NCBI GenBank assembly: GCA_001516055.1 | Contig: LOEZ01000058.1 | Coordinates: 1-64,000 of the forward strand | Direction of reading: 5' to 3' | Source: Gracilibacter sp. BRH_c7a | GTDB taxonomy: Bacteria; Bacillota; Desulfitobacteriia; Desulfitobacteriales; Syntrophobotulaceae | DNA: 64,000 nt | In this document: positions 1 to 64,000 of the stretch, piece by piece | How the letters are laid out: the number at the start of each line of letters is the position of its first letter | How positions within the stretch are numbered: position 1 is the first letter of the stretch | Notes under the pieces: generated by a model | Database searches by the model: none | Told to the model about the DNA's origin: nothing | What the model saw: the letters and a program-made list of their open reading frames with translations, nothing else | Position numbers and translations under genes: made by a program

Positions 1-342
1 AGTTACGTTCAGTAAAGACTTAATCTCCGAGGTAGCAAGTACATACGGTAGTCTCTTTTCTGCCTTAGTCCTGGGAATGGATAAGTTATTCCAATTTCTT
101 TGTAAGGATACCTGGTAAAGAAATTTCAGTGAACTGTAAACACTACTTATATAAGAATCACTGACATTCCGGCTCGCCAAATGGCGAAGATACTCTCTGA
201 TTTCTGATTCTCCCATCATTGCAGGTGATTTTGCAAAATGATTTGCGAATCGCTCAGCATTTTTGAGGTAAGCTTTCTTTGTGTTTGGACTAAACCCCTT
301 GAGTTCTAAGTCCATCTTCATTTTGTCTCGCAACTGTGACAT
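1..342 (-). CDS. Tyrosine recombinase/integrase, N-terminal part (cut by window edge)
   Basis: The minus frame opens with ATG at 342-340 and stays open to base 1, giving 114 codons beginning MSQLRDKMKMDLELKGF. The text matches the SAM-like core-binding domain of phage-type integrases: the SPNTKKAYLKNAERFANHF stretch, then SSLKFLYQ and PRTKAEKRLPYVL just before the catalytic domain would begin. The catalytic RKHRHY part lies outside the window, so activity cannot be judged. It shares the arrangement KGxSxxTxxxYxxxxxRF and LKFL with the complete recombinase at 652-1740, so the two are paralogues or parts of one element. Confidence 0.85.
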   Translation of the reverse strand, partial: MSQLRDKMKMDLELKGFSPNTKKAYLKNAERFANHFAKSPAMMGESEIREYLRHLASRNVSDSYISSVYSSLKFLYQVSLQRNWNNLSIPRTKAEKRLPYVLATSEIKSLLNVT

Positions 343-651
343 ACCTATCATTCCTTTACAGCTTTTTGGTTATTGTTTCCTGTAAAGTAAATAAGTATGG
401 GGAGGTTACTAATATATTTACGCCACCGCGTAGCGGTTTTGTTCAACGTCGTTTACCCGCTAAAAAGTTGCGGGTAAAGTCAAATTTTAAATGGTATACC
501 CGCATGGGTTGCGGGTAAATTACCTTTATCTTCTCACGCTATTTCATACTATTCTTTACACTCAAACTTTTCTTATTTAGCACTATCTGAATCAAAATTA
601 TGTGCCTAGATAAAAACCTAAACAAGATTAGCAAACTTCAAAAGAACTCAC
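343..651. other. Inter-recombinase spacer with three small palindromes
   Basis: No convincing gene here. Three inverted repeats lie close together: CCGC-GTA-GCGG at 426-436, TTTACCCGC/GCGGGTAAA at 452-478 and TACCCGC/GCGGGTA at 497-517. The last two share the same half-site, so the half-site occurs four times in 66 bases. Position between two tyrosine recombinase genes suggests a recombination or regulatory site, but no core cross-over site can be shown from this window alone. Confidence 0.5.
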
Positions 652-1740
652 TTAAATTTCCAATGAATCCAAGGGGCTACGGATCTTGGCAATATCTTTT
701 TTACTAACATGAGTGTAAATTTCTGTAGTTTTAGAATTCTTATGCCCCAGTAATTCTTGTATGTACCTTAGGTCTGTTCCGGCTTCTAGCAGATGGGTTG
801 CAAAAGAATGCCTAAGAGAATGAACAGATACGTCCTTTTTAATCTGAGCTTTACTACAGGCAACCTTAAAAATATTTTGTACTGTCCTTTCAGATATATG
901 GTTTTCTTGCTTTTCTCCTGGGAAAAGCCAATCTTTTATTTTATACACTTTCACATATTCCCGTAGTATTTTAAGAGTTGACTCGGATAGAATTGAATAA
1001 CGATCTTTGCGTCCTTTTGCTTGTCTTATATGTATAAGCATTCTATCCTTATCGATATCTTTAACTTTCAGACATATTACTTCGCTTACTCGTAGTCCGG
1101 CGGAATAAGTTACAAATAGAATAGATCGATGTTTAATATTCCTTACAGAATTGAATATCTTAACTATCTCTGTCTGACTTAGAATATCAGGAAGCTTCTC
1201 TTCTTTTTTGGGTCGAGGCAAATATATATTGATGTCATTTCTTTTTAGCACTGTGCTGAACAAAAATTTCAAAGCACTTATTGCCTGATTGATATATGAG
1301 TGGGAAATATACTTATGGTCTAATAGAAACAGAAGATAATCTCTAATATCACCATTTTCTACCAGACTATGTTCCTTCCCCGCATGAATAAGAAATCTCT
1401 TGAGTTGTGCGGTATAATTCTTCCGGGTCCTCACACTATACCCTTTCAGGATAAGTTCTTCATCTAACTTATTCTGTATGTATTTAATATTTAAAGCTTC
1501 CTCTTTAATGGATTCCATCCAACTATGGATATCTTTGTCAAAGACCAGTTCTTCTCCAAAAGCCTCGACTAGTTCTCTTACTGCTTTTTCTGTTCTGGGA
1601 ACGACCCAGGATTTCTTCGCATTATCCCAATCTCGTCCTTTTATTGTCTTTATCTTCTTTAAATTCTCTTCTGTATAATCGAAAGTCACAAAAAGCACCT
1701 TGTTGTCATTGTCTTTATCTCCAATAACATTAACAGGCAT
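652..1740 (-). CDS. Tyrosine recombinase (XerC/D type) with extra N-terminal domain
   Basis: A 362-residue site-specific recombinase. Residues about 1-75 form an extra small domain (KGRDWDNAKKSWVVP) resembling the beta-rich DNA-binding element of HARP-type proteins. Residues about 90-180 are the SAM-like core-binding domain. The C-terminal half has the complete catalytic set: Arg in SAGLRVSE, Lys in AKGRKDR, HSLRHSFATHLLE, then the GHKNSKTTEIYTHV block with the nucleophilic Tyr. The set looks intact, so the enzyme should be active. A second, truncated recombinase lies downstream on the same strand, which points to a small mobile element rather than the housekeeping XerCD pair. Family firm, element type unknown. 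Confidence 0.9.
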   Translation of the reverse strand: MPVNVIGDKDNDNKVLFVTFDYTEENLKKIKTIKGRDWDNAKKSWVVPRTEKAVRELVEAFGEELVFDKDIHSWMESIKEEALNIKYIQNKLDEELILKGYSVRTRKNYTAQLKRFLIHAGKEHSLVENGDIRDYLLFLLDHKYISHSYINQAISALKFLFSTVLKRNDINIYLPRPKKEEKLPDILSQTEIVKIFNSVRNIKHRSILFVTYSAGLRVSEVICLKVKDIDKDRMLIHIRQAKGRKDRYSILSESTLKILREYVKVYKIKDWLFPGEKQENHISERTVQNIFKVACSKAQIKKDVSVHSLRHSFATHLLEAGTDLRYIQELLGHKNSKTTEIYTHVSKKDIAKIRSPLDSLEI

Positions 1741-1960
1741 ACTTTTTCTCCTTAATATTTATTTGTCACTATGTATTCGACACCTTTCTTCTTTATACCT
1801 TCCTTACATTTCTTTACAATTGAACTAACTTTGTGGTCTCCCTTTGGCCGCCTCTAAAAATGAGATTCTTATAAGGAAACGATATAGTATGTTTTATAAA
1901 CAGGAAAATAAACTATTTTTTGGTGGAATGGGTATAGGTAAATACAACAGACGTATTATA

Positions 1961-2007
1961 GAAAAGGAGGAGATCGTCCAATATAACTTTGGGACGCCCT
2001 CCTTCTC
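1961..2007 (-). terminator. Stem-loop downstream of nrdG
   Basis: Outer arms GAAAAGGAGG and CCTCCTTCTC (one mismatch) with an inner CGTCC/GGACG stem lie 33 bases beyond the nrdG stop. The following minus-strand U tract is weak (CTTTTC). Likely transcript end for the nrd genes. Confidence 0.55.
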
Positions 2008-2039
2008 TTAGTGAAGACTTGCTTCCAGAAATCTAAGTG

Positions 2040-2711
2040 TTAATAAATCCCTCTAACCTTACACCCTAGCTTTTGGCCAAGCTCTCTGAGCCAGGAGTCA
2101 GGATAGGCTTCATATGTTTGTTTATCGAGAACTCCGTCCGGAGGTTGGCGGAATTGTTGAAGTATCCAGTTGGTATCTTCTCCTAGTAGATTACGTATCT
2201 TCTGTAATTCATCAAAATTATGCCAACTCGGTATAACCGTTGTCCTAAATTCATATGGAATTGGGCTATTTTTAACCCATTCCATGGTTTTACTTACTTT
2301 TTCCCAACTATTCTTACACCCTGTCAATTGATCATATTTCTCCGGGGTGCATTTAATATCCATAGCGATATAATCTAGGTAGGGAGCAACTGCCCGAAGC
2401 AAATCCAAATTACTGCCGTTGGTATCAAGTTTTACTTTGAATCCAAGTTCCTTTATTTCCTTGATTAAAGGAAACATATCCTTTGAAAAGATTGGTTCTC
2501 CTCCCGTAAGACATACGCCATCAAGTAAGCCTTTCCTAGTTTTAAGGAATTCAATAATGTCACGAGGAGAAGTCTGAGACTTCTCCTCGACATTTACTAG
2601 AGCAGGATTGTGGCAGTATCCGCACCGAAAATTACAACCCGCGAAAAAAACTGTTGCTACGATATGGCCAGGGTAATCTACCAGGGAAAACGGCTCAATA
2701 TCCATAAGCAT
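2040..2711 (-). CDS. nrdG: Anaerobic ribonucleoside-triphosphate reductase activating protein (radical SAM)
   Basis: Radical SAM activase that generates the glycyl radical of NrdD using SAM and a [4Fe-4S] cluster. The cluster-binding motif is CNFRCGYCHNP (CxxxCxxC), followed by the LTGGEP SAM-binding motif. At 223 residues it is the NrdG2-type length. A longer frame reaches a TTG at 2729, but that codon is part of the ribosome site TTGGAGGGTGAG; the ATG at 2711-2709 sits six bases after that site and gives MLMDIEPFSLVDYPG, the normal family start. The gene lies after nrdD on the same strand, separated by a 342-base repeat-bearing spacer. Confidence 0.93.
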   Translation of the reverse strand: MLMDIEPFSLVDYPGHIVATVFFAGCNFRCGYCHNPALVNVEEKSQTSPRDIIEFLKTRKGLLDGVCLTGGEPIFSKDMFPLIKEIKELGFKVKLDTNGSNLDLLRAVAPYLDYIAMDIKCTPEKYDQLTGCKNSWEKVSKTMEWVKNSPIPYEFRTTVIPSWHNFDELQKIRNLLGEDTNWILQQFRQPPDGVLDKQTYEAYPDSWLRELGQKLGCKVRGIY

Positions 2712-3053
2712 GGTATTCTCACCCTCCAAGTTATATTTATTAAAGTTATATCTATAAAATTATTTTAAAAGGTTTACTATATTAAATTCCATATTTATTA
2801 AAATATTATTTATATCATTCATCAAAAGTTTGGTGGTAGTTTAGTTAACTAAGGGTCTTTCTGTTTTGTGTTTCAGCATCATCTTATCAGTTTTACATTT
2901 ATTAATGTCGATAATTTGTAATTAGCAAATTGTTAATTTGCATTTGCAATATCGGCAAATTTGCATTTTGTAATCTGTCTACTTTGCATTTGCAAAACGG
3001 CTAATTACATTTAGTAAAGCAAACAAACTTTGATATATATGGAATCCGGCTGA
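2712..3053. repeat. nrdD-nrdG spacer with 23-bp-spaced TTTGCATTT repeats
   Basis: AT-rich spacer without a gene. On the plus strand TTTGCATTT begins at 2937, 2960 and 2983, exactly 23 bases apart; the first and third copies extend to TTTGCATTTGCAA. A related GCAAATTTGC palindrome spans 2955-2964. The regular spacing looks like an iterated protein-binding site, possibly controlling nrdG or a divergent function, but no known regulator motif is matched. Confidence 0.6.
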
Positions 3054-5177
3054 CTACTTCGCCACCCCGTCGAACAGGCTTGGGGCGACTCCATCGACTT
3101 TATATTTTACGGTTTCCCTCTTTTCTTCTTGTTTACCAGGATTCATAGCGGAGATAGGACGATAGAATCCGGTTACTCTGGTCATGACCAAAGTCTCTCT
3201 GCCGCAAGTAGGACAAGTGTAATGCTCGCCTTTAATATATTTATGATCTTCACAGATGCTGAAAGTCGGGGTCAAGGTGAAGTAAGGCAGTTCGTAATTC
3301 TCGAAGACTTTCCGAACAATAGCTTTGGCCACTGCTAGATCATCTAAGCTTTCAGCCAGGTAACCATGCAAGACAGTCCCTCCGGTATAGAGGATTTGGA
3401 GGTCATTCTGAAGTTGAACTGCTTTAAATAGATCACTGGTATGGCCAACCGGAAGGTGAGTGGAATTAGTATAATAGGGTTCAGTATCTCCGGCTGTAAT
3501 AATATCAGGATAATCAAGTCTATTGGCTTTTGCCAAACGATAGCTGGTGGCTTCAGCAGGCGTAGCCTCTAAGTTATACAAGTCACCATCCTCTTCTTGG
3601 AATCCCTGTATCCTGTCCCTCATATAGTTTAGGGTTTCTTGAGCGAAGTTCTGTCCGAACTCAGTGGTGATATCGTCTGCATCTGAAGTAAAATTACGAA
3701 TAGCTTCGTTTAGACCAACAAGGCCGATTGTAGAGAAGTGATTAGTCCAGTACTTACCGAAACGTTTTTTGATATCCCTCAGATAAAACTTAGTATAAGG
3801 ATAAAGGCCGTTATCTGTTAGCTTTTCCAAAATCTTGCGTTTAGTCTGAAGGGCACTACGACCAATGTTCATATGGTGATCGATAAGAGCGATAAACTGT
3901 TCCCAGTTTCCCTTAGCGAGATATCCATAAAGTGGAAGGTTAAGGGTTACGACTCCTATACTTCCTGTCAAAGGATTTGCCCCAAAAAGTCCGCCTCCAC
4001 GTTTCCTAAGTTCTCTGTTATCCAAGCGGAGTCTACAGCACATGCTCCGAGCATCTTCAGGGTTCATATCAGAATTTACAAAATTAGCAAAATAGGGGAT
4101 TCCGTATTTATCGGTCATCCTAAAGATAGCTGAAGAGACTTCACTATTCCAATCAAATCCCTTGGTTATATTATAAGTCGGAATAGGGAAGCTAAAGATG
4201 TTGCCATCTGCATCTCCTTCCAGCATAACTTCGCAGAAAGCCATGTTGATGATATCCATCTCTTTTTGATAATCACGATACGGAGTATCCAATAGTTCAC
4301 CAGCAACGATTGCTGGCTCATCTTTAATAGCGGATTCATCAGCCCTTACATCCAGCGTAATATTGAAAAACGGAGATTGGAATCCTACTCTGGTAGGCAC
4401 ATTTACGTTAAAGATGAACTCCTGTATCCCTTGCTTAACTTGTTTATAATCAAGGTTATCCACTCTAACGAAGGGAGCCAGATAAGTATCAAAACTCGAA
4501 AGAGCCTGAGCACCAGCAGCTTCTCCTTGAAGTGTATAAACAAAGTTAACAATCTGTCCAAGTGCAGAACGGAAGTGCTTGGCAGGTTTGGATGTTGTTT
4601 TCCCTTCAGCTCCCCTGAACCCTACCACAAGCAAGTCCTTGATATCCCAGCCTACACAGTAAGGAGCCAGATCCCCCATATCATGATTATGCAAAGCTCC
4701 AGAATGATGAGCCTTACCAACCTCAGCGGGAAGTATAGATTGCCAGAAAGCGTTAGTTGCTTTCCCAGTAACGAATCTATTTAGCCCTTGCACGGAAAAA
4801 CCCATGTTAGAGTTTTCTTTAATTTCCCAGGTTCCTAAGCCTAAATAATCTGCAAACAATTTATTATTATCGTTCTTCGTGTTTTCCTGGTTACGGATTA
4901 TCTCATGTTGGAAACGGTAACGGATATATGCTCTGGCAACATCGGTATTACCCGTTTGCATGAGGACATCTTCTACTTTATCCTGTATTTTCTCGATCTC
5001 AAATCCTTCATTTTCTCCAAATAAGGATTCGAGTTCGGTTACTACCCTATCGGAAACGATCTTAGACCATTGTTTGGCATTAGGTGTCTCGGTCGCAGTA
5101 AAGGCTTTTTCTACAGCTTTAAGAATTTTCTCTTGAGTAAAAATTTCTCTTCGTCCATCTCTTTTAACTACATACAT
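3054..5177 (-). CDS. nrdD: Anaerobic (class III) ribonucleoside-triphosphate reductase
   Basis: Catalyses oxygen-independent reduction of NTPs to dNTPs via a glycyl radical. The 707 residues begin with an ATP-cone (MYVVKRDGRREIFTQEKILKAVEKAF region, about 1-95) for allosteric control. The body follows, with a C-terminal zinc-binding Cys set (CEDH...CPTCG) and the glycyl radical loop RVTGFYRP near residue 665. ATG start preceded by AAGGAGG. It lies between nrdR and nrdG, the expected three-gene class III arrangement. No class I or II reductase is seen in the window, in keeping with an anaerobe. Confidence 0.97.
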   Translation of the reverse strand: MYVVKRDGRREIFTQEKILKAVEKAFTATETPNAKQWSKIVSDRVVTELESLFGENEGFEIEKIQDKVEDVLMQTGNTDVARAYIRYRFQHEIIRNQENTKNDNNKLFADYLGLGTWEIKENSNMGFSVQGLNRFVTGKATNAFWQSILPAEVGKAHHSGALHNHDMGDLAPYCVGWDIKDLLVVGFRGAEGKTTSKPAKHFRSALGQIVNFVYTLQGEAAGAQALSSFDTYLAPFVRVDNLDYKQVKQGIQEFIFNVNVPTRVGFQSPFFNITLDVRADESAIKDEPAIVAGELLDTPYRDYQKEMDIINMAFCEVMLEGDADGNIFSFPIPTYNITKGFDWNSEVSSAIFRMTDKYGIPYFANFVNSDMNPEDARSMCCRLRLDNRELRKRGGGLFGANPLTGSIGVVTLNLPLYGYLAKGNWEQFIALIDHHMNIGRSALQTKRKILEKLTDNGLYPYTKFYLRDIKKRFGKYWTNHFSTIGLVGLNEAIRNFTSDADDITTEFGQNFAQETLNYMRDRIQGFQEEDGDLYNLEATPAEATSYRLAKANRLDYPDIITAGDTEPYYTNSTHLPVGHTSDLFKAVQLQNDLQILYTGGTVLHGYLAESLDDLAVAKAIVRKVFENYELPYFTLTPTFSICEDHKYIKGEHYTCPTCGRETLVMTRVTGFYRPISAMNPGKQEEKRETVKYKVDGVAPSLFDGVAK

Positions 5178-5282
5178 TTAGAAATCCTCCTTGACTCATT
5201 CTTATTCTTCTTTAGATAAATAGGTACTATGTATTTGTCTACTATTTTATGTGTATATTTTTTACGTCTATCCTACACCTAT

Positions 5283-5741
5283 CTATTTGCGTCTTTTCAC
5301 TAGTTCATCCAATTCCTCCATAAACCTTTGGATATCTTTAAACTGTCGGTAGACTGAAGCGAATCGAATATAGGCTATCTCATCAATATCAAAAAGCTTG
5401 TCCATAACAGCTTCACCGATAAGCATACTGGATACCTCGCGTTCATTCATATCACGCATCTGTCTCTCGATATCTGATACTATCGTTTCTAACTGTTCTG
5501 TGGGTACCGGCCTTTTCTCGCAAGCCCTCAGTAAACCTGCCATAAGTTTCTGACGCGAGAAAGGTTGTCTGCTTCCATCTTTTTTTACTATGAACAGTTG
5601 CAACTCCTCACACTTTTCATAGGTGGTGAACCTCCTGGTACAGACATCACATTCTCGTCTCCTTCTTATAGCTGTCCCAGCCTCTATTTGTCGTGAGTCC
5701 AGTACTTTGGTTTCATCATTTTGACAAAAGGGACATCGCAA
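5283..5741 (-). CDS. nrdR: Transcriptional repressor NrdR
   Basis: Nucleotide-sensing repressor of ribonucleotide reductase genes. It has an N-terminal zinc ribbon (CPFC...CDVC) with the basic RRRREC segment, followed by an ATP-cone similar to that of NrdD. The frame can be extended to a GTG at 5753, but the ribosome site AAAGGTGG is correctly spaced (8 bases) from the TTG at 5741-5739, giving MRCPFCQNDETKVLDSR, the standard NrdR start (152 residues). It is encoded 105 bases upstream of nrdD on the same strand. A candidate NrdR box lies in its own leader at 5789-5804. Confidence 0.95.
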   Translation of the reverse strand: MRCPFCQNDETKVLDSRQIEAGTAIRRRRECDVCTRRFTTYEKCEELQLFIVKKDGSRQPFSRQKLMAGLLRACEKRPVPTEQLETIVSDIERQMRDMNEREVSSMLIGEAVMDKLFDIDEIAYIRFASVYRQFKDIQRFMEELDELVKRRK

Positions 5742-6090
5742 TATTCTTACCACCTTTACGCTATATCTTGTATAGTTATATTTTATCAGTACTACATATA
5801 GTAATCAATGGGATTTCTAATGAATTACACAATTTGCTACTTTAGTCCTATTTCCATAATTTATCTAGTCTTAATCCAACTATATACAGCTATTTTTAGA
5901 TCCCAATATCATATTTTCTTATATTATTAATTTCCCTATGCAGAATATTTATTTCTTTTGCGTTACTAAAAGTTCTTAAGAAATATATCTCAACCCTTAC
6001 TTAGGTACAGACACACATCTTTAGAGAATGCATATGCTTGTAGTGTAGTTGGAATATAATTCCATATTAACCATAAGGAGGTAGATAACT
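5742..6090. promoter_or_regulatory. Divergent spacer with a candidate NrdR box at 5789-5804
   Basis: Divergent regulatory region between nrdR (minus) and the octad-repeat gene (plus). GTACTACATATAGTAA at 5789-5804 matches about 11 of 16 positions of the NrdR box consensus, including the ATATAGT core. A weaker half, TATAGT at 5771-5776, lies 26 bases away rather than the usual 31-32. On the plus side a strong AAGGAGG ribosome site at about 6075 serves the 6091 gene. I see nothing else in the AT-rich middle. Confidence 0.45.
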
Positions 6091-6711
6091 ATGTCCAGCC
6101 AGGCCTCCTTTCTTTTAGAGAAAGTAGCTCCTCTTATCATTAGGGAAATAGGACCGCAACTCACAAGTAGGGTAACACCCTTAATTGCAGAAAAAGTCGG
6201 CATCCCTATCGCCAAAAAGGTAGGCCTTCCTATAGCCAAAAGAATAGGTATCCCTATCGCTCGAAAAGCCGGTAATCTTATAATAACAAAAGTCGGCTAT
6301 CCAGTTATAAATAAGGTAATCTTTAAGAATAATCTTGATAGCCTCAATAATCTTTTTCAAAATAACACAAGACTTGCAGCACCACAAGCTTCTGCTTCTG
6401 CTGTTACCCCACCTTCTGCTTCTGCTCCTGCTATTACCCCGGCTTCTCCGTCTGTTACTGAAAAAGTCAAAAAACGCAGAAGTCTTACGGAGCTGCTCAG
6501 GCCTAAGAAACTAAAAACTAAATCCAAACTCAAAAAAGCACCCAAAACAAACCCCAACTTTATAAATACAACCCCTCTTCCCTTGCCTGCTCCCAGTAAT
6601 CCTAACCCGATTCCAACTCCTCTTCAACAGCACCCTTCACAAAATCCATATCCCTATACAAATCAAGGCAGTAATCTTTTCGGCAGGAGAAGAAATACCT
6701 TCCCTTATTAA
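6091..6711 (+). CDS. Octapeptide-repeat protein with basic, Pro/Asn-rich tail (unrecognised)
   Basis: I do not recognise this 206-residue protein. Residues 10-73 are eight consecutive octads with pattern x-[KR]-V-G-x-P-[IL]-[AI]; the central ones read EKVGIPIA, KKVGLPIA, KRIGIPIA and RKAGNLII. The arrangement is amphipathic and cationic. Residues about 95-120 are Ala/Ser/Pro low complexity, 125-150 are very basic (KKRR, PKKLKTKSKLKK), and the tail is rich in Pro, Asn, Gln and Tyr, ending FGRRRNTFPY. There is no signal peptide. AAGGAGG stands ahead of the ATG. Possible roles are a spore-associated or nucleic-acid/membrane-binding structural protein, but this is only inference. Confidence 0.75.
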   Translation: MSSQASFLLEKVAPLIIREIGPQLTSRVTPLIAEKVGIPIAKKVGLPIAKRIGIPIARKAGNLIITKVGYPVINKVIFKNNLDSLNNLFQNNTRLAAPQASASAVTPPSASAPAITPASPSVTEKVKKRRSLTELLRPKKLKTKSKLKKAPKTNPNFINTTPLPLPAPSNPNPIPTPLQQHPSQNPYPYTNQGSNLFGRRRNTFPY

Positions 6712-6777
6712 TAAATACTCCCAAATCAATAGTAACTAAATGACTTCAAAAAATCATGTTCTTGATTCCTGGGAAAT

Positions 6778-6811
6778 AAAAAATCCTGGTTAGCTTTTAA
6801 CCAGGATTTTT
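6778..6811 (-). terminator. Terminator overlapping the stop codon of the 6790-7650 gene
   Basis: TCCTGGTTA/TAACCAGGA arms form a strong stem that includes the last codons and stop of the minus-strand gene; on that strand it is followed by a run of T (TTTTTTATTT). The A-rich left side also makes it usable for the convergent plus-strand gene. Confidence 0.85.
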
Positions 6812-7650
6812 GCATTTGTGTTATTCTTTTCTATTTCATATTCAACTCTTTGTTTAAATAATTCTATATCATCTACTCGCTGCAACCCGTTTAGATATTC
6901 CACTTTAATATATGCTTCTAGACCATCGATAAGTGCAAAATCAGTAATATTAAGTTGTACATTCCAAGTATCCGGTTTATTCTCATTGTCTTTAACAAGA
7001 GATAAATTCTTTAATTCCTTGCCGTTCGCTTCAAGTTTTAGAGTGACATTCTTTGGTTCCATACCAGGTAATGGCCAATTCTCAGTTATAAAAACATATA
7101 TCTTAAACTCAATATCACCGGAATTGTTAGTCTTTGGTTTTATTTCTTCTTTCCATTTTGGAGCTCCATAGATATTATAAGGGATTACCCGAATATCACT
7201 GGCTCTTTTTTGATCTCCGCTAGTAAGCAGCTGATACTCATACTCTAAAAGAGGGGCTAGGTTTAACTCTACTTCATAATTAAGTACCCCTTTTTGCGCA
7301 AGCTCTAACTGAATCCAGTCCTGGGCACCTTTTTCTCTGTAAAGAAAGTACGGACTCTGGTTTTGCTCCATTGTGCTAAAAGTAAACTTAGCATTTACAA
7401 CCATAGTGTTCGTCCCAGATTCTTCTTTATTTAAAAGGAAAGTATTTTCCTGAATCCATTTCTGTTCTTTAGCGAATACTTCCAAAGTCTGGACAGCGTC
7501 AGAAACACTCAGACCTATACTGTCTACTTGGTCTCTCCGAGCCATGCCAGTTTGATTATCTTTGATATCTTTAACTTCACGCCAGATAAAAACATTAACT
7601 CCCAAACAAACGATTAAAAGCGTGATAAGTGCTAAGTCCCACTTACGCAT
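6790..7650 (-). CDS. Membrane-anchored extracellular protein of unknown function
   Basis: 286 residues. Residues 7-25 (LALITLLIVCLGVNVFIW) form a single N-terminal membrane anchor and the rest is predicted outside the cell. The remainder looks like beta-sandwich modules: alternating hydrophobic strands such as NTMVVNAKFTFST, YEVELNLAPLLEYEYQLLTSG and FKIYVFITENWPLPG suggest two Ig/FN3-like domains. No catalytic motif is seen. ATG with GGGAGGA ahead of it. It converges on the octad-repeat gene and shares a terminator with it. Function not recognised. Confidence 0.75.
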   Translation of the reverse strand: MRKWDLALITLLIVCLGVNVFIWREVKDIKDNQTGMARRDQVDSIGLSVSDAVQTLEVFAKEQKWIQENTFLLNKEESGTNTMVVNAKFTFSTMEQNQSPYFLYREKGAQDWIQLELAQKGVLNYEVELNLAPLLEYEYQLLTSGDQKRASDIRVIPYNIYGAPKWKEEIKPKTNNSGDIEFKIYVFITENWPLPGMEPKNVTLKLEANGKELKNLSLVKDNENKPDTWNVQLNITDFALIDGLEAYIKVEYLNGLQRVDDIELFKQRVEYEIEKNNTNAKILVKS

Positions 7651-7814
7651 ACTGTCCTCCCTTTTATAAGCAATTAATAGAATAACTATGATGAGTCCAG
7701 TTTTGCACCAAAAAGTAATAATATACTTTAATTTGTTTAATTTGTTGACTCTTATATATTCAACCTCGAACTATAATTCTCCTTCATAAAATATAACACA
7801 ATTTTTAACATCTT

Positions 7815-8750
7815 TTATTCTGATTCAACAGAGCTATTAACAGTCATTATCCCTGCTGTCACTAGAATCAATGCTCCAACAACTAGAATATTTATACTTT
7901 CTTCAGAGATAAAAACAGCAGATAGGATAGCCCCCGCTATCGGTATCGCAAACCTGTAGACAGCAATCTCCCCAGCTTTATTGTATTTAAGAACAGCATA
8001 CCATAAGGAAAATGCGGTAGCTGAAAGAAACACAGAATAGATTAATAATCCGAAGGCCAAATTTGTAAAATGTAAAGAAATAGTTCCTTGATAGAACACT
8101 CCCGCGGTAAAAAGCAATCCGCTTCCGATAATCATCTGCCAAGCAGTAAGCACAAAAGCACTGATATCTTGAGTTAAACTCTTGGCGATTAACATGGCGA
8201 CAGCACTTGTCAAGCCAGCCAATATAAGAAAACCTTCTCCTGTAAAAGTAAAATCCAAACTGAAGTTTTCTCCCCAATTAATTAATACAATTCCTGCAAA
8301 GCCAGTAGTTAGACCGAATGCCTTAGACCAACTAAGTTTATCATTCTTATAATAGAAATGGGCAAGCAGGACAATAAAAAAGATACCACTTGACTGAAGT
8401 ATAGCACCTTTCATCCCCGTAGTTCTGGCTAAACCATTATAAAAGAAAAAATACTGCATTGAGATCTGTAATATTCCCAATAAGGCCACTGACGGCCAAA
8501 ATCTCTTCTTTATCTTAACAGTCTGTCCCGCACCCACACCGACAGCACTCAATAACAATAATCCTGCCAGAAAAAATCTTATTGACGCCAATATCATCCT
8601 TGCTCCATAGTCCTCTGGAGAAAACAGCATTTCCTCGTAGGTAACCTTAAGAACGGGGAAAGCACTCCCCCAAAGGACAGAACAAAAGATAGCCGTCAAG
8701 GCAGCTCCATATTTATTGGTCAAGATTTTTTCGAAAGTTCTTTGTGTCAT
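7815..8750 (-). CDS. DMT-superfamily (EamA) transporter
   Basis: A 311-residue inner-membrane protein with ten hydrophobic segments arranged as two EamA repeats. The first contains CSVLWGSAFPVLK and the second starts near GFLILAGLTSAVAMLIAKSL. Proteins of this family usually export amino acids or other small metabolites; the substrate cannot be read from sequence. The gene lies 36 bases downstream of metH on the same strand, so it may be co-transcribed with it, which makes a link to methionine or sulfur metabolites possible but unproven. Confidence 0.9.
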   Translation of the reverse strand: MTQRTFEKILTNKYGAALTAIFCSVLWGSAFPVLKVTYEEMLFSPEDYGARMILASIRFFLAGLLLLSAVGVGAGQTVKIKKRFWPSVALLGILQISMQYFFFYNGLARTTGMKGAILQSSGIFFIVLLAHFYYKNDKLSWSKAFGLTTGFAGIVLINWGENFSLDFTFTGEGFLILAGLTSAVAMLIAKSLTQDISAFVLTAWQMIIGSGLLFTAGVFYQGTISLHFTNLAFGLLIYSVFLSATAFSLWYAVLKYNKAGEIAVYRFAIPIAGAILSAVFISEESINILVVGALILVTAGIMTVNSSVESE

Positions 8751-8786
8751 TTAAGAAGTCTTTTTCTCCTTTATCCAATTGGACTA

Positions 8787-11700
8787 CTAAACGGGGAAAA
8801 TCTTAGCCTCAGGATGAGAAAAGACTAAGGCTGTCACTGAAGCTTCCGGATCCATCATCAGACTCTCTGTCAATACCATCCCTACCTCTTCAGGTTTAAG
8901 CAAGCGGAAAAGTTTTTTCTGATCCTCTATCTCTGGACATATAGGATAACCAAGGGATACCCTGATACCTTGGTATTCTTTTGTCTTTCTTGTGGGATCA
9001 ACTTCCCTGTCTGCAGGCAATCCCCAAACAGAACGCATCTCTTCATGTATTCTTTCAGCGAGACCCTCCACCATTTCCAGAGCTATAACTTGAAGAAGAT
9101 ATGATTTAAGATACTCTCCCTTAGCCCTTAAATCTTCAGCCCGTCCGCTGACCCCTTCTCCGGTAGTTACAGCGAACATTCCTAGGTAATCTTTTTCTTT
9201 GTTTGTCCAAGGTCTGATATAGTCAGCCAGACAGAGTCCTTCACCCTGACTTTGTCGAGGGAAAGTGAATTCTTCCAGAATCTTAGTCCCGTTAAGGCTG
9301 TCATATATATAGATACTATTATTATTGGCTTCTACTGGAAAGAAAGCATAGACAGCTTTAGCTCGAATGAGTTTATTTTCTTCGATCTCTTGCAAGAAAT
9401 CTTGGAAGAACCTATTGAATTCTTCGTCTTTATTTCTAAATTTTTCCACAGCTCTAACTTCTTCTGAAGCTGCTCTCTTGGCAAGCTTGCCTACTCCCAG
9501 ATAACGCCGCATAAGCAAAGGAATATCTAGGTAAGGTATGATATCTTTAATTGGGTAATCAAGGATAACATTTCTCTCCAGGTTTGGAGGTTGATAAACT
9601 GCAATATCATGGCTAACAAGAGAAGGTGACTTGTCTATAGAAGTCTCTCCGTCTCCGGGTTCCTGAGTAGAAACGTTATTCTCGGTCTGAGGAACCTTGC
9701 CAGGTAAATCACGTGAATCACTTGATGAAGTGCTGCTAGAAGACATTGTCGAGGAAGGCGTATTCTTTATAACATCACTTAACAGTTTGAGACTATCCAT
9801 TGCATCCCGGGCATAAAGAACTTCTCCCCTATAGACTGGGGCAATTTTTTCTTCCGTATATTTACGTGTTAAAGCTGCTCCCCCTAGAATAAGAGGTATA
9901 TCAATATTTTCTGCTCTGAGATCCTGTGCCGTTAGCAGCATCTGTTGAACTGATTTGACCAGAAGTCCAGATAAGCCGATAGCATCGGGGTTCTCCTTCC
10001 TGCTTGCTGCTATCAGCTGTTCAGACCCTACTTTAACGCCAAGATTAACTACCTTGTAGCCATTATTGGTAAGAATAATCTCTACCAGATTCTTACCGAT
10101 ATCATGGACATCACCTTTGACCGTGGCCAGAAGAATCTTGCCTTTAACTGCTTCTTCTGCTCTCTCGAGATGGGGTTCCAGAAGAGTCACCGCAGCTTTC
10201 ATGACTTCAGCACTTTGAAGTACTTCAGCTACGATTAATTGATTTTCATTAAACAGTCTACCTACTTCCTCCATCCCTTTCATCAACGGTCCATTGATAA
10301 TATCCAGCGGTGCATACTTTTGTAATGCCTCCTGCATATCTTTTTCCAGACCATCTTTAGAACCATCCACTATATATCCTGCCAAGCGTTCTTCCAGGGA
10401 GAGAGTGGTTGAATCTTGTGTTTGCGATACTTTCTTCTCTCTATAGAAGTCTGTGAATTCTCTTAGGGTCTGGTCGTTTGTGTTAAGGAGCAAATCTTGA
10501 GCCAGTTTTTTCTCTGCTTGTGGAATAGATGGATAACGTTGAAGCTTTTCCGCATTAACTATGGCATAATCTAATCCTGCTAGGGTATTCAGATAGACGA
10601 AAACCGCATTCAGTACTTCCCTGCCTGCGGGAGGGAGACCAAAGGATACATTACTTACTCCCAAGATAGTCTTACACTCCGGCATCTTTTCTTTAATCAG
10701 CTTCAACCCTTCGATAGTCTCCGCCGCTGAGCCGAGATATTTTGTGTCTCCTGTTCCAACAGGGAATGTAAGTGGATCAAAGATGATATCTGCAGGGGAA
10801 ATGCCGTACTTATTGACCAAAAGATCATATGAACGTTCAGCCACTGCCAGTTTGCGTTCCCTGGTCAGGGCCATCCCTTGTTCATCTATCACGCCTACTA
10901 CGATTGCCGCACCATATTTTCTAATAAGTGGCACAACCTCTTCAAATCTTTCCAACCCATTTTCCAGATTAATAGAATTAATAACAGCTTTACCTTGAGT
11001 TAGTTTAAGACCGGCCTCCAATACTGCAGAGTCCGTGGAATCAAGCATTAAAGGGGCTTTAACTTTATTGACTACATGGGGCAGAAAACTAACCATGTCG
11101 GAGAGTTCGTCTCTGTCAGGGTTGGCTACACAGATATCTATAACCTGAGCACCTTTCTTGGCTTGATTACGAGCTATCTCCGATCCCTCTTCAAATCCTT
11201 CAGCAGCGATTAGGTCCCTGAACAGACGGGAACCGATAACATTGGTACGTTCGCCAACCAACAGAGGACGGTTCTCGTCTTCTACCCAGACTGCCTCTAT
11301 ACCAGACACTCCACTCCGTAACTGAGTTTTCACAGCTCTTGGTTGATAATTCTTAAGTGCGTCAGCTAAAGCTTTAATATGAGCGGCTGTAGTCCCACAA
11401 CAACCGCCAGCAATATTTAGCCAATCATTTTCTACGAATCTAACCATTTTTCCAGCAAATTCTTCAGGTGTCTCTTTATAAAGCCCCTCTTCATCAGGTA
11501 ATCCGGCATTAGGGTGACAACTCACAGCACAAGAAGCTATACCCTCAAGGGTTCGAAGATGATCATTCATAAGTTCTGCACCGGTTCCACAGTTCAAACC
11601 AACAGAAACCGGTTCAAGATGTTCGATGGAAATATAGAAAGACTCGATATTCTGACCTGCCAGCATGGTTCCTGATGGCTCGATTGTACAGGAAAGCATG

Positions 11701-12269
11701 ATAGGTACCTCCCGGCCAAGATCAGCGAAAGCCTTCTTGATGCCGGTTCCCGCCGCTTTAACATTCAAGGTATCTTGGGAAGTCTCTACCAGCAGTAAGT
11801 CTACTCCACCTTCGATTAAACTGGAAGCTTGACGTCGATAATCTTCTTCTAATCCTTCAAATGTGATTCCGCCCATCAGAGACAACATCTTAGTTGTTGG
11901 TCCCATAGATCCAGCCACAAAGCGTGGTTTAAGAGTAGTAGTCCATTTATCTGCAGCCTCCCGTGCCAGTCTGGCAGCTTCCCTGTTTAGTTCCAGATCT
12001 CTATCTGCTAAATCATATTCTGATAGAACAGTCCTGGTAGCTCCGAAGGAATTAGTCTCGATGATATCTGCTCCGGCTTCCAGATAAGACTCATGAATCT
12101 TGCTAACAACCTCAGGTCGGCTAACATTAAGTATTTCATTACAGCCTTCGTATTCAGCACCACCGAAATCCTCTGTTCCAAGTCCCTGCTGTTGAAGCAT
12201 CGTTCCCATAGCACCGTCAAGGATTAATATCCTCTTTTTAAGTTCTTCATAGAAAACATTCACTCTCAA
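8787..12269 (-). CDS. metH: Cobalamin-dependent methionine synthase
   Basis: Transfers methyl from methyltetrahydrofolate to homocysteine through cobalamin. Domains in order: homocysteine-binding with zinc ligands (GLNCGTG, AGGCCGTT); pterin-binding; cobalamin-binding with GDVHDIGKN; and the C-terminal AdoMet reactivation domain (FPRQ, LADYIRP, GYPICPE). This is the full four-domain form, about 1160 residues. Between the cobalamin and reactivation domains lies a roughly 50-residue Ser/Thr-rich linker (TMSSSSTSSSDSRD). A GTG at 12278 is possible, but GGAGTGG overlaps it and is properly spaced from the TTG at 12269-12267, which I prefer. No methylene-THF reductase gene is nearby. Confidence 0.93.
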   Translation of the reverse strand: MRVNVFYEELKKRILILDGAMGTMLQQQGLGTEDFGGAEYEGCNEILNVSRPEVVSKIHESYLEAGADIIETNSFGATRTVLSEYDLADRDLELNREAARLAREAADKWTTTLKPRFVAGSMGPTTKMLSLMGGITFEGLEEDYRRQASSLIEGGVDLLLVETSQDTLNVKAAGTGIKKAFADLGREVPIMLSCTIEPSGTMLAGQNIESFYISIEHLEPVSVGLNCGTGAELMNDHLRTLEGIASCAVSCHPNAGLPDEEGLYKETPEEFAGKMVRFVENDWLNIAGGCCGTTAAHIKALADALKNYQPRAVKTQLRSGVSGIEAVWVEDENRPLLVGERTNVIGSRLFRDLIAAEGFEEGSEIARNQAKKGAQVIDICVANPDRDELSDMVSFLPHVVNKVKAPLMLDSTDSAVLEAGLKLTQGKAVINSINLENGLERFEEVVPLIRKYGAAIVVGVIDEQGMALTRERKLAVAERSYDLLVNKYGISPADIIFDPLTFPVGTGDTKYLGSAAETIEGLKLIKEKMPECKTILGVSNVSFGLPPAGREVLNAVFVYLNTLAGLDYAIVNAEKLQRYPSIPQAEKKLAQDLLLNTNDQTLREFTDFYREKKVSQTQDSTTLSLEERLAGYIVDGSKDGLEKDMQEALQKYAPLDIINGPLMKGMEEVGRLFNENQLIVAEVLQSAEVMKAAVTLLEPHLERAEEAVKGKILLATVKGDVHDIGKNLVEIILTNNGYKVVNLGVKVGSEQLIAASRKENPDAIGLSGLLVKSVQQMLLTAQDLRAENIDIPLILGGAALTRKYTEEKIAPVYRGEVLYARDAMDSLKLLSDVIKNTPSSTMSSSSTSSSDSRDLPGKVPQTENNVSTQEPGDGETSIDKSPSLVSHDIAVYQPPNLERNVILDYPIKDIIPYLDIPLLMRRYLGVGKLAKRAASEEVRAVEKFRNKDEEFNRFFQDFLQEIEENKLIRAKAVYAFFPVEANNNSIYIYDSLNGTKILEEFTFPRQSQGEGLCLADYIRPWTNKEKDYLGMFAVTTGEGVSGRAEDLRAKGEYLKSYLLQVIALEMVEGLAERIHEEMRSVWGLPADREVDPTRKTKEYQGIRVSLGYPICPEIEDQKKLFRLLKPEEVGMVLTESLMMDPEASVTALVFSHPEAKIFPV

Positions 12270-12325
12270 GATTACCACTCCAATTTTTCAACTTTATCTT
12301 AGTTTCAATTTTAGGTATTGTATTC

Positions 12326-12634
12326 CTATTCTATGCTCTCCAACTTAGAAGTAAGCGACTCAAGCTTAGCATCCATAGTTGCCGCCACATCACGTCTGTC
12401 ATCAATCTTAATCGTAGTGACCACTCTTTCAACGCCAGTTTCAAAAACAGCTTCTTGCATCTCCCGGATAGCTTGCATTATCTCATCTAGATCACCTTCC
12501 AAGGTGGTGAACATCGGTCCAAGTTGTCTTTTTATCCCAGGTCTATCTTTAATTACTTTCTCCGCCGCCGCCACATACTTGCTGACGCTAGTCCCAACAC
12601 CCAAAGGCACCATATTAACAGCTACGATTGCCAT
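12326..12634 (-). CDS. MTH1187-family thiamine-binding protein (DUF77)
   Basis: A 102-residue single-domain protein of the MTH1187/YkoF-like family, beta-alpha-beta-beta-alpha-beta fold. Recognisable features are MAIVAVNMVPLGVGTSVSKYV at the start, FTTLEGDL in the middle and VVTTIKIDDRRD near the end. Family members bind thiamine or related pyrimidines as tetramers; the physiological role is uncertain. It lies 57 bases ahead of metH on the same strand and could be in one transcript with it. No thiamine riboswitch is visible upstream. Confidence 0.85.
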   Translation of the reverse strand: MAIVAVNMVPLGVGTSVSKYVAAAEKVIKDRPGIKRQLGPMFTTLEGDLDEIMQAIREMQEAVFETGVERVVTTIKIDDRRDVAATMDAKLESLTSKLESIE

Positions 12635-12741
12635 ATAATCATCCCTTTACTTAACCTATTTAAATCTTATGGAAAATTATATCATATAATTGTTTTTTAA
12701 ACATATTTAACTTGTTAACTGTTCATTCTTGCCAATCAAAA

Positions 12742-12778
12742 GAGGCAACAGACATTTAAATAAATATCGGCTGCCTCA
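12742..12778 (-). terminator. Terminator after the ZIP transporter gene
   Basis: GAGGCA/TGCCTC outer arms, with a longer imperfect inner stem, followed on the minus strand by CTTTT. Located 44 bases past the ZIP gene stop. Confidence 0.7.
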
Positions 12779-12821
12779 ATAATGAACGTAGAATCTTTAC
12801 TATTATTATATAAGTATTTTG

Positions 12822-13541
12822 CTAAGATAATAACAAAGCTAATATGAAACCTGATACAATTCCTATGTTAGCAAACTCACTATGAGTTTTATGGCTCTTA
12901 GGAATGAGCTCATCACTGGTAATGTAGATCATAGCTCCGGCTGCGAAAGCCAGGAAGAAAGCGATAAACAAAGGAGATATCAGTCCAAATATTAGCCCCA
13001 GCCAAGTGCCAAACAGGGTCGAGAGTCCTGTCATAGTAGTAATAAGTACAATCCTGAATTTATTGACTTTCCCCAGGCAAAGAGGCATGGCTACGCAAAG
13101 GCCTTCTGCAACATTATGTAATCCAATGGTAACAGCTGTCATAATACCCAAAATATGCGATACTTCGTAAGTAGCACCGATAGCGATACCTTCTGGAATA
13201 TTATGCAAAGTGATCCCTAAGGCGATAAAGTATCCCATTTTGGCATATTGCTGGGATTCAGTCTCCATCTTATGCACATGAGGCATAAAAACGTCTATCA
13301 ATAATAGAAATAATGCTCCAACGATAAATCCGGCTATAGTAATATAGGCAGAACTCATCTCTAAGCTAGCCGGTATAAGACCAAGGGTAGATATCCCTAT
13401 CATAATACCTGCCGCAAAACCAAGTGACACGGAAAGTATTTTGTCTGAAATCACCTTTAAACTAATAGATATTAATGCTCCTAGGCCGGTTGCCAAACCC
13501 GCTAATAGACCAATTACTAAAATTGAAATAGTTATCACCAC
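12822..13541 (-). CDS. ZIP-family divalent metal transporter
   Basis: A 239-residue membrane protein with about eight hydrophobic segments. The two metal-binding helices carry HNIPEGIAIG and HNVAEGLCVAMP, which are diagnostic for the ZIP/GufA family that imports Zn or other divalent metals. The short His-containing loop MPHVHKMETE precedes them. The gene is monocistronic between its own terminator and the tandem repeat ahead of htpG. The metal preference is unknown and no Zur or MntR box was recognised. Confidence 0.92.
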   Translation of the reverse strand: MVITISILVIGLLAGLATGLGALISISLKVISDKILSVSLGFAAGIMIGISTLGLIPASLEMSSAYITIAGFIVGALFLLLIDVFMPHVHKMETESQQYAKMGYFIALGITLHNIPEGIAIGATYEVSHILGIMTAVTIGLHNVAEGLCVAMPLCLGKVNKFRIVLITTMTGLSTLFGTWLGLIFGLISPLFIAFFLAFAAGAMIYITSDELIPKSHKTHSEFANIGIVSGFILALLLS

Positions 13542-13603
13542 CTAGATACAATCTATTCTACGAATCCCTTGCTTTAGAAAATAATAAATCCTCCCCAAAT
13601 ACC

Positions 13604-13651
13604 ATTCATGCAGATATTCATGCGGGTATTCATGTGGGTATTTATGTAGGT
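13604..13651. repeat. Four 12-bp tandem repeats (ATTCATGYRGGT type)
   Basis: Four uninterrupted 12-base units: ATTCATGCAGAT, ATTCATGCGGGT, ATTCATGTGGGT and ATTTATGTAGGT, followed by a partial fifth (ATTTA). They lie between htpG and the ZIP gene with no reading frame of their own that has a start. Confidence 0.9.
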
Positions 13652-13711
13652 ATTTAATCAGATTATTAAATATAAATATAATAGGCATTGATACATAAAT
13701 ATTGATTATTA

Positions 13712-13750
13712 CTTAACCCTGTCATGGCTAAAACCCACGACAGGGTTAAG
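13712..13750 (-). terminator. Terminator after htpG
   Basis: Sixteen-base arms, CTTAACCCTGTCATGG and CCACGACAGGGTTAAG, with one mismatch and a 7-base loop, 50 bases past the htpG stop. There is no strong U tract on the minus strand. Confidence 0.7.
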
Positions 13751-13799
13751 GTCATTTTTAAGGTATGCTACCTCAAACTACATTGGCAGCATATCATTA

Positions 13800-15680
13800 C
13801 TACTTGTGACTCACTGCCCTTTCTAAGATGTTATTGAGTCTATTAACCATCCCCCGAGGATCTACCAGCAGGCCGGCAGCTATTTGAGCATTCTCCAGCA
13901 CTTGCTCAGCCGCTGCAGCTGCAAAGGGATCATTATTCTTTTGTAAATCATAAATTCCCTTCATAACTGGATGTCTGCTATTAATCTCCAAAATGCCGGG
14001 AGGAGTACCGCCCTGATCCTTATTCATGAGCTGCATCATTCTTACCATACTGTTCGTCCCAAAAGAGCTTAAGACAACCGCCGGACTTTCAACCAACCTT
14101 TTGGAGACCCGCACTTCAGTGACCCTATTTCCTAGAGTCTCTTTGAACCATGTCAGCAACCCATCGACTTCATCCTGAGGTATCTCCTCTTCTGACTCCT
14201 TTTGTTCGACCCCTTCAGGAAGATCCTCGCTATCTTGTTCAGCAGCTACAATCTTTTTGCCTTGGAATTCAGGCAGAGAGTTTAAAACATAATCATCTAT
14301 GGTTTCATAAACATACAGAACCTCTATTCCTTTATCCTTGAAGATTTCCAGATAAGGCCCAGATTCGATACTTTCCCTGTTATAACCGCTTACATAATAG
14401 ATCCCTTTTTGTTCTTCCTGCATCCGCTCCACATACTGTTCCAGAGAAATAAGTTCCTTATCCTTGGTCATGTTGGACTCGAAACGCAGAAGTTTGACTA
14501 AAGCATCTTTATGAAGCACATCAGTAGCTGCTCCTTCTTTCAGGAAGCTGCCGAATTTTTCCCAGAATTCCCTGTACTTTTCAGGATTATTTTTAGCTTG
14601 CTCATCCAGGAATTTCAGGAACCTACCAGTTACAACCCGATTAAGCTTGGTCACCAAAGCACTATCCTGAAGAGTTTCTCTGGATATATTCAAAGGAAGC
14701 TCCTCACTATCAATAACACCACGAATAAATCTAGCCCATTCCGGGACGATAGCCTCCGACTTCTCTTGAATAAGAACCTTTTTACAGAAGAGATTAACTC
14801 CTCGCTCCATTCGACTAAATCCAAAACTTTCGAAGTTCTCCTTGGGCACGAAAAGCAAAGCTTTGATATCTAAGGGAGCGTCTGAAGAAAAATGAAGTTT
14901 ATAATAGGGTTCATCGAAAGCATTGGCCAAATATTTGTAGAACTCTTCATATTCCTGATCACTTATCTCCGAAGGATTCTTGACCCAGATAGCCTCTACT
15001 GTATTAGCTTTTTCTCCATTAACCTTCACAGGGAAAGAAACAAAGCTGGAATACTGCTTAATTATCTCATTGATATTATTAGGCTCGGCATATTTATAAG
15101 CATCTGGTTTAAGGCTAAGGACTATCTTAGTCCCGCGACCACCGGTTGCTTCACCTTTTTCCAAGGTGTAACTACCACTGCCATCTGATGTCCAGGTATA
15201 GCTTTCATCTTCCGTTCTATAGGAACGAGTAGTGAGCGTAACTTTCTCAGCAACCATAAAAGCAGAGTAGAAACCTACGCCGAACTGGCCAATTAAACTC
15301 AAGGCCGTTTCCCCTACTGAAGATTCTTTACTCTCCCGGCTGGTTTGAGCAAGTTGGCTGATGAATTCTTTAGAACCGGAGTGAGCTATAGTCCCCAGAT
15401 TAGCAATCAGATCTTCTCTGGTCATCCCTATCCCATTATCCGAGATAGTAAGGGTATGAGCCTCAGCATCAGTTTCAATCTCGATCTCCAACGGGAGTTC
15501 CTTATCTGCAACTTCATCACCACTTAGGGTAAGATAGCGCAGTTTCTCAGTGGCATCTGCAGCATTCGATATTAACTCTCTCAAAAAGATATCCTTTTCG
15601 GTATAGAGAGAATTAATAACAATATCTAGTAGCTGCTTGATTTCTGTTTGAAATTCTCTGGTTTCGACCTTTTGACTCAT
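13800..15680 (-). CDS. htpG: Molecular chaperone HtpG (Hsp90)
   Basis: A 626-residue cytoplasmic ATP-dependent chaperone dimer. The N-terminal GHKL ATPase has ELISNAADA, DNGIGM and GQFGVGFYSAFMV. The middle domain contains ISRETLQDS, with the Arg that contacts ATP. The C-terminal dimerisation domain ends with INSRHPVMK and a helical tail. Length and motif order are those of ordinary bacterial HtpG. It stands alone, divergent from the lipoprotein gene; no CIRCE or other heat-shock operator was recognised in the 258-base spacer. Confidence 0.97.
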   Translation of the reverse strand: MSQKVETREFQTEIKQLLDIVINSLYTEKDIFLRELISNAADATEKLRYLTLSGDEVADKELPLEIEIETDAEAHTLTISDNGIGMTREDLIANLGTIAHSGSKEFISQLAQTSRESKESSVGETALSLIGQFGVGFYSAFMVAEKVTLTTRSYRTEDESYTWTSDGSGSYTLEKGEATGGRGTKIVLSLKPDAYKYAEPNNINEIIKQYSSFVSFPVKVNGEKANTVEAIWVKNPSEISDQEYEEFYKYLANAFDEPYYKLHFSSDAPLDIKALLFVPKENFESFGFSRMERGVNLFCKKVLIQEKSEAIVPEWARFIRGVIDSEELPLNISRETLQDSALVTKLNRVVTGRFLKFLDEQAKNNPEKYREFWEKFGSFLKEGAATDVLHKDALVKLLRFESNMTKDKELISLEQYVERMQEEQKGIYYVSGYNRESIESGPYLEIFKDKGIEVLYVYETIDDYVLNSLPEFQGKKIVAAEQDSEDLPEGVEQKESEEEIPQDEVDGLLTWFKETLGNRVTEVRVSKRLVESPAVVLSSFGTNSMVRMMQLMNKDQGGTPPGILEINSRHPVMKGIYDLQKNNDPFAAAAAEQVLENAQIAAGLLVDPRGMVNRLNNILERAVSHK

Positions 15681-15938
15681 TATTACTAACCTCCCAACTA
15701 TTGATTAATAATTGAATAATCGTCATCTAAGACCTAATTGTCCTAAACGACTTATATTATACCATGTTATGGATAAAAATCTATTATTTACAACAATAAT
15801 CATCCCTTTTCATTATACAAAGGAATTAATATTCTTTCTGGCGAACTATAATATAATTGTCTTCAATTAAAAAATATACAATTATTATCAGTATTTCGTG
15901 ATATCGAACCATTAATAAGTATTTTAGGAGGTAAAAGA

Positions 15939-16700
15939 ATGCAACAAATAAAGCTAAAGTCCCTTTTTCTAGTATCTATTATAATCATAGTCTTAACCAT
16001 CTTCTCAGGTTGTGGCGATAAAAATTCTAACACCTCGGAACCTGATCCAACTCCCATCCCATCTTCGGCTCCTATGTCAACCCCGGAACAACCCTCTGCG
16101 GATAATCAAGTCTTAGATGAGAAAGAGGCCGTAATCGAATTGATGAGTAAGGGCAGTCAAATAGATGAAATGTATTATGAACTCGTCATGATCGGTGCGG
16201 GATTATCTTCAGAAAGTAAATCCTGGCTCAAAGGGTCTAAGATGAAAATAGACACCACCATTAACGGTCAGCGTCTCATATCAATCTTTGACTTATCAAA
16301 AGGGGAACTCATTTCCTATATGCCGGGAGAAAAAATGGCTATGAAGATGAATGTTGAAGAATATCAGGGACAAGATAATATAACTCCCATGGACTATGTA
16401 AAACAATTAGATAAAAATGAATTTGTCTTAACAGGAAGTGAAAAAGTCAATGGGATGGAATGTCAGGTAATTCAGATTGCCAACGGGACAAGCCTCTTTA
16501 AGCAATGGATAAGTGTGGAGTATGGAATAGTTGTCAAGGTAGAAGAAGACCATGACGGTCAAAAAACTGTCATGGAGTTTACAAACCTAAAAGTTGGTCC
16601 TGGATCGGTTTCTGATGATATTTTTGCGTTTCCGCAAGATCTTGAGATTTTCGATATGAATGAAATGACGCAAGCCTTTCCTAGTGCAGTAAGTCCTTGA
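15939..16700 (+). CDS. Lipoprotein, possible LolA/outer-surface type
   Basis: 253 residues with a lipoprotein signal peptide: basic N-end, hydrophobic stretch LFLVSIIIIVLTIF and lipobox FSGC, so it is expected on the outer face of the membrane. A Ser/Pro/Thr spacer follows to about residue 50. The mature part (SKGSQIDEMYYELVMIGAG, then ISIFDLSKGELISYMPGEKMA) resembles LolA-fold or DUF4412-like beta sheets of secreted Firmicute proteins. The ATG is preceded by AGGAGG. It converges on the 16710-17075 gene with only 9 bases between the stops. Substrate unknown. Confidence 0.75.
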   Translation: MQQIKLKSLFLVSIIIIVLTIFSGCGDKNSNTSEPDPTPIPSSAPMSTPEQPSADNQVLDEKEAVIELMSKGSQIDEMYYELVMIGAGLSSESKSWLKGSKMKIDTTINGQRLISIFDLSKGELISYMPGEKMAMKMNVEEYQGQDNITPMDYVKQLDKNEFVLTGSEKVNGMECQVIQIANGTSLFKQWISVEYGIVVKVEEDHDGQKTVMEFTNLKVGPGSVSDDIFAFPQDLEIFDMNEMTQAFPSAVSP

Positions 16701-16709
16701 CATTACATT

Positions 16710-17075
16710 CTAACTCTCGTCAAAACACCATAATTCTGCCAATTCTTCAAGCAGACGCTGAGCTCGCTTCGGATTGAACACACCACAAATACAAGGAGTC
16801 GCTAAGAATTCCGCAGCCTCCTGGGAAGTGAGCTTTCCTCTTTTCATATCCAATAAAGTCTGGCGAGCCAGATACTGAGATATCATTCCATGCCCGCACA
16901 TCGTTGTTATTTCTAATATTTCATCTTCGGGAAGCTTTGCTGGTTTAACTCGGATACCTATCTTACAATTATGCTGAGTTGGATCTGAAACAGTTATCGT
17001 TATACCATCTTTACTACTATTGCTTGTTTGAGATTCATTTATTGTTGTATTTCGTTGATTTGTTATTTGTGTCAT
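16710..17075 (-). CDS. Stand-alone Cys/His (CGHG...CxC) domain protein beside hydA
   Basis: 121 residues, not a family I can name. The first 25 are Thr/Ser/Asn-rich and probably disordered. Residues 58-112 (TMCGHGM, then KRGKLTSQEA, then CICGVFNPKRA) closely parallel the C-terminal 60 residues of the 29130-29759 protein: Cys60, His62, Cys95 and Cys97 are all shared with its Cys153, His155, Cys188 and Cys190. The Cys/His set suggests metal or Fe-S binding. AAGGAG precedes the ATG. It lies 163 bases downstream of hydA on the same strand, with a hairpin between. Linkage suggests a redox role connected to the hyd complex; this is inference. Confidence 0.8.
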   Translation of the reverse strand: MTQITNQRNTTINESQTSNSSKDGITITVSDPTQHNCKIGIRVKPAKLPEDEILEITTMCGHGMISQYLARQTLLDMKRGKLTSQEAAEFLATPCICGVFNPKRAQRLLEELAELWCFDES

Positions 17076-17120
17076 TTTATCACCCGCTCCTTATATAAAG
17101 TAAATACAATGTTTCTGATT

Positions 17121-17148
17121 ATGGGGCTGGTTTTTATTCCAGCCCCAT
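17121..17148 (-). terminator. Hairpin between hydA and the CGHG-domain gene
   Basis: Perfect 10-bp stem ATGGGGCTGG/CCAGCCCCAT with an 8-base loop. There is no U run on the minus strand, so it may act as partial terminator or RNA-processing/stability element and set a lower level for the downstream gene. Confidence 0.6.
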
Positions 17149-17237
17149 CACTATGCTTTTCTTATCTTACTACTTGAATAGGAGCTTTTAGTCTTAGCTT
17201 TATATCTTCGAACGACTCGTCCATGGTTTTCATTTGA

Positions 17238-18998
17238 CTATACAGTTTTTCTGTGTTGAGTATGCAGTAGTTCCTGGGCTCTCGGGCTATATGGTTCTTG
17301 AAGATACTCTTTATATAGCGCACTTATAACTTCATTATCATTAGGCTTACTCGTTGCTTTACCTTCACTTTGCCCATAAAGAGCTTCCAGACGTTTCTGA
17401 AGAATTTCTAAGGTTAGGGGTCGGGGCTGTCCTCCACCATTAACACAGCCGCCAGGACATCCCATTACTTCAATAAAGTGATAGGGGGATTCACCTTTTA
17501 CGATCTGATTCATTAAGAACTCAGCACCTCGGAATCCGCTTGTAACTGCAACCTTAATAGTTACACCATCCAAGTATTGATAAGCTTCAAGAGGATTCTC
17601 TATTTTTAACTCCATGTCCATAGTCTGATCGAATCCTGCTATAGAAGTAACCTGAAGCTTGTTAAAGGGAAGCTCCCGACCTGTAACCATTTCATATACG
17701 GTACTGAGAGTAGCTTGCATGACTCCACCAGTGACTCCGAACAATTCAGCAGCTCCTGAAGAGAGACTGAAGGGCTGATCGAATTGGTTTTTACTGAGAT
17801 TTCTTAAATCAATCCCCGCTTCTTTAATCATCCGGGCCACTTCTCTGGTTGTTAGAACAGCGTCCACATTGGGCAGTCCATTGTTCTGCATTTCCGGTCT
17901 CGTTATCTCAAACTTTTTGGCCGTACACGGCATGACTGATACAACATATGTTTCACTAAGGTTCATATTCATCTTTTCAGTATAATGAGATTTGGCTAAA
18001 GCACCAAGCATAAGATCAGGAGATTTAGTTGTTGAGATATAATCCAATTCTTCAGGGTACTTATTCTCTACATACTTGATAAAGCTGGAACAACAACTTG
18101 TTACTAGGGGTAACTTTGCTTCATTACCGGCTTGTGTTGTCTTTAGCCTATTTAGGAGTTCAGTGGATTGCTCCACAACTGTCAAGTCAAAAGCAGCATT
18201 CGTATTAAAGATGTCATCAAAACCCATTTCACGGAGACAAGATACTAACTCTCCCGCCAGTGGTGTTCCTGGCTCGTAGCCAAACTCTTCCCCTATTGCC
18301 ACACTTACCGCTGAAGACAGCTGAACAACAACACGTTTATTCTTATCACTAAGGGCCTGCCAAACATTGTGAATCTCATCCGTCTCTTTAATTGCTCCAA
18401 CTGGGCAGACTACTGTGCACTGACCGCAATAGGTACAATCCACGGTATTAAGAGGTAAATCCATAGCTGTATTGATAACAGTCGAGAAACCTCTGTTATG
18501 GGCACTCAAAACACCAACATTCTGAATATCATTACAGACTGTAACACACCTGCGGCATAGGATACATTTATTCATGTCCCGGGTAATGGACGGTGATATA
18601 TCTACTTTGCTCACCGTAGTTTTCCCTGCAAAACGCGCTTCTGTAACCCCTAATCGAACTCCCATGTCCTGTAGTTCACAGTTCTTGTTGGTCTCACAAC
18701 TCGGACAATCTTGGAGATGGTTTGACAGAAGAAGCTCGTAGTTGTTTTTCCTAACCTTGCGAACTTTTTCGGTATTCGTGTGTACAACCATCCCTTCTCT
18801 AACTTCAGCCATACAGGAAGCTTGCAGATTTTTTACGCCTTCAACCTCAACCACACATAATCTGCACGATCCGAACTTATGCACTCCCTCTAAGTAACAT
18901 AGGTGAGGAATGTCAATATTATTTTGTTTTGCAGCTTCAAGAATGGTCGTTGAGTCAGGAACGCAAACCGATTTATTATTAATTGTTAAGTTTATCAT
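17238..18998 (-). CDS. hydA: [FeFe]-hydrogenase catalytic subunit (HydA-type, divergent active-site surroundings)
   Basis: 586 residues. N-terminal [2Fe-2S] domain (Cys34, 45, 48, 62); His-Cys [4Fe-4S] (His94, Cys98, 101, 107); two [4Fe-4S] motifs (Cys145-155 and 188-198); then the H-cluster domain. H-cluster motifs are TSCCSSF (302-303), MPCTAKK (358) and EVMGCPGGCVNGGG (514, 518), so all four cluster cysteines are present. Two things differ from well-studied enzymes: the usual CCPGW/CCPAW is CCSSF, and the acidic pair before it (usually EE) is E276-Q277, putting Gln where the proton-transfer Glu normally sits. The gene follows hydB by 9 bases. It may oxidise or produce H2, or have a changed activity. 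Confidence 0.88.
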   Translation of the reverse strand: MINLTINNKSVCVPDSTTILEAAKQNNIDIPHLCYLEGVHKFGSCRLCVVEVEGVKNLQASCMAEVREGMVVHTNTEKVRKVRKNNYELLLSNHLQDCPSCETNKNCELQDMGVRLGVTEARFAGKTTVSKVDISPSITRDMNKCILCRRCVTVCNDIQNVGVLSAHNRGFSTVINTAMDLPLNTVDCTYCGQCTVVCPVGAIKETDEIHNVWQALSDKNKRVVVQLSSAVSVAIGEEFGYEPGTPLAGELVSCLREMGFDDIFNTNAAFDLTVVEQSTELLNRLKTTQAGNEAKLPLVTSCCSSFIKYVENKYPEELDYISTTKSPDLMLGALAKSHYTEKMNMNLSETYVVSVMPCTAKKFEITRPEMQNNGLPNVDAVLTTREVARMIKEAGIDLRNLSKNQFDQPFSLSSGAAELFGVTGGVMQATLSTVYEMVTGRELPFNKLQVTSIAGFDQTMDMELKIENPLEAYQYLDGVTIKVAVTSGFRGAEFLMNQIVKGESPYHFIEVMGCPGGCVNGGGQPRPLTLEILQKRLEALYGQSEGKATSKPNDNEVISALYKEYLQEPYSPRAQELLHTQHRKTV

Positions 18999-19007
18999 TT
19001 TCTCACC

Positions 19008-22000
19008 CTACCTCCTGTCACAGCGTAAACACCGCATTGATTCGGCAATCGCTTTAAGCTTATGGTATCCTCTGCCTACTTCGGCGAAGGATTTTTTCCT
19101 TATTTCTGGAGCAAGAACTTCCATTTCATATCTTTCATGTTCATGCAGCTCATCGTTATCCGTTGGCAATGGATAATTAACGGCTTCACCTTTATGGAGG
19201 ATTCCTTTACCTCCCAGAAAACGGTCGATTGCTGCAGCTGCTTTTTTTCCATCAGCAATGGCATGGATCGCTACATCTGGTCCTCTGGCTGCATCCCCGC
19301 CAGCAAAAACGCCTTCTAAAGTTGTCATCTGACTATCTTTATTAGTAAGGAGTGTTCCCCATTTTGTAGTACTAACTTCGTTAGTATCAATAAACGGTAG
19401 CTCTGTAGACTGACTAACCGCCGGAATCACTGTGTCAACTTGCAGACGGAAAGTAGATCCCACCTGGGCTTGTGGTCTTTTTCTTCCGCCTGAATCAAAT
19501 AATCCCAGCTCCATCTTGACACATTCTATTTCGGCTATCTTATCTTGGCCGATGAAACGCACTGGGGCTACCAGTGGCATTATTTCTATTCCTTCTTCGA
19601 TTGCTTCATGGATTTCTCTTATATCTGCAGGCATATCATCTATTGTTCTTCTATAAAGAAGCATTACTTTTTGGGCGCCCTTCCTTAAGGCCGTTCTGGC
19701 TGCATCCATCGCCGTGTTTCCTCCACCAATGACAGCTACAACATTCCCCACTTGAACCTCTTGACCAAGATTTACGCTCCGTAAAAAGTCAAGACCATGT
19801 ATTACTCCCGCTAGCTCTTCACCGGGAACATCTATTTTATTAGCGACCTGGCTTCCTGTGGCTATATAAATAGCATCATGCTTGCTTCTTAACTCTGAGA
19901 ATTGTATTTGTTTGCCGATTTCCGTATTAAGATGAATATTGACACCGGCCTGTTTTATTAGCGTAATCTCCCGGTTTAGAATATCATTCGGTAATCTATA
20001 TTCTGGAATACCAAATGCCAAAACTCCCCCAGCCAACCCATGTGCTTCATAAACATCAACCTGGTATCCTAACTTTGCTAAATAATACCCGCAGGTCAGT
20101 CCTGAAGGTCCAGCTCCGATAATCCCTATGCTCTTTCCATTTTGGGGTAAGCCAGTCTCTTCATGAAGAAGACTATCCTGATTTTCAAATGCACAATCAG
20201 AGACAAATCTCTTCAAATCGGCTATGGCAATCGACTGATCGAGTTGGGCTCTGCGGCATTTGCTTTCGCAAGGGCGGGTGCAGATTCTACCACATACTGC
20301 TGGGAATGGATTTTCCCTTCTAATAAGATGATAGGCATCAATATATTTGCCCACTGAAATCAAGCCCATATATCCAGGGACGTTAATTCCTGCCGGACAA
20401 GCATTCTCACAAGGAGAAACTACCAAATCAGCACAAGCTCCGGCACGGCAGTATTTATTGAAAATATGCTCTTCGTATTCCTGGCGGAAATACTGAATCG
20501 TGCTTAAAATCGGATTGGAAGCATTTTCGCCGAAACCACACATTGCCGATAATTGGATAGATTCACTTAGTTCTTCAAGAAGTTCGATATCCCCTACTTG
20601 TCCTTCACCCTTGATAATACGCTCTAGTATTTCTAAGAGTCTTTGAGTTCCTATCCGACATGGGGTACACTTTCCACAGGACTGACTTTGACTGAATTCC
20701 AGCGACCGTCTTGCTGCCTCTACCATACAGCTGTCCTCATTCAGTACGGTCAGTTCACCGGAATTCATTATCTCCTGGAGTATCCCCCAAGAATCATAAC
20801 TCATAGGAGAATTCAGTAAACTTTTCGGTATCAATTGTCCGGAAGGACCTCCTACGCGAACTGCTTTGAGTGATTTGCCACCTGGAATACCTCCGCCAAT
20901 TTTATATATCACATCTCCGAGGCTCATGTTCAACGGTACTTCAATAATTCCCTTATGGACAATATCACCTGCCAGGGAGAACACAATCGTTCCTTTATTG
21001 GTATCTGTTCCATACTGGGTATACCAATTAGCTCCTTTATTTATAATCGATGGTACACGGGCGAAAGCTTCAGCGTTATGGATAATAGTTGGTTGAGAGA
21101 AAAGCCCGATTCCAGGTGTAGAGGATATCTTATCCTGGGGTTCGGCTCGTCTTCCTTCTATAGAAACAAAGAGAGAACTGTCTTCACCGTATACAAAGTT
21201 CCCGGCTCGGAGATAGATTTCTAGGTCGAAATCGAAACCGCTTCCCAAAATATTATTCCCTAGTAAACCATATTTCCTTGCTTCTTCGATAGCCAGGGAG
21301 AGATTATCACAGGTGAGTCCGTACTCAGGACTAAGATAAATATAACCCTTTTTGGCCCCTATTCCATAACCTGCGAGGATCATGCCTTCAAGTACACTAT
21401 GTGGATCGCCTTCAAGGATGGTGTTGTTAATGGAAATCTTAGAATCTCCATCTCCGGTCTCACAGACTATATATTTCGGGTCACTCTTTACCTTCATCGC
21501 TTGTTCCCAGGTAATACCGATGGGAGTACCGCCATCACCTCGTCCTCTTAAGGTAGATTTCTTAACTTCTTCAATCACTGCTCGGTTATCCATGCTCTTC
21601 AGAACTTTAACCACAGCAGAATAGCCGTCTTTGGCAATATAAGCCTCTATGGAAGAATAATCAATAATTCCGCAGTTCTTCAAAGCGACCTTCACTTGAT
21701 ATCTTAAAAAATCAATATCTGTTATTTTGGGAATATTCTCATCCAGTTCAGGATCGAAGAATGTGTACTCTTCTTTCACTTGTCCATCAATGATATGAGC
21801 CTGAAATATCTCAGCCACTTTCTCAGAATTAAGTTGGGTATATAATATTTCATCCGGCATAATTACCATCACCGGTCCATGAGCACATATCCCCATACAA
21901 CCAGTCTCTATAATCACCACTTGGTTTTCCAAATGATTTTCTCTTATCAGTTTCGCAACTGTATTTTTCACTTCATCACCCTGTGATGAAGTGCACTTTA

Positions 22001-22106
22001 TTCCTCCACAAATAAGTATCTGGTATTTAAATGTTTTAAGTTCTTCATGATAACTTCTTTTAATTGTTTCTAAATCTTCAAGACTTTTTATCTGAGCTGT
22101 AAGCAT
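19008..22106 (-). CDS. hydB: HydB/NuoF-like subunit fused to a GltD-type FAD/NADPH module
   Basis: 1032 residues. About 25-105: thioredoxin-like [2Fe-2S] domain (CGGIKC, CMGIC). About 150-545: NuoF-like domain whose [4Fe-4S] ligands (Cys477, 480, 483, 523) are intact. From 566: GltD-type module with N-terminal Fe-S cysteines (CENACPAG, CGRICTRPCESKC), FAD motif GIIGAGPSGLT near 661 and NAD(P) motif GGGNTAMDAA near 794. It ends with SMRCLRCDRR. The usual HydB C-terminal 2x[4Fe-4S] ferredoxin domain is absent, replaced by this module. NuoF flavin-site motifs are unusual: GRGDGGTPIG for GRGGAGFPTG, ETGDGDSK for the NADEGDPG type, and YGEDSS for CGEETA. Such fusions occur in Bfu/Stn-type transhydrogenases and hydrogenases; NADPH use is likely but unproven. 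Confidence 0.9.
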   Translation of the reverse strand: MLTAQIKSLEDLETIKRSYHEELKTFKYQILICGGIKCTSSQGDEVKNTVAKLIRENHLENQVVIIETGCMGICAHGPVMVIMPDEILYTQLNSEKVAEIFQAHIIDGQVKEEYTFFDPELDENIPKITDIDFLRYQVKVALKNCGIIDYSSIEAYIAKDGYSAVVKVLKSMDNRAVIEEVKKSTLRGRGDGGTPIGITWEQAMKVKSDPKYIVCETGDGDSKISINNTILEGDPHSVLEGMILAGYGIGAKKGYIYLSPEYGLTCDNLSLAIEEARKYGLLGNNILGSGFDFDLEIYLRAGNFVYGEDSSLFVSIEGRRAEPQDKISSTPGIGLFSQPTIIHNAEAFARVPSIINKGANWYTQYGTDTNKGTIVFSLAGDIVHKGIIEVPLNMSLGDVIYKIGGGIPGGKSLKAVRVGGPSGQLIPKSLLNSPMSYDSWGILQEIMNSGELTVLNEDSCMVEAARRSLEFSQSQSCGKCTPCRIGTQRLLEILERIIKGEGQVGDIELLEELSESIQLSAMCGFGENASNPILSTIQYFRQEYEEHIFNKYCRAGACADLVVSPCENACPAGINVPGYMGLISVGKYIDAYHLIRRENPFPAVCGRICTRPCESKCRRAQLDQSIAIADLKRFVSDCAFENQDSLLHEETGLPQNGKSIGIIGAGPSGLTCGYYLAKLGYQVDVYEAHGLAGGVLAFGIPEYRLPNDILNREITLIKQAGVNIHLNTEIGKQIQFSELRSKHDAIYIATGSQVANKIDVPGEELAGVIHGLDFLRSVNLGQEVQVGNVVAVIGGGNTAMDAARTALRKGAQKVMLLYRRTIDDMPADIREIHEAIEEGIEIMPLVAPVRFIGQDKIAEIECVKMELGLFDSGGRKRPQAQVGSTFRLQVDTVIPAVSQSTELPFIDTNEVSTTKWGTLLTNKDSQMTTLEGVFAGGDAARGPDVAIHAIADGKKAAAAIDRFLGGKGILHKGEAVNYPLPTDNDELHEHERYEMEVLAPEIRKKSFAEVGRGYHKLKAIAESMRCLRCDRR

Positions 22107-22130
22107 ATTTTCACCTCCAAACTGCCTTAA

Positions 22131-22634
22131 TTAATACTTAGCTAATATGGTTTCTAATTTATCAGGATTAACCTGTTTGTAAACAACATCATCGATCATC
22201 ATGGCAGGAGCCAGACCACAGGCACCTATACAACGAGCAATATCTAAGGTATACTTCCTATCCTCGGTGGTCTCACCTACTTGAACCTTTAGAATATCTT
22301 CTAAGCGGTCAACCAGTTTCTTCCCCCCTCTTACATAACAGGCGGTCCCCATACAAACTCTAATTGTATGTTTTCCTTTAGGTTGAGTAGAAAAGAATGA
22401 ATAGAAGGTAATTACGCCTGAGACTTCTGCAAGAGGTTTATCCATTCCCGCGGCAATGAATCTCTGCAGTTCCAGAGGTAAGTAGCCGTAGATATTTTGG
22501 GCAGCATGGAGAACTTGAATAAGGCTGCCTGCTTGATTTTTATACTTAGCAATGATTTCAGCAATCTTTTCATACTTTTGTTGATCTGTTTCTTGATCAC
22601 AACCACATTGGCATTTTGTAGCTTCGCAGTTCAT
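22131..22634 (-). CDS. hydC: HydC/NuoE-type [2Fe-2S] subunit
   Basis: 167 residues, the NuoE (24 kDa) thioredoxin-like subunit that passes electrons within bifurcating hydrogenases and complex I modules. The [2Fe-2S] ligands are in CMGTACYVRGG (Cys94, Cys99) and CIGACGLAP (Cys135, Cys139). An additional N-terminal Cys-rich stretch, MNCEATKCQCGC, precedes the usual domain and could bind another metal centre or act in assembly. It is the first gene of hydCBA, 24 bases ahead of hydB and 67 bases after the Ldh2-type gene on the same strand, so the hyd genes may be read from the upstream locus too. Confidence 0.93.
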   Translation of the reverse strand: MNCEATKCQCGCDQETDQQKYEKIAEIIAKYKNQAGSLIQVLHAAQNIYGYLPLELQRFIAAGMDKPLAEVSGVITFYSFFSTQPKGKHTIRVCMGTACYVRGGKKLVDRLEDILKVQVGETTEDRKYTLDIARCIGACGLAPAMMIDDVVYKQVNPDKLETILAKY

Positions 22635-22701
22635 CTTGTACCTCCTATATATTATCTGTTTGATTTAGCTTCAATAGTTCAAGCAGTAATATGACTATAA
22701 T

Positions 22702-23763
22702 CTATACCGCAAATAATTCTGTTTTCAGATTAAGCTTAACGGCAACGGAAGCAAACTGTTCTCTTAAATCTAAATCCATTGCTATCCCCTGAGTAAAGAT
22801 TGCCTGTTCCCTTTCCCATTCCCTTTCACCAGGTAACTTAATCGCCTCAAATCCTGGTGCCCGAGAAAGATTCTTGATTTCGGACACGAAAGTTTCAGTT
22901 CTTTCTTCATATTCGGATTCACCCAGGAAGCTATCAGCTTTAATCAGTACCATAAAATGACCGACATTTGCAGGTTCTTCACTGGCACTATACTGCCAGG
23001 CTACCCCTTTACCATAACCCGCTCCCGTAAGTACCCCCGAAAAATGTTCAGCCATCAGACTTAAGGCTGCTCCTTTAGGTCCGGCTATAGGAAGGAGAAC
23101 TCCTGCTAAGGCAGCTTTGGCATCCGTTGTAGGATAACCTTCTTGGTCTAAAGCCCAACCTTCAGGAATCTCCTCACCCTTTTGAGACGCCCTGATAATT
23201 TTACCCCTTGCAGCTACGCTGGTAGCCATATCTACGATAATATGCGGTCTACTTTTTCTTGGCATCCCAAAAGCTATGGGATTTGTTCCGAAATAAGGCT
23301 CTTTACCGCCAAACGGTGGGGTTGCGGGAGGGCCGTTGGAAAGCAGGATGGAAACGTATCCCTCTTCAGCCGCTTTTTCACAATAATAGGTTGAAATACC
23401 AAAGTGATTGCTATGTTTGACCCCTAAGACGCAGACTCCTATTTCGTCTGCTACCCCAAACCCTTCCTGCAACGCCTGGAGCATTACGACAGAACCTAGT
23501 CCATTATCTCCATCCACGGCAAGTACTCCCGGTAATGCCTTCTTTATGGATATCTGGGGTTGAGGATTGACCAACCCTTTTTGTATCCGCTGGAGATAGA
23601 CAGGAAAACGACTCAAGCCATGACTTGAGATTCCTTTCATTTCTGCTTTAAGCAGGTTATCCGTTACGATCTCTGCGTCAGGCTCTGGTACACCACTTAG
23701 AACGAAGGCTTCTCGCATAAATATCTCTAGATCATTGACTCTAATGACCTTTGAATCTCCCAT
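22702..23763 (-). CDS. Malate/L-lactate dehydrogenase-family oxidoreductase (Ldh2/ComC type)
   Basis: 353 residues of the non-Rossmann NAD(P)-dependent Ldh2 family, which oxidises 2-hydroxyacids such as malate, sulfolactate, ureidoglycolate or 2,3-diketogulonate. Typical motifs: SHGLSRFPVY with the conserved His, SNHFGIS, FGTNPIAFGMP and VDMATSVAARGKI. The family is certain; the substrate is not, because members differ by subtle changes. The neighbours (AbrB protein, DapA-type aldolase, Tct transporter, dehydratase) point to a role in hydroxyacid breakdown. Confidence 0.88.
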   Translation of the reverse strand: MGDSKVIRVNDLEIFMREAFVLSGVPEPDAEIVTDNLLKAEMKGISSHGLSRFPVYLQRIQKGLVNPQPQISIKKALPGVLAVDGDNGLGSVVMLQALQEGFGVADEIGVCVLGVKHSNHFGISTYYCEKAAEEGYVSILLSNGPPATPPFGGKEPYFGTNPIAFGMPRKSRPHIIVDMATSVAARGKIIRASQKGEEIPEGWALDQEGYPTTDAKAALAGVLLPIAGPKGAALSLMAEHFSGVLTGAGYGKGVAWQYSASEEPANVGHFMVLIKADSFLGESEYEERTETFVSEIKNLSRAPGFEAIKLPGEREWEREQAIFTQGIAMDLDLREQFASVAVKLNLKTELFAV

Positions 23764-23806
23764 TTAACCCACTCCTTTTATCTCTAATCGATAGTCAGAA
23801 TCTAAT

Positions 23807-24841
23807 TCAAGCCAATAAGGCTGCAATAACAGGAATACTTAGAATAATTGTTAACACTCTAACTAATTGCATGATACTGATTTTCAAGGTATCTGCTTCC
23901 ATTTCTTCCCCGAGAACCAACATCTGACTAAGTCCTCCAGGAGCCGATCCCAGTAAGCACGTAATGGTATCCCAATTCGTCATATGACGAATGAACCATC
24001 CAACAAAAAGGTTACCAAGAACCACAATTACAGAAAAACCTATGATTGGTAGAATCATCTCCTGAATCTTTTGCAGCATTATGGGCGAGAATTCTAGGCC
24101 AATCGTGACTCCTACTCCAAGAAGAGCAAATCTCATTACATTACGAGGGAATACATATTGCTCACGCAGTAAGATATTTGTCAATCCTGTGGCTAGCATA
24201 GCACCGACCACTCCTCCACCAGGAAATCCTACTGTCAGAAGAATTATCCCTCCCGTGATTCCAATAGCGTAGACTAAGATTCTGCGCAGCGAATACTCTT
24301 GTTTTTTTGCTGATACTTGGGAACTTTCTTCTTGTAAAGAAATTTGTTTGCCCTTAACAATCTTGGCTATTATCGGGATGACACTGACAATTACAATGAG
24401 TCGTACAAACTGAAAAGTGGATACAATGGCTATCTCGGAATCATAAGAAAGTGCCAATACCGTCATCTCAGTAATTCCACCGGGAGCTGCTGAAAAAAGA
24501 GCCGTCGCAAAATCAGTTGTAAAGTTTCTGATTAAAAAGGTCATAACCGCTGTTGAAGCCATTGTATAGATAGCAATTACCAGAGAAGATCTCCAAATAC
24601 TTCTTATGTCCCGAAGATTTTTGTGGTTGATCTTAGCTCCAACAGACAAACCAATTATGATCTGGAAACAATTGATTATGCTCATGGGAAGTTCAGGTAA
24701 TCCTGCACCTAGGATCTGGATAAGACCAATGGAGACCATCGGACCCATAATTAATGGAGCAGGCAGCCGTAACTTGGTGAAAACCCAGTAACTTACCACT
24801 GCCAAACCAACAATCAAACTGACTTGCGTAATAAAATCCAT
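23807..24841 (-). CDS. AbrB-family membrane protein (putative transporter)
   Basis: 344 residues with about ten hydrophobic segments and an internal duplication. SAAPGGITEMTVLAL followed by FQFVRLIVIV in the first half is repeated as GSAPGGLSQMLVLGEE followed by MQLVRVLTIIL in the second. This is the AbrB (ammonia monooxygenase-like, AidB regulator) membrane family, often found beside tripartite tricarboxylate transporters; its transport role is presumed, not shown. It lies between the Ldh2-type and DapA-type genes, behind a hairpin. Confidence 0.85.
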   Translation of the reverse strand: MDFITQVSLIVGLAVVSYWVFTKLRLPAPLIMGPMVSIGLIQILGAGLPELPMSIINCFQIIIGLSVGAKINHKNLRDIRSIWRSSLVIAIYTMASTAVMTFLIRNFTTDFATALFSAAPGGITEMTVLALSYDSEIAIVSTFQFVRLIVIVSVIPIIAKIVKGKQISLQEESSQVSAKKQEYSLRRILVYAIGITGGIILLTVGFPGGGVVGAMLATGLTNILLREQYVFPRNVMRFALLGVGVTIGLEFSPIMLQKIQEMILPIIGFSVIVVLGNLFVGWFIRHMTNWDTITCLLGSAPGGLSQMLVLGEEMEADTLKISIMQLVRVLTIILSIPVIAALLA

Positions 24842-24896
24842 TATTTTATAGTCCTTCTTCCTGAATAATCAAGATCAAATAAACAATATTCTTATT

Positions 24897-24922
24897 TCAG
24901 GTGGGGTTTTACCCCCACCTGA
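24897..24922 (-). terminator. Hairpin between the DapA-type and AbrB-type genes
   Basis: TCAGGTGGGG/CCCCACCTGA, 10-bp perfect stem with 6-base loop, just after the aldolase stop. The T run lies on the plus-strand side only, so on the minus strand it is more likely an attenuator or RNA stabiliser than a full terminator. Confidence 0.6.
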
Positions 24923-24936
24923 ATCTTTTTTTATCT

Positions 24937-25821
24937 TTATTTACTCTTCGCTTTAGCCAAAATATCAGCGAGCTGTTTTCTTTCTGATTGGCCTAACGGT
25001 AATAACGGTTTACGAGGTTCACCGCCATACAGCCCTTGCATTTCTAGTGCTGCTTTTAAACCAGGAACACCCCACCTTGCAGTTACTGCATTATTGATAT
25101 CAAGTAATTTAAGCTGGAGGTTCTTTGCTTCATCATGTTTACCAGCTAGAACAAGTTCCTGCATTTCTGCACATTCATTGGGCAGTACGTTAGCTAAAGC
25201 AAGCGTTCCTCCTGTAGCTCCGAGAGCTAAACTGGGATACAGAAAACTTGCAGATCCAGCGAAAACAGCAAAGTCTTTAGGAGTGTTGTTGATAATCTCT
25301 GCGATCTGGACAATATTTCCGCCCGAATCTTTTACTCCCATAATATTGGGATGCTCTGCTAACTCTGAAACTAGTTTGGACGAGAGATTAATAGTAGAGT
25401 TTCCTGGCATGTTATATAGGATTAGCGGGATGGGGCTGGCATCAGCCACATCTAAGTAAAAACTTTTATTCAGGGCATCTGTCATCGCCCGTTTGTAATA
25501 ATTGGGACTTAAGATTAAGGCAGCCTTAGCTCCCGCTTCAGCAGCATACTTCGTCAATTCAATCGTTTCTTTGGTCGATTCACATCCGGTTCCGGCCACA
25601 ACAGGTTTCTTGCCGTCAGATAATTTGCAGACTGCACTGATTAATTTCCTTTTTTCTTCTGGACTCAAGACCACAAATTCTCCATTAGAGCCTAAAACCA
25701 CGATTCCCGCTAGTTTTGAACTAAGCCAAAAGTCCATATTCTCAGCCAATTTATCAAATGCTAATTCATCATTTTTAAAAGGTGCTGGTATAGGAGCATA
25801 TATTCCTTGCAATTTATACAA
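24937..25821 (-). CDS. Dihydrodipicolinate synthase-family lyase (DapA/HOGA-like aldolase)
   Basis: 294-residue TIM-barrel class I aldolase. Schiff-base Lys is in GVKDSGG and the catalytic Tyr in YNMPGNS; GSNGEF corresponds to the GTTGE substrate loop of DapA. The family includes 4-hydroxy-2-oxoglutarate, KDG and other 2-oxoacid aldolases, and the catabolic setting (Tct transporter, IlvD/Edd dehydratase, dehydrogenases) argues for a degradative aldolase instead of lysine synthesis. TTG start at 25821 with AGGAGGG seven bases upstream. The substrate cannot be assigned. Confidence 0.88.
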   Translation of the reverse strand: MYKLQGIYAPIPAPFKNDELAFDKLAENMDFWLSSKLAGIVVLGSNGEFVVLSPEEKRKLISAVCKLSDGKKPVVAGTGCESTKETIELTKYAAEAGAKAALILSPNYYKRAMTDALNKSFYLDVADASPIPLILYNMPGNSTINLSSKLVSELAEHPNIMGVKDSGGNIVQIAEIINNTPKDFAVFAGSASFLYPSLALGATGGTLALANVLPNECAEMQELVLAGKHDEAKNLQLKLLDINNAVTARWGVPGLKAALEMQGLYGGEPRKPLLPLGQSERKQLADILAKAKSK

Positions 25822-25905
25822 AATTAGCCCTCCTTATTATTTGGATATGGACACACCCACTCGATTCCAGGTATTCCTTTTCAGGAGGGAATGTAGTCCA
25901 AACAA

Positions 25906-26328
25906 TTATCGCGCACTTCCATGAAATCCCAAAGAAAGATTGGCGGAATGCGGCTTTAATCCCACTTCTTTGCAAATGCTCTGAACATTATCAATGGGAC
26001 CACTGACAATCACAGAGAGTCCTATTTCTTCCTCTTTAAGGCGCTTTAATACTTTTACTACCTTTTCCCTTTCATGGAAACAACACATGACCGGAGAATT
26101 ATCTTCTGTTTTAGCTATAAGTTCTTGAGGATCAAGACCCATGGTCAGGTTCTCTTGAGTAGTTAGTGATCCAAGATTAGTCGGCCCTTCTTCAAAGATA
26201 ATCTCCAGGGTGCGCTTAACTCTTGGGGCACAACCCACATGGTTTATACCCATTGCCGGTCTGGAAATCAGAACGTAATCATCCTGAAAAGTATCTTCCG
26301 ATCCAATACGGTGTAAGGAATGTGTCAT
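25906..26328 (-). CDS. MTHSLHR-family small protein, short form (unrecognised; module A)
   Basis: 140 residues, no family I can name. It is clearly homologous to the first 135 residues of the 29130-29759 protein: MTHSLHRIG at the start, GINHVG near 28, GPTNLGS near 48, a Cys near 82, GLSVIVSGP near 103, then CKEVGLKPHSANLSL near 119. It ends right after that block and lacks the CGHG...CxC domain of its paralogue. The fold looks alpha/beta; His5, His30, Cys82 and Cys119 are shared by both copies. It starts 2 bases after the stop of the partner iron-sulfur gene, so translation is coupled and the two probably act together. Confidence 0.8.
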   Translation of the reverse strand: MTHSLHRIGSEDTFQDDYVLISRPAMGINHVGCAPRVKRTLEIIFEEGPTNLGSLTTQENLTMGLDPQELIAKTEDNSPVMCCFHEREKVVKVLKRLKEEEIGLSVIVSGPIDNVQSICKEVGLKPHSANLSLGFHGSAR

Positions 26329-26330
26329 CT

Positions 26331-27053
26331 CTATTCCTCCTTCAGAGGCCTTCCCAGCCCAACGTTGATTTTCATGTTCTTGGAAGGCTTAATGCCTATT
26401 TTCTCTAATCTCTCCACTACCGGTAATGTCCCATCAGGTTCAAACCTGGAGATTAAAGCCCAGGAAAAGATACACTTGGCTTTACTGGCTGTTTCAAATA
26501 TCTTAGTACAAATCTCTTCAAGATTCTCTTGTGGGATAACGAATTCTACAATCGCCGAGAGAACCTTTTCATTTCTAACGTCTTCTTTTATTATCCCAGT
26601 ACGTGCATCTTCCATGAGAAAAGTAAGTGGATTCGCTGCTTCAAACTGGATGCCCTCTTCTGCCAACGCCTTGGTAATCACTTCTACATCTCCAAGGCGC
26701 GTACCCACACCTGGGCGTCCAAACTCTAAGGCGATACCAAAGAATCCTCGCTTAAAACGAGCTGTCACATCATTTGTTTTTACTTCCTCAGTACCCCTAC
26801 CCCGAACACCGGTATTCTCATGTTTGGAAGTAGGGTCACTGAATACTTTCCTTACAGAACGCGGCCACTCCATGGTCTCTGGTGGCTCATAAATCGCCTT
26901 AACCGGACATTTGCTTTGCCGGATACAGATTCCACATTCCACGCATTCATCCCAATTTATTCTGGAAGTATCTTTTCCCCTCTCTATCGCCCCCATGGGA
27001 CAATAGGGAAGACATTGACCACACCCAACACACAATTCTTGTCTAATTTTCAA
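26331..27053 (-). CDS. 2x[4Fe-4S] protein with conserved C-terminal domain (unrecognised; module A)
   Basis: 240 residues. An N-terminal bacterial-ferredoxin domain has CVGCGQCLPYCP and CVECGICIRQSKCP, giving two [4Fe-4S] clusters. After a linker comes a motif nearly identical in the paralogue at 29773-30588: GRGTEEVKTNDVTAR (about residue 84-98). It is followed by EFGRPGVGT, NPLTFLMED, VLSAIVEF and a C-terminal NVGLGRPL. The pattern of strands and helices suggests an ACT/ferredoxin-like fold, but I cannot name the family. TTG start with AGGAGG. An electron-transfer partner of the following MTHSLHR protein is plausible. Confidence 0.82.
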   Translation of the reverse strand: MKIRQELCVGCGQCLPYCPMGAIERGKDTSRINWDECVECGICIRQSKCPVKAIYEPPETMEWPRSVRKVFSDPTSKHENTGVRGRGTEEVKTNDVTARFKRGFFGIALEFGRPGVGTRLGDVEVITKALAEEGIQFEAANPLTFLMEDARTGIIKEDVRNEKVLSAIVEFVIPQENLEEICTKIFETASKAKCIFSWALISRFEPDGTLPVVERLEKIGIKPSKNMKINVGLGRPLKEE

Positions 27054-27122
27054 GCCTAGTCCTCCTTGGAACCTAGTGTAAATACTTTCATCATGTAAGC
27101 TGTAAACTAATGCAAAAACCTG

Positions 27123-28628
27123 TTAAGCAGTTTTACTCTTCAAGAAGTACTGAATCCCTTTTTTAACCAAAGGATATAAGACGGCTAGGATAGCAATAAC
27201 CATGATGGTGCCGGAGATTGGTCTTGTAAAGAAGATTGCCGGATTTCCTCCAGAGATAATAATGGATTGTCTCAAGGAAGTCTCCAGGATGTTCCCCAGA
27301 ACTAAGGCTAGGACCATGGGTGCTGCAGGGTATTCTAACTTCTTCATGAAGAAACCAAAGACCCCGAAGCCGATTGTCAGGCCTACATCAAACATACTGT
27401 TATTCAGGCTGTAAGATCCGATAAGAATGAAGCTCATCACCGTGGCACTCAAAACAGGTCTTGAAACATTTAGAACTTTAACGAATAAAGGCACAGCTAG
27501 AATTGCTAATAATAAAAGAAAGACATTACCGATATACATACTACCAATCAGACCCCAGACAAAGTCAGGATTGCGATCGAAAAGTAAAGGTCCTGGTCGT
27601 AAGCCGAACATCATCAGAGCACCAAGCATAATGGCCGTGCTGCCTGACCCCGGAACACCCAGCGTCAGTAAAGGCACCATAGCACCGATTGAGGCAGAAT
27701 TGTTCGCAGCTTCTGGAGCAGCAACCCCTTCGATAACACCTGTCCCGAATTCTTCACTGCGTTTGGAAGTCTTCTTCGCTACTCCATAGGTAATAAAGGA
27801 AGCAATCGTGGCACCGGCACCAGGAAGCATCCCGATAAAGAAACCAATCCCTGTACTCCTTAAAATATGTGCCCAGGCATTTTTCCAATCCTCTTTAGAT
27901 GGAAGAAGTTTACGCCAAGCAACATCTTTCTTATCGATCTTTATAACATTACCATCGCTTCTTGCGGTAAGAATCTCAGCAATACCGAAAAGGCCCATGG
28001 CAACCGGAATGAAATCTAAACCCTCATATAAATGATAAGTACCAAAAGCAAAGCGAGGAATACCTTGTACCAAATCCAGTCCAATAGTAGCAAAGAACAA
28101 TCCCAGCAACGCTGATAGAAAACCTTTGGAAGGATATTTGCCTGTCATCCCAGCAATGGTTGTAAGACCTAAGATCATCAGAGCAAAATATTCAGGGGGC
28201 CCAAACCTTATGGCAAATTCTGCTAAAGCGGGGGCTAAAAACATAAACGCAATCACACTGATAGTTCCACCGATAATGGAAGCAAAAGCCGCCATCCCTA
28301 ATGCTTGCCCGGCTCTTCCCTTTTTGGCCATAGGGTAACCATCAAGAGTGGTCATAACCGCTGCAGAATCACCAGGTGTGTTAATGAGAATAGATGTAAT
28401 AGATCCTCCGTACATTGCTCCATAGTAAATTCCCGCTAGCATAATAATTCCTGAAATCGGATTGGCTCCAAAGGTTAAGGGTAGGAGGACGGCGATTCCA
28501 GCAGAAGGTCCCAGACCTGGAAGTGCCCCGACGAGCGTACCGAAAATAACTCCAACTAGGCAATATACTAAGTTAATGGGATCATTGGCTACAGACAGCC
28601 CGAAGAGTAAATTTTGTATTGTTTCCAC
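27123..28628 (-). CDS. tctA: Tripartite tricarboxylate transporter, large membrane subunit TctA
   Basis: 501 residues, about twelve membrane segments, the main channel subunit of TTT-family carriers. Typical signatures are GALPGLGPSAGIAVLLPLT near residue 35 and its second-half counterpart GMLPGAGATIASF, a Gly/Pro-rich repeated motif. GTG start behind AGGGGGTGA. It is followed upstream by tctB but separated from tctC by the module B genes, an unusual split order. The cargo is a carboxylate, identity unknown. Confidence 0.95.
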   Translation of the reverse strand: METIQNLLFGLSVANDPINLVYCLVGVIFGTLVGALPGLGPSAGIAVLLPLTFGANPISGIIMLAGIYYGAMYGGSITSILINTPGDSAAVMTTLDGYPMAKKGRAGQALGMAAFASIIGGTISVIAFMFLAPALAEFAIRFGPPEYFALMILGLTTIAGMTGKYPSKGFLSALLGLFFATIGLDLVQGIPRFAFGTYHLYEGLDFIPVAMGLFGIAEILTARSDGNVIKIDKKDVAWRKLLPSKEDWKNAWAHILRSTGIGFFIGMLPGAGATIASFITYGVAKKTSKRSEEFGTGVIEGVAAPEAANNSASIGAMVPLLTLGVPGSGSTAIMLGALMMFGLRPGPLLFDRNPDFVWGLIGSMYIGNVFLLLLAILAVPLFVKVLNVSRPVLSATVMSFILIGSYSLNNSMFDVGLTIGFGVFGFFMKKLEYPAAPMVLALVLGNILETSLRQSIIISGGNPAIFFTRPISGTIMVIAILAVLYPLVKKGIQYFLKSKTA

Positions 28629-28640
28629 TTTGTCACCCCC

Positions 28641-29093
28641 TTAAAATCCAAAAATTCCTTTAGGTAATGGAACCGCAAGCACAAAGACAAAAATTCCATA
28701 TAAGAAAACTGGCGTAAGTACTGTTAGTCCAACTATGGTTTTCCAACTCTTAGTTCCCATGAGCTTAGCAATACCACCTACCATTAAACCTAGGGCTACG
28801 AGAAGTCCAGTTATTGGAGTGATTATGACTAGAACAATAGCACTACCGATAACGATGTAAAAATCATTGAATTCTCCAGGCTTGAATGGATTAGCCATTT
28901 TGCTGGCGAAACCTGTAAACGTTTTTATTAATGGAATGAGGGCTACCAGACCTATTAAAATACCTAACCAAAAGGGCAAAAATCCAGGGCCTGGAGTTCC
29001 TTCAACCATATAGTCGAATTGCAGTGATTGCTGGATGATAACAAGTGCAAATATAATTATCAGGATACTGGCAACACGATTTGCCATCCGCAT
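28641..29093 (-). CDS. tctB: Tripartite tricarboxylate transporter, small membrane subunit TctB
   Basis: 150 residues with four hydrophobic helices (VASILIIIFALVIIQQS, FLPFWLGILIGLVALIP, then a long double segment). Length, topology and place immediately before tctA (12-base gap) identify it as the small TctB subunit, whose sequence is poorly conserved in general. The motif GTPGPGFLPFW after the first helix is typical. It works with TctA and the lipoprotein TctC. Confidence 0.9.
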   Translation of the reverse strand: MRMANRVASILIIIFALVIIQQSLQFDYMVEGTPGPGFLPFWLGILIGLVALIPLIKTFTGFASKMANPFKPGEFNDFYIVIGSAIVLVIITPITGLLVALGLMVGGIAKLMGTKSWKTIVGLTVLTPVFLYGIFVFVLAVPLPKGIFGF

Positions 29094-29129
29094 TATTTAT
29101 AACCTCCTTTTTTAGTTATTTAACAATAG

Positions 29130-29759
29130 CTATTTGTTTGGAGCATATTTTTCAAATAATTTTTCAGCCCGCTCCGTATTATAAATTCCACATATACATA
29201 GATGACCGATATTTACAGTCGCTTGCTGAGGAGAAAGTTCCCCTCGTTTCACTTTCTCCATTGTTTGTTCAATTAAAGGCCTTCCGACTAAACCATGACC
29301 ACACATCGTAACCAATTCTAAAACCTCTTCGGAAGGAAGTTTGTCTTTTTTACCCCAGACATCCAGAGATAAGTTTATCGAATGGGGTTTGATACCATAT
29401 TCTTTACACATTTTAAAAGTTTCCTTGGTAGGCCCGGAAAGAGTCACTGACATTCCAGTATCTAATTCTTTAATCTTTTTGATAGCAGCAAATGCTTTCT
29501 CTTTGGTAGCAAAGTTACAGCGGACACGTGGTACCTTTGTAAATCCCTCACGTATTTGCTCCACAGTTACTCCTGAGAGAATTGTTCCTCTTTCATTGGA
29601 TCCAATATTGGTTGGTCCTATTTCCCAAACGGCCTCAAGAATCTTAATCATACCCTCTTTCGATCCAATATGGTTTATCCCGGATGCCGCGGTAACCAGC
29701 AAGGTAAAATCATTTTCGAGGTATTCATCTGTTCCTCTACGATGTAATGAATGAGTCAT
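29130..29759 (-). CDS. MTHSLHR-family protein with C-terminal CGHG...CxC domain (unrecognised; module B)
   Basis: 209 residues. Residues 1-135 match the 140-residue module A protein (MTHSLHRRG, GINHIG, GPTNIGS, GMSVTLSGP, CKEYGIKPHSINLSL). Residues 146-205 add a second domain, LVTMCGHGLVG...KRGELS...LCICGIYNTERA, the same domain that stands alone at 16710-17075. Shared Cys153, His155, Cys188 and Cys190 suggest a metal or Fe-S site. It starts 13 bases after its iron-sulfur partner. I do not recognise the family; a redox or metallo-enzyme function with the partner is the simplest inference. Confidence 0.82.
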   Translation of the reverse strand: MTHSLHRRGTDEYLENDFTLLVTAASGINHIGSKEGMIKILEAVWEIGPTNIGSNERGTILSGVTVEQIREGFTKVPRVRCNFATKEKAFAAIKKIKELDTGMSVTLSGPTKETFKMCKEYGIKPHSINLSLDVWGKKDKLPSEEVLELVTMCGHGLVGRPLIEQTMEKVKRGELSPQQATVNIGHLCICGIYNTERAEKLFEKYAPNK

Positions 29760-29772
29760 ATAAAATCACCCC

Positions 29773-30588
29773 CTAAGCCTCTCTCGAAATAACTAAAGGT
29801 CTGCCCATTCCCAGGTTGACTTTGGCATTCGCTCTGGGGGTCATTCCTAATTTTTCAAGTCCGGACAGAACGGGTATCGTCCCATCTTCATCGAAACAGC
29901 ATATAAGATCAAGAGAAAATACTGTATCTAGCTCATTCGCTACTTCTTTAATAGCTTCCAAAATTGTTTCCATATTTTCCAGTTTAGTGCGACATTCAAC
30001 AATGGCTGAAATCACTCTCTCTTGTTTGTACTCTTCTTTAAAAGTTCCTTTAATTGGATCTTCCATCAAATGGGTAAGAGGATTATCATGTTCATATTCC
30101 ACGCCAAGCTTGGCTAAGGCAATGGTCACTTTTTCAACTTCAACAAAGTTGGTACCAAGGCAAGGACGGCCCATTTCTATAGCTATGCCGATTTCACCTC
30201 GACAAATTCTACCTGTGACATCATTGGTTTTAACTTCTTCAGTTCCTCGGCCCGGTACTCCCGTGAGCTTATGGGAGGTAGCAGGGTTACTAAAGAAACG
30301 ACGTACTTCTCTCGGTGTTCCATCAATCTCATCCAATGGTTCATAAATTGCGTTATTAGGGCACCTGTTCACTTTTTTATAATGTTTTTTAAGGATTACA
30401 GAATCAGATGATGCACTATAAATAGCCTTCTCACCTGATTTGGCAAATCTATGCCGAATACAGTTACCACATTCAACACAGAGAACTTGATCAATAACTG
30501 CAACATCATCAACCATACTGATCGCATAATAGGGGCAATATGGTAAGCACCTGCCGCAACCACTACATTTTTCCTTGTCAATCAACAT
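29773..30588 (-). CDS. 2x[4Fe-4S] protein with conserved C-terminal domain, insert form (unrecognised; module B)
   Basis: 271 residues, paralogue of 26331-27053. The first cluster motif is CSGCGRCLPYCP. The second begins CVECGNCIRH but an insert of about 28 residues (SGEKAIYSASSDSVILK and on) comes before the last CPNNAIYEP, so the fourth ligand is displaced compared with module A. Then the same block GRGTEEVKTNDVTGR, EMGRPCLGT, NPLTHLMED and NLGMGRPL. ATG start with GGGGGAAT upstream. It is the first gene after the tctC terminator, so it may head its own transcript with tctB and tctA. Not a family I can name. Confidence 0.82.
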   Translation of the reverse strand: MLIDKEKCSGCGRCLPYCPYYAISMVDDVAVIDQVLCVECGNCIRHRFAKSGEKAIYSASSDSVILKKHYKKVNRCPNNAIYEPLDEIDGTPREVRRFFSNPATSHKLTGVPGRGTEEVKTNDVTGRICRGEIGIAIEMGRPCLGTNFVEVEKVTIALAKLGVEYEHDNPLTHLMEDPIKGTFKEEYKQERVISAIVECRTKLENMETILEAIKEVANELDTVFSLDLICCFDEDGTIPVLSGLEKLGMTPRANAKVNLGMGRPLVISREA

Positions 30589-30710
30589 TTTTTAAATTCC
30601 CCCTAGATCAAGTTAGACAGTTTCCGAACTCTCTCTTCTTCGTTATTGTTTATATCAGATAACCAAGACTTTTTTTATATGGTATTCATGAACAGACTAA
30701 CTTATGGTTA

Positions 30711-30746
30711 GAAAGAGGAGGCAGCACGTAAAGTGCCTCCTCTTTC
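30711..30746 (-). terminator. Strong stem-loop after tctC
   Basis: Thirteen-bp perfect stem GAAAGAGGAGGCA/TGCCTCCTCTTTC with a 10-base loop, 15 bases beyond the tctC stop. It separates the high-demand binding-protein gene from the membrane subunits. Confidence 0.8.
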
Positions 30747-30760
30747 TTAAGATTAGAAAA

Positions 30761-31768
30761 CTATTGTCCTACTTTGTCTAAATACTTAGCAAACATGTTA
30801 TTGATTCTTTCACTTGCTGCAGTGAATTCTGCTGCGTTCATGAGAGTCTCTTCCATAAAGTTGTCAGCTACGAACTTTTTCCATTCTGGAGTTGCTGCAG
30901 CTTTTAAGACCATATCTTCTAAGAACTTAACCTCATCATCAGAAATGCCAGAAGGTGCAACGATTCCACGAGTTTGAGCCATTACAATGTCATATCCTTG
31001 TTCCTTCATAGTCGGAATATCTTTAAGATCACCGCCTAAACGCTCTTCTGTAGTAACAGCTAATGCTCTAACTTTACCTGCTTCTAATTGAGCAGCAGCT
31101 TCACTTGGTCCTAAGATACCCCAAGAAGTATGTTGTCCAAGAATCGCTGTCATAACTTCTCCGCCACCTTCAAAAGGTACGTACTTCATATCCATACCAG
31201 CTAGATCTTCAAAGGCATAGAAGATGATAGCATCCACTGAAAGTCCGCTTGAACCACCAGCACTAACTTTACCAGCGTTAGCTTTAGCATCTTGAACTAA
31301 ATCATCTAATGTTTGGTACTTAGAATCAGCAGCCACCAAAATCAGGTTAGGGTCAACACATAATGCTGCAATATGAGTAAAATCTTTATAGGAAACAGGA
31401 GATTTTCCAGATAAAGGACCTGTGTAGAAACTGGAGCTAACAGTACTTAGCTCATAAGGATCTCCTTTATGGTCATTAGCTACGATGGACCAACCAATAG
31501 ATCCTGAACCACCAGGCTTATTGACAACAACGATAGGCTGTGGAGAAAACTTATTGTCTTCAATAACTTTTACAAGGGTACGAACGAAAACATCACTACC
31601 GCCCCCTGCGCCCATAGGTACCATCATCTCAAAAGGCTTCTCAGGGAAAGTTGATTCAGGCTCTGCAGGTGCTGTTGGTGTTGCGGCCGGGCTACTGCAA
31701 CCTACCATAGCAGTGAGGGCAAATAGACAGACCATAACAATTGTTATCCAGCGTGTACTTTTTTTCAT
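30761..31768 (-). CDS. tctC: Tripartite tricarboxylate transporter, substrate-binding lipoprotein TctC
   Basis: 335 residues. Lipoprotein signal peptide (WITIVMVCLFALTAMVGC) places it on the outer membrane face, followed by an Ala/Pro/Thr linker. The mature Bug-type binding protein has MVPMGAGGGSDVFVRTL, VVVNKPGGSGSIGW and VPFEGGGEVMTAILGQH, the loops that hold the carboxylate through two waters in this family. AGGAG precedes the ATG. The strong terminator after it and the split from tctBA are notable. Ligand not predictable. Confidence 0.94.
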   Translation of the reverse strand: MKKSTRWITIVMVCLFALTAMVGCSSPAATPTAPAEPESTFPEKPFEMMVPMGAGGGSDVFVRTLVKVIEDNKFSPQPIVVVNKPGGSGSIGWSIVANDHKGDPYELSTVSSSFYTGPLSGKSPVSYKDFTHIAALCVDPNLILVAADSKYQTLDDLVQDAKANAGKVSAGGSSGLSVDAIIFYAFEDLAGMDMKYVPFEGGGEVMTAILGQHTSWGILGPSEAAAQLEAGKVRALAVTTEERLGGDLKDIPTMKEQGYDIVMAQTRGIVAPSGISDDEVKFLEDMVLKAAATPEWKKFVADNFMEETLMNAAEFTAASERINNMFAKYLDKVGQ

Positions 31769-31850
31769 CTCTTTTACTCCTTTAATTTTTTTAAGTTTTT
31801 TTCTGGAATGGTAACAAGGAAACTAAACAATATCCCTCCCCTTATTAAGT

Positions 31851-31902
31851 ATCTCAGAGACTCTGTCCGTTTGATAGTGAAATTTGAGTCTCTCGCTGAG
31901 AT
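31851..31902. promoter_or_regulatory. Inverted repeat ahead of tctC
   Basis: ATCTCAGAGACTC at 31851-31863 pairs with GAGTCTCTCGCTGAGAT at 31886-31902 (4-base bulge), in the 208-base spacer between the dehydratase and tctC. It may be a terminator-like processing site or an operator. No -24/-12 promoter was found here. Confidence 0.55.
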
Positions 31903-31976
31903 TGTTTTACATTCCCCCTTTCTTACTAGTGCTTAATTTGGAAAATCAATCTATCAAAAGGTATATTTTTGACTAT

Positions 31977-33647
31977 TTATTCCAGAAGTGCTCCCTTATG
32001 AGCCTGTCCGACATTTCGGCTATACACTCCTAAGAAGCCTTTCTTTACGGGAGATTTCCGTGGAGAAAGCTTAGCTAAACGTTCAGATATTTCTTCAGCA
32101 CTTAATTGGATATCTAACCTCTTATTTTGGATATCTATTTCTATCAGGTCACCGTCTTGAACAATGGCAATTGGTCCTCCAACATGTGCTTCCGGTGAGA
32201 CATGACCAATACAAAAACCTCTAGTGGCACCTGAAAAACGTCCATCGGTAATCATAGCCACACTATCACCCAGTCCCATACCAGTGAGTAAAGCAGCCGG
32301 AATGGACATCTCTCTCATACCCGGTCCCCCAGCAGGTCCTTCATAGCGAATTACTAACACATCTCCAGGTTTAATCTCTTTATTCATAATATGATCAATC
32401 AAATGTTCTTCTGACTCAAAAGTCTTAGCTACTCCTACCTGTCTGGTGGGAGCTTCCTTGACACCACTCACTTTTATTACGGCTCCCTCAGGGGCAAGAC
32501 TGCCTTTAAGAACAACAATTCCACCTTTGGACTGCAAGGGATTATCGAGCGTCCTGATGGTATCCCATTTTCTTACTTCTCGTATATAAGAACTTATAGC
32601 GTTGCCGGTGACAGTAAATACGCCTTTGTTAATCAAAGGTTCAATTATTCCATATATTGCTCCGACTCCGCCTGCTTCATAAAAGTCCCATAAGGTATAT
32701 TTGCTGGATGGTTTATATTTAGCTACACAAGGGGTTGCTTCCGATATTTGGTCAATATCATCCAGAGTTAACTCGATTTCAGCTTCTTGAGCAATAGCAG
32801 ATAAATGCAGAACAGCGTTAGTTGAGCCACCGACAGCCATCAAAAAGCGCACGGCATTCTCAATATTTTCTTTAGTTATAATCTGTTTGGGAAGCAAGTT
32901 CTCACTGACCATCTCAACAATTCGTTCCCCTGTTTCTTTCGCTTGCCGCCTCTTCTCGGCGTAAACCGAAGGTGTAGTAGAAGTTCCAGGTAAACTCATC
33001 CCTAAGGCTTCAATGAGACAGCCCATAGTATTTCCGGTCCCCATCATCCCACAGACTCCAACTGTAGTGCAGGTATCCGTTTCAATAGATTCAAATAGTT
33101 CTTCATCAATAAAACCTTTTTTAAATGCCCCCATGGCCTCTTTGACATCGGACATAATCCGCTGCTCTCCCTTTTCATCGAAATGAGAAAGCATTGGACC
33201 GGGGGGCAGGAAAATGGATGGAATATTCAAGCGGGCTGCTGCCATGAGCATTCCTCCCGGGGACTTATCACAAGACGGCAAAAATACCAGTCCATCGAAC
33301 CCCCCAGAACCCACCATTACTTCGATCTCGGCAGCCACAACTTCCCTGCTGGGCAGAGAATAATGCATTCCTACACCCTGAGCAATCGCATCACATACAG
33401 CCACGGTATAGAACTCAACCGGAGTTCCACCCGCTGCCCAAATACCACTTTTAACGAATTGCGCTAATTCTTTATTAGGATAACTTCCAGGGTGCATTTC
33501 CGAATAGGAGACAACAACACCAATGACTGGTTTGCTAAGATCCTTCTTGGTATATCCTACAGACTTGAACATAGCACGGGGGTAAGCACCTTTTATCCCA
33601 TCAAACAACTCTTTAGAGTTACATAACATTTTCTTATCATCTTTCAA
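31977..33647 (-). CDS. IlvD/Edd-family dehydratase
   Basis: 556 residues of the Fe-S dehydratase family (dihydroxyacid, phosphogluconate and sugar-acid dehydratases). Motifs: [61 protein letters not shown] and [10 protein letters not shown]. The HPGS motif near residue 53 is the PG variant used by many anaerobe enzymes. [11 protein letters not shown] differs from the ACPGAGSCGGM of valine-pathway IlvD, and no other branched-chain gene is near, so a sugar- or hydroxyacid substrate is more likely. TTG start with AGGAGGG. It may supply a 2-oxo-3-deoxyacid to the DapA-type aldolase. Confidence 0.9.
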
Positions 33648-33698
33648 ACGTATTCCCTCCTGTCCAGAAATTTTTCTAATGGAGACATCCCTACTTAT

Positions 33699-34511
33699 TT
33701 ATTCTTCATTGATTAACCGATTCACATATTCAAACCCTGCCTTGGCAGCCCTATAACAATCTGGAATCTGCTCAATTTCCAACGAGATATATCGGTTATA
33801 ACCCAAAGCCTTTAGTACCCTTATCGCATCAACAAAATCAATCTTTCCTGTTCCGGGTATTCCTCGATTGTTATCTGCAAAATGAACATGAATATTATAA
33901 TCTTTCCCATCAATGAAACTAGCAGCTTGAGACTTGTCCTCAATGTTCATATGAAAAACATCCATCATGATAAACAGATTAGACAGTTGTTGCCGCTTAA
34001 CCCAAGATAAGGCTTCCTGAGTAGAGTTAAGATTATCTACAGCGAACCGGCATTGGGGTTCCAAAGTGATAACGGTATTCTTTAAAGCAGCGTATTCACA
34101 TACTGTTTTGAAAGCCTTATCTCTCCACTCCCTGGCGGAAACTGAATCTCCCTTATTAACATCCCCACGCAATTTGCCTATATTAACTTGAGCTCCAAGT
34201 CTGGCAGCAAAATCAACAGCTGCTTTCGCTCGCTCAATCGATTCGTTTCTTACTTTGTCATCAGAGGAAGTAAAAGTTATTTTATCCTCGGCAGCCATTG
34301 GTCCAGTCCCCACAGCCGCTAGTTCCAAGCCGGAATCCGCCAGCAGTCGGCAGAATTCATCCTGATCCATATCTCGAGGGTCACGGACAAAAGCCTCTAC
34401 CCCCTGATAACCAATATCTTTAAGAGATGCGAACATCTCCTTAAGTTCTCCTCGATAAGCCAGATACTTTCCGCTCGTATCAGGTGTGCAAACGGTATAA
34501 GATAATTTCAT
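33699..34511 (-). CDS. TIM-barrel sugar phosphate isomerase/epimerase (AP endonuclease 2 family), copy 1
   Basis: 270 residues. Metal ligands and barrel motifs of the xylose-isomerase-like family: GYQGVEAFVRDP, LEPQ, MMDVFHMNIED, HVHFADNNRGIPG and YISLEIEQ, with Glu, Asp, His and Glu as likely divalent metal ligands. It is a paralogue of the gene at 35534-36346: both share CTPDT/GTPET near the start, VNIGK, NSTQEALSW/NTTQEGLSW and ADNNRGIPG/ADSNRGIPG. Such pairs often handle keto-sugar or branched sugar-acid isomerisation. Substrate unknown. Confidence 0.88.
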   Translation of the reverse strand: MKLSYTVCTPDTSGKYLAYRGELKEMFASLKDIGYQGVEAFVRDPRDMDQDEFCRLLADSGLELAAVGTGPMAAEDKITFTSSDDKVRNESIERAKAAVDFAARLGAQVNIGKLRGDVNKGDSVSAREWRDKAFKTVCEYAALKNTVITLEPQCRFAVDNLNSTQEALSWVKRQQLSNLFIMMDVFHMNIEDKSQAASFIDGKDYNIHVHFADNNRGIPGTGKIDFVDAIRVLKALGYNRYISLEIEQIPDCYRAAKAGFEYVNRLINEE

Positions 34512-34577
34512 GCTTTTTCCCCCTATCTAAGTTTTAAAGTATAAATGAAGTATTTCTTTTGCAGGGTTAGCACGCTT

Positions 34578-35462
34578 CTATCTACTCCTGTATTGAACTC
34601 CCAAGAATTCTTCAAAGACTCCGATCATACTCCCTTTGTCTTTATCACCATGACCTTTCAGCAACGCCATCTGATAGGTACTGGTGGCAGCACCTAATAC
34701 CGGCATAGGAATACAAAGATTCGATCCAATCTCTGCTGCACTAACAAGGTCTTTATAAGCATTCTTCAAAGGATATCCATCTGCAAAACTATTCTTTAAG
34801 ATACGAGGAATGAAGAATTCTGAAGCATAACTTCTTCCTGTTCCACTGTTAACTACCTCACCAACCTTCTCTGGGTCAAGCCCCATCTTCATAGACATGG
34901 GGAGAATTTCTGCCAGGGCCGCTACGTTAATATCAAACAATAGCTGGTTAATTAATTTAGTAAGCTGCCCGCTTCCGGTGTCACCCATAAAAAGAATCTT
35001 ATCCCCAACACATTCGAAGAATGGCATCATCTCTTTAAAGACTTCTTCTTGACCTCCACACATCACAGTTAAACTGCCTTCCATCGCCCGCTTCTCCATT
35101 CCTGAAACGGGAGCATCAAGAAATTTAACTCCTTTCTCTTGCAGACAGTTGGCAATTTCCAAAGTTGTCGTATATTTAATAGTACTGAAGTCAACCACAG
35201 TCTGGCCTTCTCGTAGAAAATTGATTATCCCTTTTGAGCCCAACATTACATTTTTTACAATGTTGCTATCAGGCAAACAAAGAAAAATAATATCGGCTGA
35301 AGCGACTTCCACTAAACTTGTTGTTGTCTTAGCTCCCTTTTCCTCAAATTCCGGGAATAAATCTGTTCTCATATCATTAACGATAAGCTCAGCATCACTC
35401 TTGAGCATATTCATGGCCATGTGCTTGCCCATCTGCCCTAATCCAATGAAACCAATTTTCAT
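34578..35462 (-). CDS. 3-hydroxyisobutyrate dehydrogenase-family NAD(P) oxidoreductase
   Basis: 294 residues of the beta-hydroxyacid dehydrogenase family. Rossmann motif GFIGLGQMGKHM at the N-terminus, substrate-binding DAPVSGMEKRAMEGSL near 117, and catalytic Lys in GSGQLTKLINQLLF near 170. Relatives include tartronate semialdehyde reductase, L-threonate dehydrogenase and 3-hydroxyisobutyrate dehydrogenase; the neighbourhood (PdxA, isomerases) favours a tetronate-like or hydroxyacid substrate, but that is inference. It sits between the two paralogous isomerases. Confidence 0.9.
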   Translation of the reverse strand: MKIGFIGLGQMGKHMAMNMLKSDAELIVNDMRTDLFPEFEEKGAKTTTSLVEVASADIIFLCLPDSNIVKNVMLGSKGIINFLREGQTVVDFSTIKYTTTLEIANCLQEKGVKFLDAPVSGMEKRAMEGSLTVMCGGQEEVFKEMMPFFECVGDKILFMGDTGSGQLTKLINQLLFDINVAALAEILPMSMKMGLDPEKVGEVVNSGTGRSYASEFFIPRILKNSFADGYPLKNAYKDLVSAAEIGSNLCIPMPVLGAATSTYQMALLKGHGDKDKGSMIGVFEEFLGVQYRSR

Positions 35463-35533
35463 TTAACCTACATCTCCTCAAACGTTTACCATAGATATTT
35501 ATTTTTTAAACAAATTATGAAACTAATTTCCAC

Positions 35534-36346
35534 TTAATCCAGTTGCATGCGAATGCGGTTTAGGTATTCCCATGACTGCCGCGCAGCACTTGAGGGATCT
35601 GGGAGCTGGGCAATCTCAAGCGATAGATAGCCATCATATTTTAAAGCTTTGAGTATCATTAATACCTCAACGAAATCAATACTCCCTTGTCCTGGGATAC
35701 CACGGTTGCTATCCGCTATATGCATATGGCAATTCTTGGTGTTGGCCTCGACGAGGCTGGCAACAATAGATATATCCTCTACACACATGTGATAGGTATC
35801 TAATAAGATAAACAAGTTGTTAATACCAGTATTTTCAATCCAACTTAGCCCTTCCTGGGTAGTATTTAGGTTATTAATATTCTTCTTGTTCTGCGGTTCT
35901 ATAGCAACGGATAGTCCTTTCTGTCCTGCATACTCACAAATATCTTCCATTCCTTGCTGCAACCACTTCCAAGCTTCATCTTTCTTATCTTCTGGAAAAA
36001 CACCGCGAGACTTTCCAATATTAACTTTGGCACCAAATACAGAAGCGAAATCAACAATATCTTTAACTCTTGCAATTGCCGCTTTACGTACTTCAGCTGA
36101 ATTATCCGTAAGAGTGAGTTTATCTTCTATAATAGGAGCGGTCCCGACGGCCGCTACCTCTAGTCCCGATTTCTCAACTAACTTGACAAAATTCCCTATG
36201 TCCATATCTTTTGGGTTACGTACGAATGGTTCGATTCCATCATATCCGATGCTTTTTAGTTCCTCCAGAATCTTACCCAGGTCACCTTGGTAGGCAAACA
36301 TAGGTCCATTTGTCTCCGGCGTTCCGATTGTATAGGCGATTTTCAA
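35534..36346 (-). CDS. TIM-barrel sugar phosphate isomerase/epimerase (AP endonuclease 2 family), copy 2
   Basis: 270 residues, the same length as copy 1 at 33699-34511. Shared features: AYTIGTPETNG start, GYDGIEPFVRNPKDMD, VNIGKSRG, IEPQNKKN, LLDTYHMCVED, HIADSNRGIPG and YLSLEIAQLP. Conservation of metal-binding Glu/Asp/His positions says that both copies should be active. Copies flank the dehydrogenase gene, indicating duplication within the locus followed by specialisation, possibly for successive or epimeric intermediates. Confidence 0.88.
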   Translation of the reverse strand: MKIAYTIGTPETNGPMFAYQGDLGKILEELKSIGYDGIEPFVRNPKDMDIGNFVKLVEKSGLEVAAVGTAPIIEDKLTLTDNSAEVRKAAIARVKDIVDFASVFGAKVNIGKSRGVFPEDKKDEAWKWLQQGMEDICEYAGQKGLSVAIEPQNKKNINNLNTTQEGLSWIENTGINNLFILLDTYHMCVEDISIVASLVEANTKNCHMHIADSNRGIPGQGSIDFVEVLMILKALKYDGYLSLEIAQLPDPSSAARQSWEYLNRIRMQLD

Positions 36347-36434
36347 AATATATCCCCCTCTTCAAAAATGAAATAGCCTTTATTTTAGTCGTCTCTATCT
36401 TAAATTAGTTGTCTAAGGACATCCTTAATGTCCT

Positions 36435-37478
36435 TTAGACTAAACTAGCTCTATCTACATTAGCCATTTTCGCAGCTAAGATGTAGGCGTTTTCCCAGGC
36501 ACCAGAATTGGCAATTCCTTTACCGGCAACATCATATGCTGTCCCATGAGAACATGTAGTCACAGGATAGGGTAAACCAGCCATAACCGTTACCCCGTTA
36601 TCGAAGCCTTTCAATTTCATGGCAATTTGACCTTGATCATGAAACATTGTAACTGCAACATCAAATTCCCCATTAAACAATTTAATGAAGAGCGTATCCG
36701 CCGGGAAGGGACCTTGAGCATTAATACCGTTAAATTTAGACTGTTCGATTGCTGGTTCAATGGTTTCTATCTCTTCCATCCCACAAGTTCCGCCCTCTCC
36801 TCCATGAGGATTCAAAGCCGCAACTGCAATACGCGGATTGTTAACCCCTGCTCTCTTAAGCGTTTTATGAGCAAGATTAATACAGTTCAATATACTGTCC
36901 ATGCTAAGATGCTCACTTACATCTTTTAAGGGAATATGGCTTGTTATCCTAGAAGTCCAATAAACATGATCTAAAACATTAAGTTCTCCCCGATAACCGT
37001 TATATCCGAAGAAATTTGAAAGAAGATCAATTGCGCCGTTTAAGGTGAAGCCTGCTAACTTCATAGCCTTTTTATTATTAGGTCCAAAACATATCCCGTC
37101 CATGAATCCCTGCTTACAATACTCCACGCACAATCCGATATTGGTTGCTGCATCCTTTCCGCATATCGGGTTTATCTCCGCAAGTTCGACGCTATCAGCA
37201 TCGATACTCTTAGTGTCTAGAAGGACTAATCCCTCTAGCTTTACAGCTTCTTCTATACTTGAAGCAACTTGATACTCAAAAGATACCTTAGCTATTCTCA
37301 TTCCTCTTTTCAAAAGGCGTTCGTCACCAACAATGATCGCCTGAGCGTATTCTTGTAATACCCCACTGGATGCGGCCTTGGCAACAATTTCTGACCCTAT
37401 CCCTGCTGCATCACCTAAAGTAACACCAATTACCGGTTTATTATGCGAATAATTTTTCAACATCTTTACCTCCGTCAT
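36435..37478 (-). CDS. PdxA-family 4-phospho-hydroxyacid dehydrogenase
   Basis: 347 residues of the PdxA/isocitrate-dehydrogenase-like family. GVTLGDAAGIGSEIV at the start, LNPHGGEGGTCGMEE with the metal-binding His, AQGPFPADTLF, and MFHDQGQIAMK with the second His set. Vitamin B6 synthesis is one role; the PdxA2 branch oxidises 4-phospho-threonate or -erythronate in tetronate catabolism. Here the catabolic context favours the latter, though the expected DUF1537 tetronate kinase is not in the window. A sigma-54 promoter lies directly upstream, at 37513-37528, about 35 bases from the ATG. Confidence 0.88.
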   Translation of the reverse strand: MTEVKMLKNYSHNKPVIGVTLGDAAGIGSEIVAKAASSGVLQEYAQAIIVGDERLLKRGMRIAKVSFEYQVASSIEEAVKLEGLVLLDTKSIDADSVELAEINPICGKDAATNIGLCVEYCKQGFMDGICFGPNNKKAMKLAGFTLNGAIDLLSNFFGYNGYRGELNVLDHVYWTSRITSHIPLKDVSEHLSMDSILNCINLAHKTLKRAGVNNPRIAVAALNPHGGEGGTCGMEEIETIEPAIEQSKFNGINAQGPFPADTLFIKLFNGEFDVAVTMFHDQGQIAMKLKGFDNGVTVMAGLPYPVTTCSHGTAYDVAGKGIANSGAWENAYILAAKMANVDRASLV

Positions 37479-37512
37479 AAGCAGATATTTTCCTTATTAC
37501 TTGCTTTATAAG

Positions 37513-37528
37513 AGCAATATTCATGCCA
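37513..37528 (-). promoter_or_regulatory. Sigma-54 (-24/-12) promoter for the pdxA-type operon
   Basis: On the minus strand TGGCATGAATATTGCT matches the RpoN consensus TGGCAYG-N4-TTGCW exactly. The start point would be about 37502, giving a 24-base leader before the pdxA ATG at 37478. An enhancer-type repeat cluster is about 140-220 bases upstream and a sigma-54 activator is encoded at 40302-42143. Confidence 0.88.
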
Positions 37529-37668
37529 AATAAGTATAAATCTTCAAATATTATCTATGAATTTTCTGTTTAGCAATAGAAAAAAGTTAAGTAAGCTCTT
37601 TTTGCTAAGAATCGTTTCTCAAAAACTGTCTCTTCCCCAACAGCAAAAGCATGAAAAAACAGAATAAA

Positions 37669-37736
37669 CGAAACATTGCAACAGTATTAAACAGTAATTA
37701 TGTTTCAATATGTTTCACAGGGTTTCTGTCGACAGA
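37669..37736. promoter_or_regulatory. Upstream activating sequence with phased GTTTC repeats
   Basis: Plus strand shows TGTTTCA at 37701, TGTTTCA at 37711 and GGTTTCT at 37721, exactly one helical turn apart. An inverted copy CGAAACATTGCAACA at 37669-37683 and a perfect palindrome TCTGTCGACAGA at 37725-37736 flank them. Distance to the -24/-12 promoter suits an enhancer for the sigma-54 activator. Confidence 0.65.
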
Positions 37737-37747
37737 TTTCATGGTTT

Positions 37748-39160
37748 TCATTTGAGAAAGAATTCCTCCTGTTTCTTCCTTATCTCCCATAGAACAGAAT
37801 GCGCTGGTTCTTGCACCATATCATAAGTGATAATACTTCCGGCCTTGACATCAACTTTCAGTTTGTTCCCAGTGAGCATATGTGCAGGGATAGGGTTATT
37901 TCTGCCTCTTCCCACTGCCGGAGTAATAAACGACGTCATATTCGGATCTCGGTCGTTGCCACAGGTAGTTCCAGCGGGTAAATCCCTAACCGTTCTTCGT
38001 GCAAGATCGAAGCGATGAATGTATTCTTTAGATCCGGTATCCACCCCAAGCATAACTGCACTCATCAGGGTTGTAGACGACTCCACTCCACATAGATGAT
38101 ATGGATGACAAATCACAGCAGCTGAATTATCATAGTTTCCAATCAGACCTTTTGTAGTTAAGATGTTCTGGGAGTAATCATTATTGCTTCTAACGACAAG
38201 ATAAACCCCTCCGCCCATGCTGGCTTCTGCTTTACTGCGTAAACAGGTAATGATATCAATCCTACCCTCCTCACTAAACACACCGCCATTTTTTTGACTG
38301 CAATAAGCAACGGGGACTTCATTCACCCTTAAAATTCCTTGATGAAGCTCCTCTAAATCTGGATGAAGCCCTGTCGCGTTTGCCATCATCACAATCTCAC
38401 AATAGTCAAATCCTGCAGCCTGCGGAAGACCACTCAAAATTTCTCCTCTTTTTTCTAAATACTCCTTAGCTTTGCCCTCAGGGATGAACTCAAGATATTC
38501 GGCATCTTCTGGAGAAATTGTCACAACGATAGGTTCTGGAATCCCCTTTTTTTCATCTGCTAGATACGTTATGGTTCTAGCTTTTTCATCATAGATGTAT
38601 TCCCCATCGCGTGATTTTCCTGCACTAATAACCTCCAGACCGATAAGACGCGCCCATTCTACCAACTGCATTAATATCGCAGGCTGGTCGCCGTCCACAG
38701 GAGTATAAACCAAACCCTTCTGTTTAAACATCTGATGCAAGATAGGACCAACCACAGAGTCGGTTTCTTTCGTAATCATTACGATATGTTTCATGTTTTC
38801 AAGAGCTAATTTTGCATGATAGGCACCTGCTTCAGGATTTCCTGTTGCCTCAGCTACAACATCTATATCCAGATTAAAGATAATATCCGGCTCACTGGTA
38901 ATAACATATTTGCCCTGTTCAATTGCCGCTTCAGCTTCTGACACAGTATTACATATGCAAATTACCTCATCAGGGAAATTGGCTTCTTTATAGGCTCTTC
39001 TTGCATTCTCAATGTTAGTATCCGCAACAACATTGATAGTAAGGAATTGGTTATATAAGGACTGTGTCACGATTGCTGTGCCATAATTTCCTCCTCCAAT
39101 TAGTGCAGCTTTCACATGGCTTTGTCTTGCAAACTTCTCAAAAAGATGATGATAGAACAT
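37748..39160 (-). CDS. Homoserine-dehydrogenase-like oxidoreductase with C-terminal SAF domain (COG4091)
   Basis: 470 residues from the ATG at 39160, which has AAAGGGG correctly placed; a longer frame to 39226 lacks a ribosome site. Residues about 15-30 form the Rossmann motif (ALIGGGNYGTAIV), with DIDVVAEATGNPEAG next as in homoserine dehydrogenases, then VYTPVDGDQPAILMQL. The C-terminal part (IPAHMLTGNKLKVDVKAGSIITYDMV) is a SAF domain as in antifreeze/altronate-dehydratase proteins. This is COG4091, usually found in sugar-acid and tetrose catabolic loci. The reaction is unknown. It is the gene next to the divergent LysR regulator. Confidence 0.87.
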   Translation of the reverse strand: MFYHHLFEKFARQSHVKAALIGGGNYGTAIVTQSLYNQFLTINVVADTNIENARRAYKEANFPDEVICICNTVSEAEAAIEQGKYVITSEPDIIFNLDIDVVAEATGNPEAGAYHAKLALENMKHIVMITKETDSVVGPILHQMFKQKGLVYTPVDGDQPAILMQLVEWARLIGLEVISAGKSRDGEYIYDEKARTITYLADEKKGIPEPIVVTISPEDAEYLEFIPEGKAKEYLEKRGEILSGLPQAAGFDYCEIVMMANATGLHPDLEELHQGILRVNEVPVAYCSQKNGGVFSEEGRIDIITCLRSKAEASMGGGVYLVVRSNNDYSQNILTTKGLIGNYDNSAAVICHPYHLCGVESSTTLMSAVMLGVDTGSKEYIHRFDLARRTVRDLPAGTTCGNDRDPNMTSFITPAVGRGRNNPIPAHMLTGNKLKVDVKAGSIITYDMVQEPAHSVLWEIRKKQEEFFLK

Positions 39161-39271
39161 AAACTTAATCCCCTTTATTTTTGTATAACGTGTTGCCCGT
39201 AAGTGCCACGGATTTAAAACCGTCACGCGTATCTCTATTGTATTGCCACCGCACTTATATGTATAATAGCT

Positions 39272-39324
39272 TTATCTGATAAGAAACCATTCCTAAATTT
39301 CATAGTATACTTGAAGGAATCAAG
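39272..39324. promoter_or_regulatory. Two dyads between the SAF-domain enzyme and the LysR gene
   Basis: TTATCTGATAA at 39272-39282 and CTTGAAGGAATCAAG at 39310-39324 are short palindromes in the divergent spacer, the usual place for LysR-type regulator sites. Direct evidence of binding is lacking. Confidence 0.5.
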
Positions 39325-39365
39325 TGAATATCAAATATTGTTATCATGTCAAAGGGGTTTTTTCC

Positions 39366-40226
39366 ATGAAAGAAAGTGATTGGGCAATTCTCAATACCCT
39401 GTACCATGAACCAAATATCACTAAGGCTGCCGAACAATTGTATATGACACAACCCAGCCTGACCAAACGGCTACGACAAATTGAAGACGAATTCGACACA
39501 ACAATTGCTATCCGTAATTCAAGGGGTATTGCCCTTACTCCACAGGGAGAATATTTAGCCAGAAAAGCCGGAGAAATGCTAAGGCAGTTCAAAGAAATTC
39601 ACCAGCAGGTTATGGAAATGAACGACGGTAATAAAGGAACTTTAAAAATTGGTGTCACCAATTCATATGGCCGTTTCCAACTTCCATCTCTGTTAAATCA
39701 ATATAAAACGATGTATCCTAACAATCAATTTGAGATTGTAAGTGGTTTAAGCAGCGACGTTTTAAGAAAAGTTAATCTTAATGAGCTTTACATCGGATTT
39801 ATTAGAGGTGATCACGATTTTCAAGGAGTAAAACACCTGATTTCAGTTGATCCAGGATATATCGTTTCCAAAAGAAAAATCGTCCTCGATGATTTACCAA
39901 ATATCCCACGTATTGAATATGAACTAGATCCTTTGACAGTTAAGTTATTAGATTCGTGGTGGGTTGAGCACTTCACAGTGTTACCACGCAAGGGATTGGT
40001 CGTAAATCACGGCGACACTTGTCGCGAGATGATTGCCAATGGGATGGGATATGGTATTTTCCTGGTACCGGAATTCATTGAGGATACTGTTGATTTATAT
40101 AAACTACCTATGTACACAAAAGACAACAAAGCTTTTACTCGAAATACGTGGATGATTTGCAACAATGAGTCCTATAAAATACCTTTCGTCAAGAACTTTA
40201 TAGATTTTGTATCTATGACTAAATAA
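39366..40226 (+). CDS. LysR-family transcriptional regulator
   Basis: 286 residues. N-terminal winged helix-turn-helix with NITKAAEQLYMTQPSLTKRLRQ, followed by a substrate-binding (periplasmic-binding-like) domain with TLKIGVTNSYGRFQLPSLL. The frame is open from 39324 (GTG) but AAAGGGG is 8 bases from the ATG at 39366, and MKESDWAILNTLYHEPN is the typical family start. It is read divergently from the catabolic locus, so it most likely controls that locus in response to a substrate or intermediate. Confidence 0.93.
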   Translation: MKESDWAILNTLYHEPNITKAAEQLYMTQPSLTKRLRQIEDEFDTTIAIRNSRGIALTPQGEYLARKAGEMLRQFKEIHQQVMEMNDGNKGTLKIGVTNSYGRFQLPSLLNQYKTMYPNNQFEIVSGLSSDVLRKVNLNELYIGFIRGDHDFQGVKHLISVDPGYIVSKRKIVLDDLPNIPRIEYELDPLTVKLLDSWWVEHFTVLPRKGLVVNHGDTCREMIANGMGYGIFLVPEFIEDTVDLYKLPMYTKDNKAFTRNTWMICNNESYKIPFVKNFIDFVSMTK

Positions 40227-40250
40227 TGTCTAAATAATAATTAAATATAA

Positions 40251-40280
40251 AACAAACGTGCTAACCACACGTTTGTTTTT
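40251..40280 (+). terminator. Terminator after the LysR gene
   Basis: AACAAACGTG/CACGTTTGTT 10-bp stem, 7-base loop, then TTTTT on the plus strand. It can also end the convergent sigma-54 activator transcript. Confidence 0.85.
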
Positions 40281-40301
40281 ATTAACCAATTCTAGCTATT
40301 C

Positions 40302-42143
40302 TTATTTTTGTTTTGATTTCCTCCATAGGGTGGTACGACTAACTCCCAGCATTTCAGCTTTTTCTTTCTGTGTCATCTTTTTTATGTTTTTTTCATCTTC
40401 GTAAATGTTACCAGACAGTTTTTTTTGATTAGGGGGTAGAATTTGAAATATCTCCTTAACTTCCTGGCCAGTTATCTGGCCATCCATAGACAGTACAATC
40501 AGTCTCTCGCAAATATTTCTTAGCTCCCTTATATTGCCAGGCCAATCATGCTTAATAAGCTCTATAATCGCTTCATCGGTCATATCAATATGGATATGAT
40601 CTTTGTCTTCAAACTCAGAAAGAAAAAATTTGGTGATTTCTTTAATATCATTTTTACGATACCGAAGAGGCGGGATATGGAGTCTTAAAATATCCAAACG
40701 ATATAAAAGGTCTTGTCGAAACTTATTATCCTCAACTTTTTGCTGAAGATCCACGTTGGAGGCAGCAATTATTCTCACATCAACCGGAATGATCTTATCG
40801 TCTCCTAGTTTTCTTATTTCTTGTTCTTGAAGCACCCGCAAGAGCTTGGCTTGAAGACCAAGCGGAAGCTCGGCAATTTCATCTAGGAAAAGAGTCCCCC
40901 GATGGGCCATCTCAAAAAGCCCGACTTTGCCCCCTTTAGTCGCTCCAGTAAACGCTCCTTCTACATAACCAAAAAGTTCACTTTCCAACAATTGTTCAGG
41001 TAAGGCTGCACAATTAATAGCTACGAAAGGTTGATTCTGACGTCTGCTTTTTTTATGAATACTTTGAGCAAATAGTTCTTTCCCTGTACCTGTTTCACCG
41101 ATAATAAGAACGTTAGCGTTGGCAGAAGCATATTTCTGAGCAATCACTATTGTTTTCTTAATTTGGTCGCTGTTACCAATTATATCTTCAAAATCGTATT
41201 TCGCTAGAAGCCCTTTTTTAGATAGTTTTTGCCGGATCTCAATCTCATTTTTTTGTAGCCTATCTACATTTTGAATTAGCAGAACTGTTCCAAGAATCTT
41301 GTTATTAACCTTGATGGGCTTTGTATTAATCACCATCATTTTATTATTAATATTTTTTAATAGATTAACTTCTTTATCTTCACTGGATAATAAATGGACT
41401 TCATTCAACTCTGGAAAAACAGAAAATAAATTATTGCCTATTAAAATTGTTTTAGGCGGAACGTTAAGGATCTTAAACACAGCCTGATTATAAGCTGTAA
41501 TGACCCCGATACTATCTACTGCAAGTATACCGTCGTTCGTATTTTCCAGAATAATTTTAAATAGCTCGCCTTTTTTGCGTTCTTCAATAATAGCATTGGC
41601 GACGCTAAATGCTTCAAAAATAGCTATCTTATGCGACTCATAGCCTACCGTTATCTTTACACAGTTAATGCCTTCTTGGTTAGACTGACGAAATACCGTC
41701 AACCCTCCTAAGATAGCATCTACTTCCATTCTTTTTGCTATATTAATAACTTCTGCAACATGGGCATGATCTTTTACACCAACTACCTCTAGTTTTACAT
41801 CCATTGTTTTTTCGATAAACTCTTTTTCTACCACAATACTCTCTGACAGCATTACAGCAATTTTCTTTGCTTTATACTTTTCTTTACACTCTTCTATCCC
41901 GCGCATGATATCATAACCCGTCATAGCTAACTCAATAGCACGAGCATATTTAAGTTTCTTACTTAGTGTTGTATAGCTGATACCACGGGCGATAATAATA
42001 TTATTTTCAAAGTCAGACCCAAGAAGTCCCTGAATATCTACTTTCTCAACTAAATCAAATATTACATCCTTATTTGCTTTAGTCTGAACAATTCGGTGAA
42101 CAGTTTCGTGGTTTTCCGGAACAGCATAAATGATTCTAATCAT
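40302..42143 (-). CDS. Sigma-54-dependent activator with PrpR-type sensor and PAS domain
   Basis: 613 residues. About 1-185: PrpR_N-type ligand-sensing domain (IIIARGISYTTLSKKL). About 195-300: PAS domain (TNDGILAVDSIGVITAYNQA). About 330-560: AAA+ sigma-54 activator with Walker A GETGTGKELFAQ, the sigma-contacting GAFTGA loop, and RALL/ATPase motif GTLFLDEIAEL. The end is a Fis-type helix-turn-helix (KAEMLGVSRTTLWRK). It is the obvious activator for the -24/-12 promoter at 37513-37528. PrpR-type sensors bind short carboxylate metabolites, in line with the Tct/dehydratase locus. Confidence 0.93.
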   Translation of the reverse strand: MIRIIYAVPENHETVHRIVQTKANKDVIFDLVEKVDIQGLLGSDFENNIIIARGISYTTLSKKLKYARAIELAMTGYDIMRGIEECKEKYKAKKIAVMLSESIVVEKEFIEKTMDVKLEVVGVKDHAHVAEVINIAKRMEVDAILGGLTVFRQSNQEGINCVKITVGYESHKIAIFEAFSVANAIIEERKKGELFKIILENTNDGILAVDSIGVITAYNQAVFKILNVPPKTILIGNNLFSVFPELNEVHLLSSEDKEVNLLKNINNKMMVINTKPIKVNNKILGTVLLIQNVDRLQKNEIEIRQKLSKKGLLAKYDFEDIIGNSDQIKKTIVIAQKYASANANVLIIGETGTGKELFAQSIHKKSRRQNQPFVAINCAALPEQLLESELFGYVEGAFTGATKGGKVGLFEMAHRGTLFLDEIAELPLGLQAKLLRVLQEQEIRKLGDDKIIPVDVRIIAASNVDLQQKVEDNKFRQDLLYRLDILRLHIPPLRYRKNDIKEITKFFLSEFEDKDHIHIDMTDEAIIELIKHDWPGNIRELRNICERLIVLSMDGQITGQEVKEIFQILPPNQKKLSGNIYEDEKNIKKMTQKEKAEMLGVSRTTLWRKSKQK

Positions 42144-42223
42144 CTAATCTCTCCATCCAATTTAGTTAACTGACTTTTTATCTTATATTTATCTTATCAT
42201 AAAGCCAATAGCATTTGTAAACC

Positions 42224-42253
42224 AAAAAGGAAAAGCCCTAGCTTTTCCTTTTT
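42224..42253 (-). terminator. Symmetrical terminator after the TPR gene
   Basis: AAAAAGGAAAAGC/GCTTTTCCTTTTT 13-bp perfect stem with a 4-base loop and T run; ends the ECF operon on the minus strand ahead of the sigma-54 activator. Confidence 0.88.
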
Positions 42254-42273
42254 ATAAATATAGTTTAGTGCAA

Positions 42274-44592
42274 TTACATTCTATCCCTAGCAATCTCCTG
42301 CAAAGCTTTAACAAGAACATCTTCTTCCCCTAAAGTTTTAAGTTTAGCTTGGAAAGCTTGAACCTGTTCTAAGCGACCTTTTCTATCTATGCTCATTATC
42401 TCCATCAGGTACTTACGGAAATCTTCTTTTTGCAGATCGCTTTTAATTCCAGAAGAGTATTTCTCTAGACTATAAATCAAGGTTGGAATATCAGCCGGAA
42501 TTTGCGTTTCTCCCGTAGAGCTATATCTTAGGAGCTGTGAATACTCCTTTCCTTCGAGCAGTTTTATAGCTTCCTCAAATCTATCCAGATAAAGTAAGGC
42601 TACTACAGGCCCCAAATCTCTAAATTCTTTCTGCCCTTTTAAATAGTTCTGGTAATACCTTAAAGCTTTTTCTGGATCACCTGTTTTAAAATATAATTCT
42701 CCCATAAGGTGATACCAAAAACTATTCTCCTCAAAATATTCCTCTATCCCTTCAAAGAATTCCAGGGCAAGCTCATAATCTTGGGCTTGAATACCCGCAC
42801 TGGCAGCTTCCTCAATAATAAACTTCTCTTTGGTAATCCCTAGAAGCCGAATATAGTATTGGAGTGCTTTCTGCGGGTTAGAAGTTCCTTCACCCCAGCC
42901 ATAATTGTAAATTCTGGCAAGGGAGAGCAGGACATACGGATTATCTGGTTTTTCCTTTAATTCTTGCAGATAGGCTTGCTCCGCTTCGGAATACTTCTTT
43001 TCGAGTACTAATTTATCTCCTTGGGAAAAGAAAGACGTCTCTTCGATTTGAACCGAAGGATAGTTGGCATTCAACTGCAAGACGTATCCTTCACTATCGG
43101 AAATCGATTTACCACTTTCATCTAATGCTTCTACCACGAAGAATATCTCTGCTCCCGGATAGAAACTCCCAAGGATAGCTGAAGGCCCAAGGATATCGTT
43201 TGCCCAGGTAATGAAATTCATCCCTCTTGCTTGAAGGCCTTCGGGCTCAAAGACGTAAGAAGTATCCTTGAGGTTCTGAAGATAGACTCTGGAAGCATAA
43301 CCATTCTCTAGCTTTAAAGTAATATGAAGATTATAGGACTTAGCTCCCGGAGCTCCATTCCAACTTATTGGCAACTCTTCACCTTCAGTAAAGAATTGCT
43401 GTCCCGCAGGGTGATTAACTATAACTCTTGGCTGGAAAGCATATTCCAAGTTCTCTGTCTCACCTTCTTGAACAGTAAATGTATCAAGTCCTTTAAACCG
43501 TCCGAGTCCTTCCAAATCTGAAGGTAATACTCCGAGTACTACGAAATATCTTCCCGGTACTATCCCGCTAAATTCAAAACTCCCAAGACCATCTGTCTTG
43601 ACTGGGGCATAACTAGCAGCCCCTTCCAGGTGACTCATCCTCCCATCGTACTCTTGCTCATTGATTAAATAGACTAGAACATTGGGCAAAGGAGCATTGC
43701 CTACAAGTATCTTTCCTATTATATTTCCCTTATCCTGATATCCGTTGTTTTTCGGAAACCCGCCACTCTCCATAGTCTGCAATAGTTCCAGTCGTGATTT
43801 ACTGTGTTTATATGGTGGCTGGTCTTGAAGAGTAGCATTAATGTTAGATTCCTTCAAATCGTTTTGCTTACTATGATCCAAAAATCTTTCCCAGTCTTTT
43901 TCCGCTTGCTGCATAGCCTGTTTGTAAACGGCTTCCGCTTTAGTGAACTCTCCAAGTTGAAAATATATATCTCCTTTCAGAACAAGGAACCGAGCTTGCT
44001 CTTGTTCAGGGTAACTTTCCAAATTATATTCTACTAAGGCAAGGGCTTTATCCATATCTCCCAATTCCATATATATCTCGACCAGACTGCCGTTCACTTC
44101 AGCTACTTTGAAAGCTTTATCCCCCTCAGCAAAACCTCGAGCAGCAATCTCATAATATTTAACTGCCTCATCATAATCACTCTGAATTTGGTATATCTGC
44201 CCTATTTTCTGATAGCTCATATACCTCCACATAACCTCATCTTGAGCTTTGGCAACCTTTTGCAGATAAGAAATTACTTTTTCGGCCCCAATGTTAACCT
44301 GATCCCCACGCCCACCGCCAACAAAATTAGGGCCAATCATAATTCTTTCTTCCTGTTGGAGCAGGCTGTCAGCCAGGGAGAACACTTCCCACCTAGCTTC
44401 TTCAGAACCCGGGAAATAGTTAATGAGCCTTTCTTTCATTATTATAGAAGCTTCCTTATTTTCAGCTTTCTCCTGACTCTCAATGTTGGAAGCCATAAGT
44501 GATGGTGTCTTAGAATAACCTATTCCCACCAAAATACTAATAGCAGCAGCCAGGATGATAACTGTCCTGATTCTTAAATTTATTTTTTTCAT
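42274..44592 (-). CDS. Membrane-anchored TPR protein with carboxypeptidase-regulatory-like domain
   Basis: 772 residues. One membrane helix near residues 9-27, the rest outside the cell. Tetratricopeptide repeats run from about 115 to 245 (YYEIAARGFAEGDKAFKVAEV, ALVEYNLESYPEQEQARF) and again from about 525 to 720. Between them lies a beta-sandwich (VLVYLINEQEYDGRM... GLGSFEFSGIVPGRYFVVLGV) like the carboxypeptidase regulatory domain. Its ATG overlaps the anti-sigma gene by 4 bases (ATGA), so translation is coupled. Probably the envelope-facing output or sensor of the ECF system. Confidence 0.88.
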   Translation of the reverse strand: MKKINLRIRTVIILAAAISILVGIGYSKTPSLMASNIESQEKAENKEASIIMKERLINYFPGSEEARWEVFSLADSLLQQEERIMIGPNFVGGGRGDQVNIGAEKVISYLQKVAKAQDEVMWRYMSYQKIGQIYQIQSDYDEAVKYYEIAARGFAEGDKAFKVAEVNGSLVEIYMELGDMDKALALVEYNLESYPEQEQARFLVLKGDIYFQLGEFTKAEAVYKQAMQQAEKDWERFLDHSKQNDLKESNINATLQDQPPYKHSKSRLELLQTMESGGFPKNNGYQDKGNIIGKILVGNAPLPNVLVYLINEQEYDGRMSHLEGAASYAPVKTDGLGSFEFSGIVPGRYFVVLGVLPSDLEGLGRFKGLDTFTVQEGETENLEYAFQPRVIVNHPAGQQFFTEGEELPISWNGAPGAKSYNLHITLKLENGYASRVYLQNLKDTSYVFEPEGLQARGMNFITWANDILGPSAILGSFYPGAEIFFVVEALDESGKSISDSEGYVLQLNANYPSVQIEETSFFSQGDKLVLEKKYSEAEQAYLQELKEKPDNPYVLLSLARIYNYGWGEGTSNPQKALQYYIRLLGITKEKFIIEEAASAGIQAQDYELALEFFEGIEEYFEENSFWYHLMGELYFKTGDPEKALRYYQNYLKGQKEFRDLGPVVALLYLDRFEEAIKLLEGKEYSQLLRYSSTGETQIPADIPTLIYSLEKYSSGIKSDLQKEDFRKYLMEIMSIDRKGRLEQVQAFQAKLKTLGEEDVLVKALQEIARDRM

Positions 44593-44966
44593 GGTTTGCC
44601 AACCCCTTTATCCTTTTCCAAGGAAGCAGTGACCTGATGCTGTAAAGCACCAAATGGAATATTACCGTTATGAAGAAAGATTATTGGTTGGGCTTCCAGC
44701 CTGGCAATCTCCTGAGGTGAAACATAGAAAAAGGTTCTGGTATAAACTGCAGTGAGCAAGAGCAGACCTGCCAGACAGAACGAAACTACTGCCCGAGGTA
44801 AAGATACCCTTTTGTTCCACCATCTTGGAGAAGCTGTCACAGGCTTACTGCTCATGTGCATAGATTCTCTGACCTTGTTCCTTGCTTCCTCTGAGAAATA
44901 AATCTCTTTGGTCTCTTCTTGGAGATTTTCCCTTAGCCAATCTTTAAAATCCTCATTCTTCTTCAT
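44589..44966 (-). CDS. Putative membrane anti-sigma factor
   Basis: 125 residues. A cytoplasmic N-terminal segment of about 55 residues (DFKDWLRENLQEETKEIYFS) is followed by a membrane helix (AVVSFCLAGLLLLTAVYT) and a short external tail. No classical ZAS zinc motif is seen. It overlaps the ECF sigma gene by 14 bases and the TPR gene by 4, the standard sigma/anti-sigma/effector order, so an anti-sigma role is assigned from position and topology, not from a domain match. Confidence 0.75.
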   Translation of the reverse strand: MKKNEDFKDWLRENLQEETKEIYFSEEARNKVRESMHMSSKPVTASPRWWNKRVSLPRAVVSFCLAGLLLLTAVYTRTFFYVSPQEIARLEAQPIIFLHNGNIPFGALQHQVTASLEKDKGVGKP

Positions 44967-45483
44967 TTACCAGACCCTCCTTTCTCATCGTATTCTCCAG
45001 AAATTCCCTTCCCCTGGAAAGTTTGCTTTTAATTGTACCTTCCGACTGTTTTAATATCTGTGCTATATTAGACAGCTTCATATCTTCGAAGTAGTAGAGG
45101 ATGATAACCTCCCGGTAGATAAGCGGCAACTTGTTTATACAATCTCTTATCCGCTTTCCTGTCGTCAGCCTAGCGATTTTATCTTCCAATGATTCAGCCA
45201 AATTATCTGAGTGCTGTTCTTCAGCAAGCAAGGGTAAGAATTTAACCTTGCTTTTCCTTTTTAGATAATCCCTGCTTAAGTTGATAGCTATCCTATAAAG
45301 CCAGGTATAAGGTGAAGCCTCCCCACGAAAATTCTGTAGGCTGTGGTACGATTTCACAAATACTTCCTGGGTTATCTCTTCCGCCAGATGATAGTCGTCA
45401 ACAATAAGGTAGACTGCTCTCATTATTCTGTCGCCATACAGCCTCATCCAATCATCGACTTTTTCCCAACTACGGTCTTCCAA
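44953..45483 (-). CDS. ECF RNA polymerase sigma factor
   Basis: 176 residues with sigma-70 region 2 (YLIVDDYHLAEEITQEVFVKSYHSLQNFRG, then SPYTWLYRIAINLSRDYLKRK) and region 4 (LPLIYREVIILYYFEDMKLSNIAQIL, EGTIKSKLSRGR). Start is a TTG at 45483-45481 behind GGAAGGGGG. The gene heads a sigma/anti-sigma/TPR operon. An ECF-type promoter lies just upstream (45510-45536), so autoregulation is likely. The signal is not known; the extracellular TPR protein suggests an envelope cue. Confidence 0.93.
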   Translation of the reverse strand: MEDRSWEKVDDWMRLYGDRIMRAVYLIVDDYHLAEEITQEVFVKSYHSLQNFRGEASPYTWLYRIAINLSRDYLKRKSKVKFLPLLAEEQHSDNLAESLEDKIARLTTGKRIRDCINKLPLIYREVIILYYFEDMKLSNIAQILKQSEGTIKSKLSRGREFLENTMRKEGLVNEEE

Positions 45484-45509
45484 CGGTTAACCCCCTTCCC
45501 TGCAATTTA

Positions 45510-45536
45510 GACGATTATATCGCTAATAAGGTTGCA
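45510..45536 (-). promoter_or_regulatory. ECF-type promoter ahead of the sigma factor operon
   Basis: On the minus strand TGCAACC is separated by 17 bases (from the AAC) from CGTCTAA. This AAC...CGTC pattern is the typical ECF -35/-10 pair; the start point would be near 45502, 20 bases before the TTG start. Confidence 0.72.
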
Positions 45537-45664
45537 TCAGTTTTTAAGAATTTTACTGAAAAGTATAAACTTGTACACCCTTTGCCCTAAATATTAATAA
45601 GCTACCTCAGAAGGATTTATATGGAAAATAAAGAAGTATATGTATAATCTTGCTGTCTTAGTTT

Positions 45665-45688
45665 AACTTCAGACCAATTTTTTCCGTA
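45665..45688 (+). promoter_or_regulatory. Possible ECF-type promoter ahead of the cyclopropane synthase gene
   Basis: TTTAAC at 45662-45667 and CGTATA at 45685-45690 have the same 17-base AAC-to-CGT distance as the adjacent sigma operon promoter. The -35 element lacks the AACC of that promoter, so this match is weaker. Confidence 0.4.
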
Positions 45689-45722
45689 TAGTTGTAAGGA
45701 AAGAGTAAGGAGGAGAGAAGCT

Positions 45723-46901
45723 GTGGATGCGAAAAAAGCACTTCATAAAATTATCTTGAATAATTCTTTTTCTGATGCTTTTGAGGTAAGATTCTGGGAT
45801 GGAGAAATCATATCCTACGGGGAGGAAAAGCCTAAATTCAGAATAGTTTTTAATACACCGATTCTAAGCAAAGACCTTATTAAAGATCCCTTCTTGGCTT
45901 TGGGAGAGGGGTATATGACAAAAAAAATTGATATAGAAGGAAGCCTGCAGCAGACGTTAGAATCCTTGTATAACAATAATGCTAGTTTTTTGAACAGCAG
46001 CAATCGATATCTGAAGTTAAGAAAGACCCTCGCCAACACTATAAAAAGCAGTAAAAATAATGTTTGCCATCATTATGACGTTGGCAATGATTTTTATCAA
46101 CTATGGTTAGATGAAACCATGACATACTCCTGCGGCTACTTCAAGTCACCTGCCGATTCTTTAGCACAAGCCCAGAAGAATAAGGTCGAGCATATCCTGA
46201 AAAAACTGTGTATTAAGGAAGGCCAAACCTTGCTTGACATAGGGTGCGGATGGGGAGATCTAGTCATCACAGCCGCTAAGGAATATAAAGTAAAGGCCCT
46301 AGGCATAACTCTGAGTTCGGAACAACTGGCTAAAGTCAAAGAAAGAATTGAGACTCAGAATTTGAACGATCTAGTCGATGTCCAGCTTGCTGATTATCGG
46401 GAGTTAAAAAGCATGAAGTTTGACAGAATCGTTAGCGTCGGCATGTTAGAACATGTAGGAAAAGAATGTCTTTCAGACTATTTTAATGCAGTGAACAGAC
46501 TTTTGAAGTCAGGTGGAGTATCTATCCTTCATTGTATAACCCGTCTCCAAGAGAAGGAAATGAATACTTGGCTTAACAAGTATATTTTCCCTGGAGGATA
46601 TATACCTACAGTACAAGAGCTACTCCTTCACCTATCGGACATCGGATTCTATCTCATAGACGCAGAAAGTCTCAGAAGACATTACGCGAAAACGGTGGAA
46701 CATTGGTCAAGTAACTTTGAAGATGTTTTATCCGAGATAAGCAAAATCAAAGATGAGACTTTCATCAGAATGTGGCGTTTATACCTGAACGCTTCAGCCG
46801 CATCCTTTAATTGCGGGAAGATAGATATATATCAGTTTCTCTTCACTAAAGGTCTAACCAATGAACTGCCATGGACCAGAGAGTATATGTATAGAGAATA
46901 G
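45723..46901 (+). CDS. cfa: Cyclopropane-fatty-acyl-phospholipid synthase
   Basis: 392 residues. SAM-dependent methyltransferase that converts cis double bonds of membrane lipids to cyclopropane rings. Key motifs: HHYDVGNDFYQLWLDETMTYSCGYF, LLDIGCGWGDLVITAA (SAM site), GITLSSEQ, VGMLEHVGKE and YIFPGGYIPT. Shortened N-terminal domain as in many Firmicute members. GTG start at 45723 behind AAGGAGGAGAGAAG. It is divergent from the ECF operon and may belong to its regulon, judging by a similar promoter. Confidence 0.95.
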   Translation: MDAKKALHKIILNNSFSDAFEVRFWDGEIISYGEEKPKFRIVFNTPILSKDLIKDPFLALGEGYMTKKIDIEGSLQQTLESLYNNNASFLNSSNRYLKLRKTLANTIKSSKNNVCHHYDVGNDFYQLWLDETMTYSCGYFKSPADSLAQAQKNKVEHILKKLCIKEGQTLLDIGCGWGDLVITAAKEYKVKALGITLSSEQLAKVKERIETQNLNDLVDVQLADYRELKSMKFDRIVSVGMLEHVGKECLSDYFNAVNRLLKSGGVSILHCITRLQEKEMNTWLNKYIFPGGYIPTVQELLLHLSDIGFYLIDAESLRRHYAKTVEHWSSNFEDVLSEISKIKDETFIRMWRLYLNASAASFNCGKIDIYQFLFTKGLTNELPWTREYMYRE

Positions 46902-46943
46902 AATCCTGTAAGTGGATAATCAAGAATCTTGTTAATCAAAAAG

Positions 46944-46990
46944 GCCTGTAATCTGTTAAAGCATTAAATTCTCTTTAACAGGTTACAGGC
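46944..46990. terminator. Bidirectional terminator between cfa and feoC
   Basis: GCCTGTAATCTGTTAAAG/CTTTAACAGGTTACAGGC, an 18-bp stem with one G-U position, between two convergent genes. Confidence 0.85.
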
Positions 46991-47008
46991 AGAATTATTA
47001 TTGACCTA

Positions 47009-47293
47009 TTACATTGTTTTGTGATCCTCTAAAGCCTTTTTTCCTTTTTCCGTAAGTTTCCATCTTGTGATTATCACTTTGTTCTTATTATCTTTACTTT
47101 TATTGCAACGGACAGGACACTTATCACATTGATTGTCACCACATGCCGGATCATCCGTAATAATATACCCTAACTTCAAAAGATTGTGGAACATCTGCTT
47201 GACCATTCCCGGATCCAAATTCAGGGTTTTGGCTAATGAATCATAAGAATGGGTATTGCTTTGAGCAATCTCTTTCAGAATATTTATAAGCAT
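47009..47293 (-). CDS. FeoC-like winged-helix protein with Cys cluster
   Basis: 94 residues. N-terminal winged helix (YDSLAKTLNLDPGMVKQMFHNLLKLGYI) followed by CGDNQCDKCPVRC, four closely spaced cysteines, as in FeoC proteins that bind an Fe-S cluster and modulate FeoB. The C-terminal strand ITRWKLTEKGKKALE completes the wing. It follows feoB by 18 bases on the same strand, so it is the third gene of the Feo set, a regulator or stability factor of the iron transporter. Confidence 0.85.
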   Translation of the reverse strand: MLINILKEIAQSNTHSYDSLAKTLNLDPGMVKQMFHNLLKLGYIITDDPACGDNQCDKCPVRCNKSKDNKNKVIITRWKLTEKGKKALEDHKTM

Positions 47294-47311
47294 TTTTCTT
47301 TCTCCTTACCC

Positions 47312-49348
47312 TTACTGAAAACCGAATAGGCGACCTGCCTGGTAAACCAATACCGCTGCTGTCCAACCTATTAACAACGAGTAGAATAAAGCAAATAACG
47401 CCCATTTAGTAGAATTGGTCTCTCTCCTAATCACTCCCAGAGAAGCAGCGCATGGAGCATATAAAAGGGTCATCACCATAAAGGCGTAGGCTGTTAAGGG
47501 AGTAAAATACATCTGAATCGCAGAGGCTAGCTGCACTTCTTCTCCTGCACCATAGACCATTCCGAACGTAGCCACGATTGCTTCCTTGGCCCCGACCCCT
47601 ACTATAAGAGCTACAGCCGCTTCCCATGAACCAAATCCAGCTGGCCGCAAGAGGGGGGCCATAATAGACCCAATCTTTCCCAATATACTGTCAGCACTTC
47701 CAGGCTCTACACCCATAGGCATAATAGATAGTAACCAGATAATAACTACGAGCCCGAAGATAATTGTACCTGCTTTTCTAATAAAGGATTCTGTCTTTTC
47801 CCACATATGAATAAGAGTACTCTTCAAAGTCGGGATTCGGTAAGGTGGAAGTTCCATGATGAAATAGGATTTCTCACCTTTGAAAAGAGTTTTGCTGAGG
47901 ACCTTGCCGGCGATAACAGCTACGATAATTCCAAGCAGATAAAGAGAGAAAAATACGATTCCTGAAACCGTCAGAATGCCAAACTGCTGATCCCCAAAAA
48001 ACACCCCGGAAAACAAGGCATAAACTGGAAGCCTCGCACTACAGGAGACAAATGGACTGATCAGAATACCTATCATTCTATCTTTTTTGGTATCTAAAGT
48101 TCTTGTAGACATTATTCCTGTCACATTACAACCACTACTGATAATCATGGAGACAGCCGTTTTGCCGTGAAGACCAACAGCATTCATTAATTTGTCCATC
48201 ACATATGCCGCTCTAGCCATATATCCACTATCTTCAAGAAAGGAAATCATAAAATACATCGTCAACATCAACGGTACAAACACCAGGACTGAACCGACAC
48301 CGCCAATCATGGCATCGATAACAAACGATCTCAGTAGTTCAGGAGAATTAACCATAACTCTTGAAAGATACTCTCCAAGAGCGACAAACCCTGAGTCTAC
48401 ATAACCCCCAAGAAAATCGTTACCAAAACCCATGGTTATCTGATATAACAAGAACATAATGGCAAAGAATAAAGGTAGTCCAAGCCATTTATTGGTTACT
48501 ATTTTATCAATCTTTTCCGTCAGATCATCAGTATTCGTATTATCTTTATGAACACATTCCTCAATCAGATGAACGATGAATTCATATCTTTTATCAGCCA
48601 AATAAATCTCTGGATCAAAACCGGTTTCATCAGAAATTCTTTGCCTTCCTGCTTTAACCATATCATTTAAATCCGGATTTTCTTTCAACTTTACACTATC
48701 AATAAAGTATTGGTCTCCTTCTAATAGTTTTATAGCTACAAGGTTAGCAGTCTCGGTTGCGGCTAGCCCTTTATCCAGAAGGACCTGAACTATCTTAGAT
48801 GATTCTCCCTTTACCACTTGGCCGTAATCAAGCTTTAAAAGACCTCCAGCGCTGTGTTCATAATTAATTGACATAGTTAACAGATCCTGAATACCACTGT
48901 TTTTTGTGGCTATAGTAGGCACAACAGGAGTGGATAAAGCCTCTGACAACTTCTCTTTATCAATAAATATTTTCCTTTTCTCGGCTTCATCAGCCATGTT
49001 TAAAGCGATAACAACCCTTGAATTCATTTCTAAGAGTTGAAGGGTAAGATAAAGATTACGTTCTAGATTCCCTGAGTCTATCACATTGATGACAGCATCA
49101 GGTTTTTCTTTCAATATATAATTCACTGCAATTATCTCATCTTCAGAGCAAGCAGAGAAAGTATAAGTTCCAGGCAAATCAATAACCTTAATATTTTTAC
49201 CGTGATAGCTTGTACTACCTTCTTTTCTCTCAACTGTCACTCCAGGCCAGTTCCCAACATGTTGCTTGGAGCCTGTCAGCATATTAAATAAGCTCGTCTT
49301 ACCACAGTTAGGATTACCTACTAAAGCAATTGTATAATCCTTGCTCAA
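47312..49348 (-). CDS. feoB: Ferrous iron transporter FeoB
   Basis: 678 residues from the TTG at 49348-49346. N-terminal G domain with GNPNCGKTSLF, LPGTYTFS and NMADEAEKRKI (NxxD), then the helical domain and a C-terminal transmembrane domain with SGYMARAAYVMDKLM, SCSARLPVYALFSG and GAKEAIVATFGM. A longer frame opens with ATG at 49423, but that start would lie 8 bases from a Fur box and has no ribosome site, whereas GGGTGGGAG is close to the TTG and gives SKDYTIALVGNPN, the usual FeoB start. Imports Fe2+ into the cytoplasm; Fur control is directly visible. Confidence 0.95.
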   Translation of the reverse strand: MSKDYTIALVGNPNCGKTSLFNMLTGSKQHVGNWPGVTVERKEGSTSYHGKNIKVIDLPGTYTFSACSEDEIIAVNYILKEKPDAVINVIDSGNLERNLYLTLQLLEMNSRVVIALNMADEAEKRKIFIDKEKLSEALSTPVVPTIATKNSGIQDLLTMSINYEHSAGGLLKLDYGQVVKGESSKIVQVLLDKGLAATETANLVAIKLLEGDQYFIDSVKLKENPDLNDMVKAGRQRISDETGFDPEIYLADKRYEFIVHLIEECVHKDNTNTDDLTEKIDKIVTNKWLGLPLFFAIMFLLYQITMGFGNDFLGGYVDSGFVALGEYLSRVMVNSPELLRSFVIDAMIGGVGSVLVFVPLMLTMYFMISFLEDSGYMARAAYVMDKLMNAVGLHGKTAVSMIISSGCNVTGIMSTRTLDTKKDRMIGILISPFVSCSARLPVYALFSGVFFGDQQFGILTVSGIVFFSLYLLGIIVAVIAGKVLSKTLFKGEKSYFIMELPPYRIPTLKSTLIHMWEKTESFIRKAGTIIFGLVVIIWLLSIMPMGVEPGSADSILGKIGSIMAPLLRPAGFGSWEAAVALIVGVGAKEAIVATFGMVYGAGEEVQLASAIQMYFTPLTAYAFMVMTLLYAPCAASLGVIRRETNSTKWALFALFYSLLIGWTAAVLVYQAGRLFGFQ

Positions 49349-49430
49349 TTCTCCCACCCTTTCTATATATGTTACATCGATTTGAGCTAAATAATTAATT
49401 GAATAAATAGTCCTATCACTCATATTGTAT

Positions 49431-49445
49431 TGATAATAATTATCA
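49431..49445. promoter_or_regulatory. Perfect 7-1-7 Fur box upstream of feoB
   Basis: TGATAATAATTATCA is a perfect 7-1-7 inverted repeat identical to the Fur consensus, lying between feoA and feoB, 83 bases before the preferred feoB start. Confidence 0.93.
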
Positions 49446-49489
49446 TTTATCTGGCGAAAATTTTCAGGGTTTCCCCTGTTTAATTCGTA

Positions 49490-49729
49490 TTATATTCGCT
49501 CTACGAGAATATTTTTTGCATCACTCTTCCTAATAGCCAAGTTATATCCTCTTAAATTTATTCTAATAGGATCTCCCAACGGGGCCTGTCCTTCAACCTT
49601 GAATTCGGTACCTTTTATCATTCCCATATCTGTAAGTTTTCGTTTAAGTAAATTGTCCATATTTATATTAATAATTCTTCCACTGCAGTTTAAGGGAAGT
49701 TGATCCATTCCAATATATTGAACACCCAT
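49490..49729 (-). CDS. feoA: Ferrous iron transport protein FeoA
   Basis: 79 residues, a small SH3-like protein that acts with FeoB at the cytoplasmic side. Typical segments: LKRKLTDMGMIKGTEFKV and PLGDPIRINLRGYNLAIRKSDAKNI. ATG at 49729 behind AAGGGGG. It has its own perfect Fur box 19 bases upstream, and a second box separates it from feoB, so each gene can be controlled by iron separately. Confidence 0.94.
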   Translation of the reverse strand: MGVQYIGMDQLPLNCSGRIININMDNLLKRKLTDMGMIKGTEFKVEGQAPLGDPIRINLRGYNLAIRKSDAKNILVERI

Positions 49730-49747
49730 TATTAATCCCCCTTTTAC

Positions 49748-49762
49748 TGATAATGATTATCA
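49748..49762. promoter_or_regulatory. Perfect 7-1-7 Fur box upstream of feoA
   Basis: TGATAATGATTATCA, identical to the box before feoB except for the central base. It overlaps the expected promoter or leader of feoA. Confidence 0.93.
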
Positions 49763-49818
49763 TATTCGCACTTTAAATATTACAGTATTTTTATATTTTG
49801 TCAATGATTTAATTTCTG

Positions 49819-49866
49819 CAATAATGAAAAGAAGATGCCCAATTGGGCATCTTCTTTTCATTATTG
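49819..49866. terminator. Perfect 48-bp palindrome between the 97-residue gene and feoA
   Basis: Bases 49819-49842 are the exact reverse complement of 49843-49866, with no spacer at the centre (CCCAATTGGG). It follows the stop of the 49886-50179 gene and probably ends its transcript, but it is longer and more perfect than a usual terminator. Confidence 0.85.
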
Positions 49867-49885
49867 TTTCATAAGATGTTTATAA

Positions 49886-50179
49886 TCAGTAGTAATAAGG
49901 ATAACCAGAATAAGCACCATAACCAGGATATGGGTATGCTGACCGACGACCCAAACCATATCCTGCTGCAGCGGCAAATGGAACTGTCAAAGCTAATAAA
50001 GCGATAGCTGCGAAAGGCAAGAATAGAAATCCTGGATTAGAAGAATGAAACAGAATGCCGTCGGGACGTACATCGGCAACATAACCATGATATCTTTTAC
50101 CATTTTTAAGAACCAACTCTGTCTGCTTTCCATAACAAGTCATTGCGGTCTCATAAGTTACTGGATTAAAAAGCCTCAA
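49886..50179 (-). CDS. Small protein with hydrophobic segment and Gly/Tyr/Pro tail (unrecognised)
   Basis: 97 residues. The first 45 form a small beta-rich region (TELVLKNGKRYHGYVADVRPDGILF) like an SH3/Lsm-type strand set. Next is a hydrophobic helix (LPFAAIALLALTVPFAAAAGYG), followed by a Tyr/Gly/Pro/Ala-rich tail PYPGYGAYSGYPYYY. TTG start behind AAAGGAGG. Such tails occur in Firmicute spore or surface proteins. I cannot name the family. It is a one-gene unit ended by a long palindrome. Confidence 0.72.
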   Translation of the reverse strand: MRLFNPVTYETAMTCYGKQTELVLKNGKRYHGYVADVRPDGILFHSSNPGFLFLPFAAIALLALTVPFAAAAGYGLGRRSAYPYPGYGAYSGYPYYY

Positions 50180-50653
50180 GAGACATTACCTCCTTTGTAA
50201 TATTTTACCATTAATACAGGCTGATACATTCTATGCCTTGAGTTATGAATGGGTACAAATAATCAGCTATTACCATGACTATTTTAGAACCAAAACACTA
50301 CATCTGTTTACTCATTGTTATGTTTGAACTTATCACCATCACTTCTCAGTTATATGGTTAATGAACTCGAAGAATATGAAAGTGGCTCTAGTTAAGAGTC
50401 TTTATGTGTAATCCAGTGACCGAACATTGTTGATTCAGATGTCCGCCTTTCTTTGATGGAAATAATTAACTTTCTCTATTTAATGTGCGATAATTAAAGA
50501 AGTTTAATATATTTGTAATAATCCTTTTGCAGATGATATACTTTAATAGTTTCAAGAGATAGCTTTATCTTATGGATTTAGCAGTCTTTCCTTCTGTCTT
50601 CTGGTGGTTTTACAAACGAATCAGCATAACGCTATACAAAAGGTGGTTTAATC
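50180..50653. other. 474-base spacer ahead of the NCS2 permease gene
   Basis: AT-rich divergent spacer. I looked for a purine (guanine/xanthine-type) riboswitch and did not find the conserved loop elements. No convincing small gene, repeat or terminator was seen. The ribosome site AGGTGG is next to the permease ATG. Confidence 0.4.
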
Positions 50654-51955
50654 ATGGAAAAGATGGCTCTTAAATACGAACTAGATGATAAGCCGTCATT
50701 GTCTAAACTCTTAATCTTTGGCTTACAATGGTTGGCCATAGCTATTCCAATGATAATAATAGTTGGTAAAGTCGTAGCAACCTTACATTATGATAATCCC
50801 GCTCAGCAAATCATCTATATTCAGAAAGTCTTTTTCGTAATTGGTATATCTGTTTTTATCCAGGTTTTATGGGGACACAAACTTCCTCTGATTATTGGAC
50901 CAGCTGCCGTTCTCCTTGTCGGGATAGCTGCCAGTCAAGGACGAGATATCAGTACAGTTTATACATCTATACTAATCGGTGGTTTTATACTTGCGCTACT
51001 TAGTATAAGCGGACTATTTGAACGGTTGCAAAAACTTTTCACCCCAAGGGTGATAGTTACCATCCTTGTTTTGATTGGCTTTACCCTTACCCCCATGATA
51101 ATCAGATTAATTATGCCTGCTGAAATGACCGTTAGTCCTTTACATAATCTCCTTTTTGTGTTGACTTTTATTTTGTGTGTTTTTATTGCCAACAGATTTC
51201 TTACAGGACTGTGGAAGTCTACTTTGATTATATCTGCTATGATAATCGGAAGCCTGGTTTACATTGTTATTTTCCCTCAAGCTTTTACTCCTCAGCAAGC
51301 AAGCATAGATATATTTGCTTTCTTCTTCCAGGACTTTAACACCAAGCTGACGCTTGATGTCGGAGTTCTCGTGTCCTTCTTAATCTGTTATTTAGCTCTG
51401 GCAATCAATGATCTGGGATCAATCCGCTCCATAGGTGAGATGCTTCAAGCAGATGATATGGCTAAACGAACTTCCAGGGGTATTACCTGGACAGGGATTC
51501 TTAATATGTTATCAGGATTCTTCGGGGTGATTGGCTCTGTCAATTATTCTCTAAGTCCCGGTGTAATTGCCTCGACAGGAGTTGCTTCTCGTTTCACCCT
51601 TGTACCGACAGGGATAGGTTTAATGATTCTTGCTTTTATTCCGCCTGCAATTAGATTCATAGGTAATATACCTTCCGTAGTTATCGGAAGTGCATTTATT
51701 TATATTTTATGTTCCCAGATAGCAGCTGGTTTATATCTGGCCTTTACTTCAATGAAAAATTTTCGATTTGAAAATGGTTTAATTCTAGGGTTGCCCTTGA
51801 TGCTCAGTATAATCATTTCCTTCTTACCCGAAGAAGCCGTAGCTACATTTCCTCTAACTCTAAAACCCATTTTAGGAAATGGGTTTGTAATTGGAGTTAT
51901 ATCTGTCCTAATAATGGAACATATTATTTATAAAGAAAAAAATAAACCTGCCTAA
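50654..51955 (+). CDS. NCS2-family nucleobase permease
   Basis: 433 residues, about 12-14 membrane helices. The family signature region is DLGSIRSIGEMLQADD near 255 and the NYSLSPGVIASTGVASR segment near 295, corresponding to the substrate-binding helices of uracil-xanthine permeases. The usual ratio of helices and absence of a cytoplasmic domain agree. It probably imports a purine or uracil with H+; which one is not clear. A single-gene unit with no terminator noted after it. Confidence 0.87.
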   Translation: MEKMALKYELDDKPSLSKLLIFGLQWLAIAIPMIIIVGKVVATLHYDNPAQQIIYIQKVFFVIGISVFIQVLWGHKLPLIIGPAAVLLVGIAASQGRDISTVYTSILIGGFILALLSISGLFERLQKLFTPRVIVTILVLIGFTLTPMIIRLIMPAEMTVSPLHNLLFVLTFILCVFIANRFLTGLWKSTLIISAMIIGSLVYIVIFPQAFTPQQASIDIFAFFFQDFNTKLTLDVGVLVSFLICYLALAINDLGSIRSIGEMLQADDMAKRTSRGITWTGILNMLSGFFGVIGSVNYSLSPGVIASTGVASRFTLVPTGIGLMILAFIPPAIRFIGNIPSVVIGSAFIYILCSQIAAGLYLAFTSMKNFRFENGLILGLPLMLSIIISFLPEEAVATFPLTLKPILGNGFVIGVISVLIMEHIIYKEKNKPA

Positions 51956-52010
51956 CAGATTTATTAAATATATCAAATCACTTTTAACATTAATTAAATT
52001 GATTCACTTT

Positions 52011-52772
52011 TTACTCACTAATTATTTTTAAATAATTAGTGTATCTGGATTCATAGGGTTCTCTCTGTCCCGAAGAATAAAAAATAATGTCACCTTGACC
52101 ATTGTCGGCACTAAGGTTTTTCTCAGCAAGAACCTTCTTAAGATATTTAATCGTCCCCTTGTTGCCGTCAATTATATATGTATCCTCGGGAAACAGCTTA
52201 CGGAAAACTTCCTGATAAAATGGAAAATGAGTACATCCCAAGACTACTGTCCCATAATCTTTAAGATTGTAAGAACCAAGTTTCTGTTTTAAATATGCAA
52301 GAATTATCTGCTCCTCAAAAATAGAGTTTTCTGCGTATTCTACTAATTCCGGAAGTGCAACGCCATCTATAATATGGGGATGACCCAATTTAGTGATTAG
52401 ATTCTTATACTTCTCTTCTTGCAGAGTTAATGGAGTTGCTGCTACTAAGACCCTCTTAGTACAGTTTTTTTCAACGGCTGGTTTCACAGCCGGCTCCATC
52501 CCAAGTATAGGGAAACTATACTTCTGCCGCAGTTCATTGATAGCTATACTAGTTGCCGTATTACAGGCTACTACCAAAGCCTTGATCCCTTCATTAGCCA
52601 TAAAATCAACTGCTTGCAAAATATATTTTCGCACTTCTAGCTTACTTTTTGTTCCATAAGGGACATTCTTCGTGTCAGCATAATATATGTAGTTTTCGGC
52701 AGGAAGCTGGCGTAAAGCTTCATGTAATACAGTAATACCGCCCACCCCAGAGTCAAAAAAACCTATCCTCAT
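52011..52772 (-). CDS. murI: Glutamate racemase
   Basis: 253 residues. Interconverts L- and D-glutamate for peptidoglycan. Catalytic cysteines are in VACNTATS and LGCTHFP; FDSGVGGITVL and YYADTKNVPYGTKS are the usual N-terminal signatures. The frame could extend to 52898, but GGCGGAGGAAAA is exactly positioned for the ATG at 52772, giving MRIGFFDSGVGG. The long extension would add 42 residues with no similarity. Cytoplasmic, monocistronic. Confidence 0.95.
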   Translation of the reverse strand: MRIGFFDSGVGGITVLHEALRQLPAENYIYYADTKNVPYGTKSKLEVRKYILQAVDFMANEGIKALVVACNTATSIAINELRQKYSFPILGMEPAVKPAVEKNCTKRVLVAATPLTLQEEKYKNLITKLGHPHIIDGVALPELVEYAENSIFEEQIILAYLKQKLGSYNLKDYGTVVLGCTHFPFYQEVFRKLFPEDTYIIDGNKGTIKYLKKVLAEKNLSADNGQGDIIFYSSGQREPYESRYTNYLKIISE

Positions 52773-52986
52773 TTTTCCTCCGCCGTTAACGAAATAATTT
52801 TTCCTTTTTATATTATAACTCATATATAATTTCTTCTCCATTCTGATTTGGGTCCTAAACACTTCCATAATAAAGGTTTCCGAAAATATTCTAGACATAG
52901 TTGAAAGAATTCAAACAAACGTATATAATTTCATAATATGTTGACAATATCTCAATAAGTAAAATTAAAGTTAGGTGTGATGATTT

Positions 52987-53802
52987 ATGAAGATTAAACC
53001 AATTAATAAAAAATTGAAACTCTATGGTTTTAACAATTTGACGAAGACCCTTAGCTTTAATTTTTTTGATATCTGTTACGCCCTTAACCAAGATCAACAC
53101 AAAAAATATATTGCTTATATCGATGAAGAATATAATGCTGACCGTTTAGCAAGTATTCTAACCGCAGTAGCAGAAATCATAGAAGCTAGTATCTTAAACA
53201 TAGCCAATCAAGATTATGACCCACAAGGGGCAAGTGTTACTATGCTAGTAGCAGAAAATGAAGTAATTAGCCATAAACCAATAGAAGTATTAGAGAATGA
53301 AACACCCGGACCGGACTCCGAGTCTGTTGTTGCCCATCTGGACAAGAGCCATATCACTGTTCACACCTACCCCGAGAATCATCCTGACAAAGGTATAAGT
53401 ACTTTTCGCGCTGATATAGATGTCTCCACCTGTGGGCAGATATCTCCTCTCAAAGCTTTGAATTTTCTCTTAACCAGTTTTGAGCCCGACATTGCCATGA
53501 TTGATTATAGGGTTAGAGGGTTTACTCGAGACGTGAATGGCAAGAAATATTTTATTGATCATAAGATTAATTCCATCCAAGGCTTTATTCCTGAAGAAAC
53601 TAAAAACAAATATCAGATGATCGATGTCAATGTTTATCAAGAAAACATTTTCCACACGAAAATGCTTCTTAAAGAATTCGATTTGGACCATTATTTGTTT
53701 GGGACTGAAAAAGAGGAACTCTCTCCGAGCAAAAGGAGAAGAATCAAACAACGATTAAAACATGAGATGTTGGAAATCTTTTACGGAAGAAATGTTTTTT
53801 AG
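52987..53802 (+). CDS. speD: S-adenosylmethionine decarboxylase proenzyme (E. coli type)
   Basis: 271 residues. Pyruvoyl enzyme that makes decarboxylated SAM for spermidine. The autocleavage region is [13 protein letters not shown] near residue 118, where the Ser becomes the pyruvoyl group; [20 protein letters not shown] follows with the catalytic Cys, then [11 protein letters not shown]. The length and the ending (YGRNVF) fit the long class 1B enzyme, not the 120-residue B. subtilis type. No speE or arginine/lysine decarboxylase gene is nearby. ATG behind AGGTGTGATG. Confidence 0.93.
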
Positions 53803-53803
53803 C

Positions 53804-53863
53804 AAATAAGTTGCCTATATGAAGGACACCCCATATGCGGGACTTCAATATGGCAACTTATTT
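53804..53863 (+). terminator. Terminator after speD
   Basis: Arms AAATAAGTTGCC...ATGAAG and CTTCA...GGCAACTTATTT pair over about 21 bases with an 18-base loop, ending in TTTTT on the plus strand. It also faces the convergent prenyltransferase gene. Confidence 0.85.
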
Positions 53864-53896
53864 TTAAATTACGATTTTCCAAAGTTCATTGGAGGT

Positions 53897-54538
53897 CTAT
53901 CCTCCAAGTGTGATATCCTGGTTATCATACCATCTTAGAGCTTCGTAAAAATGTTCGTCTTTAAAATCGGGCCAATAATCATCGATGACATAAAAATCTG
54001 CGTAGACACACTGAGCTGGTAGAAATCCACTAAGCCTTCTTCTTCCTCCCCAACGGACCAGTAAATCTACTCGAGATACATCGTTAGATTTCAAAGATTT
54101 AATAATCTGAGACCTTTTTTTCGTATTTGCAAGAAGATTACCTAGATCCCACTCCCAGCCATAGTTCACTAAAAAATTTACCTTTATTCCACCTTTTCCG
54201 ATATTCGTCCTACGGGTATATGGGAGAAGAACCTTGGGAAAAATCTTGGACTCGGTATTTCCGATTACAAGCAGAGAGACATCTTCGTTAGCTATAAGCT
54301 CTATGGCATCAATGCAGGCTTGAATAAATGCTTTAGTCTGGGTAGAAGGCCTCTTAGTATTATCCGCTGTAAACCCATAGTAGGTCAGCTCTTCGACTCC
54401 CGCTTCTTTGCATAGACGTAATAATTCAAGTCCTGGTTGTAATCCTTCCCTATAACCCATTTCTTTGGCAAGACCTCTGCCTACAGCCCATCTTCTATTT
54501 CCGTCCGGTATTACACCTATGTGCCTCGGGATTCTCAT
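53897..54538 (-). CDS. Divergent undecaprenyl-diphosphate-synthase-type cis-prenyltransferase
   Basis: 213 residues, shorter than the usual 240-250. It keeps HIGVIPDGNRRWA (catalytic Asp), TADNTKRP in place of the STENWKRP type, and WPDFKDEHFYEA near the end. The pyrophosphate-binding signature is altered: RWGGRRRLSGFLPAQCVYADFY instead of the RTSGEQRLSNF type. Such short divergent copies often exist alongside a normal uppS; the main copy would be elsewhere next to cdsA. The product chain length is unknown. Preceded by AAAGGAG. Confidence 0.85.
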   Translation of the reverse strand: MRIPRHIGVIPDGNRRWAVGRGLAKEMGYREGLQPGLELLRLCKEAGVEELTYYGFTADNTKRPSTQTKAFIQACIDAIELIANEDVSLLVIGNTESKIFPKVLLPYTRRTNIGKGGIKVNFLVNYGWEWDLGNLLANTKKRSQIIKSLKSNDVSRVDLLVRWGGRRRLSGFLPAQCVYADFYVIDDYWPDFKDEHFYEALRWYDNQDITLGG

Positions 54539-54700
54539 ATGGTAACTCCTTTATCTTTTCTCGTTGTAAGGATAGTATTTCCAAGAACCACTTTAAAATA
54601 TAACGAATTTAGGTTACTATCTAAGACTTTTTTAAAAAGTTAAAGAGATGGGAGATCTAGCGGCTGCTACTATCGGATAAAATATCAGCCAACAGATATA

Positions 54701-54727
54701 GAAAACAGCCTTCTTTAGGCTGTTTTC
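54701..54727 (-). terminator. Terminator after the CHAP amidase gene
   Basis: GAAAACAGCC/GGCTGTTTTC 10-bp stem, 7-base loop, ending in T-rich sequence on either strand, 12 bases past the stop. Confidence 0.85.
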
Positions 54728-54739
54728 TTACTTATATAG

Positions 54740-55435
54740 TTATTTTCTTAACCATCCAGCAGGTTCTCTCTCTCCTACAATAGTGTATCTACCATTTTCA
54801 TTTCTTAGTTCAAACTTTTCACGAGGAAGTTCAGAGTTTTGCTGAATTACTTCCAGCCAATCTTGTCCAACATCAGATACTATAGCTACATGTCCATAAG
54901 CTCCGTCAGTGAAAATAAGTAAGTCACCAGGACGTGGTTTCTCATCTCCACCATTATTATACTGGATTAACCCTCTTTGCTCATTCAGTTCTCCCTGATT
55001 TAGCATAGGGTTATAAAAATATTTGGCATTCCCTGCACCATCAGGCATCTTATGTCCATAAATCTCGTAGTAGAATCGCTTAACATATTCTATACACTGC
55101 CACTTATAACCAAAATAGTATTCATCACTACTGAAATTCAACCCATGGCTAGACATGAAATTATTTCCATTAGAATAAACAGCAATTCCTCTATATTCAT
55201 CAATTATTGTTCCTACTGGAACTTCACTCTGGGGGACCATAGTGGTCTCTGGCTTATCTTTAACGGAAGATATAGTAAGTTGTCCTCCATAACTCTTAGG
55301 TATAATAGAGGTTTCATCAGCAAACATCCTACTACCCACTACTATTAAGAGCGCAAAAACAATCAGACCAATAGCTAATGGAACTGGGTTCCTGGACCGC
55401 CTCTTATTTCTTTTATAATGACGCATTCTTCTCAT
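54740..55435 (-). CDS. CHAP-domain peptidoglycan amidase, membrane-anchored
   Basis: 231 residues. A very basic N-end (RRMRHYKRNKRRSRN) and one membrane helix (LAIGLIVFALLIVVGS) anchor it; the rest is outside the cell. The CHAP domain has the catalytic Cys in YKWQCIEYVKRFY and the His in GHVAIVSDVG, with GDLLIFTDGAYG between, as in amidase/endopeptidase cell-wall hydrolases. GGAGGG before the ATG. Likely cell-wall remodelling. Confidence 0.9.
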   Translation of the reverse strand: MRRMRHYKRNKRRSRNPVPLAIGLIVFALLIVVGSRMFADETSIIPKSYGGQLTISSVKDKPETTMVPQSEVPVGTIIDEYRGIAVYSNGNNFMSSHGLNFSSDEYYFGYKWQCIEYVKRFYYEIYGHKMPDGAGNAKYFYNPMLNQGELNEQRGLIQYNNGGDEKPRPGDLLIFTDGAYGHVAIVSDVGQDWLEVIQQNSELPREKFELRNENGRYTIVGEREPAGWLRK

Positions 55436-55894
55436 TTATCCCTCCGAAAATTCGGCAATCAAAAGTAATTATATCTTCAGTAAATTAGTAAGGCAATAGT
55501 TTATTAAGCTGCATTTAGTGGAACCTTCTGGAAATTATACAGTAATAATCTTTCAAGGAGAACTTATTTATTCCTTTTACGGAACCTAAAATATGCGCGG
55601 ATAAGAAAAATATCGTGTATTGTTATCAGATACTGACAGATTTGCATCTTTTTTCAATTATTAATTTGAATGTTTATGGGATTTATTATATTATAAACGT
55701 TAGGCCTTTAAGGCAGACTAAGTAGGCAAGTACTTTTCTGCCGCGTACTTACCATCCGTAACACCCGCTTTAACAGTTTTACTTGAGGGTAACGAACGTA
55801 AAGTTCCTGATTGGTTCAACTTATAATCTTAGAGATAAAAACCTAATGAGAGAAAGTTGACCTTATATATGTTATTAAATAGGGAGAGTCGAAC
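55436..55894. other. Spacer/leader ahead of typA with a possible stem-loop
   Basis: 459 bases without a gene. GGCAAGTAC at 55725-55733 can pair with GTACTTACC at 55745-55753, with one mismatch, and there are other GC-rich short stems from 55700 to 55800, unusual for the AT-rich surroundings. That is consistent with a structured RNA leader of typA but I could not match it to a known riboswitch class. Confidence 0.4.
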
Positions 55895-57724
55895 ATGCAA
55901 GCAGAAAACCTAAGAAATTTAGCCATCATCGCTCACGTAGATCACGGTAAAACAAGTCTGGTAGATGTAATGCTCAGACAAAGCGGAGTTTTTCGTGCCA
56001 ATGAACAAGTTCAAGAACGAGTCATGGATTCCAATGATCTGGAGAAAGAACGGGGTATAACTATCCTGTCTAAAAATACAGCAATCAATTGGCAAGGCAC
56101 CAAGATTAATATCGTTGATACCCCCGGCCACGCTGATTTCGGAGGAGAAGTAGAACGGGTTCTTAAGATGGTAGATGGCGTCCTCTTGGTAGTGGATGCT
56201 TTCGAAGGCCCAATGCCCCAGACAAAATTCGTCCTGCGTAAAGCTCTGGAACTTGACCTCAAACCAATTGTTGTTATCAATAAGACAGACCGTCCTGAAG
56301 CCCGCGCTTATGAAGTAGTAGATGAGGTCCTTGATCTCTTCCTGCAATTAGGAGCCAATGATAAACAATTGGATTTTCCTGTAGTCTATGCCTCAGCTCG
56401 TCAAGGCATAGCAGGTTTAGAGCCAGGAGCAATGGCTGATGACTTGGTCCCTTTATTCGAGACTATTCTTAAAGAGATCCCCGCTCCTGAAGCTGACTTT
56501 GACAGCCCTCTCCAAGTGCTTGTCACAACTTTGGATTACAATGATTACCTTGGTAAGATTGCTATAGGTCGTATCTTTAGAGGTAAACTCATCGCCAATT
56601 CACAAGTAGCTATTATCAAACGTGATAAGAGTTTAGAAAAAGTCAAAGTGGTCAAACTCTTCACCTTCGATGGCTTGAACCGAGTTGAAGTCCCAGAAGC
56701 ATGGGCAGGAGATATAATAGCCATAAGTGGTATTCCCAATATCAATATTGGAGAGACCATAACTTGTCTGATTAATCCTGAAGCACTACCGATAATCGAA
56801 ATAGACGAACCTACTTTGACCATGACGTTTATGATTAATACCAGTCCGTTTGCGGGTACAGAAGGGAAACATGTGACCTCTCGCAAGCTTAGAGAACGTC
56901 TTTTTAAAGAGGTTGAAACCAATGTCAGCCTTCGGGTGGAAGAGACCGACAGCGCAGATGCTTTTCAAGTCTCAGGTCGGGGAGAATTACATCTCTCCAT
57001 TCTTATCGAAAACATGAGAAGAGAAGGATTTGAGCTTCAAGTATCAAAACCTGAAGTCATATTGAAAGAAATAGACGGCGAGAAATGTGAACCTTATGAA
57101 CATTTGACCTGTGATGTACCCGAATCATCCATGGGAACCGTCATTGAAATGCTAGGTTCTAGAAAAGGCGAGATGCTGAATATGGTCAACATGACTGGTG
57201 GAATTACTCGCTTAGAATTCTTGATTCCAGCGAGGGGATTGATCGGTTTTAGAGGTGATTTTCTTACTGAAACTAGAGGAGAGGGAATAATGGCTCACGT
57301 ATTTCACTCCTATCAGCCCTTTAAAGGAGAAATCAGAGGCCGCAGTAGAGGCGTACTCATAGCTTCAGATCTAGGGGAATCTACGGGTTATGCTTTATTT
57401 AATCTTCAGGACCGGGGTATTATGTTCATTGACCCTGGAACAAAAGTCTATGAAGGTATGATTGTAGGCGAAAATTCCAGAGAACAAGATCTGGAAGTTA
57501 ACGTCACACGCAAGAAACAGCTCACAAATGTTCGGGCTAGTGGGTCTGATGAAAGTTTAAAATTAGAACCGCCCAGAAGCCTTAGCTTGGAAGAAGCTCT
57601 TGAATATATCAATGATGACGAATATGTCGAGATAACCCCCAAAAGTATCCGCCTGCGCAAAAAATTCCTGGATAAGAACCTTCGGGCTAAATACGAAAAA
57701 CAAAAAGCCTTAGGCGGCAAATAG
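55895..57724 (+). CDS. typA: Translational GTPase TypA/BipA
   Basis: 609 residues, ribosome-associated GTPase. G-domain: [12 protein letters not shown] (G1), GITILSKN (G2), [12 protein letters not shown] (G3) and NKTD (G4). The EF-G-like domains II, III and V follow, with the characteristic [20 protein letters not shown] and the C-terminal domain specific to BipA ([18 protein letters not shown]). ATG behind AGGGAGAG. A housekeeping gene of stress and cold adaptation. Confidence 0.97.
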
Positions 57725-57794
57725 GTAAACTTTCCGATACATTAAGATCCGTTACTTTAAGATAAGATTTACGGATACTTACTACATGATATAA

Positions 57795-57827
57795 ATAGAT
57801 TCTCCCTAATTTTGGGGAGAATCTATT
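57795..57827 (+). terminator. Terminator after typA
   Basis: AATAGATTCTCCC/GGGAGAATCTATT 13-bp perfect stem with 7-base loop, followed by TTGTTT on the plus strand. Confidence 0.88.
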
Positions 57828-57939
57828 TTGTTTAGCGAGTTATGTTTGAAATCATATTAAATATCCGTACAAGCACCAGATACAATATTTACCATAAAAT
57901 GGAACTGATAAAGAACTTTTTTGAGGGGAGTGAATTTCC

Positions 57940-58110
57940 GTGAATTCCATTATTAAATTGACTTTATGTCAAGGCGGTTGCTGCCCGACCGTTGAAGTAA
58001 TTGATGATCGTGTCCTGCTCAAGGATGACTGGGGTGGAAAGGTTTCCCTTACCAAAGAACAACTAGAAATACTCGTAGACAAATATCCGGAGATTAAGGG
58101 ACAAGAGTAA
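57940..58110 (+). CDS. 56-residue small protein, translationally coupled to the next gene
   Basis: A GTG at 57940 behind GAGGGGAG opens 56 codons, MNSIIKLTLCQGGCCPTVEV and so on, ending GQE, stop TAA at 58108-58110. The stop overlaps the next ATG (TAATG). A C-x3-CC motif (CQGGCC) lies near residue 10. It resembles short phage/plasmid-associated proteins of this type that precede a small membrane protein, but I do not recognise the family. Confidence 0.75.
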   Translation: MNSIIKLTLCQGGCCPTVEVIDDRVLLKDDWGGKVSLTKEQLEILVDKYPEIKGQE

Positions 58111-58424
58111 TGGTTTCTGCAATCTTGCTTACTTTAAGTATCCGTTTTTTCCTTTTTGACTTTATATTGTTCAAACGGGTTAGAGAGTATCTGAAGACAA
58201 GAGGATACTTCTTCAAAAAGTTATTAGGGTGTCCCTTTTGCCAAGGATTTTGGTGCGGTTTAGCTGTCTACCTTGCTACCAATTCAATCAGTTTTCATTG
58301 GCAGCAATTAACATCTTGGCTCGGCTTTGGGTTCATAACCGCTTATCTTGGTCTGATCTCAGCTGCAGTTTTTTATCCTCTAATCCAAAAATATGAAGAA
58401 AATTCCGGAATACCTTTGCAATAA
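58110..58424 (+). CDS. Small membrane protein with CPFCQGFWCG motif (DUF1360-like)
   Basis: 104 residues with about three hydrophobic segments (LLTLSIRFFLFDFILF, FWCGLAVYLATN, WLGFGFITAYLGLISAAVF). The motif CPFCQGFWCG, with two cysteines pairs close to membrane, resembles DUF1360-type sporulation-associated membrane proteins; the match is by motif only. Its ATG overlaps the stop of the preceding 56-residue gene, which suggests that both are made together. Confidence 0.72.
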   Translation: MVSAILLTLSIRFFLFDFILFKRVREYLKTRGYFFKKLLGCPFCQGFWCGLAVYLATNSISFHWQQLTSWLGFGFITAYLGLISAAVFYPLIQKYEENSGIPLQ

Positions 58425-58448
58425 GGAACAGACAAAAATCTGTTCCTT
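58423..58448 (+). terminator. Terminator after the coupled pair
   Basis: AAGGAACAGA/TCTGTTCCTT 10-bp stem, 6-base loop, then TTTTC, immediately past the stop. Confidence 0.85.
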
Positions 58449-58530
58449 TTCAACATATAGATCTGAAAAACTCATATATTTAGATAGACATTGATTAACA
58501 TGAATACAGAAAGATAAAGGAGAGTCACCA

Positions 58531-58875
58531 ATGAAAGATCAGAAAATTATCGGTATATTGTTCCCCTTCCTCCCATTATTCCTTGGATTTTTACTGGTTT
58601 TTCTCCAAAAAACGTGGGGAGAGTCTGATTCACAGCTCCCTATTGCCCTCATGTTTGTAGTGATTATCTCTTGTATGATATCTTGGTTATTTTCTACAAT
58701 AGGGCTTTTCTTGTTTAAGGAAAGCTTATTTGACTATTATAGGACCCTATTTATGATTCTTTCTATTGTATATGTTTTACCAGCTATAATCCTGGCCCTC
58801 TTCATACCCTGGTCACTCCTGTTTTCTCTAACCATCTTCCTAGTAGGGATAACTATGATAATCAAAACTAAGTAG
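58531..58875 (+). CDS. Four-helix membrane protein of unknown function
   Basis: 114 residues that are almost all hydrophobic: segments IIGILFPFLPLFLGFLLVF, IALMFVVIISCMISWLFS, LFMILSIVYVLPAIILALF and SLLFSLTIFLVGITMII. ATG behind AAAGGAGAG. There is no motif I can name. It converges on the 58886-59080 gene with 10 bases between the stops. Confidence 0.65.
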   Translation: MKDQKIIGILFPFLPLFLGFLLVFLQKTWGESDSQLPIALMFVVIISCMISWLFSTIGLFLFKESLFDYYRTLFMILSIVYVLPAIILALFIPWSLLFSLTIFLVGITMIIKTK

Positions 58876-58885
58876 GGTATCGATA

Positions 58886-59080
58886 TCAATCATTTCTGAT
58901 AATCAGATATATTATAAGCCCAATAATTGGGAAGAAAAGAGTACCGATAAGAACTATAACTGAATACTCCTTACTATTTCCTTTATTGAGTGAATCCCGA
59001 TACGCCCAGATACTCGTGAAAATATTTAACAAAAAGCCAACCAAAACAATAAAAACAATGAACATGAATATACTTGACAT
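58886..59080 (-). CDS. Small membrane protein, PLDc_N-like
   Basis: 64 residues with two membrane helices (FMFIVFIVLVGFLLNIF and YSVIVLIGTLFFPIIGLIIYLII) joined by a short polar loop WAYRDSLNKGNSKE. The arrangement WxYxDxxxxG...FFPIIGxIxYL matches the N-terminal domain found in cardiolipin synthases (PLDc_N) and in stand-alone small proteins. Preceded by AGGAGAAAGAAA. Function unknown. Confidence 0.68.
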   Translation of the reverse strand: MSSIFMFIVFIVLVGFLLNIFTSIWAYRDSLNKGNSKEYSVIVLIGTLFFPIIGLIIYLIIRND

Positions 59081-59194
59081 TACGATTTCTTTCTCCTCCC
59101 ATTAATATAGAGACCTCATATTATAAGACCTCTATTAATATCTAAAACTGATTATAGTATATTGCAAGATTAAAAGGTATAGTATCTAATTAAA

Positions 59195-59232
59195 AAAACA
59201 AATCCAAATCAAATTTGACTTGGATTTGTTTT
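59195..59232 (-). terminator. Terminator after the DUF1540 gene
   Basis: AAAACAAATCCAA/TTGGATTTGTTTT 13-bp perfect stem with a 12-base loop, 12 bases past the stop. Confidence 0.85.
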
Positions 59233-59243
59233 ATATTCTTTAA

Positions 59244-59414
59244 CTAATCTCCTTTTATGAAAGTAGCACAATCTGTTTGCTCTGAATCGGAAGCATTACG
59301 AGGCTGGACTTCAATCTGCTCAGCAGAACAATGATCGCCATTCATATAGTAATAGCATGTATTAACAATACATTTGATTCCAGTATTGGGACCCTGCATT
59401 TTGTTAACTTTCAT
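59244..59414 (-). CDS. DUF1540 Cys-rich small protein
   Basis: 56 residues from ATG at 59414, behind GGGGATT. The body IKCIVNTCYYYMNGDHCSAE, then IEVQPRNASDSEQTDCATF, is the DUF1540 pattern: four conserved cysteines (Cys15, Cys20, Cys29, Cys49) likely to hold a metal, with the final T-x-C-x-T-F. Such proteins are common in spore-forming Firmicutes; the role is unknown. The gene is too short for routine gene finding. Confidence 0.85.
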   Translation of the reverse strand: MKVNKMQGPNTGIKCIVNTCYYYMNGDHCSAEQIEVQPRNASDSEQTDCATFIKGD

Positions 59415-59517
59415 TATTAATCCCCTTTCATATATTAATTACAAATTTATTATTTGCTGGCTGGGGAAAAATATTCTCTGATTAATTTGATATTTTTTTT
59501 AAAAACTACCATTTATT

Positions 59518-59757
59518 TTAGAACAATATTAACATTTGCTTCTCTTCCCTTGACATCCTTTTTATTGCATACTCTCTGCGCATAGCCTCACTCTTTGATC
59601 CCAACACCTCCGAATACCTTAATACCACTGGGAACCTAGCGCGGGTATATTTGGCACCCTTACCTTGATTATGCTTTGCCAATCTAGTTTCGATATCCAT
59701 AGTCCAACCCGTGTAGAGGGACCCATCTTTACATTCAACTATATAAACATAGTACAA
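59518..59757 (-). CDS. GIY-YIG endonuclease-domain protein
   Basis: 79 residues (from the TTG at 59757-59755, with GAAGGAAG ahead; a longer frame begins at TTG 59775). YYVYIVECKDGSLYTGWT is the GIY-YIG strand pair, followed by RLAKHNQGKGAKYTRAR with the catalytic Arg, and the conserved Glu in SKSEAMRREYAIK. YhbQ-like single-domain proteins of this kind may act in DNA repair; the function is not established. Confidence 0.88.
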   Translation of the reverse strand: MYYVYIVECKDGSLYTGWTMDIETRLAKHNQGKGAKYTRARFPVVLRYSEVLGSKSEAMRREYAIKRMSREEKQMLILF

Positions 59758-59883
59758 AGTACTTCCTTCTTTCAATTAGATTTCTATTATATTTTCTTTC
59801 TAAATTTTATACTATACTATTTTTATAATAGTTTTGGGAACGCTATTAGTTATGAGAATAACATTAAATCGGAGTGATAGAAT

Positions 59884-60345
59884 ATGGAACTCCACCTCTT
59901 ATGCGGTATCCCCGGATGCGGTAAATCTACCTTAGCCCAATCTTTAACAGGTTATATAATTTCCACAGATCAATTCAGAAAATTTTTATGGGGTGATGAG
60001 AATGTATGTAAGCACGATAAGCTAATTTTTCGAATTGTAGAGACACTCACGGAATATATGCTTTCCATCAAACAAAATGTAATTATCGATGCTACTAACA
60101 TAACCCCCAAAAGCCGCAAAAGGTTTATTGATATAGCCAAGATGCATAACGCCAAGGTAACCGTACACTGGATTAACTGCCCTGTAGATAAAGCTATAGA
60201 ACAGAACTCCAAGAGAGATCGCCATGTACCTTTAGTGGTTATCAGGTCGATGTCCAAATCCTTGCAACCACCTAGCGTTGAGGAAGGTATCGATGTAATC
60301 AGGGTTTATAACTCGGATTTAGGCATGGAATCAGTGATTGAATAG
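59884..60345 (+). CDS. Small P-loop kinase (AAA/polynucleotide-kinase-like)
   Basis: 153 residues. Walker A GIPGCGKSTLAQ, a conserved Asp/Ser region ISTDQFRKFLWG, VIIDATNITPKSRKRFI as the second motif, and the Arg-rich lid KRDRHVPLVVIRSM. This is the layout of small ATP-dependent kinases related to polynucleotide kinase and zeta-type proteins; the substrate (RNA/DNA end, nucleotide or metabolite) is unknown. ATG behind CGGAGTGAT. No toxin-antitoxin partner is next to it. Confidence 0.82.
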   Translation: MELHLLCGIPGCGKSTLAQSLTGYIISTDQFRKFLWGDENVCKHDKLIFRIVETLTEYMLSIKQNVIIDATNITPKSRKRFIDIAKMHNAKVTVHWINCPVDKAIEQNSKRDRHVPLVVIRSMSKSLQPPSVEEGIDVIRVYNSDLGMESVIE

Positions 60346-60416
60346 TTATCTCACTGTTTGTAATTTTTATTATATTCTGCTCTTTTTGCTGTAATATCGC
60401 AACCTTTTTTACAACA

Positions 60417-60457
60417 AAAAAAGAGTATAACAGTACTAATTTGTCATACTCTTTTTT
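60417..60457. terminator. Bidirectional terminator between the kinase and coat genes
   Basis: AAAAAAGAGTAT/ATACTCTTTTTT 12-bp perfect stem, 17-base loop, with T runs in both directions. Confidence 0.87.
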
Positions 60458-60499
60458 CCGGCAAACTTAAATTCCCTTTCTGAAGTGTGAGCTCAATTA

Positions 60500-60853
60500 C
60501 TATGAACGTACAATTGGGGTTTCTTTAGCATTATAAATCGATTCTTCATCCTGCGATCTCCATACTTCGAGATCGACTGCCATATATGCATCTTTCAAAT
60601 CATCTTTAAACTGTTCTGAAGGCTGGAAAGGATGATAGTGTCCCTTTTCAAGCGCATAATCAGTTATTTGTGCATGGGTATCAAGAATCTCATTTAAATG
60701 TCTTCTCAAAACATCTCTAACCTTGGGAGTAGTTGTCTCGCCTAAGGAAAGAGAGTATTTATGCAACGCTGCTTTAGTAGTAAGCATAAACTCAGTAACT
60801 ATATCTTTTTCCGTCATTAAGTCAGCACCTGCCACATTCTGAATTATATTCAT
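60500..60853 (-). CDS. Spore coat protein, CotF family
   Basis: 117 residues, all helical. DIVTEFMLTTKAALHKYSLSL near 17 and EILDTHAQITDYALEKGHYHP near 55 match the CotF-type coat proteins of Firmicutes. It ends in a short acidic tail. GGAGGAGATAAA before the ATG. Together with the 71-residue gene just upstream it forms a two-gene set typical of sporulating Clostridia. It supports spore formation in this organism. Confidence 0.87.
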   Translation of the reverse strand: MNIIQNVAGADLMTEKDIVTEFMLTTKAALHKYSLSLGETTTPKVRDVLRRHLNEILDTHAQITDYALEKGHYHPFQPSEQFKDDLKDAYMAVDLEVWRSQDEESIYNAKETPIVRS

Positions 60854-60874
60854 TTTATCTCCTCCTCTACCATT

Positions 60875-61090
60875 TTAAATTTGTATTTCATATTCGGATT
60901 GTTGGAGAAGACCTCTGAGGTCTTTAATCTGATTCTGAGTTTTATCAAGATCAGTTTCTAAAATTAACCTTAGTTTAGGGTCTGCCACCATCCCAGATAA
61001 ATTCGAGGCTTTAAGAGCACAATTGTTTTTAAGCTGTAACAGCTCATGGATTTCAAACGCTTCATGTGGAGCTATCTCATTATTAAGCAT
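60875..61090 (-). CDS. Small helical coat-associated protein
   Basis: 71 residues, two amphipathic helices (EAFEIHELLQLKNNCALKASNL and RLILETDLDKTQNQIKDLRGLL). Weakly similar in style to the CotF helices. Located 21 bases ahead of the CotF-type gene on the same strand. Probably made in the mother cell together with it; exact function unknown. Confidence 0.72.
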   Translation of the reverse strand: MLNNEIAPHEAFEIHELLQLKNNCALKASNLSGMVADPKLRLILETDLDKTQNQIKDLRGLLQQSEYEIQI

Positions 61091-61250
61091 ACATTCACTC
61101 CCTTGAATATTACTGATCTTTTTTTCATGTTACGTTACTAATCTTTGCATATTCAGGTGAAGTAATACATCAAATTATTGGAATCAGTCTAAGCCTATAT
61201 TTTTATCGTTCTTAACTATCACTAACATTCTGTATTTGACAAAATAATAA

Positions 61251-61271
61251 AAGTACTTTCTATCGGTACTT
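61251..61271 (-). terminator. Short terminator overlapping the BCCT gene stop
   Basis: AAGTAC/GTACTT arms, 9-base loop that contains the stop codon, then TTATTATTTT on the minus strand. Confidence 0.65.
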
Positions 61272-62741
61272 GTCCTCTTCAGCCAAGCCCCTCATCAGGT
61301 TGTAGCACATCAAAATCATTATAATGGTAAAAGGAAGTGCTGCAGCTATAGCCATCCGCTGCAAGGCGATAAGGCCTCCAGATATGAGTAAAACACCAGC
61401 AAGAGTGGACTGAGTAAGTCCCCAAGCAATTTTTTTGGATGAAGGCGGATTAAGGTCCCCATTAGAAGTCATCATACCTAGAACGAAAGTAGCAGAGTCA
61501 GCAGAAGTCACAAAAAATATTAACAACAGTATCACTGCAATCAAAGAAAGAGCACTACTAAACGGGAAATAATCAAGCATCCTGAAAAGGGCCGTAGAGA
61601 CATCGGCTACCGCACCTTCTGCGAAACCAGCTTTCTGCTGTATTTCCAGATAAAGTGCTGTTCCTCCGAAAGCACTGAACCAGAGAAAAGTCAGTAAAGT
61701 AGGAGCTAGTAAAGTACCTATGACAAATTCTTTGATGGTACGGCCTCTTGATATTCGAGCTACGAAGAGACCCACGAAAGGTGCCCAGGCTATCCACCAA
61801 GCCCAATAGAATAAAGTCCATGATTCAGACCATTCGTATCCCTGAAAGGGAAATGTCTGCAGGCTCATCTCTAATATTTGGTTAATATATTGTCCTAAAG
61901 AACTTATAAAGACATTAAATATATACGAAGTCGGACCAACCACAAGCATGACAACTAAAAACCCTAGGGCGACATACATATTAAACTTACTTAGAGTCTG
62001 AATCCCTTTATCCAAACCGATAAAGCTGGAGAGAAGGTATAAAACCGTTACAACTGCAATGATTATTATGGTGTATTGAACAGAATCTGGTATTCCATAC
62101 AGAAGCTGAAGACCGCTCCCAATCTGCAGGGCTCCTAAACCTAAGGATGTAGCTACCCCGAATACAGTAGCGATAACACTCAAAATATTGATTATATGCC
62201 CAGGGGTACTATAGATCCTATCCCCTAGAAGAGGATAAAAACACGAACTAATTAAGGGAGGCATATTTCGACGGTAGGTGAAATACGCAAGTGCTAAACT
62301 CATTACTATATAAACAGCCCATGGCTGTAACCCCCAGTGGAAGAAACTGTAGCGCATAGCAAAGGCTGCAGATTCGCCGGACCTGGGACTCATATGAGCA
62401 GGTGGATTCAGATAGTGAGAAAGTGGTTCGGCTACACCCCAGAAAATCAAACCTATTCCCATCCCTGCTGCAAAAAGCATACTGAACCATCCGAAATAAC
62501 TGTATTGAGGTTTCTCATCATCTTTCCCTAACCTTATTTTACCATAGCGTCCAAAAGCAAGAATAATACAGAAAACAAGAAAAAAGAAGGCGGCGAGATG
62601 ATATATCCAGCCAAAATTGCTGATGATCTGGATATGAAGAAATAATGAGATTGTATCCAGCAAATCTGGACTGTATAGACCAATTATTACGAACAGCAAG
62701 ACTATAGATATGGATATTTTAAAAACAATATTCTTTTTCAT
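61260..62741 (-). CDS. BCCT-family betaine/carnitine/choline transporter
   Basis: 493 residues, 12 membrane helices. Family motifs: GMGIGLIFWGVAEPLSHY in TM3 and the Trp-rich YWAWWIAWAPFVGLFVARISRGR, which forms the aromatic box for quaternary ammonium groups. It imports glycine betaine, choline or carnitine with Na+ or H+ as compatible solute or substrate; GMGIG with the second Gly favours Na+-coupled betaine uptake, but the solute cannot be fixed. GAAGGGAG before the ATG. It sits upstream of a terminator and downstream of the Usp gene. Confidence 0.93.
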   Translation of the reverse strand: MKKNIVFKISISIVLLFVIIGLYSPDLLDTISLFLHIQIISNFGWIYHLAAFFFLVFCIILAFGRYGKIRLGKDDEKPQYSYFGWFSMLFAAGMGIGLIFWGVAEPLSHYLNPPAHMSPRSGESAAFAMRYSFFHWGLQPWAVYIVMSLALAYFTYRRNMPPLISSCFYPLLGDRIYSTPGHIINILSVIATVFGVATSLGLGALQIGSGLQLLYGIPDSVQYTIIIIAVVTVLYLLSSFIGLDKGIQTLSKFNMYVALGFLVVMLVVGPTSYIFNVFISSLGQYINQILEMSLQTFPFQGYEWSESWTLFYWAWWIAWAPFVGLFVARISRGRTIKEFVIGTLLAPTLLTFLWFSAFGGTALYLEIQQKAGFAEGAVADVSTALFRMLDYFPFSSALSLIAVILLLIFFVTSADSATFVLGMMTSNGDLNPPSSKKIAWGLTQSTLAGVLLISGGLIALQRMAIAAALPFTIIMILMCYNLMRGLAEEDKYR

Positions 62742-62831
62742 TAAGTCTCCCTTCTGTTCCTAATTTTTTTGCTCCTATTCTTTTCCCCTATTCTTTATTC
62801 CTAATTTTTACATAATTCCTAGCTCAGACCC

Positions 62832-63638
62832 CTAAGGTACTATCATAATAGATGATTCAATCGTATTGGCAATCTTCTCTGCAGTCGATCCCAAAATCTT
62901 TTTCATTACCCCTGTATTCCCTTTACCTAGTACAAGCAAATCAATTTTATGTTCTTTTGCAGAAGAAGATATTATTCTGGACGGTGTTCCTAAAGAAGAT
63001 ATCATATCTATTTCTGTCCAATAAGGAGTGAGTTGTCTTTTCGTCTCTTCAAGCTTTTGACTCGCAACCTCTTCTCTCCTGTATTCAGCTTGAGGATCAG
63101 CTGCCCTTCTTCCCACATGTTGAATTATAAGTTTAGAACTAATCTTTCCCAGGAAGCCTACATAGTTCAAGGCTTTATCTGCCGCTTCTCCAAAATCAGT
63201 CGCGTACAGAATGGTATTCAAGCTTAGTGAACCTTGCTTATAAATAAGAACAGGTGTATCCGTCATCCTTATCACTTCAGTAGTCGTACTACCAAGCATC
63301 ATGCGCAATAAGAAATTCTTGTTATTTGCCGGAATCATGATAAGATCGAAATATCCTGCCTTTGCCCTTTCTACTATTTCAGTAGCTGCATGACCTTCGG
63401 TAACCTCGTAAGATGCACTGCTATATGTACTTTGCTTAATCAGGGACACTCTACCTTCCAGAATCCTATTTGCTTGTTCTTTATTAGCTAAACCACCGCC
63501 TAATACATGAAGGAGATGGAAGTGTTCCACACCAAGTTTTCCTGGAAACCAAGTGTTATTGATGTTCTGAATAAAATCATTATCAAGGGTTAAAGGCACA
63601 AGTATTTTATTTAACACTCCATCACACTCCATCCCCAT
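62832..63638 (-). CDS. Universal stress protein with two Usp domains
   Basis: 268 residues: two UspA-type folds in tandem. The second has ILYATDFGEAADKALNYV and the ATP-binding signature LVLGKGNTGVMKKILGSTAEKI near the end (G-x2-G-x9-GST). The first contains FDLIMIPANNKNFLLRMMLGSTTTEVI and lacks the full motif. ATG start at 63638 with a weak ribosome site; a GTG at residue 8 is an alternative. It lies 90 bases upstream of the BCCT gene on the same strand, so a stress or osmotic link is plausible. Confidence 0.86.
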   Translation of the reverse strand: MGMECDGVLNKILVPLTLDNDFIQNINNTWFPGKLGVEHFHLLHVLGGGLANKEQANRILEGRVSLIKQSTYSSASYEVTEGHAATEIVERAKAGYFDLIMIPANNKNFLLRMMLGSTTTEVIRMTDTPVLIYKQGSLSLNTILYATDFGEAADKALNYVGFLGKISSKLIIQHVGRRAADPQAEYRREEVASQKLEETKRQLTPYWTEIDMISSLGTPSRIISSSAKEHKIDLLVLGKGNTGVMKKILGSTAEKIANTIESSIMIVP

Positions 63639-63665
63639 TATTCGTCCTCAGGTCCCTAAAAAAGA

Positions 63666-63685
63666 AATGACCTAAAAAGGTCATT
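63666..63685 (-). terminator. Terminator after the right-edge oxidoreductase gene
   Basis: AATGACCT/AGGTCATT 8-bp stem, 4-base loop, followed on the minus strand by TTCTTTTTT. Confidence 0.82.
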
Positions 63686-63780
63686 GTAGTAAAATCTTAT
63701 TCCAGTTAAAAGGTTACAGACCAAAACTCTATTTGTAAAGAAGAGTTTTCTTAGAATATTAGTACTTTTGTAGAACTAAA

Positions 63781-64000
63781 TTAGGATAAATTAAAGATTT
63801 CATCGGACATGTAAATATAATGTCCATCCCTTTCCTTTTGTGCTGCCCTATACATACCCTTTGCCACTACCTTGGCATCTATAGGTCTATATTTTCTAAG
63901 CGGTCCTCTGAACATAAATAAGAGTAGTTGTGACAGAACTGATGCTGCTGCTTCCCCAGACCTAACCTCTTGTCTTTTTCCAAGGAGAAGAGAAGGACGG
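63781..64000 (-). CDS. NAD(P)-binding oxidoreductase, C-terminal part (cut by window edge)
   Basis: The frame is open from base 64000 to the TAA at 63783-63781 (73 codons). RPSLLLGKRQEVRSGE, then LRKYRPIDAKVVAKGMYRAAQ and a final YMSDEIFNLS, match the C-terminal part of atypical short-chain dehydrogenase/HTATIP2-like (YbjT-type) proteins. The Rossmann fold and NAD(P) site are outside the window. The ending is normal and a terminator follows 95 bases later. Confidence 0.8.
   Translation of the reverse strand, partial: RPSLLLGKRQEVRSGEAAASVLSQLLLFMFRGPLRKYRPIDAKVVAKGMYRAAQKERDGHYIYMSDEIFNLS

Follow-up and report, generated by a model that had tools for sequence, protein, structure and literature searches.

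The HydABC locus and the architecture of HydB

The window analysed here, a stretch of 64,000 nucleotides from Gracilibacter sp. BRH_c7a, carries on its minus strand the three genes of a HydABC-type complex, with intergenic gaps of 9 and 24 bases from HydB to HydA and to HydC, respectively. The subunits and the modules of HydB are:

17238..18998 (-): HydA, catalytic subunit of the [FeFe]-hydrogenase (586 aa), with intact ligands and an altered second sphere
19008..22106 (-): HydB, NuoF-GltD fusion with an eroded FMN/NADH site, 1032 aa; open reading frame intact
22131..22634 (-): HydC, NuoE-like [2Fe-2S] subunit, 167 aa (PF01257, E=2.6e-51)
21750..22106 (-): HydB residues 1-119, thioredoxin-like domain with the [2Fe-2S] B2-type ligands C33, C38, C70 and C74
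21051..21749 (-): HydB residues 120-352, degenerate NuoF FMN/NADH core; 30/87 otherwise invariant residues changed
20466..20726 (-): HydB residues 461-547, NuoF [4Fe-4S] (B1) domain (PF10589, E=2.9e-31)
19011..20465 (-): HydB residues 548-1032, GltD module with Fe-S cysteines, the FAD motif GAGPSG and GGGNTAMDAA
21507..21545 (-): glycine-rich FMN loop, GRGDGGTPIGITW, compared with GRGGxGFPxGIKW
21423..21461 (-): FMN/NAD loop, ETGDGDSKISINN, compared with NADEGDPGAFMDR
21171..21191 (-): YGEDSSL, compared with CGEETSL
19647..19727 (-): NADP(H) motif of the GltD module, GGGNTAMDAARTALRKGAQKVMLLYRR, intact

In Pfam terms HydB consists of a partial thioredoxin-like [2Fe-2S] domain, the FMN-binding Complex1_51K domain, SLBB, NADH_4Fe-4S, Fer4_20 and Pyr_redox_2. 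The GltD module sits in place of the ferredoxin-docking domain and is found instead of the C-terminal B3/B4 ferredoxin-like domain of HydB in the Bfu/HydABC type; all cysteines that bind the B1 (C477, C480, C483 and C523), B2 and HydC clusters of that type are kept. Both observations on HydB made in an earlier note were confirmed, namely the non-standard flavin/NADH motifs (GRGDGGTPIG at residues 188-197, ETGDGDSK at 216-223 and YGEDSS at 306-311) and a C-terminal GltD-type module with its own Fe-S cysteines, FAD motif and GGGNTAMDAA (794-803).

The NuoF part has its best solved relatives in HydB from A. woodii and T. kivui, the GltD part in NfnA/StnC/NfnB and the GltD domains of NfnABC/StnABC/NfnB. 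Among the matches listed, no PDB chain combines NuoF and GltD modules in the order of HydB. A fold search with Foldseek confirmed the NuoF and GltD folds and nothing beyond. In AlphaFold2 models of eroded and intact HydBs alike, the pocket loops have low pLDDT values and closure of the pocket is not readable from them.

Intact fusions and the eroded clade

A second full-length NuoF-GltD HydB is present in the same genome, which is 65% identical to the first and carries GRGGGGFPAGIKW, NADEGDPGAFMDR and CGEETSL. Intact NuoF-GltD fusions were also found in many sampled genera of the host family, and a scan of 84,980 species, which demands an exact C-terminal match and thus gives lower bounds, added Ca. 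Dichloromethanomonas, Desulfosporosinus sp. UBA5188, Tissierellales, records from Spirochaetes and others. Intact fusions are widespread in the Firmicutes. Fusion and erosion are separate events, because the intact paralogue also has GltD in place of the C-terminal 2x[4Fe-4S] domain together with textbook FMN motifs; the fusion as the cause of the erosion was rejected, as intact fusions are common.

Eroded copies occur in five genomes: the one analysed here, that of Gracilibacter sp. LH_M27 from the same genus, and three from Desulfosporosinus, namely Desulfosporosinus lacus DSM 15449, sp. SRJS8 and the uncultured OKU5. The copy of LH_M27 ends at a contig end, and the full GltD module and HydA are missing there. 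In IQ-TREE trees of NuoF, GltD, HydA and HydC the eroded proteins grouped apart in each case (UFBoot 93-100), so that the eroded form is, as judged by these trees, a monophyletic HydABC paralogue. A sequencing or assembly artefact was rejected on the basis of five genomes from two families, including two RefSeq isolate records (D. lacus and SRJS8).

For the pair formed by the window and LH_M27, dN of the NuoF core is 0.243 in the eroded form compared with 0.048 in the intact paralogue, and dN of HydC is 0.073 compared with 0.045. The dN/dS ratios are about 0.05-0.23 across the main modules of the eroded pairs, where those with a dS of about 1-1.8 are near saturation and their ratios are rough, and 0.31 in one 54-codon sub-stretch of GltD in one close pair. 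A pseudogene is argued against by the ratios of the main modules and by open frames in all five genomes. Between the window and D. lacus, HydB is 66% identical and the other proteins of the cluster 70-88%, HydB being the lowest except for the compared part of HydA. HydB is evidently constrained, though less than its neighbours.

Neither a HydB-GltD fusion with an H-cluster nor a HydB without FMN was found in the open literature, which is weak evidence as subscription papers lay outside the search, and no biochemistry of any member of the eroded clade was found there.

Degradation of the FMN/NAD site

The residues named as FMN/NAD contacts in HydB of A. mobile are K177, N194, E197, F180, F307 and E287 (PMC8880783); in the window they correspond to T, E, D, Q, S and D, respectively. 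K177, N194, E197 and E287 are invariant among the intact HydBs with a residue at these positions (n=26-27), and F180 is naturally variable among them. In the eroded copies of Desulfosporosinus the contact lysine is R, the asparagine is retained and the glutamate is D or E, and HydB of OKU5 retains NADEGD. Loss of the FMN/NAD hub is thus graded within the clade, from mild in OKU5 to severe in the genus of the window.

Changes at otherwise invariant positions were counted with a leave-one-out control across the intact fusions. In the FMN core 34, 36, 23, 24 and 20% of these positions are changed in the five eroded proteins compared with an intact maximum of 6%, and in SLBB 16-32%, again with an intact maximum of 6%. 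The changes in NuoF are concentrated in the FMN/NAD loops as defined for HydB of A. mobile (Fisher p = 0.003-0.024 in tests that are mutually dependent, as the eroded sequences share their ancestry). Twelve near-invariant NuoF positions are altered in all five proteins, seven of them within the loops, including G223K and M226I. Every eroded member is altered at the NAD-loop and FMN-contact positions G223K, F225, M226I, K199 and N343, the last being His in 5/5, and further losses are lineage-specific.

The FMN/NAD site of the Bfu type is characterized by an AFM loop, Phe282 and GGPSG (PMC8880783, PMC7311640). The AFM loop is lost in all five eroded HydBs and reads ISI in the window; the Phe and GGPSG are retained there, as are G302, G307, E308 and D221. 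PF01512 scores 82 (the window), 94 and 116 bits in eroded HydBs compared with 153-160 in intact fusions, and the score of Pyr_redox_2 is unchanged between the two groups. The erosion goes beyond chance, because 30/87 FMN-core positions are changed compared with at most 6% in intact proteins and the pattern is common to four other genomes. Judging from the sequence, the nucleotide/flavin site of NuoF is really degraded in this HydB.

Modules that stayed conserved

In the FAD/NADP domain of GltD only 0-2% of the invariant positions are changed in the eroded proteins (2/84 in the window) compared with an intact maximum of 12%. The FAD motif, the GGGNxA motif for NADP and the Fe-S cysteines of a GltD/NfnB-type NADP(H) module are all present, and GltD is the sole intact nucleotide site left in HydB. 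Its motif points to a preference for NADP(H).

All cysteines that serve as Fe-S ligands are retained in the eroded complexes, including C33, C38, C70 and C74 in 5/5 HydBs. Those cysteines that did change, C43, C306 and C425 of HydB and C324 of HydA, lie outside the cluster-ligand motifs (assigned from the motifs). In HydC, 0% of the invariant positions are changed in the genus of the window (0/45 in the window, where all ligand cysteines are kept) and 7-18% in Desulfosporosinus, with an intact maximum of 13%. The Fe-S domain of HydA shows 4-6% in the eroded copies compared with 5%.

The altered H-domain of HydA

The H-domain of HydA shows the opposite picture, with 16-23% of the invariant positions changed in the eroded copies (37/160 in the window) compared with an intact maximum of 5%. 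Residues were assigned by alignment to CpI and to HydA of A. woodii and T. kivui. Two motifs stand out in the window:

18159..18176 (-): VEQSTE, in which the proton-relay residue Glu279 (CpI numbering) is Gln
18081..18101 (-): H-cluster motif L1, TSCCSSF, compared with TSCSPGW of the intact group

Where 17/17 intact HydAs have E279, the window has Q and the three Desulfosporosinus copies have A, so that the group A proton relay C299-E279-S319-E282-R286 is incomplete in them. Among the eroded HydAs L1 is TSCCSSF, SSCSPAW or TSCSPAL, and A230 is S or D. The H-cluster ligands of group A and the catalytic lysine are present in the window (C299, C300, C355, C499, C503 and K358), and M353 and M497 are retained in eroded HydA. 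At the position of CpI C300 the window has Cys, whereas the intact group and A. woodii have Ser. As a separate observation, HydA of intact fusions (e.g. L011:9019-10806), with TSCSPGW as L1, resembles A. woodii HydA1 in this Ser at a CpI ligand position.

TIGR02512 assigns the window HydA to group A (450 bits, cut-off 405.95), and NF040763, the model for NADH-dependent A6 enzymes, scores 745.6 and stays below its cut-off of 765, compared with 891 for the intact paralogue and 782-795, above the cut-off, for the Desulfosporosinus copies. Exchange of E279 for A or Q in CpI leaves less than 1% activity (PMC6226526). High hydrogenase activity of the eroded HydA is doubtful, because the H-domain is altered and E279 is changed to Q or A. 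Loss of E279 need not equal zero activity, as a different proton path has been reported for a sensory [FeFe] hydrogenase (PMC10407848).

Gene context

HydABC closes a co-directional run of 20 kb that begins with PdxA (37478):

22702..37478 (-): rest of the catabolic run, with PdxA-, IolO-, HIBADH- and IlvD-type genes, TctABC, a DHDPS-type gene, AbrB and Ldh_2
37528 (-): sigma54-like promoter TGGCATGAATATTGCT, upstream of PdxA
40302-42143 (-): sigma54 activator, PrpR_N/PAS

Direction and spacing suggest that the run is a single operon, putatively for the catabolism of a sugar acid. The gene context is common to all five genomes with an eroded copy, most of the run being kept in Gracilibacter LH_M27 and in Desulfosporosinus, where it is partly rearranged. 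HydABC is absent from the related sugar-acid cluster L119 (G034 C1:815000-834500) within the 19.5 kb examined, so that in some lineages HydABC seems to accompany the cluster as an accessory. The maturase HydG is present in the genome, and an Rfam scan of 14-40 kb gave no match.

The run also holds two pairs of Fe-S and uncharacterized genes. These paralogous pairs (25906-27053 and 29130-30588, minus strand) encode proteins of 140 aa and 240 aa (Fe-S) and of 209 aa and 271 aa (Fe-S); they match no Pfam or NCBIfam family beyond the ferredoxin part and are strongly conserved between families, and the 240-aa Fe-S type is found in 13/74 genomes of the order. Past HydA lies a 121-aa open reading frame (16710-17075, minus strand) with similarity to the 209-aa protein over the C-terminal domain of the latter; it has conserved cysteines and is 73-74% identical to copies in loci L120 and L121.

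Possible functions of the eroded complex

With confidence somewhat below even, we favour the explanation that the window complex is a divergent paralogue of the NuoF-GltD-fused HydABC, namely an NADP(H)-only, non-bifurcating offshoot of low turnover or with a sensory role. NADP(H) at GltD would now be its only soluble nucleotide partner and the use of NAD(H) would be gone; as the NAD loop is changed in 5/5 members and the FMN contacts unequally, NAD use might have been lost first. Bifurcation is unlikely and finds no support, because degradation has affected both the NAD loop and the site of the FMN that joins the branches, and a ferredoxin-docking domain is lacking; flavin-based bifurcation would presumably no longer take place. 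Relaxation in NuoF and the H-domain alike is in line with loss of a hub whose absence unloads both ends, and the conserved Fe-S domain of HydA suggests that electrons still reach this subunit. Its H-cluster, if still loaded, might turn over slowly or act as a sensor or valve, and the complex would probably balance NADPH from the surrounding sugar-acid catabolic genes. Electrons could pass from GltD to HydA by direct docking of the two or through weak residual binding of FMN. Against this explanation, the loss of FMN may cut GltD off from HydA, and the Desulfosporosinus copies, in which N216 is retained and K199 is replaced by R, may still bind FMN.

The earlier note had proposed that the nucleotide site moved from NuoF to GltD, which agrees with the degraded NuoF and with GltD as the sole intact site but not with the intact fusions, which keep both sites. 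Its bifurcating enzyme is not borne out; from its NADPH-linked bifurcating hydrogenase the NADPH link survives as the natural reading of the intact GltD. It took the fusion alone as not new, and it missed the altered H-domain of HydA.

It is unlikely that the complex is an active NADPH-dependent, non-bifurcating hydrogenase which lost the NAD(H) site alone and in which loosely bound FMN or a GltD-HydA contact feeds a working H-cluster. The retention of K358, M353, M497 and the H-cluster ligands typical of the group, the intact GltD, the maturase HydG and the loose binding of FMN even in intact StnB (PMC10482914) would all suit such an enzyme; the low activity of E279Q/A in CpI (PMC6226526), the altered H-domain and the substitution of all three FMN contacts K, N and E in the window speak against it. 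That HydA is a disconnected scaffold, with NADPH electrons reaching a different acceptor by way of the GltD clusters, HydC and the [2Fe-2S] domain, we regard as rather improbable. Loss of FMN would sever the branches (PMC8880783) and so explain why NuoF and the H-domain relaxed jointly, the genus of the window shows good conservation of HydC and the thioredoxin-like domain, and two uncharacterized Fe-S proteins lie in the same run; the Fe-S relay domain of HydA, however, matches that of intact enzymes in conservation, which suggests that electron transfer persists. We give just as little credence to a redundant duplicate in slow decay, retained by chance beside a useful operon. A canonical paralogue in the same genome, the rate at which HydB evolves, one of the highest in the cluster and with dN/dS above most neighbours, and the related G034 cluster without HydABC in the examined stretch would fit, but frames are open in all five genomes of two families, dN/dS is low, and the loss is restricted to specific sites with all cluster-ligand cysteines kept. 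A NuoF site that binds FMN/NADH in a modified way in a bifurcating enzyme of a new subclass is most improbable: G302, G307, E308, D221 and GGPSG are kept in the window and NADEGD in OKU5, but the AFM loop is lost in 5/5 members, G223K alters the NAD loop, the glycine loop is broken, contacts are substituted and the ferredoxin domain is absent.

Returning to the NADP(H)-only offshoot, a broader and more tentative possibility is that a conserved 'hydrogenase' no longer runs as one: the hub and proton relay would be disabled clade-wide, with the Fe-S wiring and NADPH module kept as an NADPH-linked sensor, valve or conduit in sugar-acid catabolism.

There is continuing debate on how HydABC-type enzymes bifurcate by means of only one FMN. 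The eroded clade offers natural variants of the FMN/NAD hub, together with an intact paralogue of 65% identity in one and the same cell, and D. lacus DSM 15449, an isolate and named strain, carries an eroded member. The eroded/intact pair allows one to ask whether FMN is needed to link NADP(H) with the H-cluster and which natural role an H-cluster lacking Glu279 has. In the fusions GltD occupies the place of the ferredoxin-like domain; the intact form may use NADP(H) for ferredoxin and might represent a type in which NADP(H) replaces ferredoxin in the HydABC core.

Comparison with known systems

The best PDB and Foldseek matches to the complex are FeFe-Bfu HydABC complexes (A. woodii, T. kivui and T. 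maritima), which have the same HydA, HydB and HydC subunits and the same sets of Fe-S ligands in HydA, B1, B2 and HydC. The window complex differs from them by GltD in place of the ferredoxin-docking C-terminal domain, by its degenerate FMN/NAD site and by the loss of E279 in HydA. In the related NiFe-HydABCSL, the H2 branch (via B1) and the B2/HydC branch come together at the FMN (PMC8880783).

The [FeFe] group A2 of HydDB (glutamate synthase-linked) likewise has GltD encoded beside HydA. By its rule, GltD without NuoF beside HydA (PMC5037454), this group was rejected for the window, as NuoF is present; the same rule gives A3.

StnABC/Nfn-Bfu (Sporomusa ovata, C. saccharolyticus and T. sibiricus) likewise combines a HydBC-type core with a GltD NADP(H) module, but it carries GltD in a third subunit (StnC/NfnA), lacks an H-cluster and bifurcates at an intact FMN site (PMC10482914). 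The intact NuoF-GltD HydABC (L011 of the same genome, Ca. Dichloromethanomonas and many Clostridia MAGs) shares domain order and partners with the eroded form at about 51-65% identity and, in contrast to it, retains the FMN/NAD motifs and E279.
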